A stretch of DNA of 64,000 nt from Amycolatopsis sacchari (GTDB taxonomy: Bacteria; Actinomycetota; Actinomycetes; Mycobacteriales; Pseudonocardiaceae). How positions within the stretch are numbered: position 1 is the first letter of the stretch; each line of letters begins with the position of its first letter. The stretch lies in contig NZ_FORP01000001.1 of the NCBI RefSeq assembly GCF_900114035.1, positions 558,001 through 622,000 on the forward strand. The letters are read 5' to 3'. Positions 1 to 64,000 of the stretch are shown here, in pieces. The notes under the pieces are model-generated. The model had not been told where the DNA came from. It saw nothing but the letters and a program-made list of their open reading frames with translations, and made no database searches. Position numbers and translations under genes: made by a program.

Positions 1-1
1 G

Positions 2-379
2 AACGTGCCGGACGCGCGGTTCGAACTGGCCGATGTGCGCACCTGGACCTCACCGCCGGCGTCCTGGGACGCGGTGTGCGCGTACTTCCCGTTCCTGCAG
101 ATGCCGCGCGCCGACACCGAAGCGGTCCTCGCCCGTGTCGCGGAGTGGCTCGTGCCGGGCGGCTACCTGTCGTTGATCACGGTGCCGATGGACGCCGAGG
201 ACGTGCCGGTCGAGTTCCTCGGTCACCAGGTGCGGCTCACCAGCTTCGCCGCGCCGGACCTGGAAGCCAGGGTCGCCGCCGCCGGGCTCACGGTGCTGTC
301 CACCCACTCGGAGGTCTTCGCGCCGGACCAGCCGGGCGCGAGCCCCGAGGAACACCTGCTGCTCACCGCGCGGCGCTGA
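2..379 (+). CDS. class I SAM-dependent methyltransferase, C-terminal part (start outside window)
   Basis: Only the last 125 codons are present; the gene begins upstream of the window. The visible part fits the second half of a Rossmann-fold methyltransferase: an acidic strand ending near FELADV, then a WDAVCAYF strand like the motif II/post-I region, a WLVPGGYLSLI strand typical of motif III, and a C-terminal LLLTARR end. The SAM-binding GxGxG loop would lie off the window, so substrate and subgroup cannot be called. Its 3' end overlaps the convergent Lrp-family regulator by 17 bp. The fold assignment is moderately secure and the reaction is unknown. Confidence 0.7.
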   Translation, partial: NVPDARFELADVRTWTSPPASWDAVCAYFPFLQMPRADTEAVLARVAEWLVPGGYLSLITVPMDAEDVPVEFLGHQVRLTSFAAPDLEARVAAAGLTVLSTHSEVFAPDQPGASPEEHLLLTARR

Positions 380-845
380 CCTCGTCCGCCGCCTCCAGCA
401 GCGCGGTCGTGCGGTAGGGGATGAGGTCGCGCATCAGCAGCGCGCTGCTCGTGCGCCGGATCCCGCGGCAGGAGAGGATCCGCTGGCCCACCCGGTACAG
501 GTCGTCGGGATCGCGGGCGACGACCTGCAGCACGATGTCGCCGTCCCCGGTGGTCGCCGCGCAGTGCAGGATCTCCGGGATCCGCCGCAGCGCGGCCACC
601 GCCTCGTCGAGCCGCGCCTGCTCGACCTCCGCGGTGACGAGCGCCTTCACCGCGTACCCCAGCGACGACGGCCGCACCCGGTCGCTGTGCGGGCGCAGCA
701 CGCCGGCGTCCTGCAGCCGCGCCAGCCGGGTCTGCACCGTCTTGCGCGCCAGGCCCAGCCGCTGCGCGAGCAGCAGCACCGGCACGCGCGGGTCGTCGTC
801 GAGCGCGCGCAGGATCCGGCGGTCCGTCGCGTCGAGAGTGCTCAC
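363..845 (-). CDS. Lrp/AsnC family transcriptional regulator
   Basis: A 160-residue protein of standard Lrp/AsnC length. The N-terminal winged HTH (about residues 1-60, beginning STLDATDRRILRALDDD with an LGLARKTVQTRL recognition segment) is followed by an AsnC ligand-binding alpha-beta domain with a TGDGDIVLQVVARD strand. The GTG start at 845 was chosen because the HTH begins immediately after it. The gene is divergent from the 2-oxoacid decarboxylase, with about 100 bp between the start codons. Lrp proteins commonly respond to amino acids and control an adjacent catabolic gene, so it probably regulates the decarboxylase in response to an amino or 2-oxo acid. That role is inferred from position only. 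Confidence 0.9.
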   Translation of the reverse strand: MSTLDATDRRILRALDDDPRVPVLLLAQRLGLARKTVQTRLARLQDAGVLRPHSDRVRPSSLGYAVKALVTAEVEQARLDEAVAALRRIPEILHCAATTGDGDIVLQVVARDPDDLYRVGQRILSCRGIRRTSSALLMRDLIPYRTTALLEAADEVSAAR

Positions 846-947
846 GTTGACTCCTGTCTGCGCGCCAAGAACGCTTCCAGTGCGCAATCTGACTACTCCA
901 CCGACATCACATTGTTCACGGTGACCCGGCAGTGCCTGAATCGGGGC

Positions 948-2603
948 ATGAGCACCGAACCCACTGTGTCCGTCGCGGCCTACCTCGCCGCGCGGCTGCG
1001 CCAGCTCGGGGTCGAGCACCTGTTCGGCCTGCCGGGCGACTTCAACCTGGCCCTCCTCGACGCACTGCTCGACGGCACCGGCCTGACGTGGGTCGGCAGC
1101 ACCAACGAGCTCAACGCCGCCTACGCCGCCGACGGCTACGCCCGCGTGCGCGGCTTCGGCGCCCTCGTCACCACCTACGGCGTGGGCGAACTGTCCGCCA
1201 TCAACGGCGTCGCGGGTTCCTTCGCCGAGTCCGTGCCCCTCGTGCAGATCACCGGCGCCCCGGCCACGACCGCCGCCCGCGCCGGGTCGCTGACGCACCA
1301 CACCCTCGCCGACGGCGACTTCGGCCACTTCGCCCGCGCCTACGCCGAGGTCACCGCCGCCGCGGAGGTCCTCACCGAACAGCACGCCGCCGACCAGATC
1401 GACCGCGTCCTCGCCGCCGCCCTGCGAGAGTCGAAACCCGGCTACCTGAGCGTGCCCGTGGACGTCGCGACCGCCCGCGTGTCGGCCGCCCGGCTGGAAA
1501 TCCCGTTGCGGCGCCCCGAAAGCGACTCGCAGGCGCTGGCCGCGTTCACCGCCGCACTCGGCGAGCACCTGCGTGGCGCGCAGCTCACCTTGCTGGCCGG
1601 GCACCTCGCGCGCCGCCGCGACCTCGGGCAGGTGCTGCGCCGCATCGCCGACTCCGGACTCGCCAGGGTCGCGACCCTGCTCGGCGCCAAGGGCCTGCTC
1701 GACGAGCGGCACCCCGCCTCGCTCGGGGTCTACATCGGCGGCTTCACCGCCGACGACGACGTGCGCCAGGCCGTGGAACAGGCCGAATCGCTCGTCGTCG
1801 TGGGCGCGGTGTTCAGCGACCTGGTCACCGGCATGTTCACGCACGACCTCGACCTGACCCGCGCCGTCGTGCTGGACCTGCACCAGGCGAGGGTGGGGCT
1901 CGCGGAGTTCCCCGGCGTGGAACTGGCCGACGCCGTGGCCGCGCTGGCCGACCTCGTCGACCGGGCGGGCCGCGCCCCGTTGCCCGCCCCCGCGGCGTCA
2001 CCCGTGCCGAGCACCGCCGAGCCGGGCCCGCTGACGCAGGCCGGGCTGTGGGCGGCGCTGCAGGACTGGCTGCCGCCGCACACCGCGCTGCTCGCCGACG
2101 CCGGAACCGCTTACTACGGTGCCGCGGGGCTCGCCCTGCCGGAGGGCACCGAACTGATCGGCCAGCCCATCTGGTCGTCCATCGGGTACACGCTGCCCGC
2201 GCTGCTCGGGGTGCAGCTGGCCGAGCCGGCCCGCCGCCCGGTGCTGCTGATCGGCGACGGCGCGGCACAGCTGACCGTGCAGGAGTTCGCGACGCTCGCC
2301 CGGCGGCACCCCGCCCCGGTGGTCCTCGTGCTGAACAACGCCGGCTACACGGTCGAACGCGCGATCCGCAGCCCGGACGCGGTGTACCAGGACATCACGC
2401 CGTGGGCGTGGCCGGAGCTGCTGCGGGCGCTCGGCGGCGAGGGCGTGCGCACCGCCACGGTGCGCACCGGCGAGCAGCTGCGTACCGCGCTCGCGGACAG
2501 CGCACCGGACCGCGTCACCGTCATCGAGGCCGTGCTGGACCGGGACGACGTGCCGCCCCTGCTGGGCGCCATCGCCCGCGGGCTGTCCGCCACCCGGTCC
2601 TGA
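948..2603 (+). CDS. thiamine-diphosphate-dependent 2-oxoacid decarboxylase (pyruvate/indolepyruvate decarboxylase family)
   Basis: A 551-residue protein, the normal length for the pyruvate/indolepyruvate/phenylpyruvate decarboxylase family. Residues 1-170 form the PYR domain, with the cofactor-activating Glu at position 54 (STNELNAAYAADGYAR) and the HHT motif (SLTHHTL) that distinguishes decarboxylases from acetolactate synthases. The central domain follows, then a C-terminal PP domain with the GDG...NN metal/ThDP motif (LLIGDGAAQ ... VLNNAG). The predicted reaction is non-oxidative decarboxylation of a 2-oxo acid to an aldehyde in the cytoplasm. The ATG at 948 is the first Met at the family N-terminus. 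A divergent Lrp regulator suggests an amino-acid-derived substrate (Ehrlich-type pathway), but pyruvate versus an aromatic oxo acid cannot be settled from motifs. Confidence 0.9.
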   Translation: MSTEPTVSVAAYLAARLRQLGVEHLFGLPGDFNLALLDALLDGTGLTWVGSTNELNAAYAADGYARVRGFGALVTTYGVGELSAINGVAGSFAESVPLVQITGAPATTAARAGSLTHHTLADGDFGHFARAYAEVTAAAEVLTEQHAADQIDRVLAAALRESKPGYLSVPVDVATARVSAARLEIPLRRPESDSQALAAFTAALGEHLRGAQLTLLAGHLARRRDLGQVLRRIADSGLARVATLLGAKGLLDERHPASLGVYIGGFTADDDVRQAVEQAESLVVVGAVFSDLVTGMFTHDLDLTRAVVLDLHQARVGLAEFPGVELADAVAALADLVDRAGRAPLPAPAASPVPSTAEPGPLTQAGLWAALQDWLPPHTALLADAGTAYYGAAGLALPEGTELIGQPIWSSIGYTLPALLGVQLAEPARRPVLLIGDGAAQLTVQEFATLARRHPAPVVLVLNNAGYTVERAIRSPDAVYQDITPWAWPELLRALGGEGVRTATVRTGEQLRTALADSAPDRVTVIEAVLDRDDVPPLLGAIARGLSATRS

Positions 2604-2704
2604 CTCGCGCGAAGGGGCAGGACCGGCGGCACTCCCGGACCGAACCGCCCCACGGGGCCGTTCGCACCCGTCTGCCGCGGCGATCCGGCGCTTATGCTGC
2701 GCGC

Positions 2705-4297
2705 ATGCCCGATGCAGCCACTGCCCGCGACGAGGTCTTCGTGGGACGGGTCGCCGAACTCGCCGCGTTCCGGCAGGCGCTCGCCGGTGGCCCGGCCGCC
2801 CCCGTGCTCCTGCACCTGCACGGCCCCGGCGGCATCGGCAAGTCCGCGCTGCTGCGCCGGTTCACCGCCGAGGCGCTGGCCGCGGGCCGCCACGTGGTGA
2901 GCGTGGACGGGCACGACGTCGGCGGCCGCCCGGAAGCGATCGAGGCCGCGGCGCGCGACGCGTTCGGGGACGACCGCGTCCTGCTGGTGATCGACGGTTT
3001 CGAGCAGTGCCGCGGCCTCGAATGGTGGCTGCGGACGCGGTTCCTGCCCCGGCTGCCCGAGCACGCGGTGATCGTCATCGCCGGGCGCCTGCCGCTGGCA
3101 CCGGAGTGGCGGCGCGATCCGGGGTGGGCGCCGGTACTGCGGACGATCGCGCTGGGCGAGTTGCCGCCCCGCGACGCGGGCGCGCTGCTCACCGCGCGGG
3201 GAGTGCCCTCGGAGCTGCACGCGAGCGTGCTCGCCGACGCCGGCGGACTGCCGCTCGCGCTGTCGCTCGCCGCCGAACTGGCGCTGCGCGAGCACGGCTG
3301 GCAGCACACCGAAGACGTCGCGAGCGCACTGCTGGAGGCCCTCGCGGGCGAGGTCCCCTCCGCCGCGCACCGGCACGCGCTGCGGTTGTTCGCCCACGCC
3401 AGGACCACGACCCCGGAACTGCTGCGGGCCGCCCTGCCCTGGGAGGACACCGCCGCGCTGTACGCGTGGCTGGCCGCGCTGCCGTTCGTCGAGTCCTGCC
3501 AGGCCGGCCTCTACCCGCACGACCTGGTGCGCCAGGCGCTCGACGAGGGCGTGCGGGGCGGCGGCGAGCGGGAGTACCGCTCGATGCACCGGCGGATCCT
3601 GCAGCACCTGGTGGAACGCGCCTGCACCGCGGGAGAACCGCTCGCCGTCGAGGACGCCACCCAGTACATCTACCGCGTGGGTGACGTGAAGCGGCGGTAC
3701 CTCACCTTCGACGGCCACGGCCAGCTCGTCCAGGACAGCTACCGGCCCGAGGACCGCGCCGAGCTGCTGGCGATGGCACACCAGGCCGAGGGCGAGGAGA
3801 CCGCCCGCATGGTGGCGTTCTGGCTGGACCACCAGCCGCAGAACTTCGCGGTGTACCGCAGCCGCGGCACCGCGCGGCCGGTCGCCTTCATGGCGCGGCT
3901 CGGGTTCGCCACCGTCGAGGAGGCCGAGCTGGCCGCCGACCCGATGGTCGCCGCGGCGTGGGAGCGCTGCCGGGCGACGGGCGGGCTGGCCGCGGGGGAG
4001 CACTTCAGCATCGTGCGGTTCCTGGTCGACCCGGCCGCGCCCCGCCGGCCGTCCCCGGCGATGGACCTGATGCTGCAGGACTGCCTGGCCGCGTCGCTGC
4101 GGGACATCGGCATGGTGGTGGCCTTCTCGGTGTGGTCGGACCCGGACTTCTGGCAGCCGCTGCTCGCCTACGCCGACTACCACCCGGTGCCGGGCGGCGA
4201 CCGCCGCATCGACGGACGCCGCCACGCCTTGTTCGCCCACGACTGGCGCGAGGTGCCGCTGCCCCAGTGGCTCGACACCCTGCCCGCGGCGCTGTAA
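2705..4297 (+). CDS. orphan STAND-like ATP-binding protein with C-terminal GNAT-like region
   Basis: A 530-residue protein. It starts with a VGR-type entry sequence (VFVGRVAELAAF) and a Walker A loop at residues 40-48 (GPGGIGKSA), then Walker B (LLVIDGFEQ) and a GGLPLAL motif typical of NB-ARC/STAND NTPases. This gives a P-loop domain of about 250 residues. Unlike STAND regulators it has no HTH or TPR/WD repeats. The last 170 residues (from about 370, near FAVYRSRGTARPVAFMARL) resemble a degenerate GNAT acyltransferase-like domain found in such actinobacterial ATPases. It stands alone between a decarboxylase and a ketoreductase, with no visible partner. Function unknown; a signalling NTPase is only a suggestion. 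Confidence 0.65.
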   Translation: MPDAATARDEVFVGRVAELAAFRQALAGGPAAPVLLHLHGPGGIGKSALLRRFTAEALAAGRHVVSVDGHDVGGRPEAIEAAARDAFGDDRVLLVIDGFEQCRGLEWWLRTRFLPRLPEHAVIVIAGRLPLAPEWRRDPGWAPVLRTIALGELPPRDAGALLTARGVPSELHASVLADAGGLPLALSLAAELALREHGWQHTEDVASALLEALAGEVPSAAHRHALRLFAHARTTTPELLRAALPWEDTAALYAWLAALPFVESCQAGLYPHDLVRQALDEGVRGGGEREYRSMHRRILQHLVERACTAGEPLAVEDATQYIYRVGDVKRRYLTFDGHGQLVQDSYRPEDRAELLAMAHQAEGEETARMVAFWLDHQPQNFAVYRSRGTARPVAFMARLGFATVEEAELAADPMVAAAWERCRATGGLAAGEHFSIVRFLVDPAAPRRPSPAMDLMLQDCLAASLRDIGMVVAFSVWSDPDFWQPLLAYADYHPVPGGDRRIDGRRHALFAHDWREVPLPQWLDTLPAAL

Positions 4298-4411
4298 CCC
4301 CTCGTCGCCACAGGGGCTCTCGCAGTACCTGTACAGCCACGCTCTCCCAGAAGACCATGACGCCTGTGAACCTGGGTGAGTCGGCTTTCGGCTACACAGA
4401 GGGAAAAAGCA

Positions 4412-5224
4412 ATGACCCCACGGGCGAACACCCGGTTCACCGCCCACGCAGACCTTTTCGATCTGAGCGGGAAACACGCCCTTGTCACCGGCGGCACCAG
4501 GGGCATCGGATCGATGATCGCGCGCGGCCTCCTGCAGGCCGGCGCCCGCGTCGTCATCAGCTCCCGCAAGGCGGACGCGTGCGCGGAGGCGCAGCGGCTG
4601 CTGTCCGAATTCGGCGACGTGCGAGCGGTTTCCGCCGACCTGTCCAGGTACGACGAGTGCCGGCGCCTCGCTGATCTCGTCCAGGCCGACTCGGCACGCC
4701 TGGACATCCTCGTCAACAACGCGGGCGCGATGTGGCGCGAGCCCCTGGAGACGTTCCCGCCCGAAGGCTGGGACGCGGTGCTCGACCTCAACCTCAAGTC
4801 GCCGTTCTGGCTGGTGCAGGCGCTGCTCCCCGCACTGCGCAGGGCGGGCACCGCCGACGATCCCGCGCGGGTCATCAACGTCGGCAGCATCGCCGGCATC
4901 CACGTCGCCGAGTCGCCGAACTACTCGTACGCCAGCAGCAAAGCGGGGCTCCACCAGCTCACCAGGGTGCTCGCCAGGGAACTGGGCCCACAGCACATCA
5001 CGGTGAACGCGGTGGCCCCAGGGCCGTTCCCGTCGCAGATGATGGCGGCCACGCTCGAAGCGGTCGGCGACACGATCGCGGCGAAGGCCCCTCTGCGCCG
5101 CCTCGGCCGCGACGACGACATGGCGGGTGTCGCCGTGTTCCTCGCCAGCCGGGCCGCGTCCTACCTCACGGGCACCATCGTCCCGGTCGACGGCGGCATC
5201 GCCACGACCGCATCGGGGACGTAG
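4412..5224 (+). CDS. SDR-family NAD(P)-dependent oxidoreductase, RhlG-like 3-ketoacyl reductase
   Basis: A 270-residue classical short-chain dehydrogenase. The cofactor loop is TGGTRGIG near residue 25, the NNAG motif is present, catalytic Ser lies in INVGSIAG, and the catalytic pair is in YSYASSKAG. From memory, the string of conserved positions (TGGTRGIGSMIARGLLQAG, then VNAVAPGPFPSQM) is closer to RhlG-type beta-ketoacyl reductases than to FabG, but the substrate is unproven. The ATG at 4412 was chosen because GAGGGA lies just upstream; an upstream GTG at 4376 would add twelve unconserved residues. The MmyB/XRE-type regulator follows on the same strand after 51 bp. Confidence 0.85.
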   Translation: MTPRANTRFTAHADLFDLSGKHALVTGGTRGIGSMIARGLLQAGARVVISSRKADACAEAQRLLSEFGDVRAVSADLSRYDECRRLADLVQADSARLDILVNNAGAMWREPLETFPPEGWDAVLDLNLKSPFWLVQALLPALRRAGTADDPARVINVGSIAGIHVAESPNYSYASSKAGLHQLTRVLARELGPQHITVNAVAPGPFPSQMMAATLEAVGDTIAAKAPLRRLGRDDDMAGVAVFLASRAASYLTGTIVPVDGGIATTASGT

Positions 5225-5275
5225 GGGTACCAGCAGAACCTCCCTTCGCCTGTGGGCAGGGCCTACGGTGACGGG

Positions 5276-6172
5276 GTGGCCGTGATCGATCTGCGCACCG
5301 AGATCAAGGAGTTCCTGCGCTCGCGCCGCGCGCGGATCACGCCCGAGCGGGCCGGGCTGCCCGCCTACGGCGGCCACCGCCGGGTCACCGGCCTGCGCCG
5401 CGAAGAGGTCGCCCTCCTGGCAGGGGTGTCGGTCGACTACTACGTGCGGTTGGAGCGCGGCAACCTCACCGGCGCCTCCGACGGGGTGCTCGACGCGGTG
5501 GCCGCGGCCTTGCAACTCGACGAGGCCGAGCGCGATCACCTGTTCCACCTCGCACGGCAGTCGAGGGCGCCCGGCGGTGCACGGCGTCCCGCCGCGACGG
5601 TGCGGCCGGCGCTTCAGCAGGTGCTCGACGCCATCACCGATGCGCCGGCGTGGCTGTGCAACGGCCGCTACGACGTGCTGGCCACGAACCAGCTGGCCCG
5701 TGCGTTGTATGCACCCATGCTGGCCGGCACGCGGCGGCCGGCGAACACCGCGCGGTTCGTGTACCTGCATCCCGAGGCGGCCGAAGCGTTCTTCGTCGAC
5801 TACGACCGGATCGTCCGCGATGTGGCCGCGAAGCTGCGCATGGAAGCCGGCCGCACTCCGCACGACGGGGAACTGATCGCCCTGGTCGGCGAACTGTCCA
5901 CCCGCAGCGAACTCTTCCGGCAGCGGTGGGCATCCCAGGACGTCCGGCTGCACCGCTCCGGGCGTAAGCGGCTGCATCATCCGGTGGTGGGCCGCCTCGA
6001 CCTGGACGTGGAGTCGATGGAGCTGCCCGCCGAACCAGGCCTGCTCCTGAACGTCTACACCGCGCCCGCCGGCACGGCGACCGCCGACGGCCTGGCCCTG
6101 TTGGCGTCGTGGGCGGCCGACCGGGATCGGCTCGCGACGGACATCGACCCGCGGACCTCGACCCCGGAATAG
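5276..6172 (+). CDS. XRE-family regulator with MmyB-like ligand-binding domain
   Basis: A 298-residue protein. The N-terminal HTH (about residues 25-65; GLRREEVALLAGVSVDYYVRLERG) is the classic XRE signature of this family. A C-terminal domain of about 180 residues with APAWLCNGRYDVLATNQLARAL is the MmyB-like PAS-type pocket, thought to bind small, often lipidic, ligands. GTG at 5276 or 5282 could initiate; the longer is given. Genes of this family in actinomycetes usually sit beside a short-chain dehydrogenase and control it, which fits the SDR just upstream. The promoter gap contains a CCTG/CAGG dyad at about 5251-5262 that may be part of its operator. Confidence 0.88.
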   Translation: MAVIDLRTEIKEFLRSRRARITPERAGLPAYGGHRRVTGLRREEVALLAGVSVDYYVRLERGNLTGASDGVLDAVAAALQLDEAERDHLFHLARQSRAPGGARRPAATVRPALQQVLDAITDAPAWLCNGRYDVLATNQLARALYAPMLAGTRRPANTARFVYLHPEAAEAFFVDYDRIVRDVAAKLRMEAGRTPHDGELIALVGELSTRSELFRQRWASQDVRLHRSGRKRLHHPVVGRLDLDVESMELPAEPGLLLNVYTAPAGTATADGLALLASWAADRDRLATDIDPRTSTPE

Positions 6173-6385
6173 ATCCGGGGGAGGGGTGGTTGTACGAGGC
6201 GGTCGGTGCGGTCCGTGTCCCCCGGGCCTCACCACTTCGCCGTCGCGGAACACCAGTCCGGCTGGAGCCGCGTTCGTGCCCTTCGCCGAGAGGCGACCGC
6301 CGCGCCGACCCCCAAAACCAGCGCCGGCAGCGCCGAATCCCGATAGGCTGCGCCGGGGCTTCCCCGTCTCCGCGACACTGGAGGC

Positions 6386-6826
6386 GTGATCACCCTGCGA
6401 CGCCTCGCGCCGGACGACTGGGCCGTGTTCCGCGACCTGCGCCTGGCGTCCCTGCGTGACGCGCCCGAAGCCTTCGAGACCCCACTCGCGGACTGGCTGC
6501 ACGCCGACGAGCGGCGCTGGCGGCGGCGCCTCACGGACGTGCCGTACACGATGTGCGCCGAATGGGAGGGCCGCCCGGCGGGCGTGGTGTGCGGCACCGC
6601 ACCGGACGAGGCGGGTGAGGTCGAGCTGATCTCGCTGTGGGTGGCGCCCGCCGTCCGCGGCCACGGCGTCGGCAACGCCCTCGTGCGGGCCGTGCTGCGC
6701 TGGGCGGCCGACCAGGGTGCCCGGCAGGTCCGGCTCGAAGTGCGCGAAACGAACACCCACGCGGCGGCCCTCTACCGCCGCCACGGTTTCCGGCCCCAGG
6801 GCCGATACCTGGTCCGGCCGGTCTAG
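6386..6826 (+). CDS. GNAT family N-acetyltransferase
   Basis: A 146-residue single-domain GNAT. It opens with ITLRRLAPDDWAVFRDLRLASL, typical of the RimI/aminoglycoside-acetyltransferase-like subgroup, and carries the acetyl-CoA loop at about residues 86-96 (VAPAVRGHGVG) plus the C-terminal AALYRRHGF motif (helix alpha4, with the family Tyr general acid). The GTG at 6386 begins the conserved N-terminal strand. It is convergent with the carboxylate-amine ligase, overlapping by 4 bp. The 213 bp upstream hold no gene I can recognise. The acceptor substrate is unknown. Confidence 0.88.
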   Translation: MITLRRLAPDDWAVFRDLRLASLRDAPEAFETPLADWLHADERRWRRRLTDVPYTMCAEWEGRPAGVVCGTAPDEAGEVELISLWVAPAVRGHGVGNALVRAVLRWAADQGARQVRLEVRETNTHAAALYRRHGFRPQGRYLVRPV

Positions 6827-7911
6827 ACCTGCCAGGCCAGCGCGTCCACCACGTCGGTGAGCTGCCGGCGGCGTGCGAAGGCGGCACGCTGCCGGTCGGC
6901 GCCGCCGCCCGTCTGCCGCAGGCGGTCCAGCACCTCCCGCACGAACTCCTCGTCCCCGGTCTGCCGCAGGTGCGGCCGGACCTGCTCGACGAGCCGGTCC
7001 ACCAGGTGCCACGCCGGCACGAGGTCCCCGTCCTCCGGGTCCACGGCCTTGCCGGACAGCCCGTCACGGGCGCCACGCCACAGCATCGTCCGCAGCAGTT
7101 CCGGCGGCGGCCCCGCCTTGCCGTCGGGCGCGTCCCCCTCGTCCATCGCCCGCGCCGCCAGCCCGCGCACGAGCACCGCCAGCAGGCCGGCCTCCTCGAC
7201 CGTCGCCGCCACGTCGGAGATGCGGACCTCCAGCGTCGGCTGGTGCTCGGACAGCCGGATGTCCCAGTACACCATCCCGCGGTCGAGCAACGCGCCCGTG
7301 CGCAGCATGGCGTCGACGAGCGACTCGTAGTGGTCCTCGGACTCGAAGTGCGGCGGCGGGCCCGACGACGGCCAGCGCCCCCACATCACGTGCCGCCAGC
7401 TGGCGTAGCCGGTGTCGTCGCCGTCGTGGAACGGCGAGTTGGCGGTCAGCGCGAGCAGCACGGGCAGCCACGGCCGGATCCGGTTGCTCACCGCGAGCCC
7501 GGTCACGCGGTCGGGGATCGCCACGTGCACGTGGCAGGCGCAGGTGAGGGCGGAGCGGGCGACGGCGCCGAACTCGCCCGCCATCCGCTGGTAGCGGGGG
7601 CTCGGGGTGAAGGCCAGGGTGCGGTCCTCGGCCAGCGGCGGCACCCCGGAGGGCAGCAGCCGCAGCTCGCGGGTGGCGGCCTCGGCCGCCAGGCCGTTCC
7701 GCAGCTCCCGCAGCCCGTGCGTGACCTCCTCGACCGTGGTCTGGACCTCCGTGGCGGACTCCACCTGGCACGTGCGCAGCTCGTGCTCGACCTGTCCCGG
7801 CGGGTCGGACACCTCGTCGGTGACGGCGGGGCCGTCGGAGGCCAGGTGGGCCTCGCGGTCCACCAGCAGGAACTCTTCTTCGACACCGAGGGTGAGGGTG
7901 TGGTCGCTCAT
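6823..7911 (-). CDS. YbdK-type carboxylate-amine ligase (glutamate-cysteine ligase 2 family)
   Basis: A 362-residue protein matching the GCS2/YbdK family in length and motifs: GVEEEFLLVD near the N-terminus, CACHVHV in the middle (metal/nucleotide-binding His residues), a SRIRPWLP-like NRIRPWLPVLLALTANSP stretch and EVRISDVAAT. Family members join a carboxylate, usually the gamma-carboxyl of glutamate, to an amine with ATP hydrolysis and have weak gamma-glutamylcysteine ligase activity. Actinomycetes carry several paralogs whose amine substrates are mostly unknown. ATG at 7911 was preferred over one six codons upstream because GVEEEF follows closely. No pathway partner is adjacent. Confidence 0.88.
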   Translation of the reverse strand: MSDHTLTLGVEEEFLLVDREAHLASDGPAVTDEVSDPPGQVEHELRTCQVESATEVQTTVEEVTHGLRELRNGLAAEAATRELRLLPSGVPPLAEDRTLAFTPSPRYQRMAGEFGAVARSALTCACHVHVAIPDRVTGLAVSNRIRPWLPVLLALTANSPFHDGDDTGYASWRHVMWGRWPSSGPPPHFESEDHYESLVDAMLRTGALLDRGMVYWDIRLSEHQPTLEVRISDVAATVEEAGLLAVLVRGLAARAMDEGDAPDGKAGPPPELLRTMLWRGARDGLSGKAVDPEDGDLVPAWHLVDRLVEQVRPHLRQTGDEEFVREVLDRLRQTGGGADRQRAAFARRRQLTDVVDALAWQV

Positions 7912-8385
7912 GGGCGCAGACGGGGCCAATCGGGAGTGGTCGGGAAAGGGCGGTCGCCGGGCTGCTGCTCAACACGGGACCGCGGTCATCGTATCGGCCA
8001 CCCGAGTGACCCGCAGGGCTTGAACGGCCCGCCCGGCCGTGTCCGTCACATGACGCACCGTGTTTTCCGGCACCCGGCCCAATGATCACCTCACCAGGTG
8101 GGGGGAGCGGGCGAATGTCCGGAGCGCACCCCGGATCCGCACGGGCAGTGACGGGCACGGCCGACCGCGCTCCGCCGGTGGTCATCCGATGGTGTGAGCG
8201 CCGGGAAACCGCTTTCTACTCAGGCGTGTCGTGGCCGTGGCAGCGGGTTCCCGCGGTCCTTGGCGGCTCCGCGACCGGCGGGTAGCTTCGCCGTCGCTCG
8301 CTCGCATCCGTTGGTGCAGCACACCGTGTCGGGGGACCGGTTCCGCGTCGTGAGCGTCCTTTTCCCTTTGCCGAAAGGATGATCC
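7912..8385. other. 474-bp intergenic region, divergent promoters
   Basis: This gap separates the divergent carboxylate-amine ligase and the exported choice-of-anchor P protein. I find no open frame with coding character, no tRNA and no convincing long hairpin. The last 20 bp before 8386 contain GAAAGGATG, an acceptable ribosome-binding site for the exported protein. The region presumably holds both promoters, but no -35/-10 pair is clear enough to place. Confidence 0.5.
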
Positions 8386-9201
8386 ATGCGGGTTTCCGCG
8401 CTGCGTTCCGCCGGGGTGGCCGGCCTCGCCGCCACGGCGCTCCTCGCCGTCACCACGCCGGCCGGCGCCGCGGCCACCGGGCCCGGCGACGGATCGGCGT
8501 ACGGCGCGTCCGCCACCGTCTCCCTGCTGCCCGGTGTGCTGGGCGCCCCCGGCCTCACCGTCGACACCGGGCGCCTCGCGTCCTCCAGCACCGGGGGTCC
8601 CACCAGCGCCTCGGTCGTCGACGCCCCGCTGAAGGGCCTCGTCACCGCGAAGGCGATCACCAGCTCCGCGAAGCACGACAGCACCAGCGGGGAGGTGGCC
8701 GCGACCGCTGCGATCGTCGACGCCGCCCTGCCGGTGCTCGCGCCGCTCGCGGGCCGAACCCCGACCGCACGCGTGATCAGCGCCCGGTGCGCCGGCACGG
8801 CGGACGGCGTCACCGGCAGCTCTGAGCTCGCCGGCCTCGACCTCGGCCGCCTCGGCAGCCTTCCGGTCGGCACCGGCCCCAACCGCGAACTCGGCGTGCC
8901 CGGGGTGGTGCGGGTGATCGTCAACGAGCAGGTCCGGCACGCCGACGGCAGCCTGACCGTGAACGCGCTACACATCAAGCTGCTCGGCGGGGCCGTCACC
9001 GGCGCGCTCGGCAACGGTGACGTGGTGCTCGCGTCCGCCACGTGCGGCAAGGCCACCACCCCGCGCGGCGAGACCAGCACGCCCACCCCGGCGCCGACCC
9101 AGGCGCCGCCCGCCGGTGCCGCGAGCGGTGGCGGTCAGGTCCGCGTCATCCCGGTCGGCGCCCCGCAGACCGGCGACGGCAGCCTCGCGACGGACCGATG
9201 A
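8386..9201 (+). CDS. secreted choice-of-anchor P-type protein, probable sortase substrate
   Basis: A 271-residue protein. Residues 1-28 are a Sec signal peptide (Arg, then AGVAGLAATALLAVTTPAGA|A). The mature part (VSLLPGVLGAPGLTVDTGRLASSS ... NALHIKLLGGA ... VVLASATCGK) matches the choice-of-anchor P pattern of actinobacterial surface proteins. A Pro/Thr/Ala linker follows, then a C-terminal VGAPQTGDGSLATDR tail. The tail contains a PQTG sequence reminiscent of sortase sorting motifs but has no following transmembrane helix. The stop overlaps the start of the class F sortase gene (ATGA), so the two are translationally coupled and likely enzyme and substrate. The sorting role is inferred. Confidence 0.75.
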   Translation: MRVSALRSAGVAGLAATALLAVTTPAGAAATGPGDGSAYGASATVSLLPGVLGAPGLTVDTGRLASSSTGGPTSASVVDAPLKGLVTAKAITSSAKHDSTSGEVAATAAIVDAALPVLAPLAGRTPTARVISARCAGTADGVTGSSELAGLDLGRLGSLPVGTGPNRELGVPGVVRVIVNEQVRHADGSLTVNALHIKLLGGAVTGALGNGDVVLASATCGKATTPRGETSTPTPAPTQAPPAGAASGGGQVRVIPVGAPQTGDGSLATDR

Positions 9202-9788
9202 GCGGCACACCCCTCCGCCGCTGGGCGGTCCTGCTGCTCGCGCTGGCCGCCGCGCTGCTGCTCGGCGGCTGCGGGGCCGGTCCGGCGAGCACGGCGCCGC
9301 CGCCCGCGCCTACCGCCCCGGTCACCGCGGACCCCGGGCCCGTGCTGCCCACGTGGGTCGAACTGCCGAGCATCGACGCCCGCTCCAGCCTCGTGCAGCT
9401 CGGCCTCAACCCCGACCGCACCGTCGAGGTGCCGCCGGTCGACCAGCCGCTGCAGGCGGGCTGGTACCGGTACAGCCCGCCACCGGGCCAGACCGGTCCC
9501 GCCGTGATCCTCGGTCACATCGACGGCAACCACCAGAAAGGCATCTTCTGGCGGCTGCACGAGGTCAAGACCGGCGACCAGGTCAAGGTGGGCCGCGCCG
9601 ACGGGAGCACGCTCGCGTTCACGGTGACCAAAGTGGACCAGGTCGCCAAGAGCTCGTTCCCGACCGAGGCGGTCTACGGTGACACCGCGGAGCCCGAACT
9701 GCGGCTCATCACGTGCGGTGGCGCGTACGACGCGGCCAACCACAACTACCTGGACAACGTGATCGTCTACGCGAGGCTGGCGGCCTGA
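9198..9788 (+). CDS. class F sortase
   Basis: A 196-residue protein with the class F sortase catalytic layout: His107 in VILGHIDG, Cys173 in RLITCGGAYD, and Arg193 near the C-terminus as the likely third residue. The NYLDNVIVYA end is typical of class F. The N-terminus is hydrophobic with a lipobox-like LLGGC at residues 21-25, so it may be lipid-anchored rather than held by a simple helix; a Pro/Ala/Thr linker follows. Sortases cleave after Thr in a sorting motif and transfer the protein to the cell surface. Class F substrates are poorly known, so the coupled upstream gene is the obvious candidate. ATG at 9198 overlaps the upstream TGA. Confidence 0.9.
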   Translation: MSGTPLRRWAVLLLALAAALLLGGCGAGPASTAPPPAPTAPVTADPGPVLPTWVELPSIDARSSLVQLGLNPDRTVEVPPVDQPLQAGWYRYSPPPGQTGPAVILGHIDGNHQKGIFWRLHEVKTGDQVKVGRADGSTLAFTVTKVDQVAKSSFPTEAVYGDTAEPELRLITCGGAYDAANHNYLDNVIVYARLAA

Positions 9789-10051
9789 TCCCCCGGCGTG
9801 GCGACGGTCAGCAGCCGGGTCCCCGTCATCTCCAGCCGGATGCCCCGGCTGTCCGAGGCGAAGCGCAGCACGACCTCGGTGCAGCTGGGGCAGCGGACCA
9901 CGAGCGCGGGCGCGTCCGGGTAGAGGTCGTGCGCGGCGAGCGGGCCGCTGGACCCGCACGAGGCGCACGTGACCGTCGCCGCGGCGAGGTCGACGGCGAA
10001 CAACTCGCTCAGCGGACCGGCGATCGCGTTGCCGTCCAGTGGTGCGGTCAC
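9767..10051 (-). CDS. DUF6510 family zinc-ribbon-like protein
   Basis: A 94-residue protein with DGNAIAGPLSELFAVD at its N-terminus and two CxxC pairs (CASC and CPSC) spaced as in a zinc ribbon, matching the small DUF6510 proteins of actinomycetes. The GTG at 10051 is preferred because a perfect AGGAGG lies six bases upstream; an in-frame GTG at 10072 overlaps the previous gene. It lies directly downstream of the sulfite-oxidase-like gene, a common association in actinobacteria, and its 3' end overlaps the convergent sortase gene by 22 bp. Possible roles in metal or cofactor delivery are speculation. Confidence 0.78.
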   Translation of the reverse strand: MTAPLDGNAIAGPLSELFAVDLAAATVTCASCGSSGPLAAHDLYPDAPALVVRCPSCTEVVLRFASDSRGIRLEMTGTRLLTVATPGDQAASLA

Positions 10052-10064
10052 GGTCGTCCTCCTG

Positions 10065-10670
10065 TCAGTCACCGGCGTAGCGCTGCTGCTGCCACGGGTC
10101 GCCGTGGTTGTGGTAGCCGAAGGTCTCCCAGAACCCGGGCCGGTCGGTGCGGGACAGCTCGATGCCGCGCACCCACTTCGCCGACTTCCAGAAGTAGAGG
10201 TGCGGCACGAGCAGCCGCGCCGGCCCGCCGTGCTCGGGGGCGAGCGGTTTACCCGCGTAGCCGTCGACCACCCACGCCTTGCCGCCCAGCACGTCGGCCA
10301 GCGGCAGGTTGGTGGTGTACCCGCCGTCGCAGAACGCCACGACGTACTCGGCTTCGGCCGGCACGTCGCCGAGCAGCAGGTCGAGGCTGACCCCGGACCA
10401 CGTGGTGTCGAACTTCGACCAGCTGGTCACGCAGTGGATGTCGACGGTGGTCGTCTCGTGGGGGAGCCGCTGGAACTCCGCCCAGCTCCACCGCCTCGGC
10501 TCGGCGATCTCGCCGCGGACGGTGAAGTCCCACGCGTCGAGGTGCCGCCGCGGCACGGGACCCGCCGACAGCACGGGGAACCCGTCGCCGACGTCGTACT
10601 GCCCGGGCGGGAGCCGTCCGGGCGGGCCGCCACGGCGACGGCCGGAGAAACCGCGGGTCACGAGAGCCAT
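10065..10670 (-). CDS. sulfite-oxidase-like molybdopterin-dependent oxidoreductase
   Basis: A 201-residue protein with the Moco domain of the sulfite oxidase superfamily only. The Mo-ligating cysteine is Cys80 in VDIHCVTSWSKFDTTW, followed by the GVSLDLLL, FCDGGYTTNLPL and HGGPARLLVPHLYFWKSAKWV segments seen in YedY-like and bacterial sulfite-oxidase-like enzymes. It has no Tat signal and no heme or dimerisation domain, so it should be cytoplasmic. It appears to form a two-gene operon with the DUF6510 gene. In related actinobacteria I expect a flavin/ferredoxin reductase partner between them; none is present here. Substrate unknown. Confidence 0.87.
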   Translation of the reverse strand: MALVTRGFSGRRRGGPPGRLPPGQYDVGDGFPVLSAGPVPRRHLDAWDFTVRGEIAEPRRWSWAEFQRLPHETTTVDIHCVTSWSKFDTTWSGVSLDLLLGDVPAEAEYVVAFCDGGYTTNLPLADVLGGKAWVVDGYAGKPLAPEHGGPARLLVPHLYFWKSAKWVRGIELSRTDRPGFWETFGYHNHGDPWQQQRYAGD

Positions 10671-10705
10671 GCGCGCATCATGCCGCCGCCGCAGGCGGGG
10701 GACAA

Positions 10706-11443
10706 CTACGCGTGCACGCGGCACAACCGCTGACCCGGCCCCGTCGCGGGCAGGCCGAGCACCTCCAGCGCGGCCCACATCGTCGCCTGGTTCGCGGTGA
10801 CCACCGGTTTGCCCAGCTCGCGCTCCAGCGGTGCGATCAGGTCGTAGGTGGGCAAAGCGGTGCAGCTGACGAACACGGCGTCGGCGTCGGCCCGGTTCCC
10901 GGTGAGGACCAGGTCGGCGACCTGGGTGTAGGAGGCGGTCAGCGCCTCGTCCACCGGCACGCCCAGCGCGGTGGTGTCCGCGACCTCGAACCCGGCCTCG
11001 GCCAGGTAGCGGGCCAGCCGTTCGCCCACGGGTTCCTCGTACGGGTGCACCACGGCGATACGGCGCGCGCCCACGGCCCGCAGTGCACGCACGGCGGCGC
11101 CGCTGGTGGTCAGCGCGTGCGGGGCACCGGCCGCCAGCATCGCCCGGCGCAGCTCGCCTTCCGCCCGCGCACCCCCGGCGAAACTGCACGACGTGCACGC
11201 GTAGGCCACGACCCGGGCGCCGATCTCGCACACCTCCCGCGTGGGCCGTGCCACGACGGACGGATCACCCAGCGCGGACACGGTGCCGAGGTTGTCCGCA
11301 CCCGTGACGCGCTCGGTGCGGGCGATGAACACCGACACCGTGTCCGGCACCCACCGCCACAGCTCGCGGTCGCGGGAGAAGTCGTACGGTGCCACGACAC
11401 CGAGACCCACCTGGGGTTCGGGACCGGGCGTTTCGACGCGCAC
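10706..11443 (-). CDS. maleate isomerase / Asp-Glu racemase family protein
   Basis: A 245-residue protein with the two-cysteine active site of the Asp/Glu racemase superfamily: Cys83 in VAYACTSCSF and Cys194 in VFVSCTALPTYD. The VAYACTS plus VSCTALPTYD combination and a length near 250 indicate the maleate cis-trans isomerase/arylmalonate decarboxylase branch rather than amino acid racemases. Start GTG at 11443 gives RVETPGPEPQVGLGVVAPYDF, with the conserved LGVVAPYD near the N-terminus. No maleate or nicotinate pathway genes lie nearby, so the substrate is open. Confidence 0.82.
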   Translation of the reverse strand: MRVETPGPEPQVGLGVVAPYDFSRDRELWRWVPDTVSVFIARTERVTGADNLGTVSALGDPSVVARPTREVCEIGARVVAYACTSCSFAGGARAEGELRRAMLAAGAPHALTTSGAAVRALRAVGARRIAVVHPYEEPVGERLARYLAEAGFEVADTTALGVPVDEALTASYTQVADLVLTGNRADADAVFVSCTALPTYDLIAPLERELGKPVVTANQATMWAALEVLGLPATGPGQRLCRVHA

Positions 11444-11537
11444 CGCAGGGACACTAGTTCAAACCCCGCCCCGGCCGGTTCAGCCCATCGGGTCCGCTCC
11501 GATTGCGGGCCGGGCGCCGACGCCGCACCGTCGAAGG

Positions 11538-12551
11538 GTGAAGATCAAGCTGGTTCCCCTCATCGCCGCGGCCGGCCTGCTGGCCGCGTGCAGCACCGGG
11601 CAGAGCGCCTCGAAGGACGAGCAGGCGTGGTCGTCGCTGGCGCCGCTGCGCGCGACGTCGAGCGCACCCGCGCCGCCCGATCCCGCCGCGGTGGGTGCCA
11701 ACGAGCTGGGACTGGTGCCCGTGCTGATGTACCACCGGATCGTCGAGCAGCCCAAGTCCGTCTACGACCGCAGCCCCGCCGACTTCCGCGCGGAACTGGA
11801 ACGCCTCGCGCGGGAGAATTACGTGCCGGTCACCGCCGCGGAGTTCACCGCGGGCACGATCGACGTGCCCGCCGGGGCGCATCCCGTCGTGCTCACCTTC
11901 GACGACGGCGATCCGAGCCAGTTCGCACTGGGCGCGGACGGAAACCCCGCGCCGCAGACGGCCGTGGGCATCCTGCTCGACGTCGCCCGCGCCCACCCCG
12001 GCTTCCGCCCGGTCGCGACCCTGTACGTCAACCAGACCCCGTTCGGCGATCCCGGCGGCCACAGGACGCTGCCGTGGCTGCTGGCGCACGGGTTCGACAT
12101 CGGCAACCACACGCTGACCCACGCCAACCTGCGGCAGGAGTCCGCGGACGCGGCCACGGAGGAGATCGCCGGGAACGACAAGGAGATCCGCTCCGCGGCA
12201 CCCGGCGCGAACCCCACGACGATCGCGCTGCCGTTCGGCATCCACCCGCGGCAGCAGGACCTGGCGCTCAAGGGGCCCGGCTACGACTACCGCGGCGCGT
12301 TCCTCGTCGGCGCCAACCCGTCCCGCTCGCCGTACTCCGCGAAGTTCGACCCGCTGCAGATCCCGCGCATCCGCTCGCAGGCCGCCACCGGGAAGGAGGC
12401 GGAATACGGCTCCACGGTCTGGCTCGACAAGCTGGCGGCCGACCCCGGCTCGCGCTACACCTCCGACGGCGACCCCGAGCGCATCTCCTATCCCCGCGGG
12501 GACAGCGAAAAAGTGGCCGCGGCGTACGTGAACCGGGTGAACCCCTATTGA
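11538..12551 (+). CDS. lipoprotein polysaccharide deacetylase (NodB fold)
   Basis: A 337-residue protein. The N-terminus is a lipoprotein signal with a lipobox ending at Cys18 (GLLAAC). The catalytic domain carries the NodB motifs: VLTFDDGD at 118-125 (base and metal aspartates) and HTLTH at 191-195 (metal histidines). The VPVLMYHRI entry is typical of carbohydrate esterase family 4 proteins acting on cell-wall glycans. Substrates of the family are N-acetyl groups of peptidoglycan, chitin or similar polymers; which applies here is not evident. GTG at 11538 is chosen because it directly precedes the signal peptide. It acts outside the membrane. Confidence 0.9.
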   Translation: MKIKLVPLIAAAGLLAACSTGQSASKDEQAWSSLAPLRATSSAPAPPDPAAVGANELGLVPVLMYHRIVEQPKSVYDRSPADFRAELERLARENYVPVTAAEFTAGTIDVPAGAHPVVLTFDDGDPSQFALGADGNPAPQTAVGILLDVARAHPGFRPVATLYVNQTPFGDPGGHRTLPWLLAHGFDIGNHTLTHANLRQESADAATEEIAGNDKEIRSAAPGANPTTIALPFGIHPRQQDLALKGPGYDYRGAFLVGANPSRSPYSAKFDPLQIPRIRSQAATGKEAEYGSTVWLDKLAADPGSRYTSDGDPERISYPRGDSEKVAAAYVNRVNPY

Positions 12552-12669
12552 CATGAGCCCGAGGAGGGAGAGAGTACAAAAGACCCCGTAGGCGGGGACG
12601 CCGTGCTCTTCCACGCCGCCGTCGACGAGCGCGATGGTTTCGAGGAATCCCTCAGCTTGGAGCTTTCCG

Positions 12670-13443
12670 ATGACGAAGACCCTGTCGGAACCGGACTACC
12701 TGGCCTCGGCGCTGGCGGCCGCGAACCTGGTGTCCTTCGCGGATCCGGCGCACCCGTGCCGGCTGCTGCCCGGGCCCGGCCGCATCGACGTGGAACTCGA
12801 GGACGGTGACCGCGAGGCGCTCGCCGCCTGCGGCGGGAGCGTGCTGAACCTGCAGCTGGCCCTGCGGGCCGCGGGGCACGCGGCGACCGTGGACCTGCTG
12901 CCCGACCGGACCCGGCCCGAACTGCTGGCGACCGTGTCGATCCGCGCCCGCTGCCTGCCGAGCCCCCAGGAACGGGCGCTGGCGCGGGCCATCCCCGCCG
13001 CGTCGGCGCCGCCCCGCGCGGACGGGGCGGGCCCGGTACCCGCCGCGGTGCGGCAGACGCTCGTGCGTGCCGCCGAACGCGAGGAGGCCGACCTCCTGCT
13101 GCTCGAACCGCCCGGCGAGGTCACCGCGCTGCGGGGTGTGCTGAGCGACGCGGGCTGGCTGCCCGGTGCCGCCGCCGGCCCGGCCGGCCTGGTGGCGGTG
13201 CTCAGTTCCTACACCGACAGCCTGCGCGGGCAGGTGCAGGCCGGCCGTGCGCTGCAGCGCGTGCTGCTGACCGGGTGCGTCCAGGGCGCGCGCACGGCCG
13301 TGTTGCTGCGGCCGGAAGCCGTGCAGAAGGCACGGCCGGAGCTGCGCACCTTCCTCGGCCACCAGCTCAACCCGCAGGCGGTGCTGGCGTTCGACTACGC
13401 GCCGGCGCTGCCGCCGCGGCAGCGCCGCGCCACCCACCGCTGA
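12670..13443 (+). CDS. Acg-family nitroreductase-like protein (short form)
   Basis: A 257-residue protein. The segment EALAACGGSVLNLQLALRAAGHAATVDLLPD matches the flavin-pocket region of Acg/Rv2032-type nitroreductase-like proteins. Family members run to about 330 residues, so this one is short at the N-terminus and lid region and may have lost flavin binding or catalysis. ATG at 12670 follows a GGAG eight bases upstream. In mycobacteria the family belongs to the dormancy (DosR) regulon; I see no DosR-type palindrome in the 118 bp upstream. A strong terminator follows directly. Confidence 0.65.
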   Translation: MTKTLSEPDYLASALAAANLVSFADPAHPCRLLPGPGRIDVELEDGDREALAACGGSVLNLQLALRAAGHAATVDLLPDRTRPELLATVSIRARCLPSPQERALARAIPAASAPPRADGAGPVPAAVRQTLVRAAEREEADLLLLEPPGEVTALRGVLSDAGWLPGAAAGPAGLVAVLSSYTDSLRGQVQAGRALQRVLLTGCVQGARTAVLLRPEAVQKARPELRTFLGHQLNPQAVLAFDYAPALPPRQRRATHR

Positions 13444-13456
13444 ACTCCCTTCCTCC

Positions 13457-13491
13457 GACGATGCCCCGGCCCTCCCGGCCGGGGCATCGTC
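13457..13491 (+). terminator. intrinsic terminator-like hairpin after the Acg-like gene
   Basis: GACGATGCCCCGGCC and its exact reverse complement GGCCGGGGCATCGTC flank a five-base CTCCC loop: a 15-bp perfect stem beginning 14 bp after the stop codon. The U-tract is weak, as is usual in high-GC actinobacteria. Confidence 0.8.
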
Positions 13492-13734
13492 ATGTCCGGG
13501 CCCGGAAAACCGCGAAACCGTTTCCTTAAAAAGAGTTCGCGTCTGCTCGGAATGTGATTCTCTTTCGTAGTCGATCAGCCACAGTGGACACTCGTCGGCG
13601 ACGTTTCACCCGGTAGGAAGGGTGGCGCCGGACTCGTCCGGGTACCAGAGCCTGCGCGTGCGAAATCGCACACCTACATTCGGTGCGTCGACTCCGGCGC
13701 TCAGTGAAAAGATTTTCGAGAATGGAGACAACAG

Positions 13735-14706
13735 TTGTCCAGGTGGCCACGGACCGTTTCGCTCGCCTGCTCGGCGATCCTGCTCGCGGCCGGCCTGGCG
13801 GTGGGCACCGCACCGGCGCTGGCCTATCCGCCCCGCATCAAGGTCTTCGTCGCCAACACCGGCTCCCGCAACGTCACGGTCTACGACACCCGCACCACGC
13901 AGCTGCTGGACGACGTCCCCGTGCAGGCCGCGCCCGTCGGGGTGGCCGTGTCGCCCAACGGTGACCGGGTCTACGTCGCGAACGAACTGTCGAACACGCT
14001 TTCCGTGGTCGACGCCAACACCCACCGCGTGCTCGCGACGGTGCCGGTCGGCTCACACCCCTTCGGCGTCGCGGCGAGCCCGTCCCGGGTCTACGTGGCC
14101 AATTTCAGCGACAGCACCGTGACCGTGATCGACGCGGCCACCAACGCCCCGATCGCGACCGTGCCCGTCGGCCGGTTCCCGCACACCCCCGCGCTCAGCC
14201 CCGACGGCCGCAGCCTGCTCGTCACCGCCAACGGCGCCGACTCGGTCACCGTGCTCAACACCGGCACCAACCGCGTCACCGGCACCATCCCGGTCGGCCG
14301 GTTCCCGGCGGGGATCGCCATCACGCCGCGAGGCCGCGCGTACGTCGCGAACACCGGCAGCGACACGGTCTCGATCATCAACGTCCTCACCGGCCTGGTC
14401 ACCGCGACCGTGCCGGTCGGGGACGCGCCGATCGGCGTCGCCAGCACCGGCGGCGGCACCGTGTACGTGACCAACAGCGGCTCCGACACCGTCTCCCAGC
14501 TGCCGTCGGGTGCCACCAGCGTCGCCTCGACCATCCCGGTCGGCGACCAGCCCGAGGGCATCGCGGCCGCACCGGACAACAGTTACGTGTACGTGACCAA
14601 CACGGGCTCGGACGCGATGTCCGTCCTCGACGTCCGGTCCGCGTCGGTCACCGCGACCGTGCCGGTGGGCAGCCAGCCGGAGGGCGTAGCCGTGTCGCCC
14701 GGTTAG
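13735..14706 (+). CDS. secreted YVTN/YNCE-type beta-propeller protein
   Basis: A 323-residue protein with a Sec signal peptide (about residues 1-30, ending APALA|Y). The rest is seven tandem blades of about 42 residues, each with a VYVAN/VYVTN strand, a D-T-V-S/T-V-I/L core and a TVPVG turn, the hallmark of YVTN propellers. The last blade stops at VAVSPG, so the ring probably closes with N-terminal strands. TTG at 13735 is used because GGAG lies eight bases upstream and the signal peptide starts there. Such proteins are extracellular or surface exposed; no ligand is known. The region 13492-13734 upstream has no gene. Confidence 0.88.
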   Translation: MSRWPRTVSLACSAILLAAGLAVGTAPALAYPPRIKVFVANTGSRNVTVYDTRTTQLLDDVPVQAAPVGVAVSPNGDRVYVANELSNTLSVVDANTHRVLATVPVGSHPFGVAASPSRVYVANFSDSTVTVIDAATNAPIATVPVGRFPHTPALSPDGRSLLVTANGADSVTVLNTGTNRVTGTIPVGRFPAGIAITPRGRAYVANTGSDTVSIINVLTGLVTATVPVGDAPIGVASTGGGTVYVTNSGSDTVSQLPSGATSVASTIPVGDQPEGIAAAPDNSYVYVTNTGSDAMSVLDVRSASVTATVPVGSQPEGVAVSPG

Positions 14707-14806
14707 TCACGATCCAGCACGCAGAGTGTTGGGGAGATATTGCGCGGATAGACGCGCATGTGGTTACTTTTCCGCCTCGGGGAATGTACGGAAAGGCGGA
14801 AACCAG

Positions 14807-16612
14807 GTGCGGTCGTCCATGTTCAGGCGCTTCCGGGCAGGCGCGGCGGTGCTCGCGGCGGTACTCGTGGCGGGCCCGTTCGCGCCCGCGGCGCAGGCGC
14901 AGCAGAGCGGCAAGGTGCTGCGGGTGGCGCTGGTGCAGGAGATCGACCACCTGAACCCGTTCCTCGCCTCGTTCGCCTCCAGCACCATGATCGGCCGGAT
15001 GACGTGGGAGTTCCTCACGCTGCCCTCGGCCGAGGACAACACGCCCAGCCCCGGCCTGGCGACATCGTGGACCACCTCCGACGACAAGCTGACCTGGACC
15101 TACCAGATCCGCCAGGGCCTCAAGTGGTCCGACGGGCAGCCGGTGACCGCGAAGGACGCGGCGTTCACCTTCAACCGGATCATGACCGACGAGAAGGCGC
15201 AGGAGGCCAACGGCACCTACGTCGAGAACTTCGCCAGCGTGACCGCGCCGGACGACCACACGCTGGTCATCCGCACGAAGGCGCCGCAGGCCAGCATGAC
15301 AGCCATCGACGTGCCGATCGTGCCCGAGCACGTCTGGGCGGGCATCGGCGACATGAACGACGCCAAGACCGACTCGGTGCCGGTCGTGGGGGTCGGGGAC
15401 GGCCCGTTCCTGATCACCGAGTACCGGCCGAACGAGCTGGTGCGGCTGAAGGCCAACCCGGACTACTGGCGAGGCAAGGCGAAGTACGACGAGCTGCAGT
15501 TCATCAGCTACAAGAACGCCGACGCGGCGGTCAACGCGCTGCGCAACGACGAGGTCGATCTGGTCAACCGGCTCACCGCGACCCAGTTCGACCAGCTCAA
15601 GCACGAGTCCGGCATAGCGGTCAACCAGGCCACCGGCCGCCGCTACCGCGAACTGCTGATCAACCCCGGCGCGCAGAACGCCGCCCACCAGCCCATCGGT
15701 GACGGCAACCCGGCGCTCAAGGACGTGCGGGTGCGCAAGGCGATCGCGCAGGCCATCGACCCGCAGACCCTCATCGACAAGGTGCTGGGCGGCTACGGCC
15801 AGCTCGGCGGCGGCCTCGTGCCCGCCGCGTTCCCGCTCTACCACTGGGAACCCGCGCCGGACCAGCGCTACAAGTTCGACCAGGCCGCCGCGGCCGCCGC
15901 GCTCGACGCGGCCGGGTACCGGACCGGTCCCGGCGGCACGCGCGTCGGCCCCGACGGCAAGCCGCTGGAGCTGCGGCTGCTGGGCCGCGCCAGCGAGGAC
16001 TTCGCGCAGCGCGGGTCCGACTACATCGTGAGCTGGCTGGGCGGGCTCGGCATCAAGGTCACCAAGCAGCTGGTGTCGGACAACGAGGTGCAGGACCGCA
16101 CCGACAACGGCGACTACGACCTCGCGTTCTCCGGCTGGGGCACCAGCCCCGACCCGGACTACGTGCTCAGCAAGCAGACGTGTGCCGCGCTGCCCGCGAC
16201 CTCGGGCAGCAGCAGTAGCGCCTCGCTGTTCTGCGACGCCGAGTTCGACTCGCTCTACCAGCGGGAGAGCACCGAACTGGACCAGACCAAACGCGCCGAC
16301 CTGGTCAAGCAGGCGCAGGCCCGCTACTACGACCAGGTGCCCAGCCTGGTCCTCGACTACGACAACCCGCTCGAGGCCTACCGCTCCGACCGGTTCACCA
16401 GCTTCCCGAAGCAGCCCGCGAACACCGGCAACATCATGGAGCAGAGCGGCTACTGGAGCTTCTACGGTGCCGTGCCCGCCGAGGGCGGCGGCGGGGGAGG
16501 CGGCCTGCCCGCCGGGGCGTGGGTCGCGATCGGCGCCGCGGTCGTGGTCGTCGTGGTGATCGGTGGCGTGACGGCCTCGCGCCGGCGCAAGTCCGCCGAC
16601 GACCAGGAGTAG
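14807..16612 (+). CDS. peptide/nickel-type ABC transporter substrate-binding protein with C-terminal membrane anchor
   Basis: A 601-residue family 5 solute-binding protein. After a cleavable-looking signal (AVLAAVLVAGPFAPAAQAQ) come the family features LNPF near the mature N-terminus, LTWTYQIRQGLKWSDGQPVTAKD, and NPDYW. It has no lipobox. Instead it ends with a glycine-rich linker, a hydrophobic helix (about residues 565-590) and a RRRK tail, so the C-terminus anchors it in the membrane. GTG at 14807 is preferred for its GGCGGA ribosome-binding site. First gene of a four-gene importer operon. Substrate is probably an oligopeptide or similar, not determined. Confidence 0.9.
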   Translation: MRSSMFRRFRAGAAVLAAVLVAGPFAPAAQAQQSGKVLRVALVQEIDHLNPFLASFASSTMIGRMTWEFLTLPSAEDNTPSPGLATSWTTSDDKLTWTYQIRQGLKWSDGQPVTAKDAAFTFNRIMTDEKAQEANGTYVENFASVTAPDDHTLVIRTKAPQASMTAIDVPIVPEHVWAGIGDMNDAKTDSVPVVGVGDGPFLITEYRPNELVRLKANPDYWRGKAKYDELQFISYKNADAAVNALRNDEVDLVNRLTATQFDQLKHESGIAVNQATGRRYRELLINPGAQNAAHQPIGDGNPALKDVRVRKAIAQAIDPQTLIDKVLGGYGQLGGGLVPAAFPLYHWEPAPDQRYKFDQAAAAAALDAAGYRTGPGGTRVGPDGKPLELRLLGRASEDFAQRGSDYIVSWLGGLGIKVTKQLVSDNEVQDRTDNGDYDLAFSGWGTSPDPDYVLSKQTCAALPATSGSSSSASLFCDAEFDSLYQRESTELDQTKRADLVKQAQARYYDQVPSLVLDYDNPLEAYRSDRFTSFPKQPANTGNIMEQSGYWSFYGAVPAEGGGGGGGLPAGAWVAIGAAVVVVVVIGGVTASRRRKSADDQE

Positions 16613-16616
16613 CGCC

Positions 16617-17636
16617 GTGACCGAAGTACTGGCCGGTCCCGAGCTGACCGATCCCGGTGAGCGGCGGGGCGGTACCGGGACCACCCGGTTCCTGCTGGGC
16701 AAGGCCGGCGCGGCCGTCGCGAGCCTCGTGCTGGTGGCGGCGCTGGGGTTCCTGCTGTTCCGGATGATCCCCGGCGACCCGGTGTCCACGCTGACGAAGG
16801 ACCGCCCGACCAGCCCGGAGCAGCTCGCGCAGCTGCGGGCCCGGCTCGGCGTGGACAAGCCGCTGTACCAGCAGTTCGGCGACTACGTGTGGGGGCTGCT
16901 GCACGGCGACCTCGGCACCTCGTTCGGCTACAACCGCCCGGTTGCCGACCTCATCGCGGAGCGGTTCCTGCCGACGCTGCTGCTCGTCGGCACCGCCACG
17001 GTGCTGGCGGTGGCGCTGGGCATGTGGCTGGGCGTGCGTGCGGCGTGGCGGCGGGGCAGTGCCTTCGACCGCGCGCACACCGGGGTCGCGCTGACGTTGT
17101 GGTCGGTGCCGCAGTTCTGGCTCGGCCTGCTGCTGCTCATCGCCACGCGCGGGCTGTTCCCCAGCGGCGGCATGCGCTCACCCGACGCCGGACCCGGGTT
17201 CTTCGCCCAGACCGGCACGATCGCCTACCACCTGGTGCTGCCGTGCGTCACGCTGCTGCTCGTCCAGTACGCGCAGTACATGCTCGTCATGCGCTCGTCG
17301 CTGCTCGGCGAGATGGACGCCGAGTACCTCACCACCGCCCGCGCGAAGGGACTGCGGGACGACCTGGTGCGCCGCCGTCACGCGGTGCCCAACGCGATGC
17401 TGCCGATGGTGACGCTGGTGTTCCTCCAGTTCGGCATGGTGGTGTCGGGCACCGTCACCGTCGAGACCGTGTTCTCGTGGCCCGGCCTCGGGCTGCTGAC
17501 GTTCGAGGCGCTGCGGGTGCCGGACCTCCCGCTGCTGCAAGGAGTTTTCCTGGTGCTGGCCGGATCGGTCATCGTGATGAACCTGCTCGCCGAGGTGCTC
17601 TACCGGGTGCTCGACCCGCGGGTGCGTGCCCGGTGA
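16617..17636 (+). CDS. ABC transporter permease, DppB/OppB type
   Basis: A 339-residue inner-membrane permease with six predicted helices. It has the family N-terminal signature FLLFRMIPGDPV, then LGVDKPLYQQFGDYVWGLLHGDLG, and an EAA loop (YLTTARAKGLRDDLVRRRHAVPNAMLPMV) that contacts the ATPase. GTG at 16617 starts 4 bp after the substrate-binding protein stop, and the stop overlaps the next permease by GTGA, showing translational coupling within one operon. Confidence 0.93.
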   Translation: MTEVLAGPELTDPGERRGGTGTTRFLLGKAGAAVASLVLVAALGFLLFRMIPGDPVSTLTKDRPTSPEQLAQLRARLGVDKPLYQQFGDYVWGLLHGDLGTSFGYNRPVADLIAERFLPTLLLVGTATVLAVALGMWLGVRAAWRRGSAFDRAHTGVALTLWSVPQFWLGLLLLIATRGLFPSGGMRSPDAGPGFFAQTGTIAYHLVLPCVTLLLVQYAQYMLVMRSSLLGEMDAEYLTTARAKGLRDDLVRRRHAVPNAMLPMVTLVFLQFGMVVSGTVTVETVFSWPGLGLLTFEALRVPDLPLLQGVFLVLAGSVIVMNLLAEVLYRVLDPRVRAR

Positions 17637-18523
17637 CCGCGGCGATCGTGTGGCAGCGGCGGCGTTCGGCCGCCGCGCGCGTGTGGCGGGAGTTCGCCGC
17701 GAACCGCGGCGGGCTGGCCGGCCTGGCCGTGCTGGTGGCCATCGTCGTGCTCGCGCTGCTCGCGCCCGTGCTCACCGACCCCGCGCAGCTGGACGTCACC
17801 AACGCGCCGGGCCGCCCGCTGCAGGCCCCGAGCACGGAGTTCCTGCTGGGCACCGACATCGACGGCCGTTCGGTGCTCGTGCTGACCCTGTGGGGGGCGC
17901 GGGTGTCGCTGCTCGTCGGTTTCGCCGCGACGCTGCTGTCGGTGCTCATCGGCACGGTGGTGGGGATCGCGGCCGGGCACTTCGGCCGCTGGGTGGCCGC
18001 GGTGCTGCTGCGGTTCACCGACTTCTTCCTCGTGCTGCCGTCGCTGGTGCTGGCGATCGCACTGTCCACGGTGCTGCCGCAGGGTATCGCGACGATCATC
18101 CTCGCCGTCGGCGTCACGTCGTGGCCCACGACCGCGCGGCTCGTGCGGGCGCAGACGCTGACCATCGAAAGCCGCCCCTACATCGAGCGCGCCAGGGCAC
18201 TGGGCGGCGGGCACCTGCACGTCATCGGCAAGCACGTCGTGCCCGGCGTCCTGCCACTGGTGCTGGCCAACACCACGCTGGTGGTCGGCAACTCGATCAT
18301 CGCGGAGTCCACGCTGTCCTTCCTCGGCCTCGGGGACCCGACCGCGGTGTCGTGGGGCTCCATGCTGCAGCGGGCGCTGTCCTCGGGCGCGGTGACCGGT
18401 GGCGCGTGGTGGTACCTGCTGCCGCCGGGGCTCGCCATCGTGGTGATCGTGCTGTGCTTCACCCTCGTCGGCCGCGCGCTGGAAACCGTCGTGAACCCGC
18501 GCCTGAAGGGACGCCGCTCGTGA
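17633..18523 (+). CDS. ABC transporter permease, DppC/OppC type
   Basis: A 296-residue partner permease. A short cytoplasmic N-terminus, the OppC-type extracellular segment with PSTEFLLGTDIDGRSVLVLTLWGARVSL, and the EAA loop YIERARALGGGHLHVIGKHVVPGVLPLV are all present, with STLSFLGLGDPT after it. It overlaps both neighbours by 4 bp (GTGA). Together with the DppB-type subunit it forms the heterodimeric channel of the importer. Confidence 0.93.
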   Translation: MTAAIVWQRRRSAAARVWREFAANRGGLAGLAVLVAIVVLALLAPVLTDPAQLDVTNAPGRPLQAPSTEFLLGTDIDGRSVLVLTLWGARVSLLVGFAATLLSVLIGTVVGIAAGHFGRWVAAVLLRFTDFFLVLPSLVLAIALSTVLPQGIATIILAVGVTSWPTTARLVRAQTLTIESRPYIERARALGGGHLHVIGKHVVPGVLPLVLANTTLVVGNSIIAESTLSFLGLGDPTAVSWGSMLQRALSSGAVTGGAWWYLLPPGLAIVVIVLCFTLVGRALETVVNPRLKGRRS

Positions 18524-20157
18524 GTCCCTTGCTGGAGCTGAAGAACCTGGGCATCACCTACCGCACCGCGGCCGGGGAAGTCGAGGCGGTGCGGGAGGTG
18601 AACCTGCGCCTGGAGCCCGGCGACACGCTGGGCGTGGCGGGGGAGTCGGGCTCGGGCAAGTCCACCGTCGCGATGAGCGTGCTGCGGCTGCTGCCGAAGT
18701 CCGCGCGGGTGTCGGGGGAGATCCTGCTCGACGGCGAGGACGTCACGGCCATGCGCTGGGGCAGGCTGCGGGCGGTGCGCTGGTCCGAGGCCTCGATCGT
18801 GTTCCAGGGCGCGATGCACGCGCTCAACCCCGTGCGCAGCATCGGCACCCAGATCGCCGAGCCGATCCGCCTGCACGCGGAGAAACCGCCGGGCGACGCG
18901 GAGGTCAAGGCCCGCGTCGCGGAACTGCTGGAGCAGGTCGACCTGCCCGCGTCGCGCGCCGGGGATTATCCCCACGAGCTGTCCGGCGGGCAGAAGCAGC
19001 GCGTCATGATCGCGATGGCGCTCGCCTGCCGCCCCCGGCTGATCATCGCCGACGAGCCGACCACCGCGCTCGACGTCATCGTGCAGGCGCAGGTGCTCCA
19101 GCTGCTCAGCAAGCTGGTCGCCGAGCAGCGGCTGGGGCTGATCATGATCAGCCACGACCTGTCCGTGCTCGCCGCCACGTGCGCCCGCATCGCCGTGATG
19201 TACCGCGGTGAACTGGTCGAGGAGGGCCCCGGCAAGGAACTGATGGCCACGCCCCGGCACGAGCACACCCGCGCACTCGCCGCGGCGTTCCCGACCGTCG
19301 GCGATCCCGCCTCACGCTTCGCACCCGCGACGAGCAGCCCGCTGCCGCCCGAACCGGAGACCAGGCCCGAGCAGGACGTGCTGCTCGAGGCACGGGACCT
19401 GCGGGTGTCGTACGGGGACATCGCCGCGGTGGCGGGGGTGGACCTCCAGGTGCGGGCGGGCGAGATCGTCGCGCTCGTGGGGCAGTCGGGCTCCGGCAAG
19501 ACCACCCTCGCCCGGACACTGCTGGGGCTGCAGAAGCCGACCGCGGGTCAGGTGCTGTACCGGGGCTCCCCGCTGACCGAACGCGGGCTCAAGGCGTACC
19601 GGCGGCAGGTCCAGTTGGTCCTGCAGGACCCGGCGAGCGCGCTCAACCCCGGGCACACGGTGTACGAGGCCGTCGCGGAGGGACCACGCATCCACGGGCT
19701 GCCCGGCGACGAACGACAACGCGTCGTCGAGGCCCTGGAGGCCGCGGAACTGCGCCCGGCCGAGCAGTTCCTGTCCCGCCTGCCGCACGAGCTGTCCGGC
19801 GGGCAGCGGCAACGGGTCGTGATCGCCGGGGCGCTCGCACTCGAACCCAGCGTGCTGGTCGCCGACGAACCCGTCGCGTCCCTCGACGCCTCCGTGCGCG
19901 GGGAGATCCTGGGGCTGTTGCTGCGGCTGCGCCGGGAACTGGGCCTCGCGGGCCTGGTGATCACCCACGACCTCGGACTGGCGTGGAACATCGCCGACCG
20001 GGTCGCGGTGATGTACCGCGGGCGGCTGGTGGAGGTGGGCACCGTCGAGGAGGTTCTGCTGGCGCCCCAGCACGACTACACGCGGTCACTGCTCGCGGCG
20101 CTGCCGGGAGGCGTGCAATCCGCCGCCGCCGCGAATCCGCCCGCGCGCGGTGTGTAG
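18520..20157 (+). CDS. fused DppD-DppF ABC transporter ATP-binding protein
   Basis: A 545-residue protein with two complete nucleotide-binding domains. The first has Walker A GESGSGKST, signature LSGGQKQR and Walker B LIIADEPTTALD; the second, after a Pro-rich linker at about 275-290, has GQSGSGKTT, LSGGQRQR and VLVADEPVASLD. The fusion replaces the separate D and F subunits seen in E. coli, which is common in actinobacteria. Both sites look intact, so both halves should hydrolyse ATP. Start GTG at 18520 overlaps the upstream permease. The N-terminal domain lacks an obvious extra regulatory domain. Confidence 0.94.
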   Translation: MSPLLELKNLGITYRTAAGEVEAVREVNLRLEPGDTLGVAGESGSGKSTVAMSVLRLLPKSARVSGEILLDGEDVTAMRWGRLRAVRWSEASIVFQGAMHALNPVRSIGTQIAEPIRLHAEKPPGDAEVKARVAELLEQVDLPASRAGDYPHELSGGQKQRVMIAMALACRPRLIIADEPTTALDVIVQAQVLQLLSKLVAEQRLGLIMISHDLSVLAATCARIAVMYRGELVEEGPGKELMATPRHEHTRALAAAFPTVGDPASRFAPATSSPLPPEPETRPEQDVLLEARDLRVSYGDIAAVAGVDLQVRAGEIVALVGQSGSGKTTLARTLLGLQKPTAGQVLYRGSPLTERGLKAYRRQVQLVLQDPASALNPGHTVYEAVAEGPRIHGLPGDERQRVVEALEAAELRPAEQFLSRLPHELSGGQRQRVVIAGALALEPSVLVADEPVASLDASVRGEILGLLLRLRRELGLAGLVITHDLGLAWNIADRVAVMYRGRLVEVGTVEEVLLAPQHDYTRSLLAALPGGVQSAAAANPPARGV

Positions 20158-20171
20158 TCTCCTCAGACGAA

Positions 20172-21761
20172 ATGGCGACCACTACTGATCCCGCGGCGCA
20201 GGTCCCGGCACTGGACTCCGACGCCGGGGCGCCGCAGGCGCACCCGGGGACGGCGCGTGCGCGGGTGCCCTCCCGGTTCCCGTACCGCACCATCTCGATG
20301 GGCACGATCGGCAGCGTCCTGCTGCTGCTCGGCGCGCTCGGCGCGGGCGGTGTGCTCATCCGCGACCCGGTGATCGGCACGGGCCCGCTGTCGTGGGTCC
20401 GCTACGGACACGGCCGGATGCTCGCCAACGCGGTGCTCTACGCCGGGTTCGGGCTCGTGGTGTGGGCGTGGGTGCGGCTGGGCCGCTACATGCTCGCCGG
20501 GCGGATCGGCAGCCGCCCCATCGTGATCGCGGCCGCGTGCTGGATGGCGCCGCTGATCATCTCGCCGCCGCTGTTCACCCGGGACGTGTTCTCCTACCTC
20601 GGCCAGGGCGCGCAGCTGCTGCACGGGCTCGACCCGTACGCGCACGGCCCCGCGGAGCTGGAGACGCTGCCCAACGTCGTGCAGAACGTGCACCCGGTGT
20701 GGCAGACCACTCCGGCGCCCTACGGCCCGCTGTTCCTGCTCGTCGCCAAGGGGGTCGTCGCCCTCACCGGGGACAACGTCATCGCCGGTGTGATCGTGAC
20801 GCGGCTGGTGCTGCTGCTGGGCCTCGGCGCGATGCTGTGGGCGCTGCCCCGGCTCGTGCGCCACCTCGGCGGCAAGCTGCCGATCACGATGTGGCTCGCC
20901 GTGGCCAGCCCGATGACGGTGATCCACCTCGTCGGCGGCCCGCACAACGACCTGCTGATGCTCGGCTTCCTCACCATCGGCGTGCTCGCCGCGCTGGAAC
21001 GCAAGCACGCGCTGGCGATCGCGCTCGTCACGCTGGGCATGCTCATCAAGCCCACGGCGGCGGTCGCGCTGCCGTTCCTGGTGTGGGTGTGGGCCAACCA
21101 CCTGTCCGGTGAGAGCCGCGTGCGCAACTTCCTCAAGGCCGGTGCCGCGTCGGTCGGGATCTTCGCCGTCGTGTTCGTGCTGGGCACCTGGGTGTCGCTC
21201 GGCTCGTTCAACCTCGGCTGGGTGACCGGCCTGCAGGCGCCGACGCTGGTGACGAACTGGGTGAACTTCCCGACCGGCCTCGGCCAGATCGCCTACACCC
21301 TGGTGCACCTGGTGATCAACGTGCCCGAGTCGCCGTTCGTCACCGTGGCCCGTGCGCTGGCGATGCTCACGCTCGCCGTGTTCGCGGTGCGGCAGTGGTG
21401 GCGCTCGCGGTTCGGCGGCAACGAGGCGATCTTCCGGATGGCCATGACGCTGCTGGCCACCGCGATCCTCGCCCCGCCGACCCTGCCCTGGTACCTCACG
21501 TGGGGCTTCGTGGTCGCCGCCGCGTTCCCGTGGCGCCGCAGGCACCTCGCGGTCGTCGTCGGGGTCGCGGTGTTCCTGGTGATGGCGTACTACCCGACGG
21601 GCGAGCAGGCGCTGTACGACTGGTGGTTCGTCGTGGTGACGATCGCGCTGGGCGTGTACGCGGCCGCGTCGCTGCTGCGCCCGGACCCGCTGGGCCTGAT
21701 CGGGGCGTGGCGCCGCCCCGCGGCCGGGTCGGTGGCCGAGGGCGGCGGGGTCTCAGCCTGA
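20172..21761 (+). CDS. mptB: polyprenol-phosphomannose-dependent alpha-1,6-mannosyltransferase, MptB-like
   Basis: A 529-residue polytopic protein with 12-13 predicted membrane helices and a short charged N-terminus. The early extracytoplasmic loop LFTRDVFSYLGQGAQLLHGLDPYAHGP carries the acidic residue and DPY motif of GT-C mannosyltransferases of the MptA/MptB group. LVGGPHNDLLMLGFL, GMLIKPTAAVALPFL and PPTLPWYLTWGFV are further family blocks. In mycobacteria and corynebacteria MptB builds the early alpha-1,6-mannan backbone of lipomannan from polyprenyl-phosphate mannose outside the membrane. ATG at 20172 begins 14 bp after the ABC ATPase gene. Symbol given by family resemblance; MptA-like paralogs remain possible. 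Confidence 0.82.
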   Translation: MATTTDPAAQVPALDSDAGAPQAHPGTARARVPSRFPYRTISMGTIGSVLLLLGALGAGGVLIRDPVIGTGPLSWVRYGHGRMLANAVLYAGFGLVVWAWVRLGRYMLAGRIGSRPIVIAAACWMAPLIISPPLFTRDVFSYLGQGAQLLHGLDPYAHGPAELETLPNVVQNVHPVWQTTPAPYGPLFLLVAKGVVALTGDNVIAGVIVTRLVLLLGLGAMLWALPRLVRHLGGKLPITMWLAVASPMTVIHLVGGPHNDLLMLGFLTIGVLAALERKHALAIALVTLGMLIKPTAAVALPFLVWVWANHLSGESRVRNFLKAGAASVGIFAVVFVLGTWVSLGSFNLGWVTGLQAPTLVTNWVNFPTGLGQIAYTLVHLVINVPESPFVTVARALAMLTLAVFAVRQWWRSRFGGNEAIFRMAMTLLATAILAPPTLPWYLTWGFVVAAAFPWRRRHLAVVVGVAVFLVMAYYPTGEQALYDWWFVVVTIALGVYAAASLLRPDPLGLIGAWRRPAAGSVAEGGGVSA

Positions 21762-22145
21762 CGCCCAGCTCCGCCACGCGCTGACCGTCGTCCGCACCAC
21801 CGGCCCTTCCGGTGGGTGGTCGCGGTACTGCGGGTACTTCGCGCGCAGGGCGGCGACGGCCGCCGGGTCGGCGTCGAGGACGCGGGCGTGGCCATCGGCG
21901 CGGACCCACCACAGGCGCGTCCAGTCCTCGTCGTAGCCGTCGGCGAGGAAGCTCACCGCGGGGTTGGCGGCGATGTTGCGCAGCCGCTTGAGATCGGTGC
22001 TGCGCTTGGGTTTGTGGTCCACCGCGAACACGATCTCGCCCGCGTCCAGCGCGAAGGTGACCGGCACCAGGTGCGGCACCCCGGCCGCGTCGGCGGTGGC
22101 GAGCCGCGCGACGCGGGCGGCGGCGAACCGGGTTTCAGCGTCCAT
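21753..22145 (-). CDS. PPOX-class F420-dependent oxidoreductase (TIGR03668-like)
   Basis: A 130-residue split-barrel flavin/F420-binding protein. RFAAARVARLATADAAGVPHLVPVTFAL is the classic PPOX N-terminal strand pair and DHKPKRSTDLKRLRNIAANPAVSFL is the phosphate-binding segment of the TIGR03668 subgroup. In several actinobacteria such proteins sit near F420-biosynthesis genes; none is here. The ATG overlaps the end of the LD-carboxypeptidase gene by 11 bp, so it is likely the last gene of a three-gene run starting at the S9 peptidase. Confidence 0.87.
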   Translation of the reverse strand: MDAETRFAAARVARLATADAAGVPHLVPVTFALDAGEIVFAVDHKPKRSTDLKRLRNIAANPAVSFLADGYDEDWTRLWWVRADGHARVLDADPAAVAALRAKYPQYRDHPPEGPVVRTTVSAWRSWASG

Positions 22146-22983
22146 CGACGGTCAGGGTGCCCGCTTCGAGGGTGGCCGGAACACCCAGTGGCACGGTCGC
22201 CGCGCCGGGCAGGTGCCCGAACGCGGCACCGCTCAGGATCGGCACGCCCAGCGGCGCCAGCCGGTCGAGCAGCACCTCCTCCGGGTTCCCGCAGTCGGTC
22301 CACGAGCCCAGCACGATGCCGGTGACCGCGTCGAACCAGCCGGCGCGCAGCAACTGCGTGAGCATCCGGTCGATCCGGTACGGCGCCTCGGACACGTCCT
22401 CCAGCAACGCGATCGCCCCGGCCGGCCGCCGGTGCTCCGGCGTCCCGACGCCCGCGGCGAGCAGGCTCAGGTTCCCGCCCGTCGTGACGCCCCGGGCCGT
22501 GCCCGGCACGACCGCCGTTCCCCGCACGACCACCGGGCGCGAGGGCTCGGACAACGCTGCGCGCAGCCCCGCGGCGGCGGGTGCGTCCCAGAACGTTCCC
22601 GCGGGCATGGGGGAGAACAGGGTCGGCAGCCCGAGGTGGGTGGCGATCGCGTCGTGCAGGGCGGTGACGTCGCTGCTGCCGGCGAAGAGCTTCGGCCCGG
22701 CGGCGCGCAGCGCGTCCCAGTCGAGCAGGTCCAGCATGCGCTGCGTGCCGTAGCCGCCGCGGGCGGCGATCACGACGGACACGGTGGGTTCCAGCCAGGC
22801 CGCCTGGAAGTCCGCGGCGCGTTGTTCGTCGGTGTCGGCGAGGTAGCGCAGCGACGGGTGCCGGTTCCCCGCGGTGGCGAAGCGTTTCACCGTCAGCCCC
22901 CACGACTCCAGTTCGGCCGTCGCCGCGTCCAGCAGCTCCGGCGCGACCGGCCCGGCCGGGGTGACGAGCGCGACCGTGCTCAC
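22135..22983 (-). CDS. S66 family LD-carboxypeptidase
   Basis: A 282-residue serine peptidase of the LdcA/MccF fold. Family blocks present: ALVTPAGPV at the N-terminus, ARGGYGTQRMLDLLDW, the nucleophile Ser104 in GSSDVTALH, LLEDVSEAPYRIDRML with the catalytic Glu, and the catalytic His in GHLPGAATVPLG. LdcA enzymes release the terminal D-Ala from muropeptide tetrapeptides in cell-wall recycling, and MccF relatives cleave microcin-type amides; sequence alone does not choose. There is no signal peptide, so it is cytoplasmic. GTG at 22983 overlaps the stop of the upstream S9 peptidase by 4 bp. Confidence 0.88.
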   Translation of the reverse strand: MSTVALVTPAGPVAPELLDAATAELESWGLTVKRFATAGNRHPSLRYLADTDEQRAADFQAAWLEPTVSVVIAARGGYGTQRMLDLLDWDALRAAGPKLFAGSSDVTALHDAIATHLGLPTLFSPMPAGTFWDAPAAAGLRAALSEPSRPVVVRGTAVVPGTARGVTTGGNLSLLAAGVGTPEHRRPAGAIALLEDVSEAPYRIDRMLTQLLRAGWFDAVTGIVLGSWTDCGNPEEVLLDRLAPLGVPILSGAAFGHLPGAATVPLGVPATLEAGTLTVDGR

Positions 22984-24893
22984 CGCTGGAGCTCCAGCCG
23001 CGGCACGCCCGGGGTGTCGAACCCGAACACCTGCCCGTAGAACGACAGCTCCGCCTCCAGCGCGGTGATCATGGTCTCGGCCCTGCGGAAGCCGTGCTGC
23101 TCACCCTCGAACGTCAGGTACGCGTGCGGGATCCCGGTGCCGCGCAACGCCTTGACGAACCGGTCGGCCTGGTCGGGCGGGCAGATCTGGTCGTCGAGGC
23201 CCTGCAGGAACAACACCGGGCCGGTGAGCGCGGCGGCGTGGGTGAGCGGGGAGCGCTCGGCGTAGCGCTGCCGCGCGGTGTCCAACGGCCCGATGAGGCC
23301 GTCGAGGTACCGGGACTCGAAGTCGTGCGTCTCGCCGCCGTCGCCGGTCCAGCCCGCCAGGTCGAGGATGGGGTACTTGATCGTGCCCGCCGCGAAGGTG
23401 CGTTCGGTGGTCATCGCGGCCGCCGACGTGAACCCGCCCGCGCTGCCGCCCCGGATCGCCAGCCGTGCCGGGTCGGCGACGCCCTCGGCGACCAGCGCCC
23501 GCGCCACGGTCACGCAGTCGCGGACGTCGACGACGCCCCACTGCTCGCGCAGCCGCTCGCGGTAGGCGCGGCCGTAACCGGTCGAGCCGCCGTAGTTCAC
23601 CGCGACGACCCCGATGCCGCGGCTGGTGAAGTAGGCGAAGTCCAGGTCCAGCACCGGGTAGTTGCGGCCGGTCGGCCCGCCGTGCACGTGGACCAGGAAC
23701 GGCGGCAGCTCCCCGTCCGGCGCGGTGAAGTCGGCGTTGGCGGGCGGGTAGACGTACGCCGGGATCCGCTCGCCGTCCGGACCGGTGAAGACCCGCTCCA
23801 CCGGCACCGGCAGGTACGCCGCGGGCGGCGGCTCGGCCGAGGACACGACCGGCGTCGCCGTGCCCGTGCCGAGATCGACGCGCACGACCGCGCTTTCCCG
23901 GTCCGCCCCTGCCGCGATCCCCGCGACCCCGCCGTCGAACGCGGCGAGCGCGGGCGCCCACTCGGTCAGCTCCGGCACCACCGGCGTGACGGTGCGCGCG
24001 TGCTCGTCGAGCACCGCGAGACGGCCCGAGCTGAGCACGGCGTGCCGCCCGCCGCCCAACGGCGTGAACCAGCGCGAGCCGACCTTCCACAGTGCACCGC
24101 CGAGCTCCTGCTCGACCGGCGCCAGCTTGGTCAGCGCACCGTCGAGCCCGACGCGGTGCAGGTTCCACCAGCCGTCCGGATCGGCCAGCGCGAGCAGCGT
24201 CTCCGGCGACTCCCACTCCAGCTGGCACACCGAGACGCCGGCGCCCCCGGCGAGCACGCGGTGCGGCCCGAACGCGCCGCCCGGACGCACCTCCGCGACG
24301 CACAGTTCCGTTTCGTCCCACGGCATCGCGGGGTGGTTCCAGCCGAGCCACGCCGCGTGCCGGCCGTCCGGGGACAGCTGGGGCGCGGTGAGGAACCGGT
24401 GCGAGGCGGCGAGCGAGCGCAGTTCGCTTCCCGCGAACGCGACGAGGTCGCGTTCGACGTCGGTGCGCCGCGGCCCGGTGCTCGTCTCGCGGACGGCCCA
24501 CACCTCGCCGTCGCGACCACGCCGCAGATCGCCGTAGCGGACGCCTTGGGGCACAGGCGGTTCCGGCGAAACGGGCGTCACGTCCCCGGTGTCCAGATCA
24601 CGCACGTACACCCGCTGGTCGTCCCAGTGCGTGAAGTACAGGGAACGGCCGATCGCCACCCACGGGCGCCCGCCGTATTCGTGCAGCCTGTTGCGGGCGT
24701 TCCACGGCGCGGGCAGCACCTCGGTGCCGTCCGCGCGCACGACCGCCAGCCTGCCGCCCTCCGCCGGCCTGGCCTCGGCCCACCACAGCTCGCCGTCCAC
24801 GGCGTCGAGCCACTGCGCGCCGCCACCCGCGGCGGCGACGTCGGCGGCGCTGATCGGTGAGGTCCAGGTTCCGTACGGTGAGGTTCGGGGCAC
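22980..24893 (-). CDS. S9 family prolyl oligopeptidase-type peptidase
   Basis: A 637-residue protein. The first 390 residues are a beta-propeller (WSPDG-like LSPDGRHAAWLGWNHP repeats) and the last 240 an alpha/beta hydrolase with HGGPTGRNYPVLDLDFAYF, the nucleophile Ser484 in RGGSAGGFTS, Asp in GLDDQICPP and His in EGEQHGFR. This is the acylaminoacyl-peptidase/DPP-like S9 architecture; the likely role is cytoplasmic cleavage of short peptides. It is the first gene of the run with LD-carboxypeptidase and PPOX oxidoreductase, all tightly overlapping. Confidence 0.92.
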   Translation of the reverse strand: MPRTSPYGTWTSPISAADVAAAGGGAQWLDAVDGELWWAEARPAEGGRLAVVRADGTEVLPAPWNARNRLHEYGGRPWVAIGRSLYFTHWDDQRVYVRDLDTGDVTPVSPEPPVPQGVRYGDLRRGRDGEVWAVRETSTGPRRTDVERDLVAFAGSELRSLAASHRFLTAPQLSPDGRHAAWLGWNHPAMPWDETELCVAEVRPGGAFGPHRVLAGGAGVSVCQLEWESPETLLALADPDGWWNLHRVGLDGALTKLAPVEQELGGALWKVGSRWFTPLGGGRHAVLSSGRLAVLDEHARTVTPVVPELTEWAPALAAFDGGVAGIAAGADRESAVVRVDLGTGTATPVVSSAEPPPAAYLPVPVERVFTGPDGERIPAYVYPPANADFTAPDGELPPFLVHVHGGPTGRNYPVLDLDFAYFTSRGIGVVAVNYGGSTGYGRAYRERLREQWGVVDVRDCVTVARALVAEGVADPARLAIRGGSAGGFTSAAAMTTERTFAAGTIKYPILDLAGWTGDGGETHDFESRYLDGLIGPLDTARQRYAERSPLTHAAALTGPVLFLQGLDDQICPPDQADRFVKALRGTGIPHAYLTFEGEQHGFRRAETMITALEAELSFYGQVFGFDTPGVPRLELQR

Positions 24894-24993
24894 CGCTGCA
24901 CTTTAGTCGGCGCCGGACGTGACCGGCTCCACTGCGCTTCGGCAGGGGCGGCGGATGCCGATCATGCAACGGTGGCCTAGGGTCGGAGGTGCC

Positions 24994-25569
24994 ATGGCTC
25001 GTGTAATCCACGTCTTCCGCCAGCCCGACCGGTTCGTCGCAGGAACCGTCGGGGAACCTGGCGACCGCACTTTCTACCTGCAGGCGTCCGAGGACGTCCG
25101 CACCATCAGCGTGACCATCGAGAAGCAGCAGGTCGCGGTGCTCGCCGAGCGCCTCGGCTCGCTGCTGGAAGAGGTCGCCAGCCGCTTCGGCGCCGACGTG
25201 CCCGAGACCGTCCCCGAGGACCTCGTCGACGTCGAACCGCTCAGCGTGCCCGTCGAGGAGGAGTTCCGCGTCGGCACGATGGGGCTGGGCTGGGACGCCG
25301 AGAGCAAGGCCGTCGTCGTCGAGCTGCTCGCCATCACCGAGGGCGAGGTCGACGAGACGGTGGTGCTCGACGACACCGAGGAGGGCCCGGACGCGGTGCG
25401 GGTGTTCCTCACGCCCGCCGCCGCCCGCGCCTTCGCCGAACGCGCCGACCGCGTGGTCAACGCGGGGCGCAAGCCGTGCCCGCTGTGCGGGGAGCCGCTC
25501 GACCCGGCGGGCCACATCTGCCCGCGGCAGAACGGCTACCGCCGCGAGACCGACCTGGCCGAGGAATAG
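24994..25569 (+). CDS. DUF3090 family protein
   Basis: A 191-residue conserved actinobacterial protein. It begins RVIHVFRQPDRFVAGTVGEPGDRTFYLQA and ends with a zinc-binding-like CPLCGEPLDP...HICPRQNG cluster, which together define DUF3090. ATG at 24994 has an ideal GGAGGT five bases upstream; an earlier GTG would add an unconserved leader. It is followed after 3 bp by the SCO1664-like gene. In many actinomycetes this pair sits beside a phosphomutase-like gene and mshC, but neither is here. Function unknown. Confidence 0.9.
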   Translation: MARVIHVFRQPDRFVAGTVGEPGDRTFYLQASEDVRTISVTIEKQQVAVLAERLGSLLEEVASRFGADVPETVPEDLVDVEPLSVPVEEEFRVGTMGLGWDAESKAVVVELLAITEGEVDETVVLDDTEEGPDAVRVFLTPAAARAFAERADRVVNAGRKPCPLCGEPLDPAGHICPRQNGYRRETDLAEE

Positions 25570-25572
25570 CGC

Positions 25573-26376
25573 GTGGCCGAGTCCCTCAGCCCGGCCGATC
25601 CGGCCGTCAGGCTCCTGTTGTCCCACGGGCGGCTCGAGGTGGAGGGCCGGCTGGTGGACGCCTCGAACGTCACGCTGTTCTGCTCGGTGGAGCTGGACGG
25701 CATGACCGCCAACGCGGTGTACAAGCCGGTGTCGGGTGAACGCCCGCTGTGGGACTTCCCCGACGGCACGCTCGCCGGGCGCGAGGTCGCCACGTTCCTG
25801 CTCTCGGACGCCTCCGGGCTGGGCCTGATCCCGCCGACCGTGCTGCGGGACGGGCCGTTCGGCTCCGGCATGGTGCAGCTGTGGATCGAGACCGGTGACG
25901 ACGAGCTCATCGACGTGCGTGCCCCGGAGGACGTGCCGCCCGGCTGGCGGACCGTGCTGCACGCCCACGACCGGCTCGGCGACCCGGCGGTCCTCGCGCA
26001 CGCCGACCACCCCGGTGTCCGTGACCTCGCGGTGCTCGACATCGTCGCCAACAACACCGACCGCAAGGGCGGGCACGTGCTCGCGGGCGCCGACGGCCGG
26101 GTCTACGGCGTGGACCACGGCATCTGCCTGCACGCCGAGCCGAAGCTGCGGACCGTGCTGTGGGGCTGGATCGGGGAGCGGCTGCCCGAGGACGCGGTGG
26201 AGAAGCTGCGCGCGCTGCCGGAGAAGATCTACGGCCCGCTGGGCGAGGAGCTGTCGCAGCACCTGACCGGGCTGGAGATCAGCGCGATCGCCGAACGCGC
26301 CGAGGCGTTGCTGGCCGCCGGGGTGTTCCCCGAGCCGGGGGACGACTGGCGGGCGATCCCTTGGCCCCTGTTCTGA
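25573..26376 (+). CDS. SCO1664 family protein (kinase-like fold)
   Basis: A 267-residue protein matching the SCO1664 family in length and blocks: LFCSVELDGMTANAVYKPVSGERPLWDFPDGTLAGREVA is a kinase-like nucleotide-binding lobe with a conserved Lys, and LDIVANNTDRKGGHVL plus YGVDHGICLH correspond to the catalytic N-D and D-H of PI3/4-kinase-like folds. Substrate unknown. GTG at 25573 follows the DUF3090 stop by 3 bp, so the two are an operon. The TGA at 26374 is followed in the same frame by the APH-like gene with no canonical start nearby. Confidence 0.87.
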   Translation: MAESLSPADPAVRLLLSHGRLEVEGRLVDASNVTLFCSVELDGMTANAVYKPVSGERPLWDFPDGTLAGREVATFLLSDASGLGLIPPTVLRDGPFGSGMVQLWIETGDDELIDVRAPEDVPPGWRTVLHAHDRLGDPAVLAHADHPGVRDLAVLDIVANNTDRKGGHVLAGADGRVYGVDHGICLHAEPKLRTVLWGWIGERLPEDAVEKLRALPEKIYGPLGEELSQHLTGLEISAIAERAEALLAAGVFPEPGDDWRAIPWPLF

Positions 26377-26400
26377 TCCTGGACGACGCCGCCCGCGCGG

Positions 26401-27213
26401 CTGCTGACCCGGTTCGGCCCGGAAGCCGCCGCGTGGTGCGACGAGCTGCCCGCGCGGGTCGCGCGGCTGGCCCGCCGCTGGGGTCTCACGGTCGAGGCCG
26501 CGCTGTCCGGCAACACCGGCCGCACGCTGCGATGCCGCACCCGGGACGGCGCGTTGGTGGTGCTCAAGCTGTGCCCCGACACGGAAATCACCCGGACCGA
26601 GGCCAGTGCGCTGCGTGCGTGGGCGGGCTGCCCGCAGGTCGTCGACGTGGTCGACGCCGACGTGGCGGAAGGGGCGCTCCTGCTCGCGGGGATCGAGCCC
26701 GGCACTCCGCTGTCCGAGCGCGGGTGGCGGCCCGAGGAGATCGACGACCTGCTCCCGCGCCTGCACGCCGTGCCCGCGCCGCCCGGCATTCCGCCGCTGA
26801 CCGACCGGGTGCGGCAGATGTTCGCGCTGGCCGCGCCCCACGCCGAAGGCCGCGTCCCCGCCGAGCTGATGGAGGCCTCCCTCGCCGCGTCACTGGCCTT
26901 GGCCGCCGACGACGGGAACGCCCTGCTGCACGGCGATCTGCACCCCGCCAACGTCCTCGCCGGTGCCGACGGGCCCGTGGTGATCGACCCGCGGCCGTGC
27001 GCCGGGGACCCGGCGTTCGACACCGTGGACTGGGTGCTGCTGCCCGGCCGGGACCTCGACGACGCGGTCGCCGCGCTGCCCTCCTTCGACCCCAGCCGCG
27101 TCCAGGCGTGGGCGCGGGCGATGGCCGTGCTGGCCGCACTCGGTCCGCTGCGGCGGCAGGGCCGCAGCGCCTTCACCGACTCGCTGCTCGCACTCTCGGC
27201 GTCCCTCACCTGA
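26401..27213 (+). CDS. aminoglycoside phosphotransferase-family kinase, start uncertain
   Basis: An APH/choline-kinase-fold protein. The Brenner motif HGDLHPANVL and metal motif VVIDPRP are intact, as is the ATP-lobe lysine strand ALVVLKL. Family-like N-terminal sequence (LLTRFGPEAAAWCDELPARVARLARRWGL) extends up to about 26401. Between the upstream TGA (26374-26376) and 26554 this frame holds no ATG, GTG or TTG. The first canonical start, TTG at 26554, would remove about 50 residues including the front of the ATP lobe. Either CTG at 26401/26404 is used, readthrough occurs, or the gene is damaged. Substrate is not predictable; most such orphan kinases are not resistance enzymes. Confidence 0.65.
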   Translation: MLTRFGPEAAAWCDELPARVARLARRWGLTVEAALSGNTGRTLRCRTRDGALVVLKLCPDTEITRTEASALRAWAGCPQVVDVVDADVAEGALLLAGIEPGTPLSERGWRPEEIDDLLPRLHAVPAPPGIPPLTDRVRQMFALAAPHAEGRVPAELMEASLAASLALAADDGNALLHGDLHPANVLAGADGPVVIDPRPCAGDPAFDTVDWVLLPGRDLDDAVAALPSFDPSRVQAWARAMAVLAALGPLRRQGRSAFTDSLLALSASLT

Positions 27214-27233
27214 GCGCCGGATGCGGGCGAGCG

Positions 27234-27593
27234 CTATCCCGCCGCGTCGTAGGCGGCGCGGGCGCGGGCGATGTCGCCGCGGTGCCGTTCGGCCCAGCCG
27301 AGCAGGCCGGTCAGCGACGTGTACAGCTCGCGCGCCATGTCGGTGAGCGAGTACTCGACCTTCGGCGGCACCGTCGGGTACACCGTGCGCACGAGCAGCC
27401 CGTCGCGTTCGAGTTTGCGCAGCGTCAGCGTCAGCATCCGCCTGCTGATGCCGGCCACCTCGCGCTCCAGCTCCGTGAACCGCACGGGACCGTGCGCGGC
27501 GGCCACGAGCACCCCGATGCTCCACTTGCCCGCGACGTGGTCCAGCACCTCGGCGATCGGGCAGGCTTCGGTCAGCTGCGCGGTGTCGGCCAT
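27234..27593 (-). CDS. HxlR family transcriptional regulator
   Basis: A 119-residue winged-HTH protein with the HxlR hallmarks: Cys11 in EACPIAEVLDHVAGKWSIGVL, RFTELEREVAGISRRMLTLTLRKLERDGLL and a wing ending VEYSLTD. HxlR proteins often sense electrophiles or oxidants through the N-terminal cysteine. It is divergent from the MFS exporter with 171 bp between, so it most likely represses that exporter. No clear dyad could be assigned as its operator. Confidence 0.9.
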   Translation of the reverse strand: MADTAQLTEACPIAEVLDHVAGKWSIGVLVAAAHGPVRFTELEREVAGISRRMLTLTLRKLERDGLLVRTVYPTVPPKVEYSLTDMARELYTSLTGLLGWAERHRGDIARARAAYDAAG

Positions 27594-27764
27594 GCCCTGA
27601 AACTACCCGCATCCAAGCCCCGCCGGAAAACTCTCCCGGAGCCCGCGCGGCTGACCTGGACGGTTACCTCCATGTGCCAGCGGAACACGAAACTGCCTTC
27701 TTCCGCGCTCTCACCGGCCGCCGCACGATGAGCCTGTTACAAATCGTGCCCCTTTGGAGGTCAG

Positions 27765-29159
27765 GTGCTGGAAACCGTGCCCGCCACAGCTCGGCGCCGC
27801 TGGCTCGCGCTGGCCGTGTTGTGCGCGCAGACGCTGATGATCGTGCTCGACCAGACGATCGTGAACGTGGCGTTGCCCTCGATCGGCGCCGACCTCGGCT
27901 TCGGGCAGGCCGGGCTGGCCTGGGTGATCAACGCCTACCTCATCGCGTTCGGCGGGCTGCTGCTGCTCAGCGGCCGCCTCGGCGATCTGGTGGGCCGGCG
28001 CCGGGTGTTCCTCGCCGGGCTCGCGGTCTTCACCGTCGCGTCGCTGCTGTGCGGCCTCGCGTGGCACGCCGGGATCCTCGTCGCCGCCCGGTTCCTGCAG
28101 GGGATCGGCGGCGCCGCCTCGTCTGCCGTCGCGCTGAGCATGATCGTCGCCCTGTTCCCCGACCTGCGGGAGCGGGCCAAGGCGATCGGCGCGTTCAGCT
28201 TCGTGCAGGCCGCGGGCGGCTCGATCGGCGCCGTCGCGGGCGGGGTGCTCACCGAGGCCGCGAGCTGGCACTGGATCTTCCTGATCAACCTGCCGATCGG
28301 GCTCGTGGCGGGCCTGGCCGCGCTGCGCCTGCTCGACCGCGACCGCGGCACGGGCCCGCGCGACGGCGCGGACGTGCTCGGCGCGCTGCTCGTCACCGCG
28401 GCACTGATGCTCGGGGTGTACGCGATCGTCGAGAACGACCTCGTCGCCGCGGCACTGGCGGTGCCGCTGCTCGCCGCGTTCCTGTTCCGCGAGGCCAAGG
28501 CCACGCGCCCGCTGCTGCCGCTGCGGATCTTCGCCGTCCGCACGCTGTCGGGCGCCAACGTCGTGCTGGGACTGCTCATCGCCGCGATGTTCGGCTTCCA
28601 GTTCCTCGTCGTGCTGCACCTGCGGCAGGTGCTGGGCTACACCGCCGAGTGGACCGGCCTGGCGATGGTGCCGGTCGCCGCCGCCATCGCCGTGGTCTCG
28701 ATCGCCGTGTCCGCCCGCGTGACCAACCGCTTCGGCGAGCGCACGGTCCTGCTCACCGGCCTGGTGCTGATCACGGCTGGGCTCCTCCTGCTGGCCCGCG
28801 TGCCGGCCGGCGGCCACTACGCACCGGACCTGCTGCCCGCGTTGCTGTTGCTGGGAGTCGGGTTCGGGCTGGCGATGCCCGCGCTCATCGCACTCGGCAT
28901 GCGCGACGCCCGGGCCGAGGACAGCGGCCTGGCGTCAGGACTGTTCAACACCACCCAGCAGGTCGCGGGTGCGCTCGGGTTGTCGGCGCTGGCGGTGCTG
29001 GCCACCGTGCGCACCGGCGCGCTGCCCGGCCTGCCCGTCCGGGAAGCGCTTACCGCGGGCTACCACCTGGCTTTCCTCGTCGCCGCCGGGCTCGTCGCGG
29101 CCGCCACCGTGCTGACGGCGTTGCTGTTCCCCGCCCGGCGTGGCGGCGCGACGCGCTGA
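27765..29159 (+). CDS. MFS transporter, EmrB/QacA (DHA2) drug:proton antiporter type
   Basis: A 464-residue protein with about 14 membrane helices. Motif D1 (LDQTIVNVALPSIG) near the N-terminus identifies the 14-helix DHA2 family, with motif A in GRLGDLVGRRRVF and motif C in the GGSIGAVAGGVL segment. Such proteins export toxic compounds, often natural products, with proton exchange. GTG at 27765 has GGAGG four bases upstream. It is divergent from the HxlR gene that probably controls it. Confidence 0.92.
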   Translation: MLETVPATARRRWLALAVLCAQTLMIVLDQTIVNVALPSIGADLGFGQAGLAWVINAYLIAFGGLLLLSGRLGDLVGRRRVFLAGLAVFTVASLLCGLAWHAGILVAARFLQGIGGAASSAVALSMIVALFPDLRERAKAIGAFSFVQAAGGSIGAVAGGVLTEAASWHWIFLINLPIGLVAGLAALRLLDRDRGTGPRDGADVLGALLVTAALMLGVYAIVENDLVAAALAVPLLAAFLFREAKATRPLLPLRIFAVRTLSGANVVLGLLIAAMFGFQFLVVLHLRQVLGYTAEWTGLAMVPVAAAIAVVSIAVSARVTNRFGERTVLLTGLVLITAGLLLLARVPAGGHYAPDLLPALLLLGVGFGLAMPALIALGMRDARAEDSGLASGLFNTTQQVAGALGLSALAVLATVRTGALPGLPVREALTAGYHLAFLVAAGLVAAATVLTALLFPARRGGATR

Positions 29160-29185
29160 GGAATCCGGCGCTACCGTCCCCGGTC

Positions 29186-29992
29186 GTGCGCTCCCATTCG
29201 TATGACGACATCCTCGCCGGGCCGCGCAGGCGGAAGATCCCGGAGGTCGCGGCCGAGCCGGGACTGGTCGTGGAGGACCCGCGCAGCGGCTACTGCGGGG
29301 CGGTGGTGCGGCTCGAACCCGGCACCGTCGTGCTGGAGGACCGGCAGGGGCGGCACCGGGTGTTCCCGCTGGAGCCCGCCGGGTTCCTGCTGGAGGGCAA
29401 GCCGGTGACGCTCGTGCCGCCGAAAGCGCCCGCCCAGCCGGCCAGGAGGATCTCGGCGTCCGGCTCGGTGAAGGTCGAGGGCCTGCGGGCACGCACAGCC
29501 CGTGACTCCCGGATCTGGGTCGAGGGCAAGCACGACGCCGAGCTCGTCGAACGCGTGTGGGGCCACGACCTGCGCGTGGAGGGCGTCGTGGTGGAACCGC
29601 TCGACGGGGTGGACGTGCTCGCCGAGCGCATCGGGGAATTCGGCACCGGCCCGCAGCGGCGGCTCGGCGTGCTCGTCGACCACCTCGTCGCGGGCAGCAA
29701 GGAATCCCGGCTGGTGGAGGCGATCCACGACGAGCACGTGCTCGTCACCGGTCACCCGTACGTGGACATCTGGCAGGCCGTGAAACCGGCCGCGGTCGGC
29801 ATCGAGCGGTGGCCGGTGGTCCCGCGTGGCGTGCCGTGGAAGGAGGGCGTCTGCGCGGAGCTGGGCTGGGGCGAGCCGTACGAGGGCTGGCAGCGCGTGC
29901 TCGGCGCCGTGGCCGGCTTCCGCGACCTGGAGACCCCGCTGCTCGGCGCGGTCGAGCGGCTGATCGACTTCGTCACCGCTCCGGAGGGCTGA
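29186..29992 (+). CDS. DUF3097 family protein
   Basis: A 268-residue protein conserved across actinobacteria. It starts RSHSYDDILAGPRRRKIPEVAAEPGLVVED and contains IWVEGKHDAELVERVWGHDLRVEGVVVEPLDG, a Toprim-like core with the acidic E..D pattern, and VLVDHLVAGSKESRLVE. The Toprim-like reading suggests nucleic-acid phosphotransfer but nothing is established for the family. GTG at 29186 matches the conserved N-terminus. It stands alone between the MFS exporter and the NfeD gene. Confidence 0.87.
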   Translation: MRSHSYDDILAGPRRRKIPEVAAEPGLVVEDPRSGYCGAVVRLEPGTVVLEDRQGRHRVFPLEPAGFLLEGKPVTLVPPKAPAQPARRISASGSVKVEGLRARTARDSRIWVEGKHDAELVERVWGHDLRVEGVVVEPLDGVDVLAERIGEFGTGPQRRLGVLVDHLVAGSKESRLVEAIHDEHVLVTGHPYVDIWQAVKPAAVGIERWPVVPRGVPWKEGVCAELGWGEPYEGWQRVLGAVAGFRDLETPLLGAVERLIDFVTAPEG

Positions 29993-30056
29993 ACCGCTGG
30001 TCCACCCGGGGTGGCTTCGCGTGTTCAGTGGCTGCGACCGGCCGCCTTCTGCCACG

Positions 30057-30497
30057 ATGAGCCCCATGACACCGGCGCTGATCTGGCTGATCGCGGGCAT
30101 CGCGCTGATGGCCGCCGAGGTGCTGTCCGGCGACCTCGTGCTGCTCATGCTCGGCGGCGGTGCCCTGCTGGCCTCGGGCGCGGCGCTGGTCACCGGCAAC
30201 GTGGTCGTCGACGTCATCGTGTTCGGCGTCGCCTCGGTCGCGCTACTGTGGCTGGCCAGGCCCGCGCTCAAGCGGCGGTTCCTGCACACCCCCGAGATCA
30301 AGATGGGGCCCGAGGCGCTCATCGGCACCACGGGGGTCGTCGTGGCCACCGTCAACGGCGAGGGCGGGCAGGTGCGGCTGGGCGGCGACGTGTGGTCGGC
30401 GCGCAGCGTCGCCGAAGGTCAGCGGATCGAGCCCGGCACGAAGGTGACCGTGGTACAGATAGCGGGCGCCACGGCCGTGGTGTCCCCGGAGATTTGA
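30057..30497 (+). CDS. NfeD-like membrane protein
   Basis: A 146-residue (143 from the alternative ATG at 30066) protein with two to three N-terminal membrane helices (LIWLIAGIALMAAEVLSG; LVLLMLGGGALLASGAALV) and a C-terminal OB-fold domain (LIGTTGVVVATVNGEGGQVRLGGDVWSA). This is the short NfeD type that is usually paired with an SPFH protein and supports membrane microdomains. The SPFH gene begins 27 bp downstream, consistent with an operon. Neither start has a good ribosome-binding site. Confidence 0.9.
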   Translation: MSPMTPALIWLIAGIALMAAEVLSGDLVLLMLGGGALLASGAALVTGNVVVDVIVFGVASVALLWLARPALKRRFLHTPEIKMGPEALIGTTGVVVATVNGEGGQVRLGGDVWSARSVAEGQRIEPGTKVTVVQIAGATAVVSPEI

Positions 30498-30524
30498 GCA
30501 ACCCACCGGAGATCGGGAGAGAAC

Positions 30525-31940
30525 TTGGGAACCGCAGCGATCATCGTTGTCGCGGTCATCGCGCTGTTCGTGATCGTCACGATCGCGAAGGCGATCATGG
30601 TGGTCCCGCAGGCGCAGTCCGCCGTGATCGAGCGGCTGGGCCGCTTCCGCACCGTCGCCTCGCCGGGCCTGAACTTCCTCGTGCCCTTCCTCGACCGGGT
30701 GCGCGCCCGGATCGACCTGCGTGAGCAGGTGGTGTCGTTCCCGCCGCAGCCGGTGATCACCGAGGACAACCTGACGGTCTCCATCGACACCGTCGTCTAC
30801 TTCCAGGTGACCGACTCGCGGGCCGCGGTGTACGAGATCTCCAACTACATCGTCGGTGTCGAGCAGCTGACCACCACGACGCTGCGCAACGTGGTCGGCG
30901 GGATGACGCTGGAGCAGGCGCTGACCTCGCGCGACCAGATCAACAGCCAGCTGCGGGGCGTGCTGGACGACGCCACCGGCCGCTGGGGCATCCGCGTCGC
31001 GCGCGTCGAGCTGAAGGCGATCGACCCGCCACCGTCCATCCAGGACTCGATGGAGAAGCAGATGCGCGCGGACCGGGAGAAGCGCGCGATGATCCTCAAC
31101 GCCGAGGGCCAGCGGGAGGCCGCGATCAAGACGGCCGAGGGCCAGAAGCAGTCGCAGATCCTCGCGGCGGAGGGCCAGAAGCAGGCCACGATCATGGCCG
31201 CCGAGGCCGACCGGCAGTCCCGCATCCTGCGCGCGCAGGGTGAGCGGGCGGCCCGCTACCTGCAGGCGCAGGGGCAGGCGAAGGCGATCGAGAAGGTGTT
31301 CGCCGCGGTGAAGGCCGGCCGTCCGACGCCGGAGGTGCTGGCCTACCAGTACCTGCAGACGCTGCCGCAGATGGCGCAGGGCGACGCGAACAAGGTGTGG
31401 CTCGTGCCCAGCGACTACGGCAAGGCGCTGGAGAACTTCGCCCGCGCGTTCGGCAAGTCCGGTGACGACGGCGTGTTCCGCTACGAGGCGCCCGCCGACG
31501 AGGACGTGGCGCCGCCGAACCTCGAGGACGACGACGTCGCGAGCTGGTTCGACACCTCCACCGACCCCCGGATCGCCGAGGCGGTGCGTGAGGCGGAGAA
31601 GGTGGCGCGCCAGGAGGTGCCCGGCCCGCTGGGCGCCGCGCCGTCCACCCCGCCGCCGGACCTGCTCCGGGGTGGCAGCATGTCCGGGTCCGAGCAGCAG
31701 GCACCGGAGGCCCCGGTCGACTCGCCGCCGCCCGCCGCTCCGCCCCAGGCCGCACCGCAGCCGCCCGTGCAGCAGGCACCCGCCCCGCAGGCGCCGCCTC
31801 CGCCGCCGCAGGCGGGCCCGGCGACCGGGCCGCAGCAGGGGCTGCCGCTGCGGCAGCCCGGCCAGCACTACACGACGCCGCCGGCCAGCCCGTACCCGTC
31901 GCAGCAGCCGCCCCAGCCGCCGCAGTACCCCCAGCAGTGA
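30525..31940 (+). CDS. SPFH/band 7 (stomatin/paraslipin-like) protein with Pro/Gln-rich tail
   Basis: A 471-residue protein. One N-terminal membrane helix (residues 4-25) is followed by the SPFH domain (about 26-190; VIERLGRFRTVASPGLNFLVPFLDRV and YFQVTDSRAAVYEISNY), then a repeated EGQ/EA-rich coiled coil (about 190-260; AEGQREAAIKTAEGQKQSQILAAEGQKQ). The last 90 residues are a low-complexity Pro/Gln/Ala tail that standard paraslipins lack. TTG at 30525 has GGGAGA upstream. With NfeD it likely forms a membrane scaffold. The tail may mediate protein contacts; that is inference. Confidence 0.92.
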   Translation: MGTAAIIVVAVIALFVIVTIAKAIMVVPQAQSAVIERLGRFRTVASPGLNFLVPFLDRVRARIDLREQVVSFPPQPVITEDNLTVSIDTVVYFQVTDSRAAVYEISNYIVGVEQLTTTTLRNVVGGMTLEQALTSRDQINSQLRGVLDDATGRWGIRVARVELKAIDPPPSIQDSMEKQMRADREKRAMILNAEGQREAAIKTAEGQKQSQILAAEGQKQATIMAAEADRQSRILRAQGERAARYLQAQGQAKAIEKVFAAVKAGRPTPEVLAYQYLQTLPQMAQGDANKVWLVPSDYGKALENFARAFGKSGDDGVFRYEAPADEDVAPPNLEDDDVASWFDTSTDPRIAEAVREAEKVARQEVPGPLGAAPSTPPPDLLRGGSMSGSEQQAPEAPVDSPPPAAPPQAAPQPPVQQAPAPQAPPPPPQAGPATGPQQGLPLRQPGQHYTTPPASPYPSQQPPQPPQYPQQ

Positions 31941-32395
31941 TGACGGCCTGGCGAGACGTCGAAGCCGACGTACCGGAGTTCGCGCGGCGCGTGCGGGCGT
32001 TGTTCGACGCGCACCGGCACAAGACGATCGCGACGATCCGCGCCGACGGCGGGCCGCGCATCTCCGGCATCGAAGCGGAGTTCGAGGACGGCGAACTGGT
32101 CTTCGGTTCCATGCCGCAGGCCCGCAAGGGCGCGGACCTGCACCGGGACCCGCGCTTCGCCCTGCACAGCGCCACCGTCGACCCGGTACAGGGCGCCGAG
32201 GCGGACTGGCCGGGCGAGGCGAAGATCTCCGGCCGCGCGATCCCCGCCGGGCCCATCAAGGACGGCCCGGCGGGAGAGCGCTTCCACACCGACATCACCG
32301 AGGTCGTGCACACCCACCTCGACGACGCGGCCACGGTCCTCGTCGTCGAGTGGTGGACACCGGCACACGGCCTGCGCAGGGTCGAACGGGAGTAG
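31940..32395 (+). CDS. pyridoxamine 5'-phosphate oxidase-family protein
   Basis: A 151-residue split-barrel FMN/F420-binding protein: ALFDAHRHKTIATIRADGGPRISGIEAEFEDGELVFGSM is the PNPOx-like N-terminal strand set, and GADLHRDPRFALHSATVDP the flavin phosphate segment. The ATG overlaps the SPFH stop (TGATG), so it is coupled to the NfeD/SPFH operon. It is convergent with the MHS transporter, the two stops being 6 bp apart. Cofactor and substrate unknown. Confidence 0.85.
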   Translation: MTAWRDVEADVPEFARRVRALFDAHRHKTIATIRADGGPRISGIEAEFEDGELVFGSMPQARKGADLHRDPRFALHSATVDPVQGAEADWPGEAKISGRAIPAGPIKDGPAGERFHTDITEVVHTHLDDAATVLVVEWWTPAHGLRRVERE

Positions 32396-32401
32396 TCCCG
32401 G

Positions 32402-33751
32402 TCAGCTCCGGCGGGCGTAGGTGGCGTAGTCGGCGATGTCGGCCCGGGAGCGGTCGGTGATCAGCACCGCGCACAGGACCGTGACGACCACGGCCAGCAG
32501 GATGTACGCCGAGATCGAGTACGGCGTGCCCGTGACCTGCAGCAGCCACGTCGCCAGCAGCGGGGCCGGCCCGCCCGCGAACACGGACGCGAGCTGGTAG
32601 CCCAGCCCGGCGCCGCCGTAACGCAGGTGCGTCGGGAAGCTCTCGCCGATGAACGCCGCCTGCGGCCCGTACTGCATGGCGTGCCCGATCATCGACGCGA
32701 TCACGATGAGGAAGATCGGCACGTACCCGCCGGCCTTGAGCACGGCGAAGTACGGGAACGCCAGCAGGCCCGTCAGCACCGCGCCCGACAGGTACACCCG
32801 TTTGCGACCAATGCGGTCGGACAGCTGCGAGAACAGCGGGATCGTCACCAGCTCCAGCGCCGCCGCGACGAGCACCGCGTTGAGCACGAACGTCCTCGAG
32901 TAGTGGTGCTCCGCCACGACGTACACCAGCACGTAGCTGGTGAACAGGTAGAACGGCATCTGCTCGCTGAACCGCAGGCCCGCCGAGAGCAGGATCTCGC
33001 GCCAGTGGTGCTTGATCGCGTCCACCACGGGGCTGCGCGAGGTCTGCTGCTTGGCCACGATCGCGGCGAACATGGGGGTCTCCATGATCCGGAGCCGGAT
33101 CACCAGCCCGATGCCCACGAGCACGAAGCTGAGCAGGAACGGGATCCGCCAGCCCCACGAGTCGAACGCGGCGTCGCTGAGCACCGCCGACAGCAGCGTC
33201 ATGCCGCCGGTGCCGAGCACGAGCCCGACGGGGACGCCGATCTGCGCGAAGCTACCCAGCAGGCCGCGGCGCCGCTGGTCACCCCACTCCATCGCGAGCA
33301 GCACCGACCCGCTCCACTCGCCGCCGATCGCGATGCCCTGGACCAGCCGCAGCACCACCAGGACGATCGGCGCGGCGATCCCGATCGACGCGGCACCGGG
33401 CAGCAGGCCGACGAGCGCCGACGCCAGGCCCATCAGCAGCAGCGTGATCACCAGCGTGGCCTTGCGGCCGATCCGGTCACCCCAGTAGCCGAAGATCGCC
33501 GCGCCGACCGGCCGGGCCGCGAACCCAACGGCGTAGGTGGCGAAGGACTGCATCGCCCCGGCGTAGCTGCTCGACGCGGGGAAGAACAGCTGGGGGAAGA
33601 TCAACGCGGCGGCGGTGTTGTAGAGGAAGAAGTCGTACCACTCGATCGTCGTGCCGATCGCGCTGGCGAAGGCGGCACGGCGGACCTGCGTCCGCTGTTC
33701 GGTGGCCGGGCTGTCGATGACCTTGTTCGCTTCGTTGCGTCCGAGCACCAT
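32402..33751 (-). CDS. MFS transporter, metabolite:H+ symporter (MHS) family
   Basis: A 449-residue protein with 12 predicted helices. The opening AAFASAIGTTIEWYDFFLYNTAAALIFPQLFFP is diagnostic of the MHS family (ShiA/ProP/KgtP group); motif A is GYWGDRIGRKATL, repeated as SQLSDRIGRKRVYL in the second half, and GGEWSGSVLLAMEW matches helix 4-5. Members import organic acids or osmolytes such as shikimate, citrate, 2-oxoglutarate or proline/betaine with protons. The substrate cannot be chosen from sequence. No catabolic neighbour points to one. Confidence 0.92.
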   Translation of the reverse strand: MVLGRNEANKVIDSPATEQRTQVRRAAFASAIGTTIEWYDFFLYNTAAALIFPQLFFPASSSYAGAMQSFATYAVGFAARPVGAAIFGYWGDRIGRKATLVITLLLMGLASALVGLLPGAASIGIAAPIVLVVLRLVQGIAIGGEWSGSVLLAMEWGDQRRRGLLGSFAQIGVPVGLVLGTGGMTLLSAVLSDAAFDSWGWRIPFLLSFVLVGIGLVIRLRIMETPMFAAIVAKQQTSRSPVVDAIKHHWREILLSAGLRFSEQMPFYLFTSYVLVYVVAEHHYSRTFVLNAVLVAAALELVTIPLFSQLSDRIGRKRVYLSGAVLTGLLAFPYFAVLKAGGYVPIFLIVIASMIGHAMQYGPQAAFIGESFPTHLRYGGAGLGYQLASVFAGGPAPLLATWLLQVTGTPYSISAYILLAVVVTVLCAVLITDRSRADIADYATYARRS

Positions 33752-33857
33752 CGTGGCCTCCCGTGACGGGGATCACTCTGCAGGGCCACCTTCGCTGACG
33801 GACCGGGCGAAGTCCAGACCGGGCGGACAACAACTTTCCGTGACCGCCGGGCGCGGG

Positions 33858-34619
33858 TCAGCTCTCCACGGGGGCCAGGGCCGGACGCTTGGGGCCGACC
33901 GTGTCCCCGGAGGACTCGCCCCGCAGCCGCCGCCCGATCCACGGCAGCGCGTGCTCGCGGGCCCACCGCAGGTTCTCCGCGCGCTGCTGCCGCACCGGGA
34001 GGACCGGGCGCGGGCCGAGCGCGGCGGGGGTGAGCTCGTGCGGCACCTGGAGGACGTCGAGCACGGCGATCGCGACCTCGGCGTGCCCGAGCGCGTTGAG
34101 GTGCAGGCGATCGGTCGACCACAGCCGCCGGTCGCGCAGCTGCCGCATCGCCCACAGGTCCACGATCCGCGCGCCGTGCCGGGCGGCGATGACGCGCACG
34201 TGCTCGTTGTAGATCGCGGTGCGGCCGCGCATCCGCCGGAACAGCGGGTCCTCGACCCCGTCGACACCGGTGAACAGCACCACGGTCGCCCCGGTCTCGG
34301 TGAGCCGGGCGACGGCCTTGTCGTACTCGTCGGCGAGCGCGTCGATGTCCACCTTGGGGCGCATCAGGTCGTTGCCGCCCGCGTACAGCGTGACCAGGTC
34401 GGGGTCCATCGCCAGCGCGGGTTCGAGCTGCTCGGACAGCACCTGGCCCAGCAGCCTGCCGCGGATGGCGAGGTTGGCGTAGCGGAAGTCCGGTTCGCGG
34501 GTGGCGAGGACCTCGGCCACCCGGTCGGCCCAGCCCCGCACGCCGTTCGGGCGGCCGGGGTCGTCGTCGCCGACGCCTTCGGTGAAGGAGTCGCCGAGGG
34601 CCACTAAGCGCTTGCTCAT
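33858..34619 (-). CDS. SGNH/GDSL hydrolase family protein
   Basis: A 253-residue cytoplasmic SGNH hydrolase. Block I GDSFTEG places the nucleophile at Ser11, block II/III give NLAIRGRLL and LYAGGNDLM (oxyanion Gly and Asn), and block V has TDRLHLNALGH with the catalytic Asp/His. The N-terminus SKRLVALGDSFTEGVGDDDPGRPNGVRGWADRVAE is typical of the large actinobacterial group of unassigned esterases. ATG at 34619 was taken; a GTG three codons upstream is possible. Substrate unknown. Confidence 0.92.
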   Translation of the reverse strand: MSKRLVALGDSFTEGVGDDDPGRPNGVRGWADRVAEVLATREPDFRYANLAIRGRLLGQVLSEQLEPALAMDPDLVTLYAGGNDLMRPKVDIDALADEYDKAVARLTETGATVVLFTGVDGVEDPLFRRMRGRTAIYNEHVRVIAARHGARIVDLWAMRQLRDRRLWSTDRLHLNALGHAEVAIAVLDVLQVPHELTPAALGPRPVLPVRQQRAENLRWAREHALPWIGRRLRGESSGDTVGPKRPALAPVES

Positions 34620-34662
34620 GCCGATCACTCTATGCGGTCGCGGTGGCGGCTCCGGCGCGTGG

Positions 34663-35772
34663 TCAGGTGAGCTTTTCCAGCAGCGGCACGGCCGCGTCCG
34701 CCCCGGGCAGCGTGTTGGTCTCCTCCCGCAGGCGGTCGGCGGCCTGCCGGTAGCGCTCGTCGGCGAGGACGGCCGACACCGCGGCTTCGACGTCCTCGGG
34801 CGTCACGGTCACCGGATCGAGCAGGCGCGCGGTGCCCAGGTCGAGTGAGCGGCGGGCGTTGTGCGGCTGGTCGGCGCCCATCGGCAGCAGCACCGACGGC
34901 ACGCCGTGGGCGAGTGCGCCCAGCACGCTGCCGGAACCGCCGTGCGACACCACGACCGCGCACCGCGGCAGCAGCGACTCCTGCGGCACGAACCGCTCGA
35001 TGCGCACGTGCTCCGGCTCGGGGCCGAACTCGGCGGGGTCGATGTGCTCACCCGTGGTCGCGACGACCGGGGCGGACAGCTTCCGCAGCCCGGCGAGCAC
35101 CCGGGAGAACAGGTCGCCGGATTCGGTGTTGAACACCGTGCCGAGGGTGAAGTACACGACCTCGCCCCCGGCCGGCGGGCGGGGATCGCCCTGGCGGAAG
35201 GCGAAAGTGCCGTCCGGCAAGGGAAACCGCGGATCGCGGAAGGACGGCGGGAACGGGGCGAACACGAGGTCACCGGCGAGCATCCGCAGCCGCGGGTCGG
35301 CGGGCAGCCCGTGCTCGGCACGCAGTTCGTGCAGCGGCTCGGCGACGACGTCCGGGCGCAGGAACCCGCCCGCGGCCAGTACGAGGACCACCGCACACGG
35401 CAGGCCGAGGCGCTCGGCGGCCAGCGCGGCACCGAAGTCTACCTCGCAGCGGACCACAACGTCGGGCCGCCACTGCCCGGCGAGCTTCAGCAGGACCGGG
35501 GTGTTCTCACGCCCGCCGGTCCGGGCGAAGTGTTCCCGCAGGTCGCGTTCCTCCCGCTGCGGATCGGGTGCCGACAGCGGCAGCCGGTCGGGCGGCGCGC
35601 CGCCGGGCGGGCTGGTGGCCAGCGCGGGAAAGCCGGCCTTCTCGACCGCGGGCACCATCCGGCCCGGGCAGGCGAAGGCGACGGTGTGCTCGGCGGCGGC
35701 CGCTGCCCGCGCGAGGGGCACGAGGGGGCGGAAGTGCCCGCTGCCGCCGACGAACGTGAACAGGATGCGCAC
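34663..35772 (-). CDS. MGT-type GT1 glycosyltransferase
   Basis: A 369-residue GT-B glycosyltransferase. The N-terminal domain starts RILFTFVGGSGHFRPLVPLARA, with the catalytic His in GHFRPL. The C-terminal donor-binding motif SHGGSGSVLGALAHGVPSVLLPMGADQ (His277) is the macrolide-glycosyltransferase/UGT signature for a nucleotide-activated sugar. Family members glycosylate macrolides, flavonoids, polyenes or sterol-like aglycones, often for self-protection. There is no biosynthetic cluster adjacent, so acceptor and sugar are unknown. GTG at 35772 begins the first strand directly. Confidence 0.9.
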   Translation of the reverse strand: MRILFTFVGGSGHFRPLVPLARAAAAAEHTVAFACPGRMVPAVEKAGFPALATSPPGGAPPDRLPLSAPDPQREERDLREHFARTGGRENTPVLLKLAGQWRPDVVVRCEVDFGAALAAERLGLPCAVVLVLAAGGFLRPDVVAEPLHELRAEHGLPADPRLRMLAGDLVFAPFPPSFRDPRFPLPDGTFAFRQGDPRPPAGGEVVYFTLGTVFNTESGDLFSRVLAGLRKLSAPVVATTGEHIDPAEFGPEPEHVRIERFVPQESLLPRCAVVVSHGGSGSVLGALAHGVPSVLLPMGADQPHNARRSLDLGTARLLDPVTVTPEDVEAAVSAVLADERYRQAADRLREETNTLPGADAAVPLLEKLT

Positions 35773-35799
35773 GCGGTCGACGGTACTGGGGGCCGCCGG

Positions 35800-36207
35800 T
35801 CAGCAGGCCGGGGTCCGCCGCACGGTCAGGCGGCGGTCGACGCCGGTGATCTCCAGGATGCGGTTGACCGCGCGGTTGCCATCGGCCAGGACGCACAGCG
35901 CGATGTGGCGCTGGCGGGCGAGCAGGTCGGCGTACAGCAGCGTGGAAAGCCCCGCGGCGCCGAGGAAGTCCACGTCACGCAGGTCCACGACGAGTGTGCG
36001 CAGCGTGCCGCGGAGCCGGGCGGCCAGCAGCTCGGTGAGCCGGGGGGCGGTGATCCCGTCGAGCTCGCCCAGGACGTGGACGACGGCGGCACCGGGTTCG
36101 GGCCGTTCGACGGACAGCCGCAGCTGCGGGGTCACGGCGGGAGCGTGGCTTCCGCGCTGGAGGGGCAGGGCGGTGCGCTGGACCGGAACGGCATCTGCGG
36201 CGGCCAT
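35800..36207 (-). CDS. STAS-domain anti-sigma factor antagonist-like protein
   Basis: A 135-residue STAS protein. After a 30-residue unstructured leader, LRLSVERPEPGAAVVHVLGELDGITAPRLTELL and VVDLRDVDFLGAAGLSTLLYAD are the classical strand-helix blocks; Ser88 in GAAGLST is the position phosphorylated in SpoIIAA/RsbV. ATG at 36207 is preferred because GGAGG lies five bases upstream; longer in-frame starts exist up to 36303. No anti-sigma kinase or sigma gene is adjacent, so its partners must be encoded elsewhere. Actinomycetes have many such orphans. Confidence 0.87.
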   Translation of the reverse strand: MAAADAVPVQRTALPLQRGSHAPAVTPQLRLSVERPEPGAAVVHVLGELDGITAPRLTELLAARLRGTLRTLVVDLRDVDFLGAAGLSTLLYADLLARQRHIALCVLADGNRAVNRILEITGVDRRLTVRRTPAC

Positions 36208-36342
36208 GAGGGCCTCCATCTCCCATCCGGGGGAAGCGGATGGAGTCGACGGCTGGGAACGGCTACCGGCTGAACCGTTGCGTGGCAGTCTAGGCCCGAT
36301 CACGGGGTCCGGCAGGTCCTCTCGTCGCCTGATCCGGTTCAG

Positions 36343-37422
36343 TCACTTCCCGCCACGGCGTTCGGCGAGGATCTGCGCCAGCGTGTGCACCGGCGAGCTG
36401 TCGAGCTTGTGGCGGTGCGCGTCGTAGTGGTCGCGGGTCGTGCGGATATCGGCGTGGCCCAGCAGGTCCTGCACCTTCTGCACCGGCACGTCGTGCGCGA
36501 GCAGCAGGGTGCCGGTGGTGCGGCGGGCGGTGTGCGGGCTGATGCTCGCCGCACCGGGGATGCCCGCCTCGGCGGCGAGCCGCCGCAGGGTCTGCCACAC
36601 GTCGCGCTGCCGCAACGGCTTGCCGCCGGGCTTGCTCCGGTCGTGCGGGTGCGGGGTCGTGGCCAGCAGCGGACCGGCCAGGTCGTCCAGGCCGCGGTGC
36701 TCGCGTTCGGCACGCAGTTCCAGGTACCGCCGCAGCGGGCGGAGCGCGGGCGCGACCAGGGGCACGAAGTCGCGGCGGCCGCCCTTGCCCGTGTAGCGCA
36801 GGATGGTGTGCCCGGCGTCGATCGCCAGGTCGGAGACCTGCGCGCCGGTGATCCCGGAGACGCGGAGCCCGGTGTAGAACAGCAGCGCGACCAGGGCCGC
36901 GTCGCGCCAGGACGCCTCGGAGCGGGCGCGGCGTTCGGCGTGGTCCAGCAGCGTTGCGGTCGCCTTCTCGTCGAGGGCCGGCAGGGGAGAGGTGCGGTCG
37001 CGTTTGGGGCGCCCCGCGGCCGCGACGGGGTTGCGTTCGGTGACGTCGTTGGACTGCAGGTAGCGGTACCAGCTCGACACGCCCGCCAGCGTCCGCGCCA
37101 CCGTCGACGGTGCGGCCGGGCGCGGAACACCGTCCCGGCCGGTGACGGTGAGCGTCGTCTTCCAGGCGTCCACGTCCGCCCGCCGGGCCTTCAGCGGATC
37201 GAGCCCCGTCCGCTGGCACCAGGACAGCCACGCTGCGAGGTCCGCGTAGTAGGCGCGTTGCGTGTGCTCGCTCTTGTCAGCCTTCAGCCACAGCACCGTC
37301 ACGTGACGAATCGCGTACCGATCCCCGGGGTCGGCGGGAGGCAGCGCGGGCAGCAGCGACACCGCCTCCGCGAGGTCCTCCAGATCGCCGCGTGAACCAC
37401 CCCAGGGCGCCAGCTCCGTCAT
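36343..37422 (-). CDS. tyrosine recombinase / site-specific integrase
   Basis: A 359-residue recombinase with a SAM-like core-binding domain (about 40-135) and a complete catalytic domain: Arg187 (TGLRVSG), Lys213 (TGKGG), His297 and Arg300 (HTARR), His323 (LLGHADIRTT) and the nucleophile Tyr333 (DHYDAH). It breaks and rejoins DNA through a 3'-phosphotyrosine. It resembles XerC/D-like and actinobacterial integrases rather than large phage integrases. There is no excisionase, relaxase or phage gene nearby, no tRNA, and no visible att repeat. It is divergent from a coiled-coil protein gene, 94 bp apart, with inverted repeats between. ATG at 37422 was chosen; a start five codons upstream is possible. 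Confidence 0.9.
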   Translation of the reverse strand: MTELAPWGGSRGDLEDLAEAVSLLPALPPADPGDRYAIRHVTVLWLKADKSEHTQRAYYADLAAWLSWCQRTGLDPLKARRADVDAWKTTLTVTGRDGVPRPAAPSTVARTLAGVSSWYRYLQSNDVTERNPVAAAGRPKRDRTSPLPALDEKATATLLDHAERRARSEASWRDAALVALLFYTGLRVSGITGAQVSDLAIDAGHTILRYTGKGGRRDFVPLVAPALRPLRRYLELRAEREHRGLDDLAGPLLATTPHPHDRSKPGGKPLRQRDVWQTLRRLAAEAGIPGAASISPHTARRTTGTLLLAHDVPVQKVQDLLGHADIRTTRDHYDAHRHKLDSSPVHTLAQILAERRGGK

Positions 37423-37426
37423 AACT

Positions 37427-37437
37427 GTGATTATCAC
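37427..37437. promoter_or_regulatory. palindrome abutting the recombinase start, candidate operator
   Basis: GTGATTATCAC is a perfect 11-bp dyad around a central T, four bases upstream of the recombinase ATG (read on the minus strand). Such a site would cover the ribosome-binding region or promoter of the recombinase gene. The function is inferred from position and symmetry. Confidence 0.4.
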
Positions 37438-37463
37438 GGAGCAAGATATCGGAAAGGTTGAGC

Positions 37464-37510
37464 AGTTTCGCGTGTCGTGCTACCGGTTTAGCTATCGCGT
37501 ACGCGAAACT
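37464..37510. promoter_or_regulatory. inverted repeat between recombinase and coiled-coil gene
   Basis: AGTTTCGCGT at 37464-37473 recurs as its exact reverse complement ACGCGAAACT at 37501-37510. Within the second arm, TCGCGTACGCGA (37495-37506) is itself a perfect 12-bp palindrome. The pair lies just upstream of the coiled-coil gene start at 37517 and spans the shared promoter region. It could be an operator for the DNA-binding-like partner or a recombination core; the sequence does not decide. Confidence 0.55.
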
Positions 37511-37516
37511 AGAGCC

Positions 37517-38551
37517 ATGGAAAACGGGCTGGTCGAGGGCCAGATCTGCGCTCTGGAGGGCTGTGACAACCCGCTGCCGCCCCCGGCGGTGGACGAGCAC
37601 GGGCGGCGGAAGGGCGGGCGGCCGTCGTCGTACTGCTGCAAGGGGCACGCCGACGCCGCCTCCCGCGCGCGACGGGCCGCGCAGACCTCGGCGATCGTGG
37701 ATCCCCTCGTGGAGATGCGGCGGGTGGCCGAGGCGTTCGGGCCGTTGGCGCAGCCGCTGCTGGACTCGATCGCCGAACTGCGGGCGCGGCTGGACGAGGC
37801 TGAGCAGGGGGCGCTCGCCCAGGTGCGGCAGGCGGAGGAAGAGGCACGGGCTGCCCGCGCCGAGGCCGAGGACGCCCTGCGGCGGGCGGACCAGGCGGAG
37901 CGGGCGCGGGACCAGGCCCTGGTGCAGGCGCGCGAGGACCGGTCGGCCCGTGCCGAGGCGGAGAAACTGGCCGAGCGTGCGGCTGCGGAGGCTGAACGGG
38001 AGAAGCGCGAAGCCTGGGCGAAAGTCGCGGAGCACGAGCGCGCGAAAGGTGCCGCCGAAGCCGCCCGCCTCGCGGCGGAGAAGGCGCGCGACGAACTCGC
38101 CGAAGAACTCCGTGCCGAGCACGCGCGCCGCGACCAGCTCAACGCCGAACGCGCCGCGGCGCGGCAGGAAGTCGACCAGCTCCGCGAGGAGCTACGGCAG
38201 AGCACGACGGAGCTGACCGTGCTGTCGGAGCGGCTCGCCGCCGCCCGTGCGCAGCTGGCCGCGGCCGAACGCTCCGTCGACCACGCCCGCGAGGAGACAA
38301 CGCGTGTCCGCGCGGAGGCGGAGGCCCAGCGGGCGCAACGACAGGAGGTGCTGGACCTGTTGGCGGAGGAGCGCACCGCACGCCGCGTCGCCGAAGCCCG
38401 CGCGGAGACGCTGGCGAGCGGCCTGGCGGAGGCACGGGCCGAACTCGCCGAGATGCGGGCGGCGCTGGCCGCCCGCACCGCCGCGCCCCCGGCGGAGGAG
38501 GAGCGTGGTGAGCCGACCGGCGAGGGTGGGAAGCAGGGGCAGGCCGGGTGA
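37517..38551 (+). CDS. zinc-motif coiled-coil protein divergent from recombinase (KfrA-like architecture)
   Basis: A 344-residue protein I cannot assign to a named family. The N-terminal 60 residues hold C11-x4-C16 and C40-C41-x2-H44, a plausible zinc-binding module (ALEGCDNPLPP...SSYCCKGHADAASRARRAAQ), followed by a short basic helix. Residues 70-330 are almost unbroken Ala/Glu/Arg coiled coil, and the tail is disordered. A small N-terminal DNA-binding head on a long Ala-rich coiled coil recalls KfrA-type plasmid segregation proteins, though the head is different. It is divergent from the recombinase and likely shares its promoter region. ATG at 37517 has no strong ribosome-binding site. Confidence 0.7.
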   Translation: MENGLVEGQICALEGCDNPLPPPAVDEHGRRKGGRPSSYCCKGHADAASRARRAAQTSAIVDPLVEMRRVAEAFGPLAQPLLDSIAELRARLDEAEQGALAQVRQAEEEARAARAEAEDALRRADQAERARDQALVQAREDRSARAEAEKLAERAAAEAEREKREAWAKVAEHERAKGAAEAARLAAEKARDELAEELRAEHARRDQLNAERAAARQEVDQLREELRQSTTELTVLSERLAAARAQLAAAERSVDHAREETTRVRAEAEAQRAQRQEVLDLLAEERTARRVAEARAETLASGLAEARAELAEMRAALAARTAAPPAEEERGEPTGEGGKQGQAG

Positions 38552-38768
38552 GTCGACCGCCGGGAAGGTCGAAGGCGCCGGGTAGGAGCTGCCCGGGGAA
38601 GTCGGTCGTGGTGACGGTCGAGGACCCGGCACGACCAGCCCGTGCACCGGCCATGGAGGCAGCCGAGGGCGGTAAGCGGGAGAGCCAGCCGAGGACGCGC
38701 AGCAGGGACACCCCGGCGAATCGACCGTCTCGGCGAGCGAAGGCGAGCCGTGGTGGTGCGTGAGACTC

Positions 38769-39647
38769 CTAGCCGCCCAGCAGGTGGCGGGCACGGTCGA
38801 TCAGCACCCTCGCGGCCGGGCCCGGCGGTCCCGCCGCCCGCCAGGCGAAGACCAGCCGGCCCCGCAGCGGCGGGTCGACGACGGTGAGCGGGTGCAGTCC
38901 CGGCCAGGAGCGGGCCAGCGAGTCCGGCAGGATCGCCACGCCGAGGCCCCGCGTCGCGAACTGGGCCAGCATCGACGGATCGCTGGCCTCACACGCGATC
39001 CGTGGGGCGAAACCGGCACGGGCGCAGGCGGTGTCGAGGTGCGAGCGGATGCCGGTGCCCGGGGGCAGGCTGATCAACGGGCGGTCCCGCAGTGCGGCGA
39101 GCGGGATCTCCGACCGCGCCGCCAACGGGTCGTCCACCGCGACCGCGGCCGTGATCGCTTCGTCGGTCACCACGGCGTACACCAGGTCCGGCGGTGGCTC
39201 GGGCCCGAGCGACACGATCGCCGCGTCGAGGGTGCCGCGGCGCAGCGATTCGACCAGCTCTGCCGAGCCGGCCTCGGTGAGCGTCACCTCGACGCCCGGG
39301 TGGTCGCGGTGGAACGCGGCCAGCAATCCCGGCAGGTCGACGTTGTGCGACGTCACCATGCCCAGCGCGACGCGCCCGCGCAGCAGGCCGGCCAGCTCGT
39401 CGACCGCGTGCCGCGCCCCGTCGACCGCGGCGAGGGCCGCGCGGGCGTAGGGCAGGACCGCGGCCCCGGCCTCGGTGAGGCGCACCGCCCGGCCGGAGCG
39501 GTCCAGCAGCTCCTGGCCGAGTTCCCGCTCCAGCCGCCGGATCTGCGCACTCACGCCCGGCTGCGCGACGTGCAGCTTCTCCGCGGCGCGCGTGAAGTTG
39601 CGTTCCTCGGCGACGGTCACGAAGTACTCCAGCTGCCGCAGTTCCAC
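38769..39647 (-). CDS. LysR family transcriptional regulator
   Basis: A 292-residue LTTR. The HTH is at about residues 1-60 (ELRQLEYFVTVAEERNFTRAAEKLHVAQPGVSAQIRRLERELG), followed by two Rossmann-like effector subdomains (GMVTSHNVDLPGLLAAFHRDHPGVEVTLTEAG; LPPGTGIRSHLD). GTG at 39647 starts the conserved N-terminus. It is divergent from the alpha/beta hydrolase with 89 bp between, the usual LysR arrangement, so it probably controls that gene in response to its substrate or product. Part of this intergenic region and the HTH start recur, decayed, near 52.1 kb. The 217 bp downstream (38552-38768) hold no recognisable gene. Confidence 0.92.
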   Translation of the reverse strand: MELRQLEYFVTVAEERNFTRAAEKLHVAQPGVSAQIRRLERELGQELLDRSGRAVRLTEAGAAVLPYARAALAAVDGARHAVDELAGLLRGRVALGMVTSHNVDLPGLLAAFHRDHPGVEVTLTEAGSAELVESLRRGTLDAAIVSLGPEPPPDLVYAVVTDEAITAAVAVDDPLAARSEIPLAALRDRPLISLPPGTGIRSHLDTACARAGFAPRIACEASDPSMLAQFATRGLGVAILPDSLARSWPGLHPLTVVDPPLRGRLVFAWRAAGPPGPAARVLIDRARHLLGG

Positions 39648-39683
39648 AACGGCCGAGTCTAGGTATAACCATCGCTTCTCGCA

Positions 39684-39710
39684 GCCAGCAGAACCAGCTC
39701 TTGGACTTCT
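39684..39710. promoter_or_regulatory. conserved element in LysR/hydrolase intergenic region (copy 1)
   Basis: A 27-bp block starting GCCAGCAGAACCAGCTC lies between the divergent LysR and hydrolase genes and is repeated with one mismatch at 52096-52122 in the same relation to a LysR remnant. Retention against a decayed background suggests a LysR binding site or promoter. Confidence 0.5.
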
Positions 39711-39736
39711 GGCTCGCTCCGCCCGAAGCTGGGGAC

Positions 39737-40441
39737 ATGAACGCGGAACAGACCACCTTCGTCCTCGTGCCCGGCGCCTGCCACGGCGCCTGGTGCTTCC
39801 AGCCCCTCGCCGAGGACCTCCGCCGTGCCGGGCACCGCGCGTTCCCGCTGACCCTGACCGGACTGGCGGAGCGCGCCGCGGAGCTGACCGGGGCGGTCAA
39901 CCTCGACACGCACATCCAGGACGTGCTCGACGTGCTGGAGTACGAGCAGATCACCGACGCCGTGCTCGTCGGGCACAGCTACGGCGGCGTGGTCATCACC
40001 GGCGTCGCCGACCGCGCACCCGAGCGGGTCGGCTCGCTGGTCTACCTCGACGCCTTCGTGCCGCGCGACGGCGAATCCTGCTGGACGCTGACCAACGACG
40101 CGCAGCGGGAGTGGTACCTGGACGTGGGGGAGACCGGGTACGGCGTCAAGCCGCTGCCGTTCTTCGACCCGCGCGCGACACCGCACCCGCTGGCCACGTT
40201 CCTGCAGCGCATCCGCCTCGCCCGCGAGCCGGCCGACATCCGCCGCGACTACGTCTACGCCCGGATCTGGGACGGCGAGTCCCCCTTCCGGGCCACGTGG
40301 GAGCGGCTGCGCGACGATCCCAGGTGGACGGTCCACGAGCTGGACAGCAAGCACAACCTCATGCGGGACGCCCCGGACGAGCTGCTGGCGATCCTGCTCA
40401 GCGGTCGGCCCGCGCCGCCCACCGGCCGTCCTCGCGGGTGA
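39737..40441 (+). CDS. alpha/beta hydrolase of the esterase/hydroxynitrile-lyase-like group
   Basis: A 234-residue alpha/beta hydrolase. It begins FVLVPGACHGAWCFQPLAEDLRRAGH (oxyanion loop), has nucleophile Ser81 in LVGHSYGGVV, and catalytic His206 in DSKHNLMRD. The LVYLDAFVPRDGES segment is typical of the salicylate-esterase/hydroxynitrile-lyase-like branch. It is cytoplasmic, with no signal. ATG at 39737 follows GGGGAC. LysR control is likely. Its 3' end overlaps the convergent ABC ATPase gene by 44 bp. Confidence 0.9.
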   Translation: MNAEQTTFVLVPGACHGAWCFQPLAEDLRRAGHRAFPLTLTGLAERAAELTGAVNLDTHIQDVLDVLEYEQITDAVLVGHSYGGVVITGVADRAPERVGSLVYLDAFVPRDGESCWTLTNDAQREWYLDVGETGYGVKPLPFFDPRATPHPLATFLQRIRLAREPADIRRDYVYARIWDGESPFRATWERLRDDPRWTVHELDSKHNLMRDAPDELLAILLSGRPAPPTGRPRG

Positions 40442-41180
40442 TCCGCACGGGGTGGTCGAAGCACTTGGTCACCAGGTCGCTGGTCAGCACCTCGTCGACC
40501 GGCCCGACCGCGAGCGCCCGGCCCTCGCGCAGCAGCAGCGCGTGGGTGGTGCTGCCGGGCAGCTCCTCCAGGTGGTGCGTGACGAGCACGGTCGCCAGCC
40601 GGGGGTGACGGCGCCGCAGCGCGTCCAGGCTGGTCAGCAACTGCTCGCGGGCGGCGAGGTCGAGGCCGGTCGCGGGTTCGTCGAGCAGCAGCAGCCGGGG
40701 TCGCGGCATCAGCGCCCGTGCGATGAGTGCGCGGCCGCGCTCGCCCTGCGACAGCACCGGCCACAGCGCGTCGCGCCGGGTGCTCAGGCCCAGCATGGCG
40801 ATCAGCTCGTCGGCCTGGGCGACCTGTTCGGCGGTGGGCCGCCACCGGGGCACCAGCTCGGTGGTGTTGGTCAGCCCCGTCAGCACCACCTCGCGCACGC
40901 GCAGCGGCGTCCGCAGCGGGTGCCGGGGGTCGATGTGCCCGATCTCGGCGCGCAGGCTGCGCATGTCCACCCGGCCGAGGCGGTGGCCCAGCACCTCGAC
41001 GGTGCCCCGGGTGGGGTGCGCGCGGGCGCCGAGCAGGCTCAGCAGCGTGCTCTTGCCCGCGCCGTTGCCGCCCAGCAGCGCCCAGTGCTCGCCTTCCCGG
41101 ACGGTCAGCGAGACGGAGCTGAGCAGGTAGTTCCCGTCGCGGACGAGGTCCACCTCGTCGACGGCCAGTACCGCGGTCAC
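40398..41180 (-). CDS. stand-alone ABC transporter ATP-binding protein
   Basis: A 260-residue single nucleotide-binding domain: Walker A at 37-45 (GGNGAGKST), signature LSQGERGRALIARALM (one position off the classical LSGGQ), Walker B LLLLDEPATGLD and a switch His in VTHHLEELP. No permease gene is adjacent. The Q-for-G signature and the lone setting resemble ModF/PhrA-like ATPases of actinobacteria, whose roles are unclear. GTG at 41180 overlaps the FadR-type regulator by 4 bp, so they are co-transcribed and the regulator may control it. Confidence 0.88.
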   Translation of the reverse strand: MTAVLAVDEVDLVRDGNYLLSSVSLTVREGEHWALLGGNGAGKSTLLSLLGARAHPTRGTVEVLGHRLGRVDMRSLRAEIGHIDPRHPLRTPLRVREVVLTGLTNTTELVPRWRPTAEQVAQADELIAMLGLSTRRDALWPVLSQGERGRALIARALMPRPRLLLLDEPATGLDLAAREQLLTSLDALRRRHPRLATVLVTHHLEELPGSTTHALLLREGRALAVGPVDEVLTSDLVTKCFDHPVRITREDGRWAARADR

Positions 41181-41863
41181 GAGTCCGCCACCGCCGACCG
41201 GATCCGGGAGACGATGGTCTGCAGGTGGGCGACGGTCGCGGCGGCCGCGGCGTCGGCGTCCCCGCGCTCGAGCGCGTCGAGCAGGTCCGCGTGGGCGGCC
41301 GAGACGTCGGGCAGCCGGGGCTCGTGCCGGAACATCTCGACGATCGCGTCGTGCAGCACCGGCAGGGCGGCGGCGAACAGGTCCCGCAGCAGCCCGTTGC
41401 CCGCGAGTTCGACGACGGCGCGGTGGAACTCCAGGTCCGCGGCGACGAACTCGGCGGGGTCGGCGTCCAGCAGCTCCTGGCGCCTGCGCAGGCCCGCCCG
41501 CAGGCGGTCGATGTCCTCCGGCCGCACCCGCTGGGCGGCCAGCCGGGCCGCTTCGACCTCCAGCGCGCGGCGGACCTCGTACACCTCGAGCAGGTGGGCG
41601 CGCCGGACCAGCACGCCGACGTCGGGGGAGCCGGCCGGGGCGTCGGTGACGTAGGTGCCGGAGCCGTGCCGGACGTCGAGCAGCCCGTCCCGGGCGAGCA
41701 GCCGGACCGCCTCACGCACCGACGAGCGCCCGACGCCGAGCTCGGCGGCGAGGCGGACCTCGTTGGGCAGGCGTTCCCCGGGTTTCCAGTGCCCCTCGCG
41801 GAGCCGCTCGCGCAGCAGGGTCTCCACCTGCGGCACGACGGGTCCGTGTTTCAGCGTCACCAC
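41177..41863 (-). CDS. FadR/GntR family transcriptional regulator
   Basis: A 228-residue GntR regulator: the winged HTH (residues 10-75; LRERLREGHWKPGERLPNEVRLAAELGVGRSSVREAVRLLARDGLL) and an all-helical FCD effector domain with the metal-binding pattern of D...H...H residues (VAADLEFHRAVVELAGN and AAHADLLDAL). Ligand unknown; FCD domains bind small carboxylates. GTG at 41863 or 41860 starts it. A perfect palindrome lies 27 bp upstream, between it and the divergent methyltransferase gene. Confidence 0.9.
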   Translation of the reverse strand: MVTLKHGPVVPQVETLLRERLREGHWKPGERLPNEVRLAAELGVGRSSVREAVRLLARDGLLDVRHGSGTYVTDAPAGSPDVGVLVRRAHLLEVYEVRRALEVEAARLAAQRVRPEDIDRLRAGLRRRQELLDADPAEFVAADLEFHRAVVELAGNGLLRDLFAAALPVLHDAIVEMFRHEPRLPDVSAAHADLLDALERGDADAAAAATVAHLQTIVSRIRSAVADS

Positions 41864-41889
41864 GGCGGAGGACGCTACCAGAGATCACG

Positions 41890-41899
41890 CAGACGTCTG
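41890..41899. promoter_or_regulatory. CAGACGTCTG palindrome, candidate FadR/GntR operator
   Basis: A perfect 10-bp palindrome in the 84-bp region between the divergent GntR regulator and PrmC-related methyltransferase. GntR/FadR operators are short dyads with a GT-N-AC core close to their own promoter, which this fits. Assignment is by position and symmetry only. Confidence 0.5.
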
Positions 41900-41947
41900 A
41901 GGACTACCGGGCGCCAAGGCGGTCGCCGCCCCGGGCTAAGGTGGGCC

Positions 41948-42709
41948 GTGCTTCCCACCACTGACCTCGTCACCAGGCTGCGGGCCGCCGGCTGCGTGTT
42001 CGCCGAGGACGAGGCGCGCCTGCTCGTCGAGGCCACCGCCGACCCGGCGGAGCTGGCCGCGCTCGTGGCGCGCCGGGTGGCGGGGGAACCGCTCGAACAC
42101 CTCCTCGGCTGGGCGGAGTTCCGCGGGCTGCGCATCGCCGTCGAGCCGGGCGTGTTCGTGCCCCGGCAGCGGACCGCGTTCCTCGTCGAGCAGGCACTCG
42201 CCGCGGCCCCGCCGGAACCGGTGGTGGTCGACCTGTGCTGCGGATCCGGTGCGCTCGGCGCGGCCTTCGCGGCCGCCGCACCCGTCAGCGCGCTCTACGC
42301 CACCGACCTCGACCCCGCCGCCGTCCGCTGCGCCCGCCGCAACGTCCCGGGGCACGTCTTCGAGGGCGACCTGTTCACCCCGCTGCCCGCGGATCTGCGC
42401 GGCCGGGTGGACGTGCTGCTGTCCAACGTCCCCTACGTCCCGACGGACGCCATCGCGGACATGCCCCCGGAAGCCCGTGAGCACGAACCGCTCGTCGCAC
42501 TCGACGGCGGGAGCGACGGGCTGGCCGTGCTGCGCCGCGTCGCCGCCGGAGCACCGGACTGGCTCGCCCCCGGCGGGCACCTCTACGTGGAGACCAGCGA
42601 AGGCCAGGCACCGGTCGCGAGCGCGGTGTTCACCGCGGCCGGGCTCACGCCGTCCGTGTTCTCCGACGACGACAGCGGCGCGACCGTCGTGCGCGGCACC
42701 AGGCCCTGA
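41948..42709 (+). CDS. PrmC/HemK-related N5-glutamine methyltransferase (TIGR03704-like)
   Basis: A 253-residue SAM-dependent methyltransferase. It has the N-terminal helical region of PrmC (RRVAGEPLEHLLGWAEFRGLRIAVEPGVFVPRQRTAFLVE), SAM motif I VVDLCCGSGALG, ATDLDPAAVRCARRN, and SNVPYVP at the catalytic NPPY position (NVPY here). These features place it with the PrmC-related set that coexists with true PrmC in actinobacteria. NVPY is the usual variant of that group, so it should be active, but the protein substrate is not known. Start GTG at 41948. Confidence 0.85.
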   Translation: MLPTTDLVTRLRAAGCVFAEDEARLLVEATADPAELAALVARRVAGEPLEHLLGWAEFRGLRIAVEPGVFVPRQRTAFLVEQALAAAPPEPVVVDLCCGSGALGAAFAAAAPVSALYATDLDPAAVRCARRNVPGHVFEGDLFTPLPADLRGRVDVLLSNVPYVPTDAIADMPPEAREHEPLVALDGGSDGLAVLRRVAAGAPDWLAPGGHLYVETSEGQAPVASAVFTAAGLTPSVFSDDDSGATVVRGTRP

Positions 42710-42713
42710 CCCG

Positions 42714-43895
42714 TCAGCGCCGCACCGGGAAGAACCGGTCGGGCCCCGGCTCCACGTGCGGGACGTCGTTCATGTCCTGCCGCAACGCCGACAGCTCCCG
42801 GTAGATCTCCCGCCGCGCTCGGTTCTGGTTGCCCAGCGGCCGGTGCTCGGGCAGCGCGTGCCACGGGTTGATCGAAAGGCTGTCCGCGCGCGCCCGCTGC
42901 TCCGCCGGGTCCAGCTCCTGCACCGGCAGCCGCAGCACGCCCACCCGCACCGGCGGCGACACGCGCTCCGGCCAGATCACCGACGCGTGCTCGACCGGCA
43001 TCCGCAGCGGGTCGTTCTGCACCTGCACCAGCACGTCGAACTCCGCCTCCCGCGTGCTCAACGTCCGCGCCAGCGCCTGCGCGAGGTAGTCGTCCGGCGG
43101 GTTCCACGGCACCCGCGTCCGCCCCGCCGCGCGCGGCACGAACCGGTACTGCATCGCCTGCCCCGGCCCCAGCAGGTACGCCGCGCAGCTCCAGTAAGCG
43201 GTTTCCAGCGGGCTGGTGTGCGTCCGCGCGTACAGGCCCTGCATCACCAGGTCCGCCAGGTGGCTGTCGCGCGGGTCCAGGAAGTACCACAGGGGAGTGC
43301 CGTTCCCGATGTGCCGCTGCAGCTTGACGTTCGCCACCACGTCGGGCGTGGTGAACGTCGGCGCGCTGATCCCGGTGAAGTCCTGCGTGTGCCGCTCGTC
43401 GTCCAGCAGCTTCGGCCCCGGCACGCCGACGACCTTCACCCCGATGCTCAGAATCCCGTTGTCCTCCAGGTCCGGCGGCGACAACGGCCCCGGCCCGGCG
43501 AACCGCACCCACGCCGCGTACGTCGCCGGCCGCGCGAACAACCCGTGCCGCACCGGGAACGGCAGGTCGTCCAGGACCTCCAGCGACGCCCGCACCACCC
43601 CGTAGGTCTTGGTGTTGCCCGCCCGCTGCGCCTGCCCCGGCGCGTACTCGCGCAGCACGAACCGGCTCATCAGCTTCACGATCTCCGCGCGCGCCGCGTC
43701 CTCACCGGGGATCGACAGCTCCTCGGCCCTCACCCCGGACACCGGCAACGTCCACCGCCGCACCAGCGCCTGCACGAGGCCCTGCACCGGCGGGCGCACC
43801 ACCGCGTCGAACGCGGGCCGCACGTACGGGTCGATCCGCCGTTCCAGCGCGACCAGCCGCGACACCGCGTCGTTGACCTGCTTCCGGAGGTTCAC
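42714..43895 (-). CDS. catalase-family heme protein
   Basis: A 393-residue protein of the short catalase-like superfamily. PVRHGLFARPATYAAWVRFAG occupies the distal-His position of catalases, ILSIGVKVVGVPG and FLDPRDSHL follow, and SPLETAYWSCAAYLLGPGQAMQYRFVP is the catalase-like core strand region. It lacks the full KatA-type dimer wrapping and C-terminal flavodoxin domain. Catalase-related proteins of this size include allene oxide synthase-type enzymes acting on lipid hydroperoxides as well as true peroxidases. It is the last gene of a four-gene unit with DyP and heme dioxygenase genes; GTG at 43895 overlaps the DyP stop by 4 bp. Confidence 0.78.
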   Translation of the reverse strand: MNLRKQVNDAVSRLVALERRIDPYVRPAFDAVVRPPVQGLVQALVRRWTLPVSGVRAEELSIPGEDAARAEIVKLMSRFVLREYAPGQAQRAGNTKTYGVVRASLEVLDDLPFPVRHGLFARPATYAAWVRFAGPGPLSPPDLEDNGILSIGVKVVGVPGPKLLDDERHTQDFTGISAPTFTTPDVVANVKLQRHIGNGTPLWYFLDPRDSHLADLVMQGLYARTHTSPLETAYWSCAAYLLGPGQAMQYRFVPRAAGRTRVPWNPPDDYLAQALARTLSTREAEFDVLVQVQNDPLRMPVEHASVIWPERVSPPVRVGVLRLPVQELDPAEQRARADSLSINPWHALPEHRPLGNQNRARREIYRELSALRQDMNDVPHVEPGPDRFFPVRR

Positions 43896-45244
43896 GCCAT
43901 CACCGTCGCGAGGTAGCGCAGCGCCGCGATCCCCGGCAGGAAGAAGTACGCCCCGCCCCGCACCCGCACGAACTCCGGCAGGGCGCGGTGCCGCACCCGC
44001 ACGGGGCGGGCCTGCTCGGTGAACACCGCGCCCTCCCGGACCCGCGGCGCCACCACCGGGTCCGGGTCGTCCCGCAGGCCGTTGAACGTGGGGTCGTTGA
44101 GCCAGCTGTGCTGCACGAACTCGTACTGCCGCGCCAGGTTCGCGTTGAGGCACAGGAAGTACAGCCCGCGCTCGGTGTCACCGCCGCGCTGCCGCCTGGT
44201 GTAGCTGCGGCCGCGGCGCAGCAACCGGTGCCGGTCGTTGATCGTCATCGACTCCGCCGAACCCGGCCGCGGCGGCAGCGAGTCCCGGGGGTTGGCCCGC
44301 CGCACGTGCGCCCCGAGCGGACACGCCAGTCCATCGGGATCCGTTTCGTGGTAACGGAAATCGTGCCCGGCCAGCTCCGGGTCGTCCCGCTCGGGGGAGA
44401 GCACCACCGGCGCGCCGCTCGGCCACCGGCCCATCATCTTCGCCGCGAGCCGCCGCGCCCCCTCGGCCCCGTCGCCGCCGTGCTCACGCACGTACGACCA
44501 GAACCCGTCGACGTCCTGCGACAGCTGCCGCAGCACCAGGTAACTGCCGTTGCGGCCCAGGTCCGCTCCGCCCGACCCGGCCTCGTCCCGCGGCAGCAGG
44601 TTGTTCGGATCCACGCTCGCGGGCAGCACGGGACGCTCGGTGAACCGGCCGTAGGCGTTGCGGTACCCGAGCACGAACTCTCCCGGCGCGATCCCGCCGT
44701 CACCGCCCACCACCCCGGCCAGCCGCGGCTGGGACAGCCCGTCGCGGAACCCGAACGGTTCACGCCCGGTCAGCGGATCCGTCGGCAGCACCGCCAGCCG
44801 GGACAGCCCGCCCGCCCCGCGCTCCAGCGCGTTCACCCGCCGCCGCAACGCATCCGCCGTCGCGGCGTACACCAGCACGAGCACGTGCACCTCCGCGCCG
44901 CCCGGCCCGCCCCACGACCACCGCCGCGGGTCAGCGTCGCCGACGTCCCCGAGCAGCCGCGACCGGTGCTCGGTCGTCATGCCCTCCGCGAACGCGGGGG
45001 AGAACGACGCGACGATGGAGGCGGGCACCGCCAGCGCCCGCAGGCCGGCCGCCGTCAGCGCGACGTTGACCGCCGACTCGGGGGAGACCACCGCCCCGCT
45101 CGTCACCTGCCCCGCCCACCGGCCCAGCGCGTTCCGCGCGGTCTCCGCGTCCGCCACGCCGTAGAGCAGGAACGCCGCGTGCCTCAGCCGCCCGTAGCCC
45201 CGGACCACCAGGCCCTGCACGTCGTCGAGATCGAGGGTGTCCAT
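43892..45244 (-). CDS. DyP-type peroxidase
   Basis: A 450-residue dye-decolorizing-type heme peroxidase. The signature GxxDG occurs at residues 165-169 (GFRDGLSQP; Asp168 is the distal acid), and the proximal heme ligand is His313 in CPLGAHVRRANPRD, with the paired Arg315/316. It has no Tat signal, so it is cytoplasmic or delivered otherwise. It is longer than typical B-type DyPs (about 315 residues) and closer in length to D/C-type. It is preceded by the 562-residue gene (6 bp gap) and overlaps the catalase-like gene, so it belongs to one operon with the dioxygenase-like enzyme. Confidence 0.88.
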   Translation of the reverse strand: MDTLDLDDVQGLVVRGYGRLRHAAFLLYGVADAETARNALGRWAGQVTSGAVVSPESAVNVALTAAGLRALAVPASIVASFSPAFAEGMTTEHRSRLLGDVGDADPRRWSWGGPGGAEVHVLVLVYAATADALRRRVNALERGAGGLSRLAVLPTDPLTGREPFGFRDGLSQPRLAGVVGGDGGIAPGEFVLGYRNAYGRFTERPVLPASVDPNNLLPRDEAGSGGADLGRNGSYLVLRQLSQDVDGFWSYVREHGGDGAEGARRLAAKMMGRWPSGAPVVLSPERDDPELAGHDFRYHETDPDGLACPLGAHVRRANPRDSLPPRPGSAESMTINDRHRLLRRGRSYTRRQRGGDTERGLYFLCLNANLARQYEFVQHSWLNDPTFNGLRDDPDPVVAPRVREGAVFTEQARPVRVRHRALPEFVRVRGGAYFFLPGIAALRYLATVMA

Positions 45245-45250
45245 ACCGCC

Positions 45251-46939
45251 TCACAGCAACGCGAGCCACGACCGCGCCTCGGCGGCGCCGAGGTCGCGGG
45301 ACAGGCCCTCGCGGATCTTGGAGTTGTCGTCGATGTTGCGCGCGGACAGGTCCCGGTACGCCGAGTACCACACGCTCGGCAGCTGGTGCGCCCGCAGGTA
45401 GTCCTTGAACGCCTGCTCGTCGCGCGCCCCGCCGCCCACGAGCCAGCGCGTCGCGGGGTAGCCGACGCCGTTGGAGAACACCGCGTTGAGCCCCGGGGCG
45501 AGCTTGTCGATGAACTCATCCATGTAGCTTTCCAGGCTGCCGTCGTAGTTGCTGGCGAACACCAGCCGCCGCCCGCGGTCGACGTAGACCCAGCGCGCGA
45601 AGTGGATCGTCCGCACACCCGCCAGCCCGCCCCGCGCGTACACGTGCCGGTTGAAGTAGTCCAGTCCGAACAGGACGGTCCGCAACGTGACCGCCCTGAC
45701 CAGCCCCGGCTTCACCGTCCCCGCCGCCGTGAACGGGTTCTGCGTGGACAGGTCCTCCTGCTGCGTCAGCTCCGCCAGCCGCTCCGGCGACACCCGGCCG
45801 ATCTCCGGCGTGTCACGCGCTTCCAGCCGCCGGATCAGCAGCGCCCACACCGGCAGCGCGGGCAGCAGCAACGGCACGGCCGCGGGCACGACCACCCGGT
45901 GCACCGCCTCGCGCGCCCGGAACGCCGCCGACGGCGCCTCCGGCGGGCGCAACGCCCACGACAGTTCCGGCCGCCCCGCCACGAAGGCGCGCACGGCGCG
46001 GTGCACCTCCCGCTCGTCCGCACCCGACCAGTCACCCTCGTCGAGGAAGTCCTCGATCCGCTCCCGCAGCCGCGCTTCGTCCTGGATCCGGGCAAGGCTC
46101 CGCCCCACGTGGTGCACGTACGCCGACGCCGCCGGGATGCGCCGCTGCGCCAGCCAGCGCACCCGGTCCTGCACACTGCCGTTGTCCGGGTGGTCCTCGC
46201 ACATCGCCAGCAACGACGGCAGCGAATCGTTGGGCGCCGACGCCAGATCCCGCAGGTGCGCCCCGACCGGAGTGTCCACTTCGGCCAGGTACATCAGCGT
46301 CGGCGGCCCGTTGTCCTCCGCGGGCAACAGGAACACGCGCGCGAAGTGCACCCCCGCGAGCTCCCGGAACGGGCCACCGTCGAGTTCCACGCTCTTGCGC
46401 AACTGCTCCAGCAGTCCCGGCACCTCCGCCTCGCGACCGCGCCGCAGCCGCGCCCGGATCGTCAGCGCCACCTGGTGCGGGGCCGGTCCGGCCGACGCGG
46501 TGGGCGGGCGCCGCAGCACGAACCACGCCACCCGGCGCCGCCACAGCCACACCACGCCCAGGTACAGCCCCGGCGCGACGAGCCGGATCTCGTCCCGCAC
46601 CCCGCGTGCCACCAGCGACGACTCCGAATAGTCGATGACCGTGCAGTCGCGGCCGTCCAGCCAGCTCCGGCCGGGCGCCACGGTCGCCCGGATCGCCCGC
46701 AGCCCCAGCGGGCCGACCCGGTTGTTCAGCCACTGCCCGCTGCCGTCGAACACCTTGCCGCGCCACGCCAGCGCCCGCGCCAGCGTCGCGACGGGCTTCG
46801 CCAGTCCCGTGCCGGCGCCGATCACGGCCGTGCCGTCCATCGCGCCCAGCGGCACCTCGCCGGGCGGGCTGGCGCGGAACAACCGGATCAGCTCGTCGTC
46901 CGCGGCCGACAGCAGCCCCTGCTCGTCGACGACCTTCAT
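45251..46939 (-). CDS. uncharacterised 562-residue protein of the heme-peroxidase cluster
   Basis: I cannot name this family. Residues 25-145 form a module with AWRGKVFDGSG, SWLDGRDCTVIDYSESS and RDEIRLVAPGLYLGVVWL, which looks like a small beta-barrel. The middle part (150-250) has ferredoxin-like character. A hydrophobic segment at about 345-370 (VVVPAAVPLLLPALPVWALLI) could be membrane associated. The C-terminal module carries WVYVDRGRRLVFASNYDGSLESY (Tyr465 region), resembling the ferredoxin-like halves of DyP-type proteins, without a recognisable heme ligand. ATG at 46939 overlaps the heme peroxidase stop (ATGA). The strict coupling suggests a partner or product-processing role in the cluster. 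Confidence 0.7.
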   Translation of the reverse strand: MKVVDEQGLLSAADDELIRLFRASPPGEVPLGAMDGTAVIGAGTGLAKPVATLARALAWRGKVFDGSGQWLNNRVGPLGLRAIRATVAPGRSWLDGRDCTVIDYSESSLVARGVRDEIRLVAPGLYLGVVWLWRRRVAWFVLRRPPTASAGPAPHQVALTIRARLRRGREAEVPGLLEQLRKSVELDGGPFRELAGVHFARVFLLPAEDNGPPTLMYLAEVDTPVGAHLRDLASAPNDSLPSLLAMCEDHPDNGSVQDRVRWLAQRRIPAASAYVHHVGRSLARIQDEARLRERIEDFLDEGDWSGADEREVHRAVRAFVAGRPELSWALRPPEAPSAAFRAREAVHRVVVPAAVPLLLPALPVWALLIRRLEARDTPEIGRVSPERLAELTQQEDLSTQNPFTAAGTVKPGLVRAVTLRTVLFGLDYFNRHVYARGGLAGVRTIHFARWVYVDRGRRLVFASNYDGSLESYMDEFIDKLAPGLNAVFSNGVGYPATRWLVGGGARDEQAFKDYLRAHQLPSVWYSAYRDLSARNIDDNSKIREGLSRDLGAAEARSWLALL

Positions 46940-48756
46940 GACCGCACCGGCCACGCCGCGAACGCGTTGTCCACCTCGGCCACGGCGGGCCGCAGACCGG
47001 GGTAGTGCCGCAGCAGCACGCTCAGCATCGAGTTGTCCCGGATCCAGTCCAGCCCGGTCTGCGAGTACACGGCCGGCGTGTAGTACTCGGTGAAGAACCG
47101 GTCGCTGTTCAGCCGCCGCGAGGCCATCAGGATGAACACGCGGAAAGCGGTGTCGCTGAAGGCGAACCCCGCCGGCTTGCGCTCGGCGAACATGCCTACC
47201 GTCAGGTCGACGTCCTCGATCCGCCCGCCGTAGCAGCGGCTGATCTCCTCCGCCCACTGCCGGTTCCCGGTCAGCTCGTCGAAGTCCCGCGCGGGCCGCA
47301 GGTGCAGCAGCCGCCGGAACTCGTTGTACCGCGGCACACCCAGCTCACGCGAGCGCAGCACGTCCGTCGCCGCCAGGTCCTGCAGGTGCCCGTCCGGGCG
47401 GTGGAACTCCTGCAGGTGCCGCGGGAAGTTGTGCAACGTCACCAGCCCCGGCGGCAGCGTCCCGAACGAGTACAGCAGGTCGGTCAGCGACACGCTGTTG
47501 AGCACCTTCAACGCGTTCTCCCCGGCCAGGTCGGGGAAATCGCACTCCAGCACCGTCTGGTCGTCGGCCACCGAGCGGAAGTCCCAGTGGTCCCGCAGCA
47601 GCGGGTGCATCCGGTACACCGCGACGAACTCCTCGGTGAGCGAGAACGGCACGCCGTAGTCGTCGGTCGAGCCACCCGGGATCCCGCTGACCACCTCGCT
47701 GTCGCTGATGCGCCCGAACAGCCGCTGCACCCGTTCACCGGCCAGCCCGAACCAGTTGGCCCGCAAGGCCGCCTTCGTCGTCGGGTGACTGATCACCGCG
47801 GGCGTCCACTCCACGGTGTGGATCTTGGCCAGCAACGCCGAGTTCACCAGCCGCGCCCGCTGGAACAGCTCCTCGTCCGGCCACGACGGGTAGTCGGCGT
47901 GCAGCCGGTCGCAGATCGCGTTGTGCTCCAGCGTGAACAACGTCCGCAACAGCTCGGGACCGAGCCAGAACCCGGGCACCAGCGCCGGGTTGTCGGCCGG
48001 GTCGTCCGGCAGCGGCAACAGCCCGCTGTCGAGCACTCGCAGCTTCCCGCCCTCACCGCTGCGCAGCCACTGCTGCTGCCGCCGGTCGACGCCGTAGATC
48101 TGCGAACCATCCCACCAGTGCGTCAGCACGTTCACCCTGGTCTGCGGCTGGTCCGCGCCCGCGGGCCGCGTCGGGTCGTCAGGGGTGCGCATGATCCGCA
48201 TCGGCCGCTCGGGCCACGGGTCGTCGGCGGCCAGCGGCACCTCCCACGGGTTGTCCTTGGGGCTCTTGCCGTGGCTGAACCAGTCGCGGATCATGAACTG
48301 CAACCACGCCGCGACCAGCGAGTTCACCGACGAGGCCGGCACGAACGTGGTCCGGGTCAGCAGCGCACGGCTGATCTCCCGCGGGTTCGGCGACAGCACC
48401 GAGGTCTCCGTCGCCGCCGCGATCCGGTCCAGCGGGATGTTGCGCCCGAACCGCGTGCCCGCCATGCCCGTGGCCGGGCGGTCCAGGTCGTTGTGGCTGC
48501 CGTCCGCCGTGCGCCCGGTGAGGTAGTCACGCGAGAACGCAGGCGCCTCGGGCGGGTCCACGGCGGGCAGGTGCCCGGTGTCGTACAGGTTGTCCTGCCG
48601 CAGTTTTGTCCGCAGCCCGATCAGCTCGAGCAACCCCAGCGGCACCGGCAGCCGGTCCCACCCGACCACCTGGTCCACCAGCCCGGTCACGGCCGTGAAC
48701 AACCGCCACGGCAACGCCCTGCGATAACTCCGGTCAGCGGGTTCGGAATTGTTCAT
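46936..48756 (-). CDS. alpha-dioxygenase/cyclooxygenase-like heme peroxidase
   Basis: A 606-residue animal-type heme peroxidase of the fatty-acid dioxygenase branch. EEFVAVYRMHPLLRDH at 375-390 aligns with the COX/alpha-DOX active site: Tyr381 is the radical tyrosine position and His384 the proximal heme ligand. HTVEWTP (His313, Thr318), WWDGSQIYG and GVPRYNEFRRLL are the blocks shared with plant alpha-dioxygenases. The distal segment reads FMIRDWFSHG, with Arg where plant enzymes have FMIHDW, though His162 is close by. The expected reaction is oxygenation of a fatty acid to a hydroperoxide. It is the first gene of the four-gene operon; ATG at 48756, divergent from the P450. Confidence 0.88.
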   Translation of the reverse strand: MNNSEPADRSYRRALPWRLFTAVTGLVDQVVGWDRLPVPLGLLELIGLRTKLRQDNLYDTGHLPAVDPPEAPAFSRDYLTGRTADGSHNDLDRPATGMAGTRFGRNIPLDRIAAATETSVLSPNPREISRALLTRTTFVPASSVNSLVAAWLQFMIRDWFSHGKSPKDNPWEVPLAADDPWPERPMRIMRTPDDPTRPAGADQPQTRVNVLTHWWDGSQIYGVDRRQQQWLRSGEGGKLRVLDSGLLPLPDDPADNPALVPGFWLGPELLRTLFTLEHNAICDRLHADYPSWPDEELFQRARLVNSALLAKIHTVEWTPAVISHPTTKAALRANWFGLAGERVQRLFGRISDSEVVSGIPGGSTDDYGVPFSLTEEFVAVYRMHPLLRDHWDFRSVADDQTVLECDFPDLAGENALKVLNSVSLTDLLYSFGTLPPGLVTLHNFPRHLQEFHRPDGHLQDLAATDVLRSRELGVPRYNEFRRLLHLRPARDFDELTGNRQWAEEISRCYGGRIEDVDLTVGMFAERKPAGFAFSDTAFRVFILMASRRLNSDRFFTEYYTPAVYSQTGLDWIRDNSMLSVLLRHYPGLRPAVAEVDNAFAAWPVRS

Positions 48757-49015
48757 GGAAATTCCCCTCCGAGTGTTTTCCGCGCTCGACCACGCTCGTC
48801 CGCGAACAAATCACCGGCCGCAACCCGGGCGCGCGGAAGAACCAGACTCGCACCGGATCTCGCTGCCTGTCCAGGATCGTGACCCGAATACCCAAGTGGA
48901 GCAAAGCCCCGTCGAGACAGCGAATTCCAGCAGGACCTGGCGGCGGTCCGGCCACCGCGTTACTTTGGGGAGCGCATTTCCCCCGCGGTTCCGGAAAATG
49001 GATCAGGAGATTCCG
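48757..49015. promoter_or_regulatory. divergent promoter region of the heme-peroxidase operon and P450
   Basis: A 259-bp gap between the divergent dioxygenase-like and P450 genes. It contains no gene or convincing dyad. AGGAGA at about 49003 serves the P450 ATG. Shared control of both transcripts is likely by arrangement. Confidence 0.4.
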
Positions 49016-50255
49016 ATGGCCGGCACCCCACGATTTCCCCGCGCACGCCCGCTCGACGATCTCGCCGTCACCGCCACCGTGCTCGCGCCCAACCTCGTGC
49101 AGGGGCTGTTCCACCGCTGGCGGGTACCCGTCCGGCTCGCCACACTGGCCGACGTCGACCGCGCCGCGGTGCGCGTGCTCTCCACGCTCTCGCGCCGCTA
49201 CGACGGCGGCCCCGTGCGGGTGCGGGGCGGGCTCCTGCTGCTCGACCCCGCCGACACACACCGGGTGCTGAACGGGCCGGTCGAGGACTACGCGGCCGAC
49301 ACCCCGGCGAAACGCCGCGGCATGAGCCACTTCCAGCCCACCGCCCTGACCATCTCCCGCGGTCACCTGTGGCGTGACCGCCGCACCTTCACCGAAACGG
49401 TGCTCGGGCGGTTACCCCGCCTGGCCGGGCACTTCACCGCCTGCGCCGAGCAGGAGACGAAGGACCTCGTCGCCGCGGGACCCGTGCTGGACTGGCGTTC
49501 CTGGCACCGCACCGTGCAGCGCATCGCCCGGCGGATCCTGTTCGGGGACACCGCCGCGGACGACCAGGAGCTCAGCGAAACCCTGGAACGCATGATGAGC
49601 CGCGCGAACCTCCTGCCGGGACGGCCGTCGCGAACTCGCGGGCTTCCACGAGCGCGTGGGGGAGCACGTCCGCCACGCCGGGCGGGACAGCCTCGCGGGC
49701 TGGTTCACCGACACCCCGTCCACCGGCTGGACGGACCCGACCGGCCAGCTCACCCACTGGCTGTTCGCCCTCGGCGACACCCTCGCCATCAACACCCTGC
49801 GCACCCTCGCCGTCGTCGCGCAGCGGCCGGCCGACCGGAGCCGCGCGCTCGCCGACGACCGCTACCGCACCGCGTGCCTGCTCGAAACCATGCGCCTGTG
49901 GCCGACAACCACCCTGCTGGCGAGGGAAACCCGCCGCGAGATCCGCTGGCCCGGCGGCGGGCTCGTCCCCGCGGGCACCCAGGTGCTCATCGCCAGTACG
50001 TACCAGCACCGCGATCCCGACGGGCTGGAACACCCCGACACCTTCGCCCCGGACGCGGCGGGGTCGCCGCCGTTCGTGCACTTCGGCGGCGGGCGGCAGA
50101 TCTGCCCCGGGATCTCGCTGGCCGAGCTGACCGGCACCGCGATCCTGCGCGTGGCGCTGGAACACACCCTGGCGGTGACCGCGCCGCGGCTGCCCGAGGA
50201 CGAGCCGTTGCCGCACATGCTGGACTTCTTCGGCATCCGCGTCGCGGTCGCCTGA
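49016..50255 (+). pseudogene. cytochrome P450 interrupted by a frameshift
   Basis: ATG at 49016 (AGGAGA upstream) opens a P450 N-terminal half (FPRARPLDDLAVTATVLAPNLVQGLFHRW ... SRGHLWRDRRTFTETVLGRLPRLAGHF, the C-helix with WxxxR). Coding shifts by +1 near 49620-49640: the original frame becomes Arg-rich nonsense while the next frame carries RRELAGFHERV, the K-helix ETMRLWP and the heme loop FGGGRQICPG (Cys codon 50103-50105) to the TGA at 50255. Joined, the protein would be about 412 residues, a full bacterial P450. The I-helix (FALGDTLAIN) lacks the usual AGxxT pair. A real loss of function or a sequencing error are both possible. Likely partner of the divergent dioxygenase. Confidence 0.82.
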
Positions 50256-50256
50256 C

Positions 50257-51807
50257 TCAGCTGTCCCGGCTCACCGTCAGCGTCACCGTGCCGCGGTTGG
50301 TGCCGTAGCGGCCCCACGCGTCGTTGGCGAACGCGTAGCAGTACCCGGGGCTGCGCACCTCGCACCCGGCGCCTGCGCCGATCGCGATCCGCTGGTGCTC
50401 GCGCCCGTTCGGGGCGCCGGGGCAGGGGTGGGCGTCGTTCGCCACGTACCCCACCAGCGACATCCACGGCAGGTCCACCTCGCGCGGCGCCAGCGGCGCG
50501 TACGCGACGTCCTGTCCCGGGAGGCGCCGGTACCACCGCAGGCCCAGCGCCAGCACGCTGCCCACCACGTGCCGCAGCAGACCGGCGACAGCCCGGCCCT
50601 CAGGACCCGACCAGCCCGTGCCGTCGTACCACTGGCCGGAGGCCGAGAAGCGGTAGTGCCCGGGTTCGAGGTACAGCCCGGTGTCGTGCCACAGTTCGTG
50701 GGCCGCCACGCCGACGGTCGCGCTTTCCCCGGGGGCGAGCACCTGCGTCGGCCGGTACCGCCCGCCCGTGATGGGTTGCGCGCGCCGCCGCTCGACAGCG
50801 GAGGGATCGATCTCGGCGACCTCGGCCGTCACGCGCGGCACGGCCCGCGGCCGGTACTGCAACGCGGCCTCCAGTATGGGCTGCATCAGCGGCTCGACCA
50901 CGGTGGGCAGGACCCCGAACACCCCGCGGTCGTCGTTGTGCAGCAGTCCCGCCGGGTCGGGGGACAGCGCCTGCACGCTCGCGCGGTGGAAGCCGAGCCC
51001 GGCGTGCTTCTCCGCCTCGCCGATCATCCACTGCAGGCCGCGGTCGCTCAGCGCGGTCTCACGGTGCCCGCCGCCGACGTCCATGTGGCTGCCGGGGAAC
51101 CAGCGTTCCTCGATGTCCTGGCCGGGTTCCGGGGCCACCCAACGGGTCGGGGTGAACGGACGGCGACGCTCGTCGAGGGCGAGTGCGTGCCGCCCGTGTT
51201 TGATGCGCGGGTTCAGCTTCATGTCGTGGAACCGGTAGCGATCGGGCGGGTCGAGCAGGTTGAGCCCGGTGAAGTAGCCGGGGACGCCGAGCGAGCCGAC
51301 GGTGTCCCACACCCCGAGGAAGTCGATGGGGAACTCGCCACCGGAGCGGGGGTCGTAGCGGAACGCCAGCCCTTCGCGCCACTCCGGGGAGTCGTCACGG
51401 GCGCGGTAGTGGCGGTACGCCCGGGCGACGAGCTTCCCGGCCTCCGCCGGGGGCCGTTCCCGCAGGTCCACCAGCCCCGAGGCGCCGACGAACCCGGCGA
51501 GACTGCGGACGGTGTAGGCGCCCCGGCTGAAACCGACCAAGGCGACGGCGTCGCCAGGGGAGTAGGTGGTGGCGAGCCACTGGTAGGCGGCCATCACGTC
51601 GTCGGACAGCCCGCTGCCCAGCGCGCCGCCGAGCATGCGGCGCAGCACCCCGCCGGTGGTGCCGACGCCGGGCTGGTAGCAGGCGAGCTGGCGCCGCCCG
51701 GAACTGTCCTGATCGGACAGTGCATTGTAGAACCGGCGGACGTTGGTCACGGACTCCACGTCGGGGTCGCACCAGGTGCCGTCGCAGCAGATGATCAGTC
51801 GTCGCAC
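50257..51807 (-). CDS. DUF2235 (Tle1-like) alpha/beta hydrolase with C-terminal extension
   Basis: A 516-residue protein. The N-terminal 300 residues are DUF2235: RLIICCDGTWCDP at the start, the nucleophile elbow GFSRGAYTVRSLAGFVG (Ser94), FLGVWDTVGSLGVPG, and WFPGSHMDVGGGH with the likely catalytic Asp/His. Relatives include Tle1-type phospholipases. The last 180 residues, with HDTGLYLEPGHYRFSASGQWYDG and a YCYAFANDAWGRYGTNRG end, look like an added beta-rich binding domain. GTG at 51807 follows AAGGGG; longer starts to 51870 exist. There are no type VI secretion genes, so this is a housekeeping or cluster lipase. It converges on the P450 with 1 bp between stops. Confidence 0.85.
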   Translation of the reverse strand: MRRLIICCDGTWCDPDVESVTNVRRFYNALSDQDSSGRRQLACYQPGVGTTGGVLRRMLGGALGSGLSDDVMAAYQWLATTYSPGDAVALVGFSRGAYTVRSLAGFVGASGLVDLRERPPAEAGKLVARAYRHYRARDDSPEWREGLAFRYDPRSGGEFPIDFLGVWDTVGSLGVPGYFTGLNLLDPPDRYRFHDMKLNPRIKHGRHALALDERRRPFTPTRWVAPEPGQDIEERWFPGSHMDVGGGHRETALSDRGLQWMIGEAEKHAGLGFHRASVQALSPDPAGLLHNDDRGVFGVLPTVVEPLMQPILEAALQYRPRAVPRVTAEVAEIDPSAVERRRAQPITGGRYRPTQVLAPGESATVGVAAHELWHDTGLYLEPGHYRFSASGQWYDGTGWSGPEGRAVAGLLRHVVGSVLALGLRWYRRLPGQDVAYAPLAPREVDLPWMSLVGYVANDAHPCPGAPNGREHQRIAIGAGAGCEVRSPGYCYAFANDAWGRYGTNRGTVTLTVSRDS

Positions 51808-52018
51808 GGGAAACCACCCCTTCCTCGTGCCCATCAGAGCACAGCGGGGCACGCGTGGATACGAGGTCACCGGTTCGGCCCACAGGGGCGTTGGTGGAGG
51901 CTGGTGGGCCGGCGAGCGTGACGGGGTGGAATGCAGAGTCTCGTAGTAGCGGCGGAGCCGGGGATTGTTGCGCGCCGTGGCCAGTCGTATCTAGCGGCGG
52001 CCACGCTGGGCGGCCTTG

Positions 52019-52078
52019 TCGGGTGAAGCTCGCCTCCTCGGCCACGGCCACGAAGCACTCGAGCTGCCCTAGCTCCAT
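52019..52078 (-). pseudogene. LysR regulator remnant (N-terminal HTH start only)
   Basis: From ATG at 52078 the first 20 codons read ELGQLECFVAVAEEASFTR, matching the start of the LysR protein at 39647 (ELRQLEYFVTVAEERNFTR) at about 14 of 19 positions. The similarity then ends abruptly and the frame runs into unrelated sequence. The rest of the regulator is missing; the DUF2235 gene begins 212 bp away. Confidence 0.75.
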
Positions 52079-52095
52079 AACTGTTGCTTCTAGTC

Positions 52096-52122
52096 GCCAG
52101 CAGAACCAGCTCTTGGATTTCT
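52096..52122. promoter_or_regulatory. conserved element upstream of SnoaL gene (copy 2)
   Basis: Same 27-bp block as at 39684-39710 with one mismatch, again between a LysR start (here a remnant) and a divergent gene starting ATGAACGCG. It probably still acts as the promoter region of the SnoaL-like gene. Confidence 0.5.
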
Positions 52123-52148
52123 GATTCGAGCCGTCGCACAGTGAGGAC

Positions 52149-52493
52149 ATGAACGCGAAAGAACCCGAAGATCTCGCCCGGTTGTTCGTCGAGCGGGCCA
52201 ACGACCGCGACGCCGCAGGACTCGCCGAGCTGTACGCACCGGACGCCGTGCTGGCCTACCCGCCCGGCGCCACCACCGTGGGGCGGGACGCGATCCGGGC
52301 GGTGTTCGAGCAGATGCTGCTCCAGGACATCCGGTTCCGGCTGGAGGACCCGCTGCCCACGCTCCGCTACGGCGACCTCGCGCTGACGGCCACCCGCCCT
52401 GCCGACGGCACCGGCGGCCGGGTCCAGGTCGCCCGCCGCCAGCCCGATGGCACGTGGCTCCGCATCCTCGACCGGCCGGAGGCGGGGGACTGA
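52149..52493 (+). CDS. SnoaL-like / nuclear-transport-factor-2 fold protein
   Basis: A 114-residue protein with a typical NTF2-like N-terminus: LARLFVERANDRDAAGLAELYAPDAVLAYPPGATTVGRDAIRAVFEQML. The second half (LALTATRPADGTGGRVQVARRQPDGTWLRILDRPEA) completes the curved sheet. Such folds serve as cyclases, isomerases or binding proteins, and no catalytic assignment is possible. Its first codons (ATGAACGCG) and upstream region are a copy of those of the hydrolase gene at 39737, and hydrolase-like sequence resumes after its stop. Confidence 0.85.
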   Translation: MNAKEPEDLARLFVERANDRDAAGLAELYAPDAVLAYPPGATTVGRDAIRAVFEQMLLQDIRFRLEDPLPTLRYGDLALTATRPADGTGGRVQVARRQPDGTWLRILDRPEAGD

Positions 52494-52496
52494 CCA

Positions 52497-52600
52497 GGGC
52501 TCACCTTCGTCCTCGTGCCCGGATGCCTGGTGGTTCGAACCCCTCGCCGACCAGCCCCGGAAGGCGCAGGCACCCTGCCGCCACCCTGACCACCCGGAAG
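52497..52600 (+). pseudogene. alpha/beta hydrolase remnant
   Basis: CACCTTCGTCCTCGTGCCCGG at about 52502-52522 is nearly identical to codons 7-13 of the hydrolase gene at 39737. After a deletion of about 13 bp, GCCTGGTGGTTCGAACCCCTCGCCGA matches the next codons (encoding AW.F.PLA). The frame is then lost and no catalytic motif survives. The rest of the gap to 52721 has no gene. Confidence 0.65.
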
Positions 52601-52721
52601 GGCAATCCACCACGTCCGCACGGGCAGCAACCCGGCTGAGAGGCAACGGCGCTTCAGAACGAGCGGTCGGAGCGCTGATAACGTCCGGTGGACGCGAAGA
52701 TCGAGAGGACGAGGTGTTCGC

Positions 52722-55700
52722 TTGAGCAACCCGCTGGTCGCACAGGAACAAAGCTCCACCAAGGCGTACTCCGGAGTGTCGCTGCTGGAGACCGCCTTCG
52801 ACCTGGACAGTGCGATCAAGAGCGGGGACTGGGCCGCCGTCGCGCTCGGCGCGGTCGGCACCGCGCTCGACGCCCTCTCCATGGCCATGGACCCCTTCGG
52901 CGCGATCCTCGCCGCCGGGGTGGGCTGGCTGATGGAGCACGTCGGCCCGCTCAAGGAAGCGCTCGACGCGCTCGCCGGCAACCCCGACCGCATCAACGCC
53001 CACTCCGAGACGTGGGGCAACATCTCCAAGGAACTCGGCGAGATCAGCCAGGACCTCACCAGCCTGGTCGAGGCCGACCTCCAGGGGTGGACCGGTCCCG
53101 CCGCCGACACCTACCGCGCACTCGCCGCCGACACCGGCAACCTGCTGACCGCGGCCCAGAAGGGCGCCGACGGCGCTTCCTCGGGCATCAAGACCGCGGG
53201 CGAGGTCGTCGCCGCCGTGCGGTCACTGGTGCGCGACATCATCGCGGAACTGATCGGGCACCTGATCAGCTGGGCGCTGCAGGTGCTGTTCACCCTCGGC
53301 ATCGCCTCGGCGTGGGTCGTGCCGCAGGTGATCGCCGAGGTCGCCAAGGTGGCGTCCAAGATCGCGGACCTGACCAAGCGGCTGGTCAAGGCGCTCAAGG
53401 CGCTGGGCGACCTGCTCAAGCAGGCCGGCAAGCTGTTCGGCGACGCCGGCAAGGCCTTCCGCAACCTCAAGGCCGGTGGCAGGTCCACCGCGGGCAAGCC
53501 GAGCGACCTCGGCGGCGCCACGAAGAGCGGCCCGAAGGACAACGGCTCCACCACGCCGTCGTCGACCCCGAACACCGACCCCGGCGGCAACACGAGCCCG
53601 TCGTCCACCTCCCACGACGGCGCCGGCAACGGCACACCCCACGGCGACCCGGGGCCGGCCCCGAGGTCCGATCCCGGCAGCGACACCACGGGGTCCGGTG
53701 GCACGGGCGGCGGGGCCAGGGGCGGTGACGGCACCACCACGTCGTCCGCGACGAAGGGCGGCCAGGACGACGGCTCCCGCATCGCGAACAACAACTCGAA
53801 TCCCGACGAGCACACGACGCCGAGCGTCAACCGCTGCCTCAACGGTGACCCGATCGACGTCGCCACCGGCGCGGTGCTGCTGGAACAGCAGGACGTCTCG
53901 CTGCCCGGCGCGCTGCCGCTCGTCGTCGCCCGCACGCACCTGTCCTCCTACCGCGCGGGCCGCCACTTCGGCCCCACCTGGGCGTCCACCCTGGACGAAC
54001 GGATCGAGGTCGAGGACGACGGGCTGCACCTGGCGCTCGCCGACGGCACCCTGCTGCGGTACCCCGTCCCGCGCGGGATGGAGCCGGTGCTGCCCGAACG
54101 CGGCCCCTACCTGGCCCTGCGCCGCGTGCGGCACGGCTTCATCGTGGGCGACCCGCAGTCCGACCGGATGCGCTACTTCGCCGCCGCTCCCGGGCAGCCG
54201 ACGCTGCCGCTGCGCGCCGTCGTGGACGGCGCCGGCAACCGGATGGTGCTGCGGTACCGCGCCGGAGTGCCCGCGGCCATCGAGCACTCCGGCGGCTACC
54301 GCATCGAGATCGACACCGCCGACGGCCTCGTGACCGCCCTGCGCACCCCGGACTCGCCCGTTCCGCTGGCCGAGTACCGCTACGACTCCGCCCGCAGGCT
54401 CGTGGAGGTCACCGACGCGGCCGGCACCCCCCTGAAGTTCAGCTACGACGCCGACGGCAGGCTCCTCCGCTGGGAGGACGTCAACGGCCGCTGGTACCGC
54501 TACGGCTACGACTCCCAGGGCCGCTGCGTGCGCGCCCAGGGCACCGACGGCTACCTCGACACGGAACTGGCCTACGACTCCGAAAACCGCGTCACCACCG
54601 TCACCGACTCACTCGGCCACGTCACCCGCTACCGGCTGGACGAACGGCTGCGCGTCATCGGGCGGACCGATCCGCTCGGCCACAGCATCAGCATCGACCT
54701 CGACCGCTTCGGCCGCGTGCTCGCCGAAACCGACGAACTCGGCCACGTCACGCGCTGGGAGTACGACGAGGTCGGCAACCTCGTGTCGGTCACCCGGCCG
54801 GACGGCAGCCGCATGGTCGTCGAATACGACGCTCGCCGCCGGCCCACCGCGGTGACCGGGCCGGACGGCGCCGTGTGGCGCTACGAGTACGACGCGCGCG
54901 GCAGCCTCGTCCGCAGCGTCGATCCCACCGGGGCGGCCACCTCCTACACCTACGACCCGCACACCGGCACCATCGACTCGGTGACCGACGCGCTCGGCGG
55001 CGTCACGAGGGTCCAGGCCAACGCCGCCGGCCTCCCGGTGGCCATCACGACCCCCGACGGCGCGGTCACCCGCTACGGCTACGACGCGCTGGGCAACACC
55101 GCGAGCATCACCGATCCGCTCGGCGGCACCACCACGATGGTCCGCGACGCCGCGGGCAACCTCGTGCAGGCCCGCGACGCCGACGGCGTGGTCGAGCGCT
55201 TCACCACCACCGCGCGCGGCAACGCCGAGGAACGGACGGACGCGCGCGGCGGGGTCAGCCGCGTCGAGTTCGCCCAGTTCGACCTGCCCGTCACCGAGAA
55301 GCGGCCCGACGGCAGCACCCTGAAGTACGGCTACGACACCGAACTGCGGCTCACCTCGGTCACGAACGAACGCGGCCTGGTGTGGCGCTACGAGTACGAC
55401 GCCGTGGGCCGCATGGTGGGGGAGACCGACTACAACGGCCGGGTCCTCCGCTACGAGTACGACGCCGTGGGCAGGCTCGTGCGCCGCACCAACGGCGCCG
55501 GGCAGACGATCACACTGGAGCGCGACAGCCTCGGGCGCGTCGTCCGGCGCAGCAGCGCGGACGAGGTCGCCGAGTTCGCCTACGACGCCGCCGACCGCAT
55601 GGTGGTGGCCCGCAACGAGCACAGCGAAGTCCGGTTCACCTACGACGCGCTCGGCCGCGTGCTGTCGGAGTCGATCAACGGGCGCGTCGTGTACTCCCGC

Positions 55701-58013
55701 TACGACCGGCTCGGCCGCCGCACCAGCCGTCGCACCCCCTCGGGCGCGGAGTCGGTGTTCGGCTACGACACCGAGGGCCGTCCGACGGCACTCACCACCG
55801 CCGGACGCACCCTGCGCTTCACCTACGACGCCGCCGGCCGCGAGACCCTGCGCACGCTCGTCACCGCCGCCGGCCCGGTGGCCGAACTGCGGCAGACCTG
55901 GACCCCCACCGGCCAGCTGGCCGCGCAGACCGTGGTCCGCGGCACCGACACCGTGCAACGGCGCGAGTACGGTTACCTGCCCGACGGCTACCTCGGCACG
56001 GTGTCCGACCTGATCTCCGGGCCCCGCACGCTCGACGTGGACCCCAACGGCCGCGTCCGTGCCGTGCGCGGCGCACGCTGGCAGGAGAGCTACGACTACG
56101 ACGTGACGGGTGCGCTCACCCGTGCGGGCTGGCCCGGTTCCCCGGAGGCGCACGGCCCGCGTTCCTACACCGGGACACTGCTCACCGCCGCCGGTGCCAC
56201 CGCCTACACCCACGACGCCGAAGGCCGCGTCGTCGCCCGCGAACGGGGTGGGCGGCGCTGGACGTACGAGTGGAGCGCGGAGAACCGGCTGGTCGGGGTC
56301 CGCACCCCGGACGGCGCGGTCTGGCGCTACCGCTACGACGCTCTCGGCCGCCGCATCGCCAAGCAACGCCTGGACGACACCGGCACCGTCGTCGAGCAGG
56401 TCGAGTTCGCCTGGGACGGGCAGCTGCCCGCGGAACAGGTGCACAGCGGTCACGGCAAGCCGCTGGTCGCTACGGTGTGGGAGTGGGCGCCCGACAGCGA
56501 ACTGCTGCTCACGCAGCTCGAACGGGTTCTCGGCGGCCCGGGGCCTGAACGGTTCCACGCCGTTGTCGCCGACCTCGTCGGCAGCCCGTCGGAGCTGCTC
56601 GACGAGACCGGCGCGCTGGCCGGGCACCAGCACACCGCGCTGTGGGGGCCGGTGATCTCGGCCGGGGGAGCGGCCGGTACTCCGTTGCGGTTCCCGGGCC
56701 AGTACCATGATCCCGAGACCGGGCTGCACTACAACCGGCACCGGTACTACGACCCGGAAACGGGTCGCTTCCTCTCGCACGACCCGCTGGGGCTGACGCC
56801 GGACCCGGACTCGCTGGCCTACGTCGGCAACCCGACCGCGATGATCGACCCGCTGGGGCTGGCCAAGGTCGCGCCGCCGTGCTCGGCGGGCGGTTCCGGG
56901 GGAGGGAAGAAGCCGGACCGGTTCCACCCGTACCAGAAGCCCGCCGACTCGGCCGCCGGGAAACCGGGGAAGAAGCGCAAGTACCCGGAAAGCACGTACG
57001 GCGACAAGGACGCCGAGCGGAAGCGCCTGGAGAACAAGTACAGCAGCAAGATCAACGGGAACAAGACGCACCAGTCGGAGCACGTGGCCGGCTACGACAT
57101 CCTGGCCGACAACGGTGGCGCGAAGGGCTCGCGCGGGGACAAGGAAAACAAGCCGCTGGAGAACAACGCCTACGCCTACTTCGAGGACTGGGCCAACCAC
57201 CGGTACCACCCGGGTACCGGCAAGGGTCCGGCCGCGCACGAGTCCGGGTGGTCCAAGGGCGGCGTCGAAGAGGGGCCGAACACGAGCCCCGGTGACCTGT
57301 CCTACCGGGAACGCCTGGGTTCCTACCGGCACGACCAGCGCACCGCGATCGAGAACAACGACCCGAGCACCGCGATCCAGCTCAACCAGCTCGGTTACGC
57401 GCACCAGCAGGCTTTCCAGACGCCGGAGACGCTGGACAAGTACACGCACCCGCACAGCTTCTCCGAGCGCGTCTACCACGGGGACGACCCCAACCACGTC
57501 CACTTCGCGGGGGACCCGGAGAAGAACCTGGACCCGCATCCGTTGTACGACAAGGAAAAGGCCGACTTCGCCAAGAGGGAGCAGGAGCGCAGGGACGCCA
57601 TCGACGCCAACCCGAACCACCCGGACCGCGCGGCACTGGAGTACGAGCGGTTGCGGATGCGGATGGCCGACGACTCGTACCACAAGATGATCGACGACAT
57701 GCGCGAGAGCGGCGAGGGCATCCGGTACAACCCGCGCCCGGGCCAGCCGGTCCCGACGGGCGGGCACGAGGTGCCGGTCAGCGGGGGCGGCAACCACGTG
57801 ACCACGAGGCCGATCGACGACCTGGACGCGTTCGAACTGCACGAGGCGCGCAACGCGGCGCGCACGGGCCAGTGGCCCGGCGACGACGTCTGGCAGCGGT
57901 ACTACAAGGACCCGACCCCGGAGGACTGGGCGAAGCTCGAGCGCGGCGACTTCGACCCGCCGCAGCTGTCGCCGATCTCGCCGGGGAGCCCGATGGACCT
58001 CGATTTCTCCTGA
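52722..58013 (+). CDS. giant YD-repeat (Rhs-like) protein 1 with ESX-like N-terminus and histidine-rich C-terminal domain
   Basis: A 1763-residue protein. Residues 1-150 are a helical module with WTG (GWTGPAADTYR) typical of putative type VII secretion signals; 165-215 is a hydrophobic helical stretch; 255-365 a Ser/Thr/Gly/Asp linker. A DUF6531-type block ([32 protein letters not shown]) opens the YD-repeat shell, which ends at [15 protein letters not shown] (from 1321) and DPLGL (1354-1358). The C-terminal 380 residues are a separate domain with THQSEHVAGYD (His1450, His1454), LENNAYAYFEDW, QLNQLGYAHQ and DDSYHKMIDDM, shared with the second giant. TTG at 52722 follows GAGG. By analogy with polymorphic toxins the tip may be an effector; its activity is unknown. 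Confidence 0.85.
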   Translation: MSNPLVAQEQSSTKAYSGVSLLETAFDLDSAIKSGDWAAVALGAVGTALDALSMAMDPFGAILAAGVGWLMEHVGPLKEALDALAGNPDRINAHSETWGNISKELGEISQDLTSLVEADLQGWTGPAADTYRALAADTGNLLTAAQKGADGASSGIKTAGEVVAAVRSLVRDIIAELIGHLISWALQVLFTLGIASAWVVPQVIAEVAKVASKIADLTKRLVKALKALGDLLKQAGKLFGDAGKAFRNLKAGGRSTAGKPSDLGGATKSGPKDNGSTTPSSTPNTDPGGNTSPSSTSHDGAGNGTPHGDPGPAPRSDPGSDTTGSGGTGGGARGGDGTTTSSATKGGQDDGSRIANNNSNPDEHTTPSVNRCLNGDPIDVATGAVLLEQQDVSLPGALPLVVARTHLSSYRAGRHFGPTWASTLDERIEVEDDGLHLALADGTLLRYPVPRGMEPVLPERGPYLALRRVRHGFIVGDPQSDRMRYFAAAPGQPTLPLRAVVDGAGNRMVLRYRAGVPAAIEHSGGYRIEIDTADGLVTALRTPDSPVPLAEYRYDSARRLVEVTDAAGTPLKFSYDADGRLLRWEDVNGRWYRYGYDSQGRCVRAQGTDGYLDTELAYDSENRVTTVTDSLGHVTRYRLDERLRVIGRTDPLGHSISIDLDRFGRVLAETDELGHVTRWEYDEVGNLVSVTRPDGSRMVVEYDARRRPTAVTGPDGAVWRYEYDARGSLVRSVDPTGAATSYTYDPHTGTIDSVTDALGGVTRVQANAAGLPVAITTPDGAVTRYGYDALGNTASITDPLGGTTTMVRDAAGNLVQARDADGVVERFTTTARGNAEERTDARGGVSRVEFAQFDLPVTEKRPDGSTLKYGYDTELRLTSVTNERGLVWRYEYDAVGRMVGETDYNGRVLRYEYDAVGRLVRRTNGAGQTITLERDSLGRVVRRSSADEVAEFAYDAADRMVVARNEHSEVRFTYDALGRVLSESINGRVVYSRYDRLGRRTSRRTPSGAESVFGYDTEGRPTALTTAGRTLRFTYDAAGRETLRTLVTAAGPVAELRQTWTPTGQLAAQTVVRGTDTVQRREYGYLPDGYLGTVSDLISGPRTLDVDPNGRVRAVRGARWQESYDYDVTGALTRAGWPGSPEAHGPRSYTGTLLTAAGATAYTHDAEGRVVARERGGRRWTYEWSAENRLVGVRTPDGAVWRYRYDALGRRIAKQRLDDTGTVVEQVEFAWDGQLPAEQVHSGHGKPLVATVWEWAPDSELLLTQLERVLGGPGPERFHAVVADLVGSPSELLDETGALAGHQHTALWGPVISAGGAAGTPLRFPGQYHDPETGLHYNRHRYYDPETGRFLSHDPLGLTPDPDSLAYVGNPTAMIDPLGLAKVAPPCSAGGSGGGKKPDRFHPYQKPADSAAGKPGKKRKYPESTYGDKDAERKRLENKYSSKINGNKTHQSEHVAGYDILADNGGAKGSRGDKENKPLENNAYAYFEDWANHRYHPGTGKGPAAHESGWSKGGVEEGPNTSPGDLSYRERLGSYRHDQRTAIENNDPSTAIQLNQLGYAHQQAFQTPETLDKYTHPHSFSERVYHGDDPNHVHFAGDPEKNLDPHPLYDKEKADFAKREQERRDAIDANPNHPDRAALEYERLRMRMADDSYHKMIDDMRESGEGIRYNPRPGQPVPTGGHEVPVSGGGNHVTTRPIDDLDAFELHEARNAARTGQWPGDDVWQRYYKDPTPEDWAKLERGDFDPPQLSPISPGSPMDLDFS

Positions 58014-58048
58014 GGACGGCCTGAGCCGACGTGGCTCACGGGCTGGCG

Positions 58049-58091
58049 CGAGGCCGCTGGGTTAGTGACGTGCTCGAACCCAGCGGCCTCG
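58049..58091 (+). terminator. terminator hairpin after YD-repeat protein 1
   Basis: A 15-bp perfect stem (CGAGGCCGCTGGGTT pairing with AACCCAGCGGCCTCG) around a 13-base loop, 36 bp after the stop codon. It is symmetrical and could stop transcription from both giants. Confidence 0.8.
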
Positions 58092-58185
58092 TCCGTGACC
58101 CAGTCCAGGAGGCGGTGACTGAGGTTCGCGCCTGCGGCCCGGCGGCTCATCGTCCCCGGGGACGGGCCGATCATGCCTACTTAAC

Positions 58186-58199
58186 ATAATGTACATTAT
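58186..58199. promoter_or_regulatory. AT-rich palindrome ATAATGTACATTAT
   Basis: A perfect 14-bp palindrome, 12 bp upstream of the minus-strand ATG at 58174. It is strikingly AT-rich for a 72% GC region. ATGT...ACAT dyads of this kind are typical operators of small winged-HTH regulators (PadR/MarR types). No intact regulator gene is next to it. Confidence 0.5.
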
Positions 58200-58231
58200 C
58201 GGCGCTTGGGGCGCGCCGCTGTGAGAGGGGT

Positions 58232-58259
58232 GGCCGAGCACGGTCACCAGTGCTCGGCC
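58232..58259 (-). terminator. terminator hairpin after YD-repeat protein 2
   Basis: GGCCGAGCAC and GTGCTCGGCC form a 10-bp perfect stem with an eight-base loop, 75 bp downstream of the stop codon of the minus-strand giant. Confidence 0.65.
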
Positions 58260-58333
58260 GCCGCTGTGCCGCACAGGCGATCGAACTGCGGCGTCCGATC
58301 GCGAACCCCATCAGACGCCGGACGCGAACCGCC

Positions 58334-61300
58334 TCAGTCCAGATCCATCCAGTCGCGGGTGGCCCGTTGCTCGGCGATCAGCCGCTCCTGGTGCTCGCGC
58401 ATCTTCGCCGCCGCGTCCTTCGCGTCCGGGTCCTGGATCGGCGTGGGCTTGTCGTCGAACGTGCGGCCGAGCTCCCTGTCGAGGTAGGTGTCGCGCTTGT
58501 CGTTGAGGTACTTCTCCATCTGGTCCTTCGGGATGGGGCCGTCCCGCACCATGTCGCGGGCCGTGTGCATCCCGAGCGCGTCGTCCTTGGTGATCTCGGG
58601 TGTGAACCGGAAGCCGCCCTGGCCGTCGCTGAACTCGATCTTCTTCCCCACCATGTTGTCGACCATGTGGTGGTACGAGTCGTCGGCGACGTTGCCCTGC
58701 GTGGTGCCCTTGGTGGGCCGGAAGCTGTCGGACGTGGGCACTTCCTTGAGCTTGTCCGGGTCCTGGGAATCCCTCGCGTAGAGCTTCTCCGGCTCGTTGG
58801 GCGTGCTGCCGTCGGCCTTGTAGCTGGGGTTGTCCACCATCTCCGGCTTGTAGTGCTGGTGGGCGTAGGTCAGCTGGTTGAGCTGCACGGCGTCACCGGC
58901 GTTGCCCGGTGTGTTGTGCCCGGGGGCGTTGTTGCCCGCCAGGAGGTTCCGCTGCGACTCGCGGTACTCGTCGGCGTTCATGTTGGAGCCGTCACGGTCG
59001 GTCTTCGTACCGGTGCCGATGTTGGCGCGGTGCGAGTCGTAGGACTCCTGGTACGCGGGCGCGTTGTCCTCCAGGCGCCGCGCATGCTTCATGTTGGCCT
59101 TTTCGGCCGGGGTCGCGTCGTTGGGGCGCTTGCCGGCGTCCTTGTCCTTCTTGATCTGCTGGGCGTGCGCGTTGGCGCGCTGGAAGTCGTCACCGCCGAT
59201 CGCCTTGTAGCCGATCGGGTGCTCGGACTCGTGGGTCTTGCCGCTGACGAGCCCGTCAGGGTCCTTCCAGTCCGGGTCGTTCTTGATGTCGTTCTGGAAC
59301 TTCTGCCAGGTACGCGCCTGCTCGTTCTGCGTCTTGCCGTACGTCCCGTCGGACTTGTCCGGGTTGCCCCTCGGCTTCTTCGTCCCGAACGGGTTGATCT
59401 TCTGTACCGCGTTCTTGACCTTCTGCTTCGCGTTGCCGTACGGACTGGGCCTCGCCTGGGCCTTCTTGCACGGCGTCGTGGTGGCGGCCTTCGGCATCAG
59501 GCCCAGCGGGTCGACCAGCGCCGTCGGGTTGAGCACGTAGGCCTGCGAATCCGGTCCGGGGTCCAGCCCCAGCGGGTCGTGTGACAGGTAGCGGCCGACC
59601 TCGGGGTCGTAGTAGCGGTGCACGTTGTAGTGCAGCCCGGTCTCCGCGTCGAAGTACTGGCCGGGGAAACGCAGCGGCGTGGTGGCGCGGCCAGGGGCGG
59701 ACACGACCTTGCCCCACAGCGTCGCCCGTAGGTGCCACGCGACGGCGCCGGACTCGTCGAGCAGTTCGGTCGGGGTGCCTACCAGATCGGTGATGATCGC
59801 GTGGAACCGCTCGTCCGTCGTGCCCAGCACGCGCTCGGTCTGGGTCAGCGCCCTTCCGGTGTCGGGGTCCCACTCCCACACCGTCGCCACCTGCGGGCGC
59901 CCGGGTCCACTGTGGACCTGTTCGGCGAGCGTATCGCCGTCCCACGCGAACAGGACCTGCTTCGCCACCCGGCCGTCGCGGGCCAGTCGCTGTTTGGCGA
60001 CGCGGCGGCCCAGCGCGTCGTAGCGGTAACGCCAGCGCTCACCGTTGGGCGTGACGACGAACGTCAGCCGGCTGTCGGCATTCCACCCGAACTGCCAGTG
60101 CGGGCCGTCCGGGCCGGCGCCGCGGCGCGTGGCGCGGCCTTCGGGGTCGTAGGCGAAGCGCAGCCGCCCGGCGGACGCCAGCAGCGTGCCGCGGTACTCG
60201 CGCGGCGCCGGGCCCGGCTCCCCCGGTGTCTGCGCGTGCGAGATCACGCCGGAGAGGTGGTAGGCGTAGTTCTCCTGCCAGCCGGGGCCCGTCACCGCGC
60301 GGACGCGGCCCGTGCGGTCGACGTCGAGGGTGCGGGGGCCGGAGATCGCGTCGAACACCGACCTCAGGTAGCCGTCGGCGAGGTAGGCGTATTCGCGGCG
60401 CTGCAGCGTGCGGCTGCCCGCGACGACCGTCTGCGCGGTCAGCTCCCCCGCCGGGCTCCAGGCCTGGCGCAGTTCGGTGCCCGCGAAGCGGCGCACCCGT
60501 TCCCGGCCGGCGAGGTCGCGTTCGAAGCGGATGGTGCGGCCGCCGGTGTGCAGCGCGGTGAGCGACCCGGTGGGGTCGTACTCGAAGCGGGATTCGGCGC
60601 CGGACGGGGTGTGGCGCGCGATCCGCCGGCCCAGTGCGTCGTACGCCGACCGCACCGGCCTGCCGTTGATGGTCTCGGCGACCACGCGGCCGACCGCGTC
60701 GTGGGTGAAGGTGACCTCGGCGTCGGCGTTGCGCGCGGCGACCATCTTCCCGGCCACGTCGTAGGTGAACGTCGTGACGTCGTTCCCCGTCACGCGGCGG
60801 ACCACCCGGCCCATCGCGTCGCGCTCCAGCACGGTGGTCTCCCCCGCGCCGTTGGTGCTCTCGACCAGCCGGCCCGCCGCGTCGTACCGGTAGCGCAGGG
60901 TGCGGCCGTTGAAGTCGGTCTCGCTGATCAGGTTCCCGGCGGGGTCGTAGTGGTAGCGCCACACGAAGCCCTGTTCGTTGGTCATCGCGACCAGGCGCAG
61001 CTCGGTGTCGTAGGTGTAGGTGACCCGCTCGCCGTTCGGGCCGGTTTCGGCGACCGGCAGGTCGAAGTGGGCGAACTCGACGCGGCTGGCGTTGCCGAGC
61101 GCGTCGATGCTCTCCTCGACGTTGCCGACCGGGGTGGACCGCCAGCGCAGGGCCGCGCCGTCCGGGCCGACCAGCTCGGCCAGTTCGTCCGGGGTCGCCC
61201 ACGAGTAGCGGGTCACGCCGCCCAGCTCGTCGGTCATCGAGGTCGGGCGGCCGAGCGAGTCGTAGGTGTAGCGCGTGACCGCGCCGTTCTCGTCCGTCAC

Positions 61301-63580
61301 GACCAGCGGCCGGCCCGCGGCGTCGGACTCGATGCGCCTGACGCCGCCGAGCGGGTCGGTGATCACGGCGACGTTGCCGCGCTCGTCGTAGGCGTAGGTG
61401 GTCCGTGCGCCGAGCGGGTCGACCACCGCGACGAGCTTGCCGCGCTCGTCGTAGGAGTAACGCCACGTCGCGCCGTCCGGCGTGATGAGGGCCGACGGCC
61501 TGCCGAGCTCGTTGTACTCGGTCAGGGTGCGGGTGCCGTCCGGGGCGGTCACGGCGACAACGCGGCCGGCCTCGTTCCGTTCGTAGCGGGTCCGCCCGCC
61601 CAGCGGGTCGGTGCGCGTGAGGAGGCGGTCGTGCCGGTCGTAGGAGAACGTCGTGGTGTTGCCGAGCGGGTCGGTCTCCGCGATCACGTTCAGCCGGGTG
61701 TCGAGCTGGTACCGGCGCACCGCCCCGAGCGAGTCGGTGACGGTGGTGACGAGGTTTTCCCGGTCGTAGTCGAGGGTGCAGTCGAGGTAGCCGTCCGTGC
61801 CGGCGGCCCGCACGACCCGGCCCTCGCCGTTGAACTGGTAGGTGTACCAGCGTCCGTTGACGTCCTCCCAGCGGACGATCCGGCCCTCGGCGTCGTAGGT
61901 GAACCAGGTCGGGGTGCCCGTGTCGTTGACGATCCTGGTGAGGCGGGCGCGCTCGTCGTAGGTGTAGCTGGCGAGGACGGTGCCTTCGGGGGTGCGCAGC
62001 GCCGTGATGAGGCCGTTCTCGTTGTCGAGCAGGAGCCTGGTGCCCGAGGAGTGCACGAGCTCGGCGGGGACGCCGTCCGCGCCGGGCAGGATGTCGATGC
62101 GGTTGCCGTCGCCGTCGATGATTGTGCGGAGCGGGTGGACGCCGTCCGGGGACGCCTCGAAGAACAGCGTCCGCTGCTCGTCGGGGTGCTCGACGAGGTA
62201 GCCGTCCTCGACCGCGCGCAGCGGACGGGCCGGCCCGCCGTCCGGGAGCACGGGCGATCCCATCGGGACGGGGTAGCGCTGGATGCTGCCGTCGGCGAGC
62301 GCGACGTGCAGCCCGTCTTCGGCGACCTCGAGCCGCTGGTCCACAGTGGACGCCCAGGAGGGGCCGAAGAAGCGCCCGGCGCGGTAGGAGGAGATGTGCG
62401 CGCGGGAGAACTCCAGCGGCAGGGCACCGTCGACCCGCAGATCGGTCTGGGTCAGCATCATCCAGCCGGTCGCGACGTCGATCGGGTCACCGCAGTCGGG
62501 GCGTTTCTCGACCGGTTTCTTGTTCTCGTTGAGGTTCTGGTTGTTTTCGCTGAGGCTCTTCGAGTTGTCGCCGTTTTTGCCGGTGCCGGCCGGGTTCGTG
62601 TTGCCGTTGCTCCCGGGGTTGCCCCGCGTGGTGTTGCCGTTGCCGTTCGACGCGCTGGAGGTGTCCGTGGCGTCGGTGTCGCCCTTGGAGCCGGAGCCGG
62701 TGCCCTCGCTGCTGCCGCCCTTCCCGCCCGGGGGTGGCGCGGAATCGGTGGTGCTGGACGGCGTTGTCGCGCCGCTCTTCGAGGTGCCGCCGAGGTCGCT
62801 GGGCTTGCCGGGGGTGGTCTTGCTGCCCGGCTTGAGGTTCCGGAACGCCTTGCCGGCGTTCCCGAACATCTCGCTCGCCTGCTTGAGCAGCTTCCCCAGC
62901 GCCTGCAACGCCTTGACGACCCGCTTGGTCAGGTCGGCGATCTTGGACGCGACCTTCGCGACGGCGGCGACGACCTGCGGCACGACCCACGCCGAGGCGA
63001 TGCCGAGGGTGAACAGCACCTGCAGCGCCCAGCTGATCAGGTGCCCGATGAGCTCGGCGATGATGTCGCGCACCAGTGACCGCACCGCGGCGACGACCTC
63101 GCCCGCGGTCTTGATGCCCGAGGAAGCGCCGTCCGCGCCCTTCTCCGCCGCCTCCAGCAGGTTCCCGGTGTCCGCCGCCCGTGCGCGGTAGCTGTCGGCC
63201 GCCGGCCCGGTCCACGACTGGAGGTCGGCGTCGACGGCGTTCTTCAGCTCGGTCTGGATGTCCCCGAGCTCCTTGGCGACGTTGGCCCAGGTCTCGGAGT
63301 GCGCCGTGATCTTGTCGGGGTTGCCGGCGAGCGCGTCGAGCGCTTCCTTGAGCGGGCCGACGTGCTCCATCAGCCAGCCGACGCCTGCGGCGAGGATGGC
63401 GCCGAACGGGTCCATCGCCATGGACAGCGCGTCGAGTGCGGTGCCCACCGCGCCGAGCGCCACCGCGGCCCAGTCCCCGCTCTTGATCGCGTTGTCCAGG
63501 TCGAAGGCCGTCTCCAGTATCGAGACACCGGAGTAGGCCTTCGTCGAACTCTGCTCCTGCGCCACCAGCGGGTTGCTCAC
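58334..63580 (-). CDS. giant YD-repeat (Rhs-like) protein 2, paralog of protein 1
   Basis: A 1748-residue paralog. The first 250 residues are nearly identical to protein 1 ([40 protein letters not shown]), then the linker diverges into Asn/Gly/Ser-rich sequence. A DUF6531-type block ([33 protein letters not shown]) and the YD shell follow, ending at [15 protein letters not shown] and DPLGL. The C-terminal domain shares [11 protein letters not shown] (His1450), [32 protein letters not shown] and [11 protein letters not shown] with protein 1 but is otherwise well diverged. GTG at 63580. No immunity-like gene is next to its 3' end. Export by a type VII-like system is inferred from the N-terminus; no ESX genes are in the window. 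Confidence 0.85.
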
Positions 63581-63718
63581 GCGACTACCACGTCCTCTTC
63601 TGTCCCCCCGGCCCTCGCCGGTCGCGCCATTCGACGACGAAAATCTCGCACCGTTGCGTCAGGGGGCCGATGTTGCCCGAAGAGGTCGGTGACACTGCCC
63701 GTTCGCCCCCCGGCGCCC

Positions 63719-64000
63719 TCACCCGACGTAGGCCGCCAGGTGCTCCCCCGTCAGCGTCGACCGGGCCGCCACCAGGTCGGCGGGCGTGCCTTCGAACACG
63801 ACCTGCCCGCCGTCGTGACCGGCGCCGGGACCCAGGTCGATGATCCAGTCCGCGTGGGCCATCACCGCCTGGTGGTGCTCGATCACGATGACCGACTTGC
63901 CGGAGTCGACGAGCCGGTCGAGCAGGCCGAGCAGCTGCTCGACGTCGGCGAGGTGCAGACCGGTCGTCGGCTCGTCGAGGACGTAGATGCCGCCCTTCTC
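63719..64000 (-). CDS. UvrA-like excinuclease ABC subunit, C-terminal end (start outside window)
   Basis: Ninety-three codons of the C-terminus are visible on the minus strand, entering from the window edge. [41 protein letters not shown] is the second Walker B, D-loop and switch His region of UvrA, and [22 protein letters not shown] is the UvrA-specific ending. UvrA recognises DNA damage as a dimer with UvrB; actinomycetes also carry short UvrA-like resistance ATPases, and this end fits either. The 138 bp to the YD-repeat gene hold nothing notable. Confidence 0.88.

What the first reader, a model, noticed from the sequence alone, without database searches (positions are those of the whole stretch)
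42714..50255. Candidate actinobacterial oxylipin-type cluster: fatty-acid dioxygenase, catalase-like, DyP, P450
Four overlapping minus-strand genes encode an alpha-DOX/COX-like heme enzyme with Tyr381 and His384 conserved, an unknown protein, a DyP peroxidase and a catalase-family protein, divergent from a P450. Oxylipin routes elsewhere pair a heme dioxygenase with a P450 (fungal Ppo fusion enzymes; plant alpha-DOX and CYP74) or with a catalase-related allene oxide synthase (corals). Here all three enzyme types share one locus as separate genes. Translational coupling argues for a shared pathway, perhaps making oxidised lipid signals. I do not know of a described bacterial system with this set, but could not search.
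Basis: partly seen in the sequence, partly recalled or inferred. Interest (0 to 1): 0.78.

Follow-up and report, generated by a model that had tools for sequence, protein, structure and literature searches.

The report
Bacterial fatty-acid oxidation gene module
A soil bacterium carries a conserved set of genes built around an enzyme resembling plant fatty-acid alpha-dioxygenases, with partner haem proteins whose active sites have been altered; the set recurs in distant bacteria, so it is probably a real but uncharacterised lipid-oxidation pathway.

Summary
The genes are real: an alpha-dioxygenase-type haem protein (DOX), a 562-aa protein in no Pfam family (UNK), a DyP peroxidase and a catalase-fold protein (CAT), with a divergent P450 that is frameshifted here but intact in three congeners. 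Of 394 class genomes, 8 of 11 with strong UNK carry DOX (28 of 394 overall). CAT-DOX fusions and DOX-P450 neighbours occur elsewhere. New here: the distal haem His of alpha-DOX is Arg (R/K in 65 of 95 relatives) while catalytic Tyr, proximal His and carboxylate anchors are kept in 95 of 95; module CATs have Asn for catalase's distal His yet keep the haem Tyr. Models make UNK a lipocalin-like barrel fused to a tandem ABM-like domain with a hydrophobic helix. Best reading: membrane-associated fatty-acid C2-oxygenation with dedicated 2-hydroperoxide processing. Activity, substrate and signalling are unshown. A cyanobacterial dioxygenase with a catalase-related lyase is a known precedent.

The parts
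46936..48756 (-). DOX: alpha-dioxygenase-family haem protein, 606 aa; Tyr381, proximal His384, carboxylate-anchor residues kept; distal His replaced by Arg157
45251..46939 (-). UNK: 562 aa; about 1-150 lipocalin/FABP-like barrel (UNKn), about 150-562 tandem ABM-like ferredoxin-type domain with a hydrophobic helix near 338-374 (UNKc); separate genes in several relatives
43892..45244 (-). DyP-type peroxidase, 450 aa, with Asp168, His313 and Arg340 in conserved motifs
42714..43895 (-). CAT: catalase-fold protein, 393 aa, haem Tyr365 and Arg361 kept; distal His replaced by Asn94 and catalase Asn148 position by Ser177
48998..50255 (+). Cytochrome P450, divergent from DOX, frame shift near 49.62-49.65 kb in this genome; intact (417-418 aa) in three congeners
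48757..48997 (.). 241-base divergent intergenic region between DOX and P450, presumably holding the promoters; partly conserved in congeners
50257..51870 (-). Tle1-like alpha/beta hydrolase (PF09994, 252 bits), GFSRG nucleophile elbow, convergent with P450; same place in three congeners

Best explanation
The locus is a fatty-acid C2-oxygenation module at the membrane. Inferred steps: (1) the Tle1-like lipase frees fatty acids; (2) the barrel domain of UNK, whose fold is that of fatty-acid and retinoid carriers, binds the acid or its product, and UNK's hydrophobic helix holds the assembly at the membrane; (3) DOX, through the Tyr381 radical, removes a C2 hydrogen and adds O2 to give a 2-hydroperoxy acid, with Arg157 standing in for the distal His in activating the haem; (4) the catalase-fold partner, which keeps the haem Tyr but has lost the residues for H2O2 breakdown, rearranges or cleaves the 2-hydroperoxide instead of letting it decarboxylate, as catalase-related AOS and HPL do with other hydroperoxides; (5) DyP takes up peroxide or oxidises an intermediate, and in some Amycolatopsis a P450 decorates the product. 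Shown by computation: gene order, co-occurrence, fusions, residue conservation, predicted folds. Inferred: every chemical step.
For: DOX is closest to alpha-DOX (365 bits). In 95 of 95 DOX sequences compared (a best-hits sample, not a census) the catalytic Tyr, proximal His, H311, T316, F375 and R559 equivalents are kept. The block TLE-P450-DOX-UNK-DyP-CAT is complete in 3 of 3 sampled congeners that have a DOX (7 other sampled congeners have none); the window's RHS and PrmC-like neighbours were not found around it there. UNKc and DyP lie near DOX at 24 of 95 loci, 22 without same-genome duplicates (duplicates from contig lengths). UNKc is followed by DyP on the same strand in 26 of 26 loci holding both (24 without duplicates); CAT follows DyP directly in 15 of these 26 (for the UNKc of L109). 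In 394 class genomes, 8 of 11 strong-UNK genomes have DOX against 28 of 394 overall (Fisher p 3e-8, not corrected for kinship). CAT-DOX fusions: Calothrix L144 and L172-L175. P450 next to DOX in L165, L167, L168 and L022. Tle1-like matches near DOX also in L089 and L121. CAT: Asn at the distal position in 19 of 19 rows that have UNK, DyP and DOX; His in 2 of 2 rows of a DOX-less set. Folds: CAT Z 22.6 to coral AOS-LOX, 3.5 A over 304 residues, and 21.1 to the M. avium catalase-related protein; UNKn Z 15.1 to Tcur_1030 with FABP and lipocalin rows at 6-8; UNKc Z 13.4 to WhiE-ORFI.
Against: No activity data exist. DOX lacks the distal His described as an essential haem ligand of alpha-DOX (PMC9305512, passages), so it may not oxygenate fatty acids by the usual route. 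Most DOX genes do without the module: it was not found near DOX at 71 of the 92 loci of the tree (some contigs are short), 20 of the 28 DOX genomes in the class sample have no strong UNK, and of 17 DOX genomes chosen for lacking it 0 have a strong UNKc elsewhere. One complete genome (G515) has UNKn without DOX. Asn-type CATs also occur beside DOX where no UNK was found (L129; L164), and two CATs near DOX keep both catalase residues (L082, L133). DOX position varies, and 6 of 26 UNKc-DyP loci show no CAT in the sequence held (L057, L058, L059, L061, L096, L116). This genome's P450 is broken or mis-assembled. CAT model confidence is moderate (pLDDT 76) and under 50 at residues 92-95, the Asn94 loop.
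Confidence: 0.55

Rival explanations
1. A lipid-peroxide detoxification or redox-defence set: DyP, the catalase-fold protein and DOX remove or sense peroxides and lipid radicals, without a specific product.
For: Three peroxide-related haem folds together; DyP Asp and His of the GxxDG and AHxRRxNP motifs present in 27 of 27 rows aligned; a shorter UNKc-like/DyP/CAT set without DOX exists in L067 and L068, with His and Asn of catalase retained; two CATs near DOX also retain both (L082, L133).
Against: In the DOX-linked module both catalase residues are replaced in 19 of 19 CAT rows, the opposite of what peroxide scavenging needs. DOX keeps its fatty-acid carboxylate anchors in 95 of 95. CAT-DOX fusions suggest product hand-over.
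Confidence: 0.17
2. Biosynthesis of a small specialised metabolite in which DOX acts on an acyl or polyketide substrate and the ABM/WhiE-ORFI-like domain of UNK, DyP and P450 tailor it.
For: UNKc's closest solved folds are WhiE-ORFI and the polyketide decarboxylase Abx(+)O; P450 and GMC oxidoreductase neighbours occur; distribution is patchy.
Against: None of the genes that I examined beside the block or picked from the neighbour clustering is a polyketide or peptide synthase; not every neighbour was annotated. The set is the same in Streptomyces and in Chloroflexota MAGs.
Confidence: 0.15
3. DOX with distal Arg is catalytically dead and is kept as a fatty-acid-binding or regulatory subunit of the DyP/CAT complex.
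For: Distal His lost; literature calls the two His ligands essential (PMC9305512, passages).
Against: The catalytic Tyr is useless in a dead enzyme yet is kept in 95 of 95; the distal residue changes at least 5 times on the tree between His and Arg/Lys (quick method), as expected of interchangeable residues. Precedent: Nostoc 10S-DOX differs from COX at this site and a fungal 8R-DOX H203Q mutant was only reduced in activity (PMC13049297, passages).
Confidence: 0.1
4. Chance neighbourhood of unrelated oxidative genes.
For: Gene order around DOX varies and many DOX genes stand without the module.
Against: Conservation over genera and phyla, 4-base overlaps, fusions and co-occurrence.
Confidence: 0.03

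Closest known systems
Plant and cyanobacterial fatty-acid alpha-dioxygenases (rice 4kvj/4hhr; CalDOX, LepDOX, CsDOX)
   Same: Full-length homology (36% identity to rice); Tyr, proximal His, H311, T316, F375 and R559 equivalents kept
   Different: Distal His157 is Arg; encoded in an operon with UNK, DyP and CAT; [quoted passage not shown]
Nostoc punctiforme linoleate 10S-dioxygenase plus catalase-related hydroperoxide lyase (described in PMC13049297, passages)
   Same: Bacterial haem dioxygenase of the peroxidase-COX superfamily working with a separate catalase-related enzyme
   Different: [quoted passage not shown] no DyP or UNK partner is mentioned in the passages read; direct sequence comparison not made
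Coral AOS-8R-lipoxygenase fusion (3dy5, 1u5u)
   Same: Catalase-fold hydroperoxide-transforming domain joined to the hydroperoxide-making enzyme; CAT model Z 22.6 and 22.4; the CAT-DOX fusions found here have the same layout
   Different: Partner is alpha-DOX-type rather than lipoxygenase; module CAT lacks the distal His
Fungal DOX-CYP fusions (LDS/AOS/EAS)
   Same: Haem dioxygenase with P450 partner
   Different: Separate divergent genes; the P450 has an I-helix GDT (acid-alcohol) motif of ordinary monooxygenases (recalled motif), and the congener's best solved match is weak (CYP175A1, 38.7 bits)
M. avium 33-kDa catalase-related protein (3e4y)
   Same: Catalase fold, small, bacterial; CAT model Z 21.1
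   Different: Sequence identity 18-20%; its neighbours were not examined

Membership tests
Fatty-acid alpha-dioxygenase | Homology closer to alpha-DOX than to COX or peroxidases | tested here: met
   365 bits to rice alpha-DOX; next lactoperoxidase 79, COX about 60
Fatty-acid alpha-dioxygenase | Catalytic Tyr and proximal His | tested here: met
   Y381 and H384; kept in 95 of 95
Fatty-acid alpha-dioxygenase | Carboxylate anchors and alpha-carbon positioning residue (rice H311, R559, T316) | tested here: met
   residue roles from PMC8720084 (passages)
Fatty-acid alpha-dioxygenase | Distal haem His (rice H157) | tested here: not met
   Arg in the window; R 60, K 5, N 1, H 29 of 95. PMC8720084 (passages) says it is only partially conserved in the family, so I call this an alpha-DOX-family protein of unproven activity, not an alpha-DOX
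Fatty-acid alpha-dioxygenase | 2-hydroperoxide or Cn-1 aldehyde formation | not testable with these tools
   Needs assay
Haem catalase (PF00199) | Catalase fold | tested here: met
   AF2 model pTM 0.81, catalase rows with Z about 20-21
Haem catalase (PF00199) | Proximal R-x-x-x-Y | tested here: met
   R361/Y365
Haem catalase (PF00199) | Distal His and Asn148 (catalase numbering, recalled) | tested here: not met
   Asn94 and Ser177; both sites replaced in 19 of 19 DOX-linked module rows
Haem catalase (PF00199) | Pfam match | tested here: not met
   PF00199 in 0 of 14 Asn-type CATs up to E 10
Catalase-related AOS/HPL | Turns a fatty-acid hydroperoxide into allene oxide or aldehyde | not testable with these tools
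   Fold similarity only
DyP-type peroxidase | GxxDG Asp, proximal His, distal Arg | tested here: met
   D168, H313 and R340 are among the columns conserved in at least 93% of 27 rows; TIGR01413 above cut-off; which Arg is distal is recalled
Cytochrome P450 | Intact gene with Cys-ligand loop | tested here: inconclusive
   FGGGRQICPG present and PF00067 matched, but the reading frame is split; one frame in three congeners
Nostoc 10S-DOX/catalase-related HPL pair | DOX orthologous to 10S-DOX | not tested
   Its sequence was not at hand; only passages describing it were read (PMC13049297)

The most novel reading that the evidence does not exclude
A bacterial alpha-oxidation pathway run by a membrane-bound multi-haem complex in which the dioxygenase has given up the distal His used to generate its own tyrosyl radical and depends on a partner (DyP), or on distal Arg/Lys chemistry of its own, for activation, while a catalase-fold protein that has shed catalase chemistry converts the unstable 2-hydroperoxide into a defined product; the lipocalin-ABM protein hands the lipid between them.
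Probability: 0.25. Interest if true: 0.78.

Novelty: new variant of a known kind. Interest (0 to 1): 0.6.

Why it matters
The review whose passages I read (PMC9305512) names three cyanobacterial enzymes as the first prokaryotic alpha-DOXs. Here is a recurring gene set that would give actinobacteria and Chloroflexota a dedicated C2-oxidation route. It makes two open questions testable: what the peroxidase-COX superfamily needs at the distal haem position (a natural His/Arg/Lys series with the other active-site residues constant), and what a catalase fold does after losing both distal residues. It also suggests a function for two protein families that Pfam does not recognise (UNKn, UNKc), and the CAT-DOX fusions could serve as biocatalysts for controlled processing of 2-hydroperoxides.

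Tried and rejected
Pfam and NCBIfam gave no family for UNK or module CAT; PDB sequence searches with single proteins or profiles gave nothing or rows that I judge to be chance, including a profile match of UNK to aldo-keto reductase (E 0.001), set aside because the model shows another fold. The idea that the distal Arg of DOX is tied to the module was rejected: Arg/Lys also stands at 43 of the 71 DOX loci without UNKc+DyP, and L122 and L128 have the module with His. The idea that module-less genomes keep UNKc elsewhere was rejected in 17 genomes. Catalase function for CAT was rejected on residues. A CYP74-like P450 was not supported (GDT motif, recalled). My first gene-boundary script chose wrong frames for some genes, and one CAT query contained part of a fused DOX; both were corrected, but CAT labels of L082 and L144 and of L023, L082 and L144 came from that query; L082 does have a separate CAT at 6556-7596, and L023 and L144 are fusions. 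still shows a wrong UNKc frame for L109; the right one (6744-8006) is. Literature searches of the open library that listed no description of this set; subscription papers are largely missing from it. Searches, on 2-hydroxy lipids of Amycolatopsis and on actinomycete clusters, led nowhere.
Full report
What is there. The window lies in a 7.59-Mb actinobacterial genome. A genome of the same genus in the sample (G146) has a contig of the same length, 231,559 bases, as one of Amycolatopsis tucumanensis strain ABO, so the window is very probably Amycolatopsis. On the minus strand run DOX 46936-48756, UNK 45251-46939, DyP 43892-45244 and CAT 42714-43895. DOX/UNK and DyP/CAT overlap by four bases; UNK/DyP is separated by six. 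A P450 starts at 48998 on the plus strand, 241 bases from the DOX start; its frame shifts near 49.62-49.65 kb.

Is the block more than chance? In 200 genomes of the family (the window's own included), 10 have a DOX match at E 1e-20 or better; three of the ten besides the window's own are of the same genus, while seven other sampled congeners have none. All three have the whole block TLE-P450-DOX-UNK-DyP-CAT, with a P450 of 417-418 aa in one frame. The window's neighbouring RHS gene and PrmC-like gene were not found in the stretches fetched around these blocks, so the block, lipase included, is conserved as a unit in a different setting. In 394 genomes of the class, 26 match UNK at 1e-5; a gap in E-values separates 11 strong matches (2.5e-37 or better; three of them UNKn only) from 15 weak ones (6.9e-13 or worse). 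DOX is in 28 of the 394. Eight of the 11 strong-UNK genomes have DOX (Fisher p 3e-8, or 3e-7 without the window genome; the cut was mine and kinship is not corrected), against 1 of the 15 weak ones (G342). The three exceptions are G283 and G297 (91% complete) and G515 (complete, UNKn only). The other 20 DOX genomes have no strong UNK. DOX and UNK are not always side by side: in G245, G263 and G278 they lie on different contigs.

Together with 15 other DOX sequences this gives 95, among them three same-genome pairs (L015/L069, L018/L114, L055/L094; contig lengths). In 26 of 26 loci with clear UNKc and DyP, DyP follows UNKc on the same strand, and in 15 CAT follows directly; in 5 CAT lies elsewhere in the locus and in 6 it was not found in the sequence held; DOX may be upstream, downstream or divergent, and is not in the stretch for 4 of the 26 (L059, L061, L067, L068) (for the UNKc of L109). 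On a quick DOX tree of 93 rows the module label needs 11 changes (at least 7 forced by starred branches) against 19 for shuffled labels: it has been gained or lost repeatedly but is not scattered at random. At 71 of 92 loci it was not found. Of 17 DOX genomes picked for lacking it, none has a strong UNKc elsewhere; one (G595) has a stand-alone UNKn, and one (L070) has UNKn near DOX.

Links between the parts in other arrangements. CAT-like and DOX are one protein in Calothrix sp. NIES-4105 (964 aa; PF00199 3.7e-9 and PF03098 4.5e-115) and in four further genomes (L172-L175, 953-979 aa); L023 looks like a sixth, interrupted by a stop. In mycobacteria and Nocardia a CAT-like gene often adjoins DOX. 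A P450 related to the window's lies directly beside DOX in L022, L165, L167 and L168. Tle1-like matches lie within about 5 kb of DOX in L089 and L121. UNKn alone is the immediate neighbour of DOX in L086 and L098. Other recurrent neighbours, found in clustering the surroundings of 92 DOX loci, are a small protein at 31 loci (of two members scanned, one has a PF14087/DUF4267 match, below cut-off) and a GMC oxidoreductase at 15 (two members scanned, both confirmed); tblastn with one member of the small-protein group found nothing in the window.

The active sites. DOX matches rice alpha-DOX at 365 bits, COX at about 60. Rice residues Y379, H382, H311, T316, F375 and R559 (roles from passages of PMC8720084) are conserved in 95 of 95; the distal His157 is R in 60, K in 5, N in 1, H in 29. 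On the tree His versus Arg/Lys needs at least five changes. PMC8720084 notes in one sentence that the distal His is partially conserved in the family; PMC9305512 calls both His ligands essential (passages). Among other DOXs the site is also variable, and a fungal H203Q mutant was only reduced (PMC13049297, passages). I therefore read Arg as a working substitute, not proof of death; that is inference.

CAT. Across 36 aligned rows the proximal Tyr is kept in 36. The 19 rows that have UNK, DyP and DOX (17 without duplicates) have Asn in place of the distal His and S (16), T (2) or C (1) in place of catalase Asn148. Asn-type CATs also lie beside DOX in L129 and L164, where no UNK was found. The two rows of a DOX-less set (L067, L068) keep His and Asn, as do L082 and L133, which lie near DOX together with a GMC oxidoreductase. 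Eleven mycobacterial and nocardial rows keep His, have T at the second site and K instead of R before the Tyr; L023 has His and D. The five fusions keep His with S, G or N at the second site. So the module's CATs have a distinct pocket. The model (pLDDT 76, pTM 0.81) has the catalase fold: coral AOS first (Z 22.6, 3.5 A over 304 residues), then catalases and the M. avium catalase-related protein at nearly the same Z; the loop with Asn94 is poorly predicted, so the His-to-Asn assignment rests on sequence alignment.

UNK. The model (pLDDT 80, pTM 0.70) has a barrel at 1-146 (Z 15.1 to Tcur_1030, 2.3 A over 133 residues, with lipocalin, FABP and retinoid-carrier rows at Z 6-8, a level that may mean only a common arrangement) and, at 153-529, a tandem ferredoxin-type domain (Z 13.4 to WhiE-ORFI, 4.0 A over 224 residues; 10.5 to Abx(+)O). 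A hydrophobic stretch reaches a 19-residue hydropathy of 2.1 here and 2 or more in 21 of 22 relatives, the exception (L104) having masked sequence there. The two domains are separate genes in several relatives.

How it most likely works. See Best explanation. Shown by computation: gene content, conservation, residues, predicted folds. Inferred: fatty-acid supply by the lipase, carrier role of the barrel, C2 oxygenation, processing of the 2-hydroperoxide by CAT, the role of DyP, P450 tailoring. Alpha-DOX reactions end in Cn-1 aldehydes (PMC9305512, passages); a dedicated partner that captures the hydroperoxide explains the fusions better than scavenging does.

Known and new. A bacterial dioxygenase with a separate catalase-related lyase is known from Nostoc punctiforme (PMC13049297, passages; the original paper is recalled, not read). 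Catalase-fold/lipoxygenase fusions are known. Not seen in the listings of my searches of the open library: an alpha-DOX/UNK/DyP/CAT operon, CAT-alpha-DOX fusions, or the distal Asn in this CAT group. I rate it a new variant of a known kind.

Noticed in passing
window 52722-58013 (+): RHS/YD-repeat protein with a sub-threshold WXG100 hit near its N-terminus and a VirD5-like hit at residues 1409-1566, next to the Tle1-like hydrolase: looks like a polymorphic-toxin-type gene; not found around the block in congeners.
   Followed up: partly
window 48998-50255 (+): P450 reading frame is split by a frame shift while three congeners have one frame.
   Followed up: partly
window 36343-37437 (-) and 38769-39647 (-): Tyrosine recombinase (PF00589) and a LysR-type regulator near the block.
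   Followed up: no
G000:C31:186739-187314 (L002, L024): Second An_peroxidase match in the same genome (62.6 bits), with no DOX match by tblastn.
   Followed up: no
L076:7636-9959, L082:6556-9967, L133:6587-9995: In a number of loci, mostly Streptomyces, a DOX without the module is preceded by a small conserved protein (weakly DUF4267-like) and a GMC oxidoreductase, sometimes with a CAT that keeps His and Asn: a second kind of alpha-DOX neighbourhood.
   Followed up: partly
L067:9348-12593, L068:6694-10090: A shorter UNKc-like/DyP/CAT set without DOX in the stretch, with canonical catalase residues: possible ancestor of the module.
   Followed up: no
L144:8915-11806; L172-L175: Catalase-like/alpha-DOX fusion genes in Calothrix and four other genomes.
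   Followed up: partly
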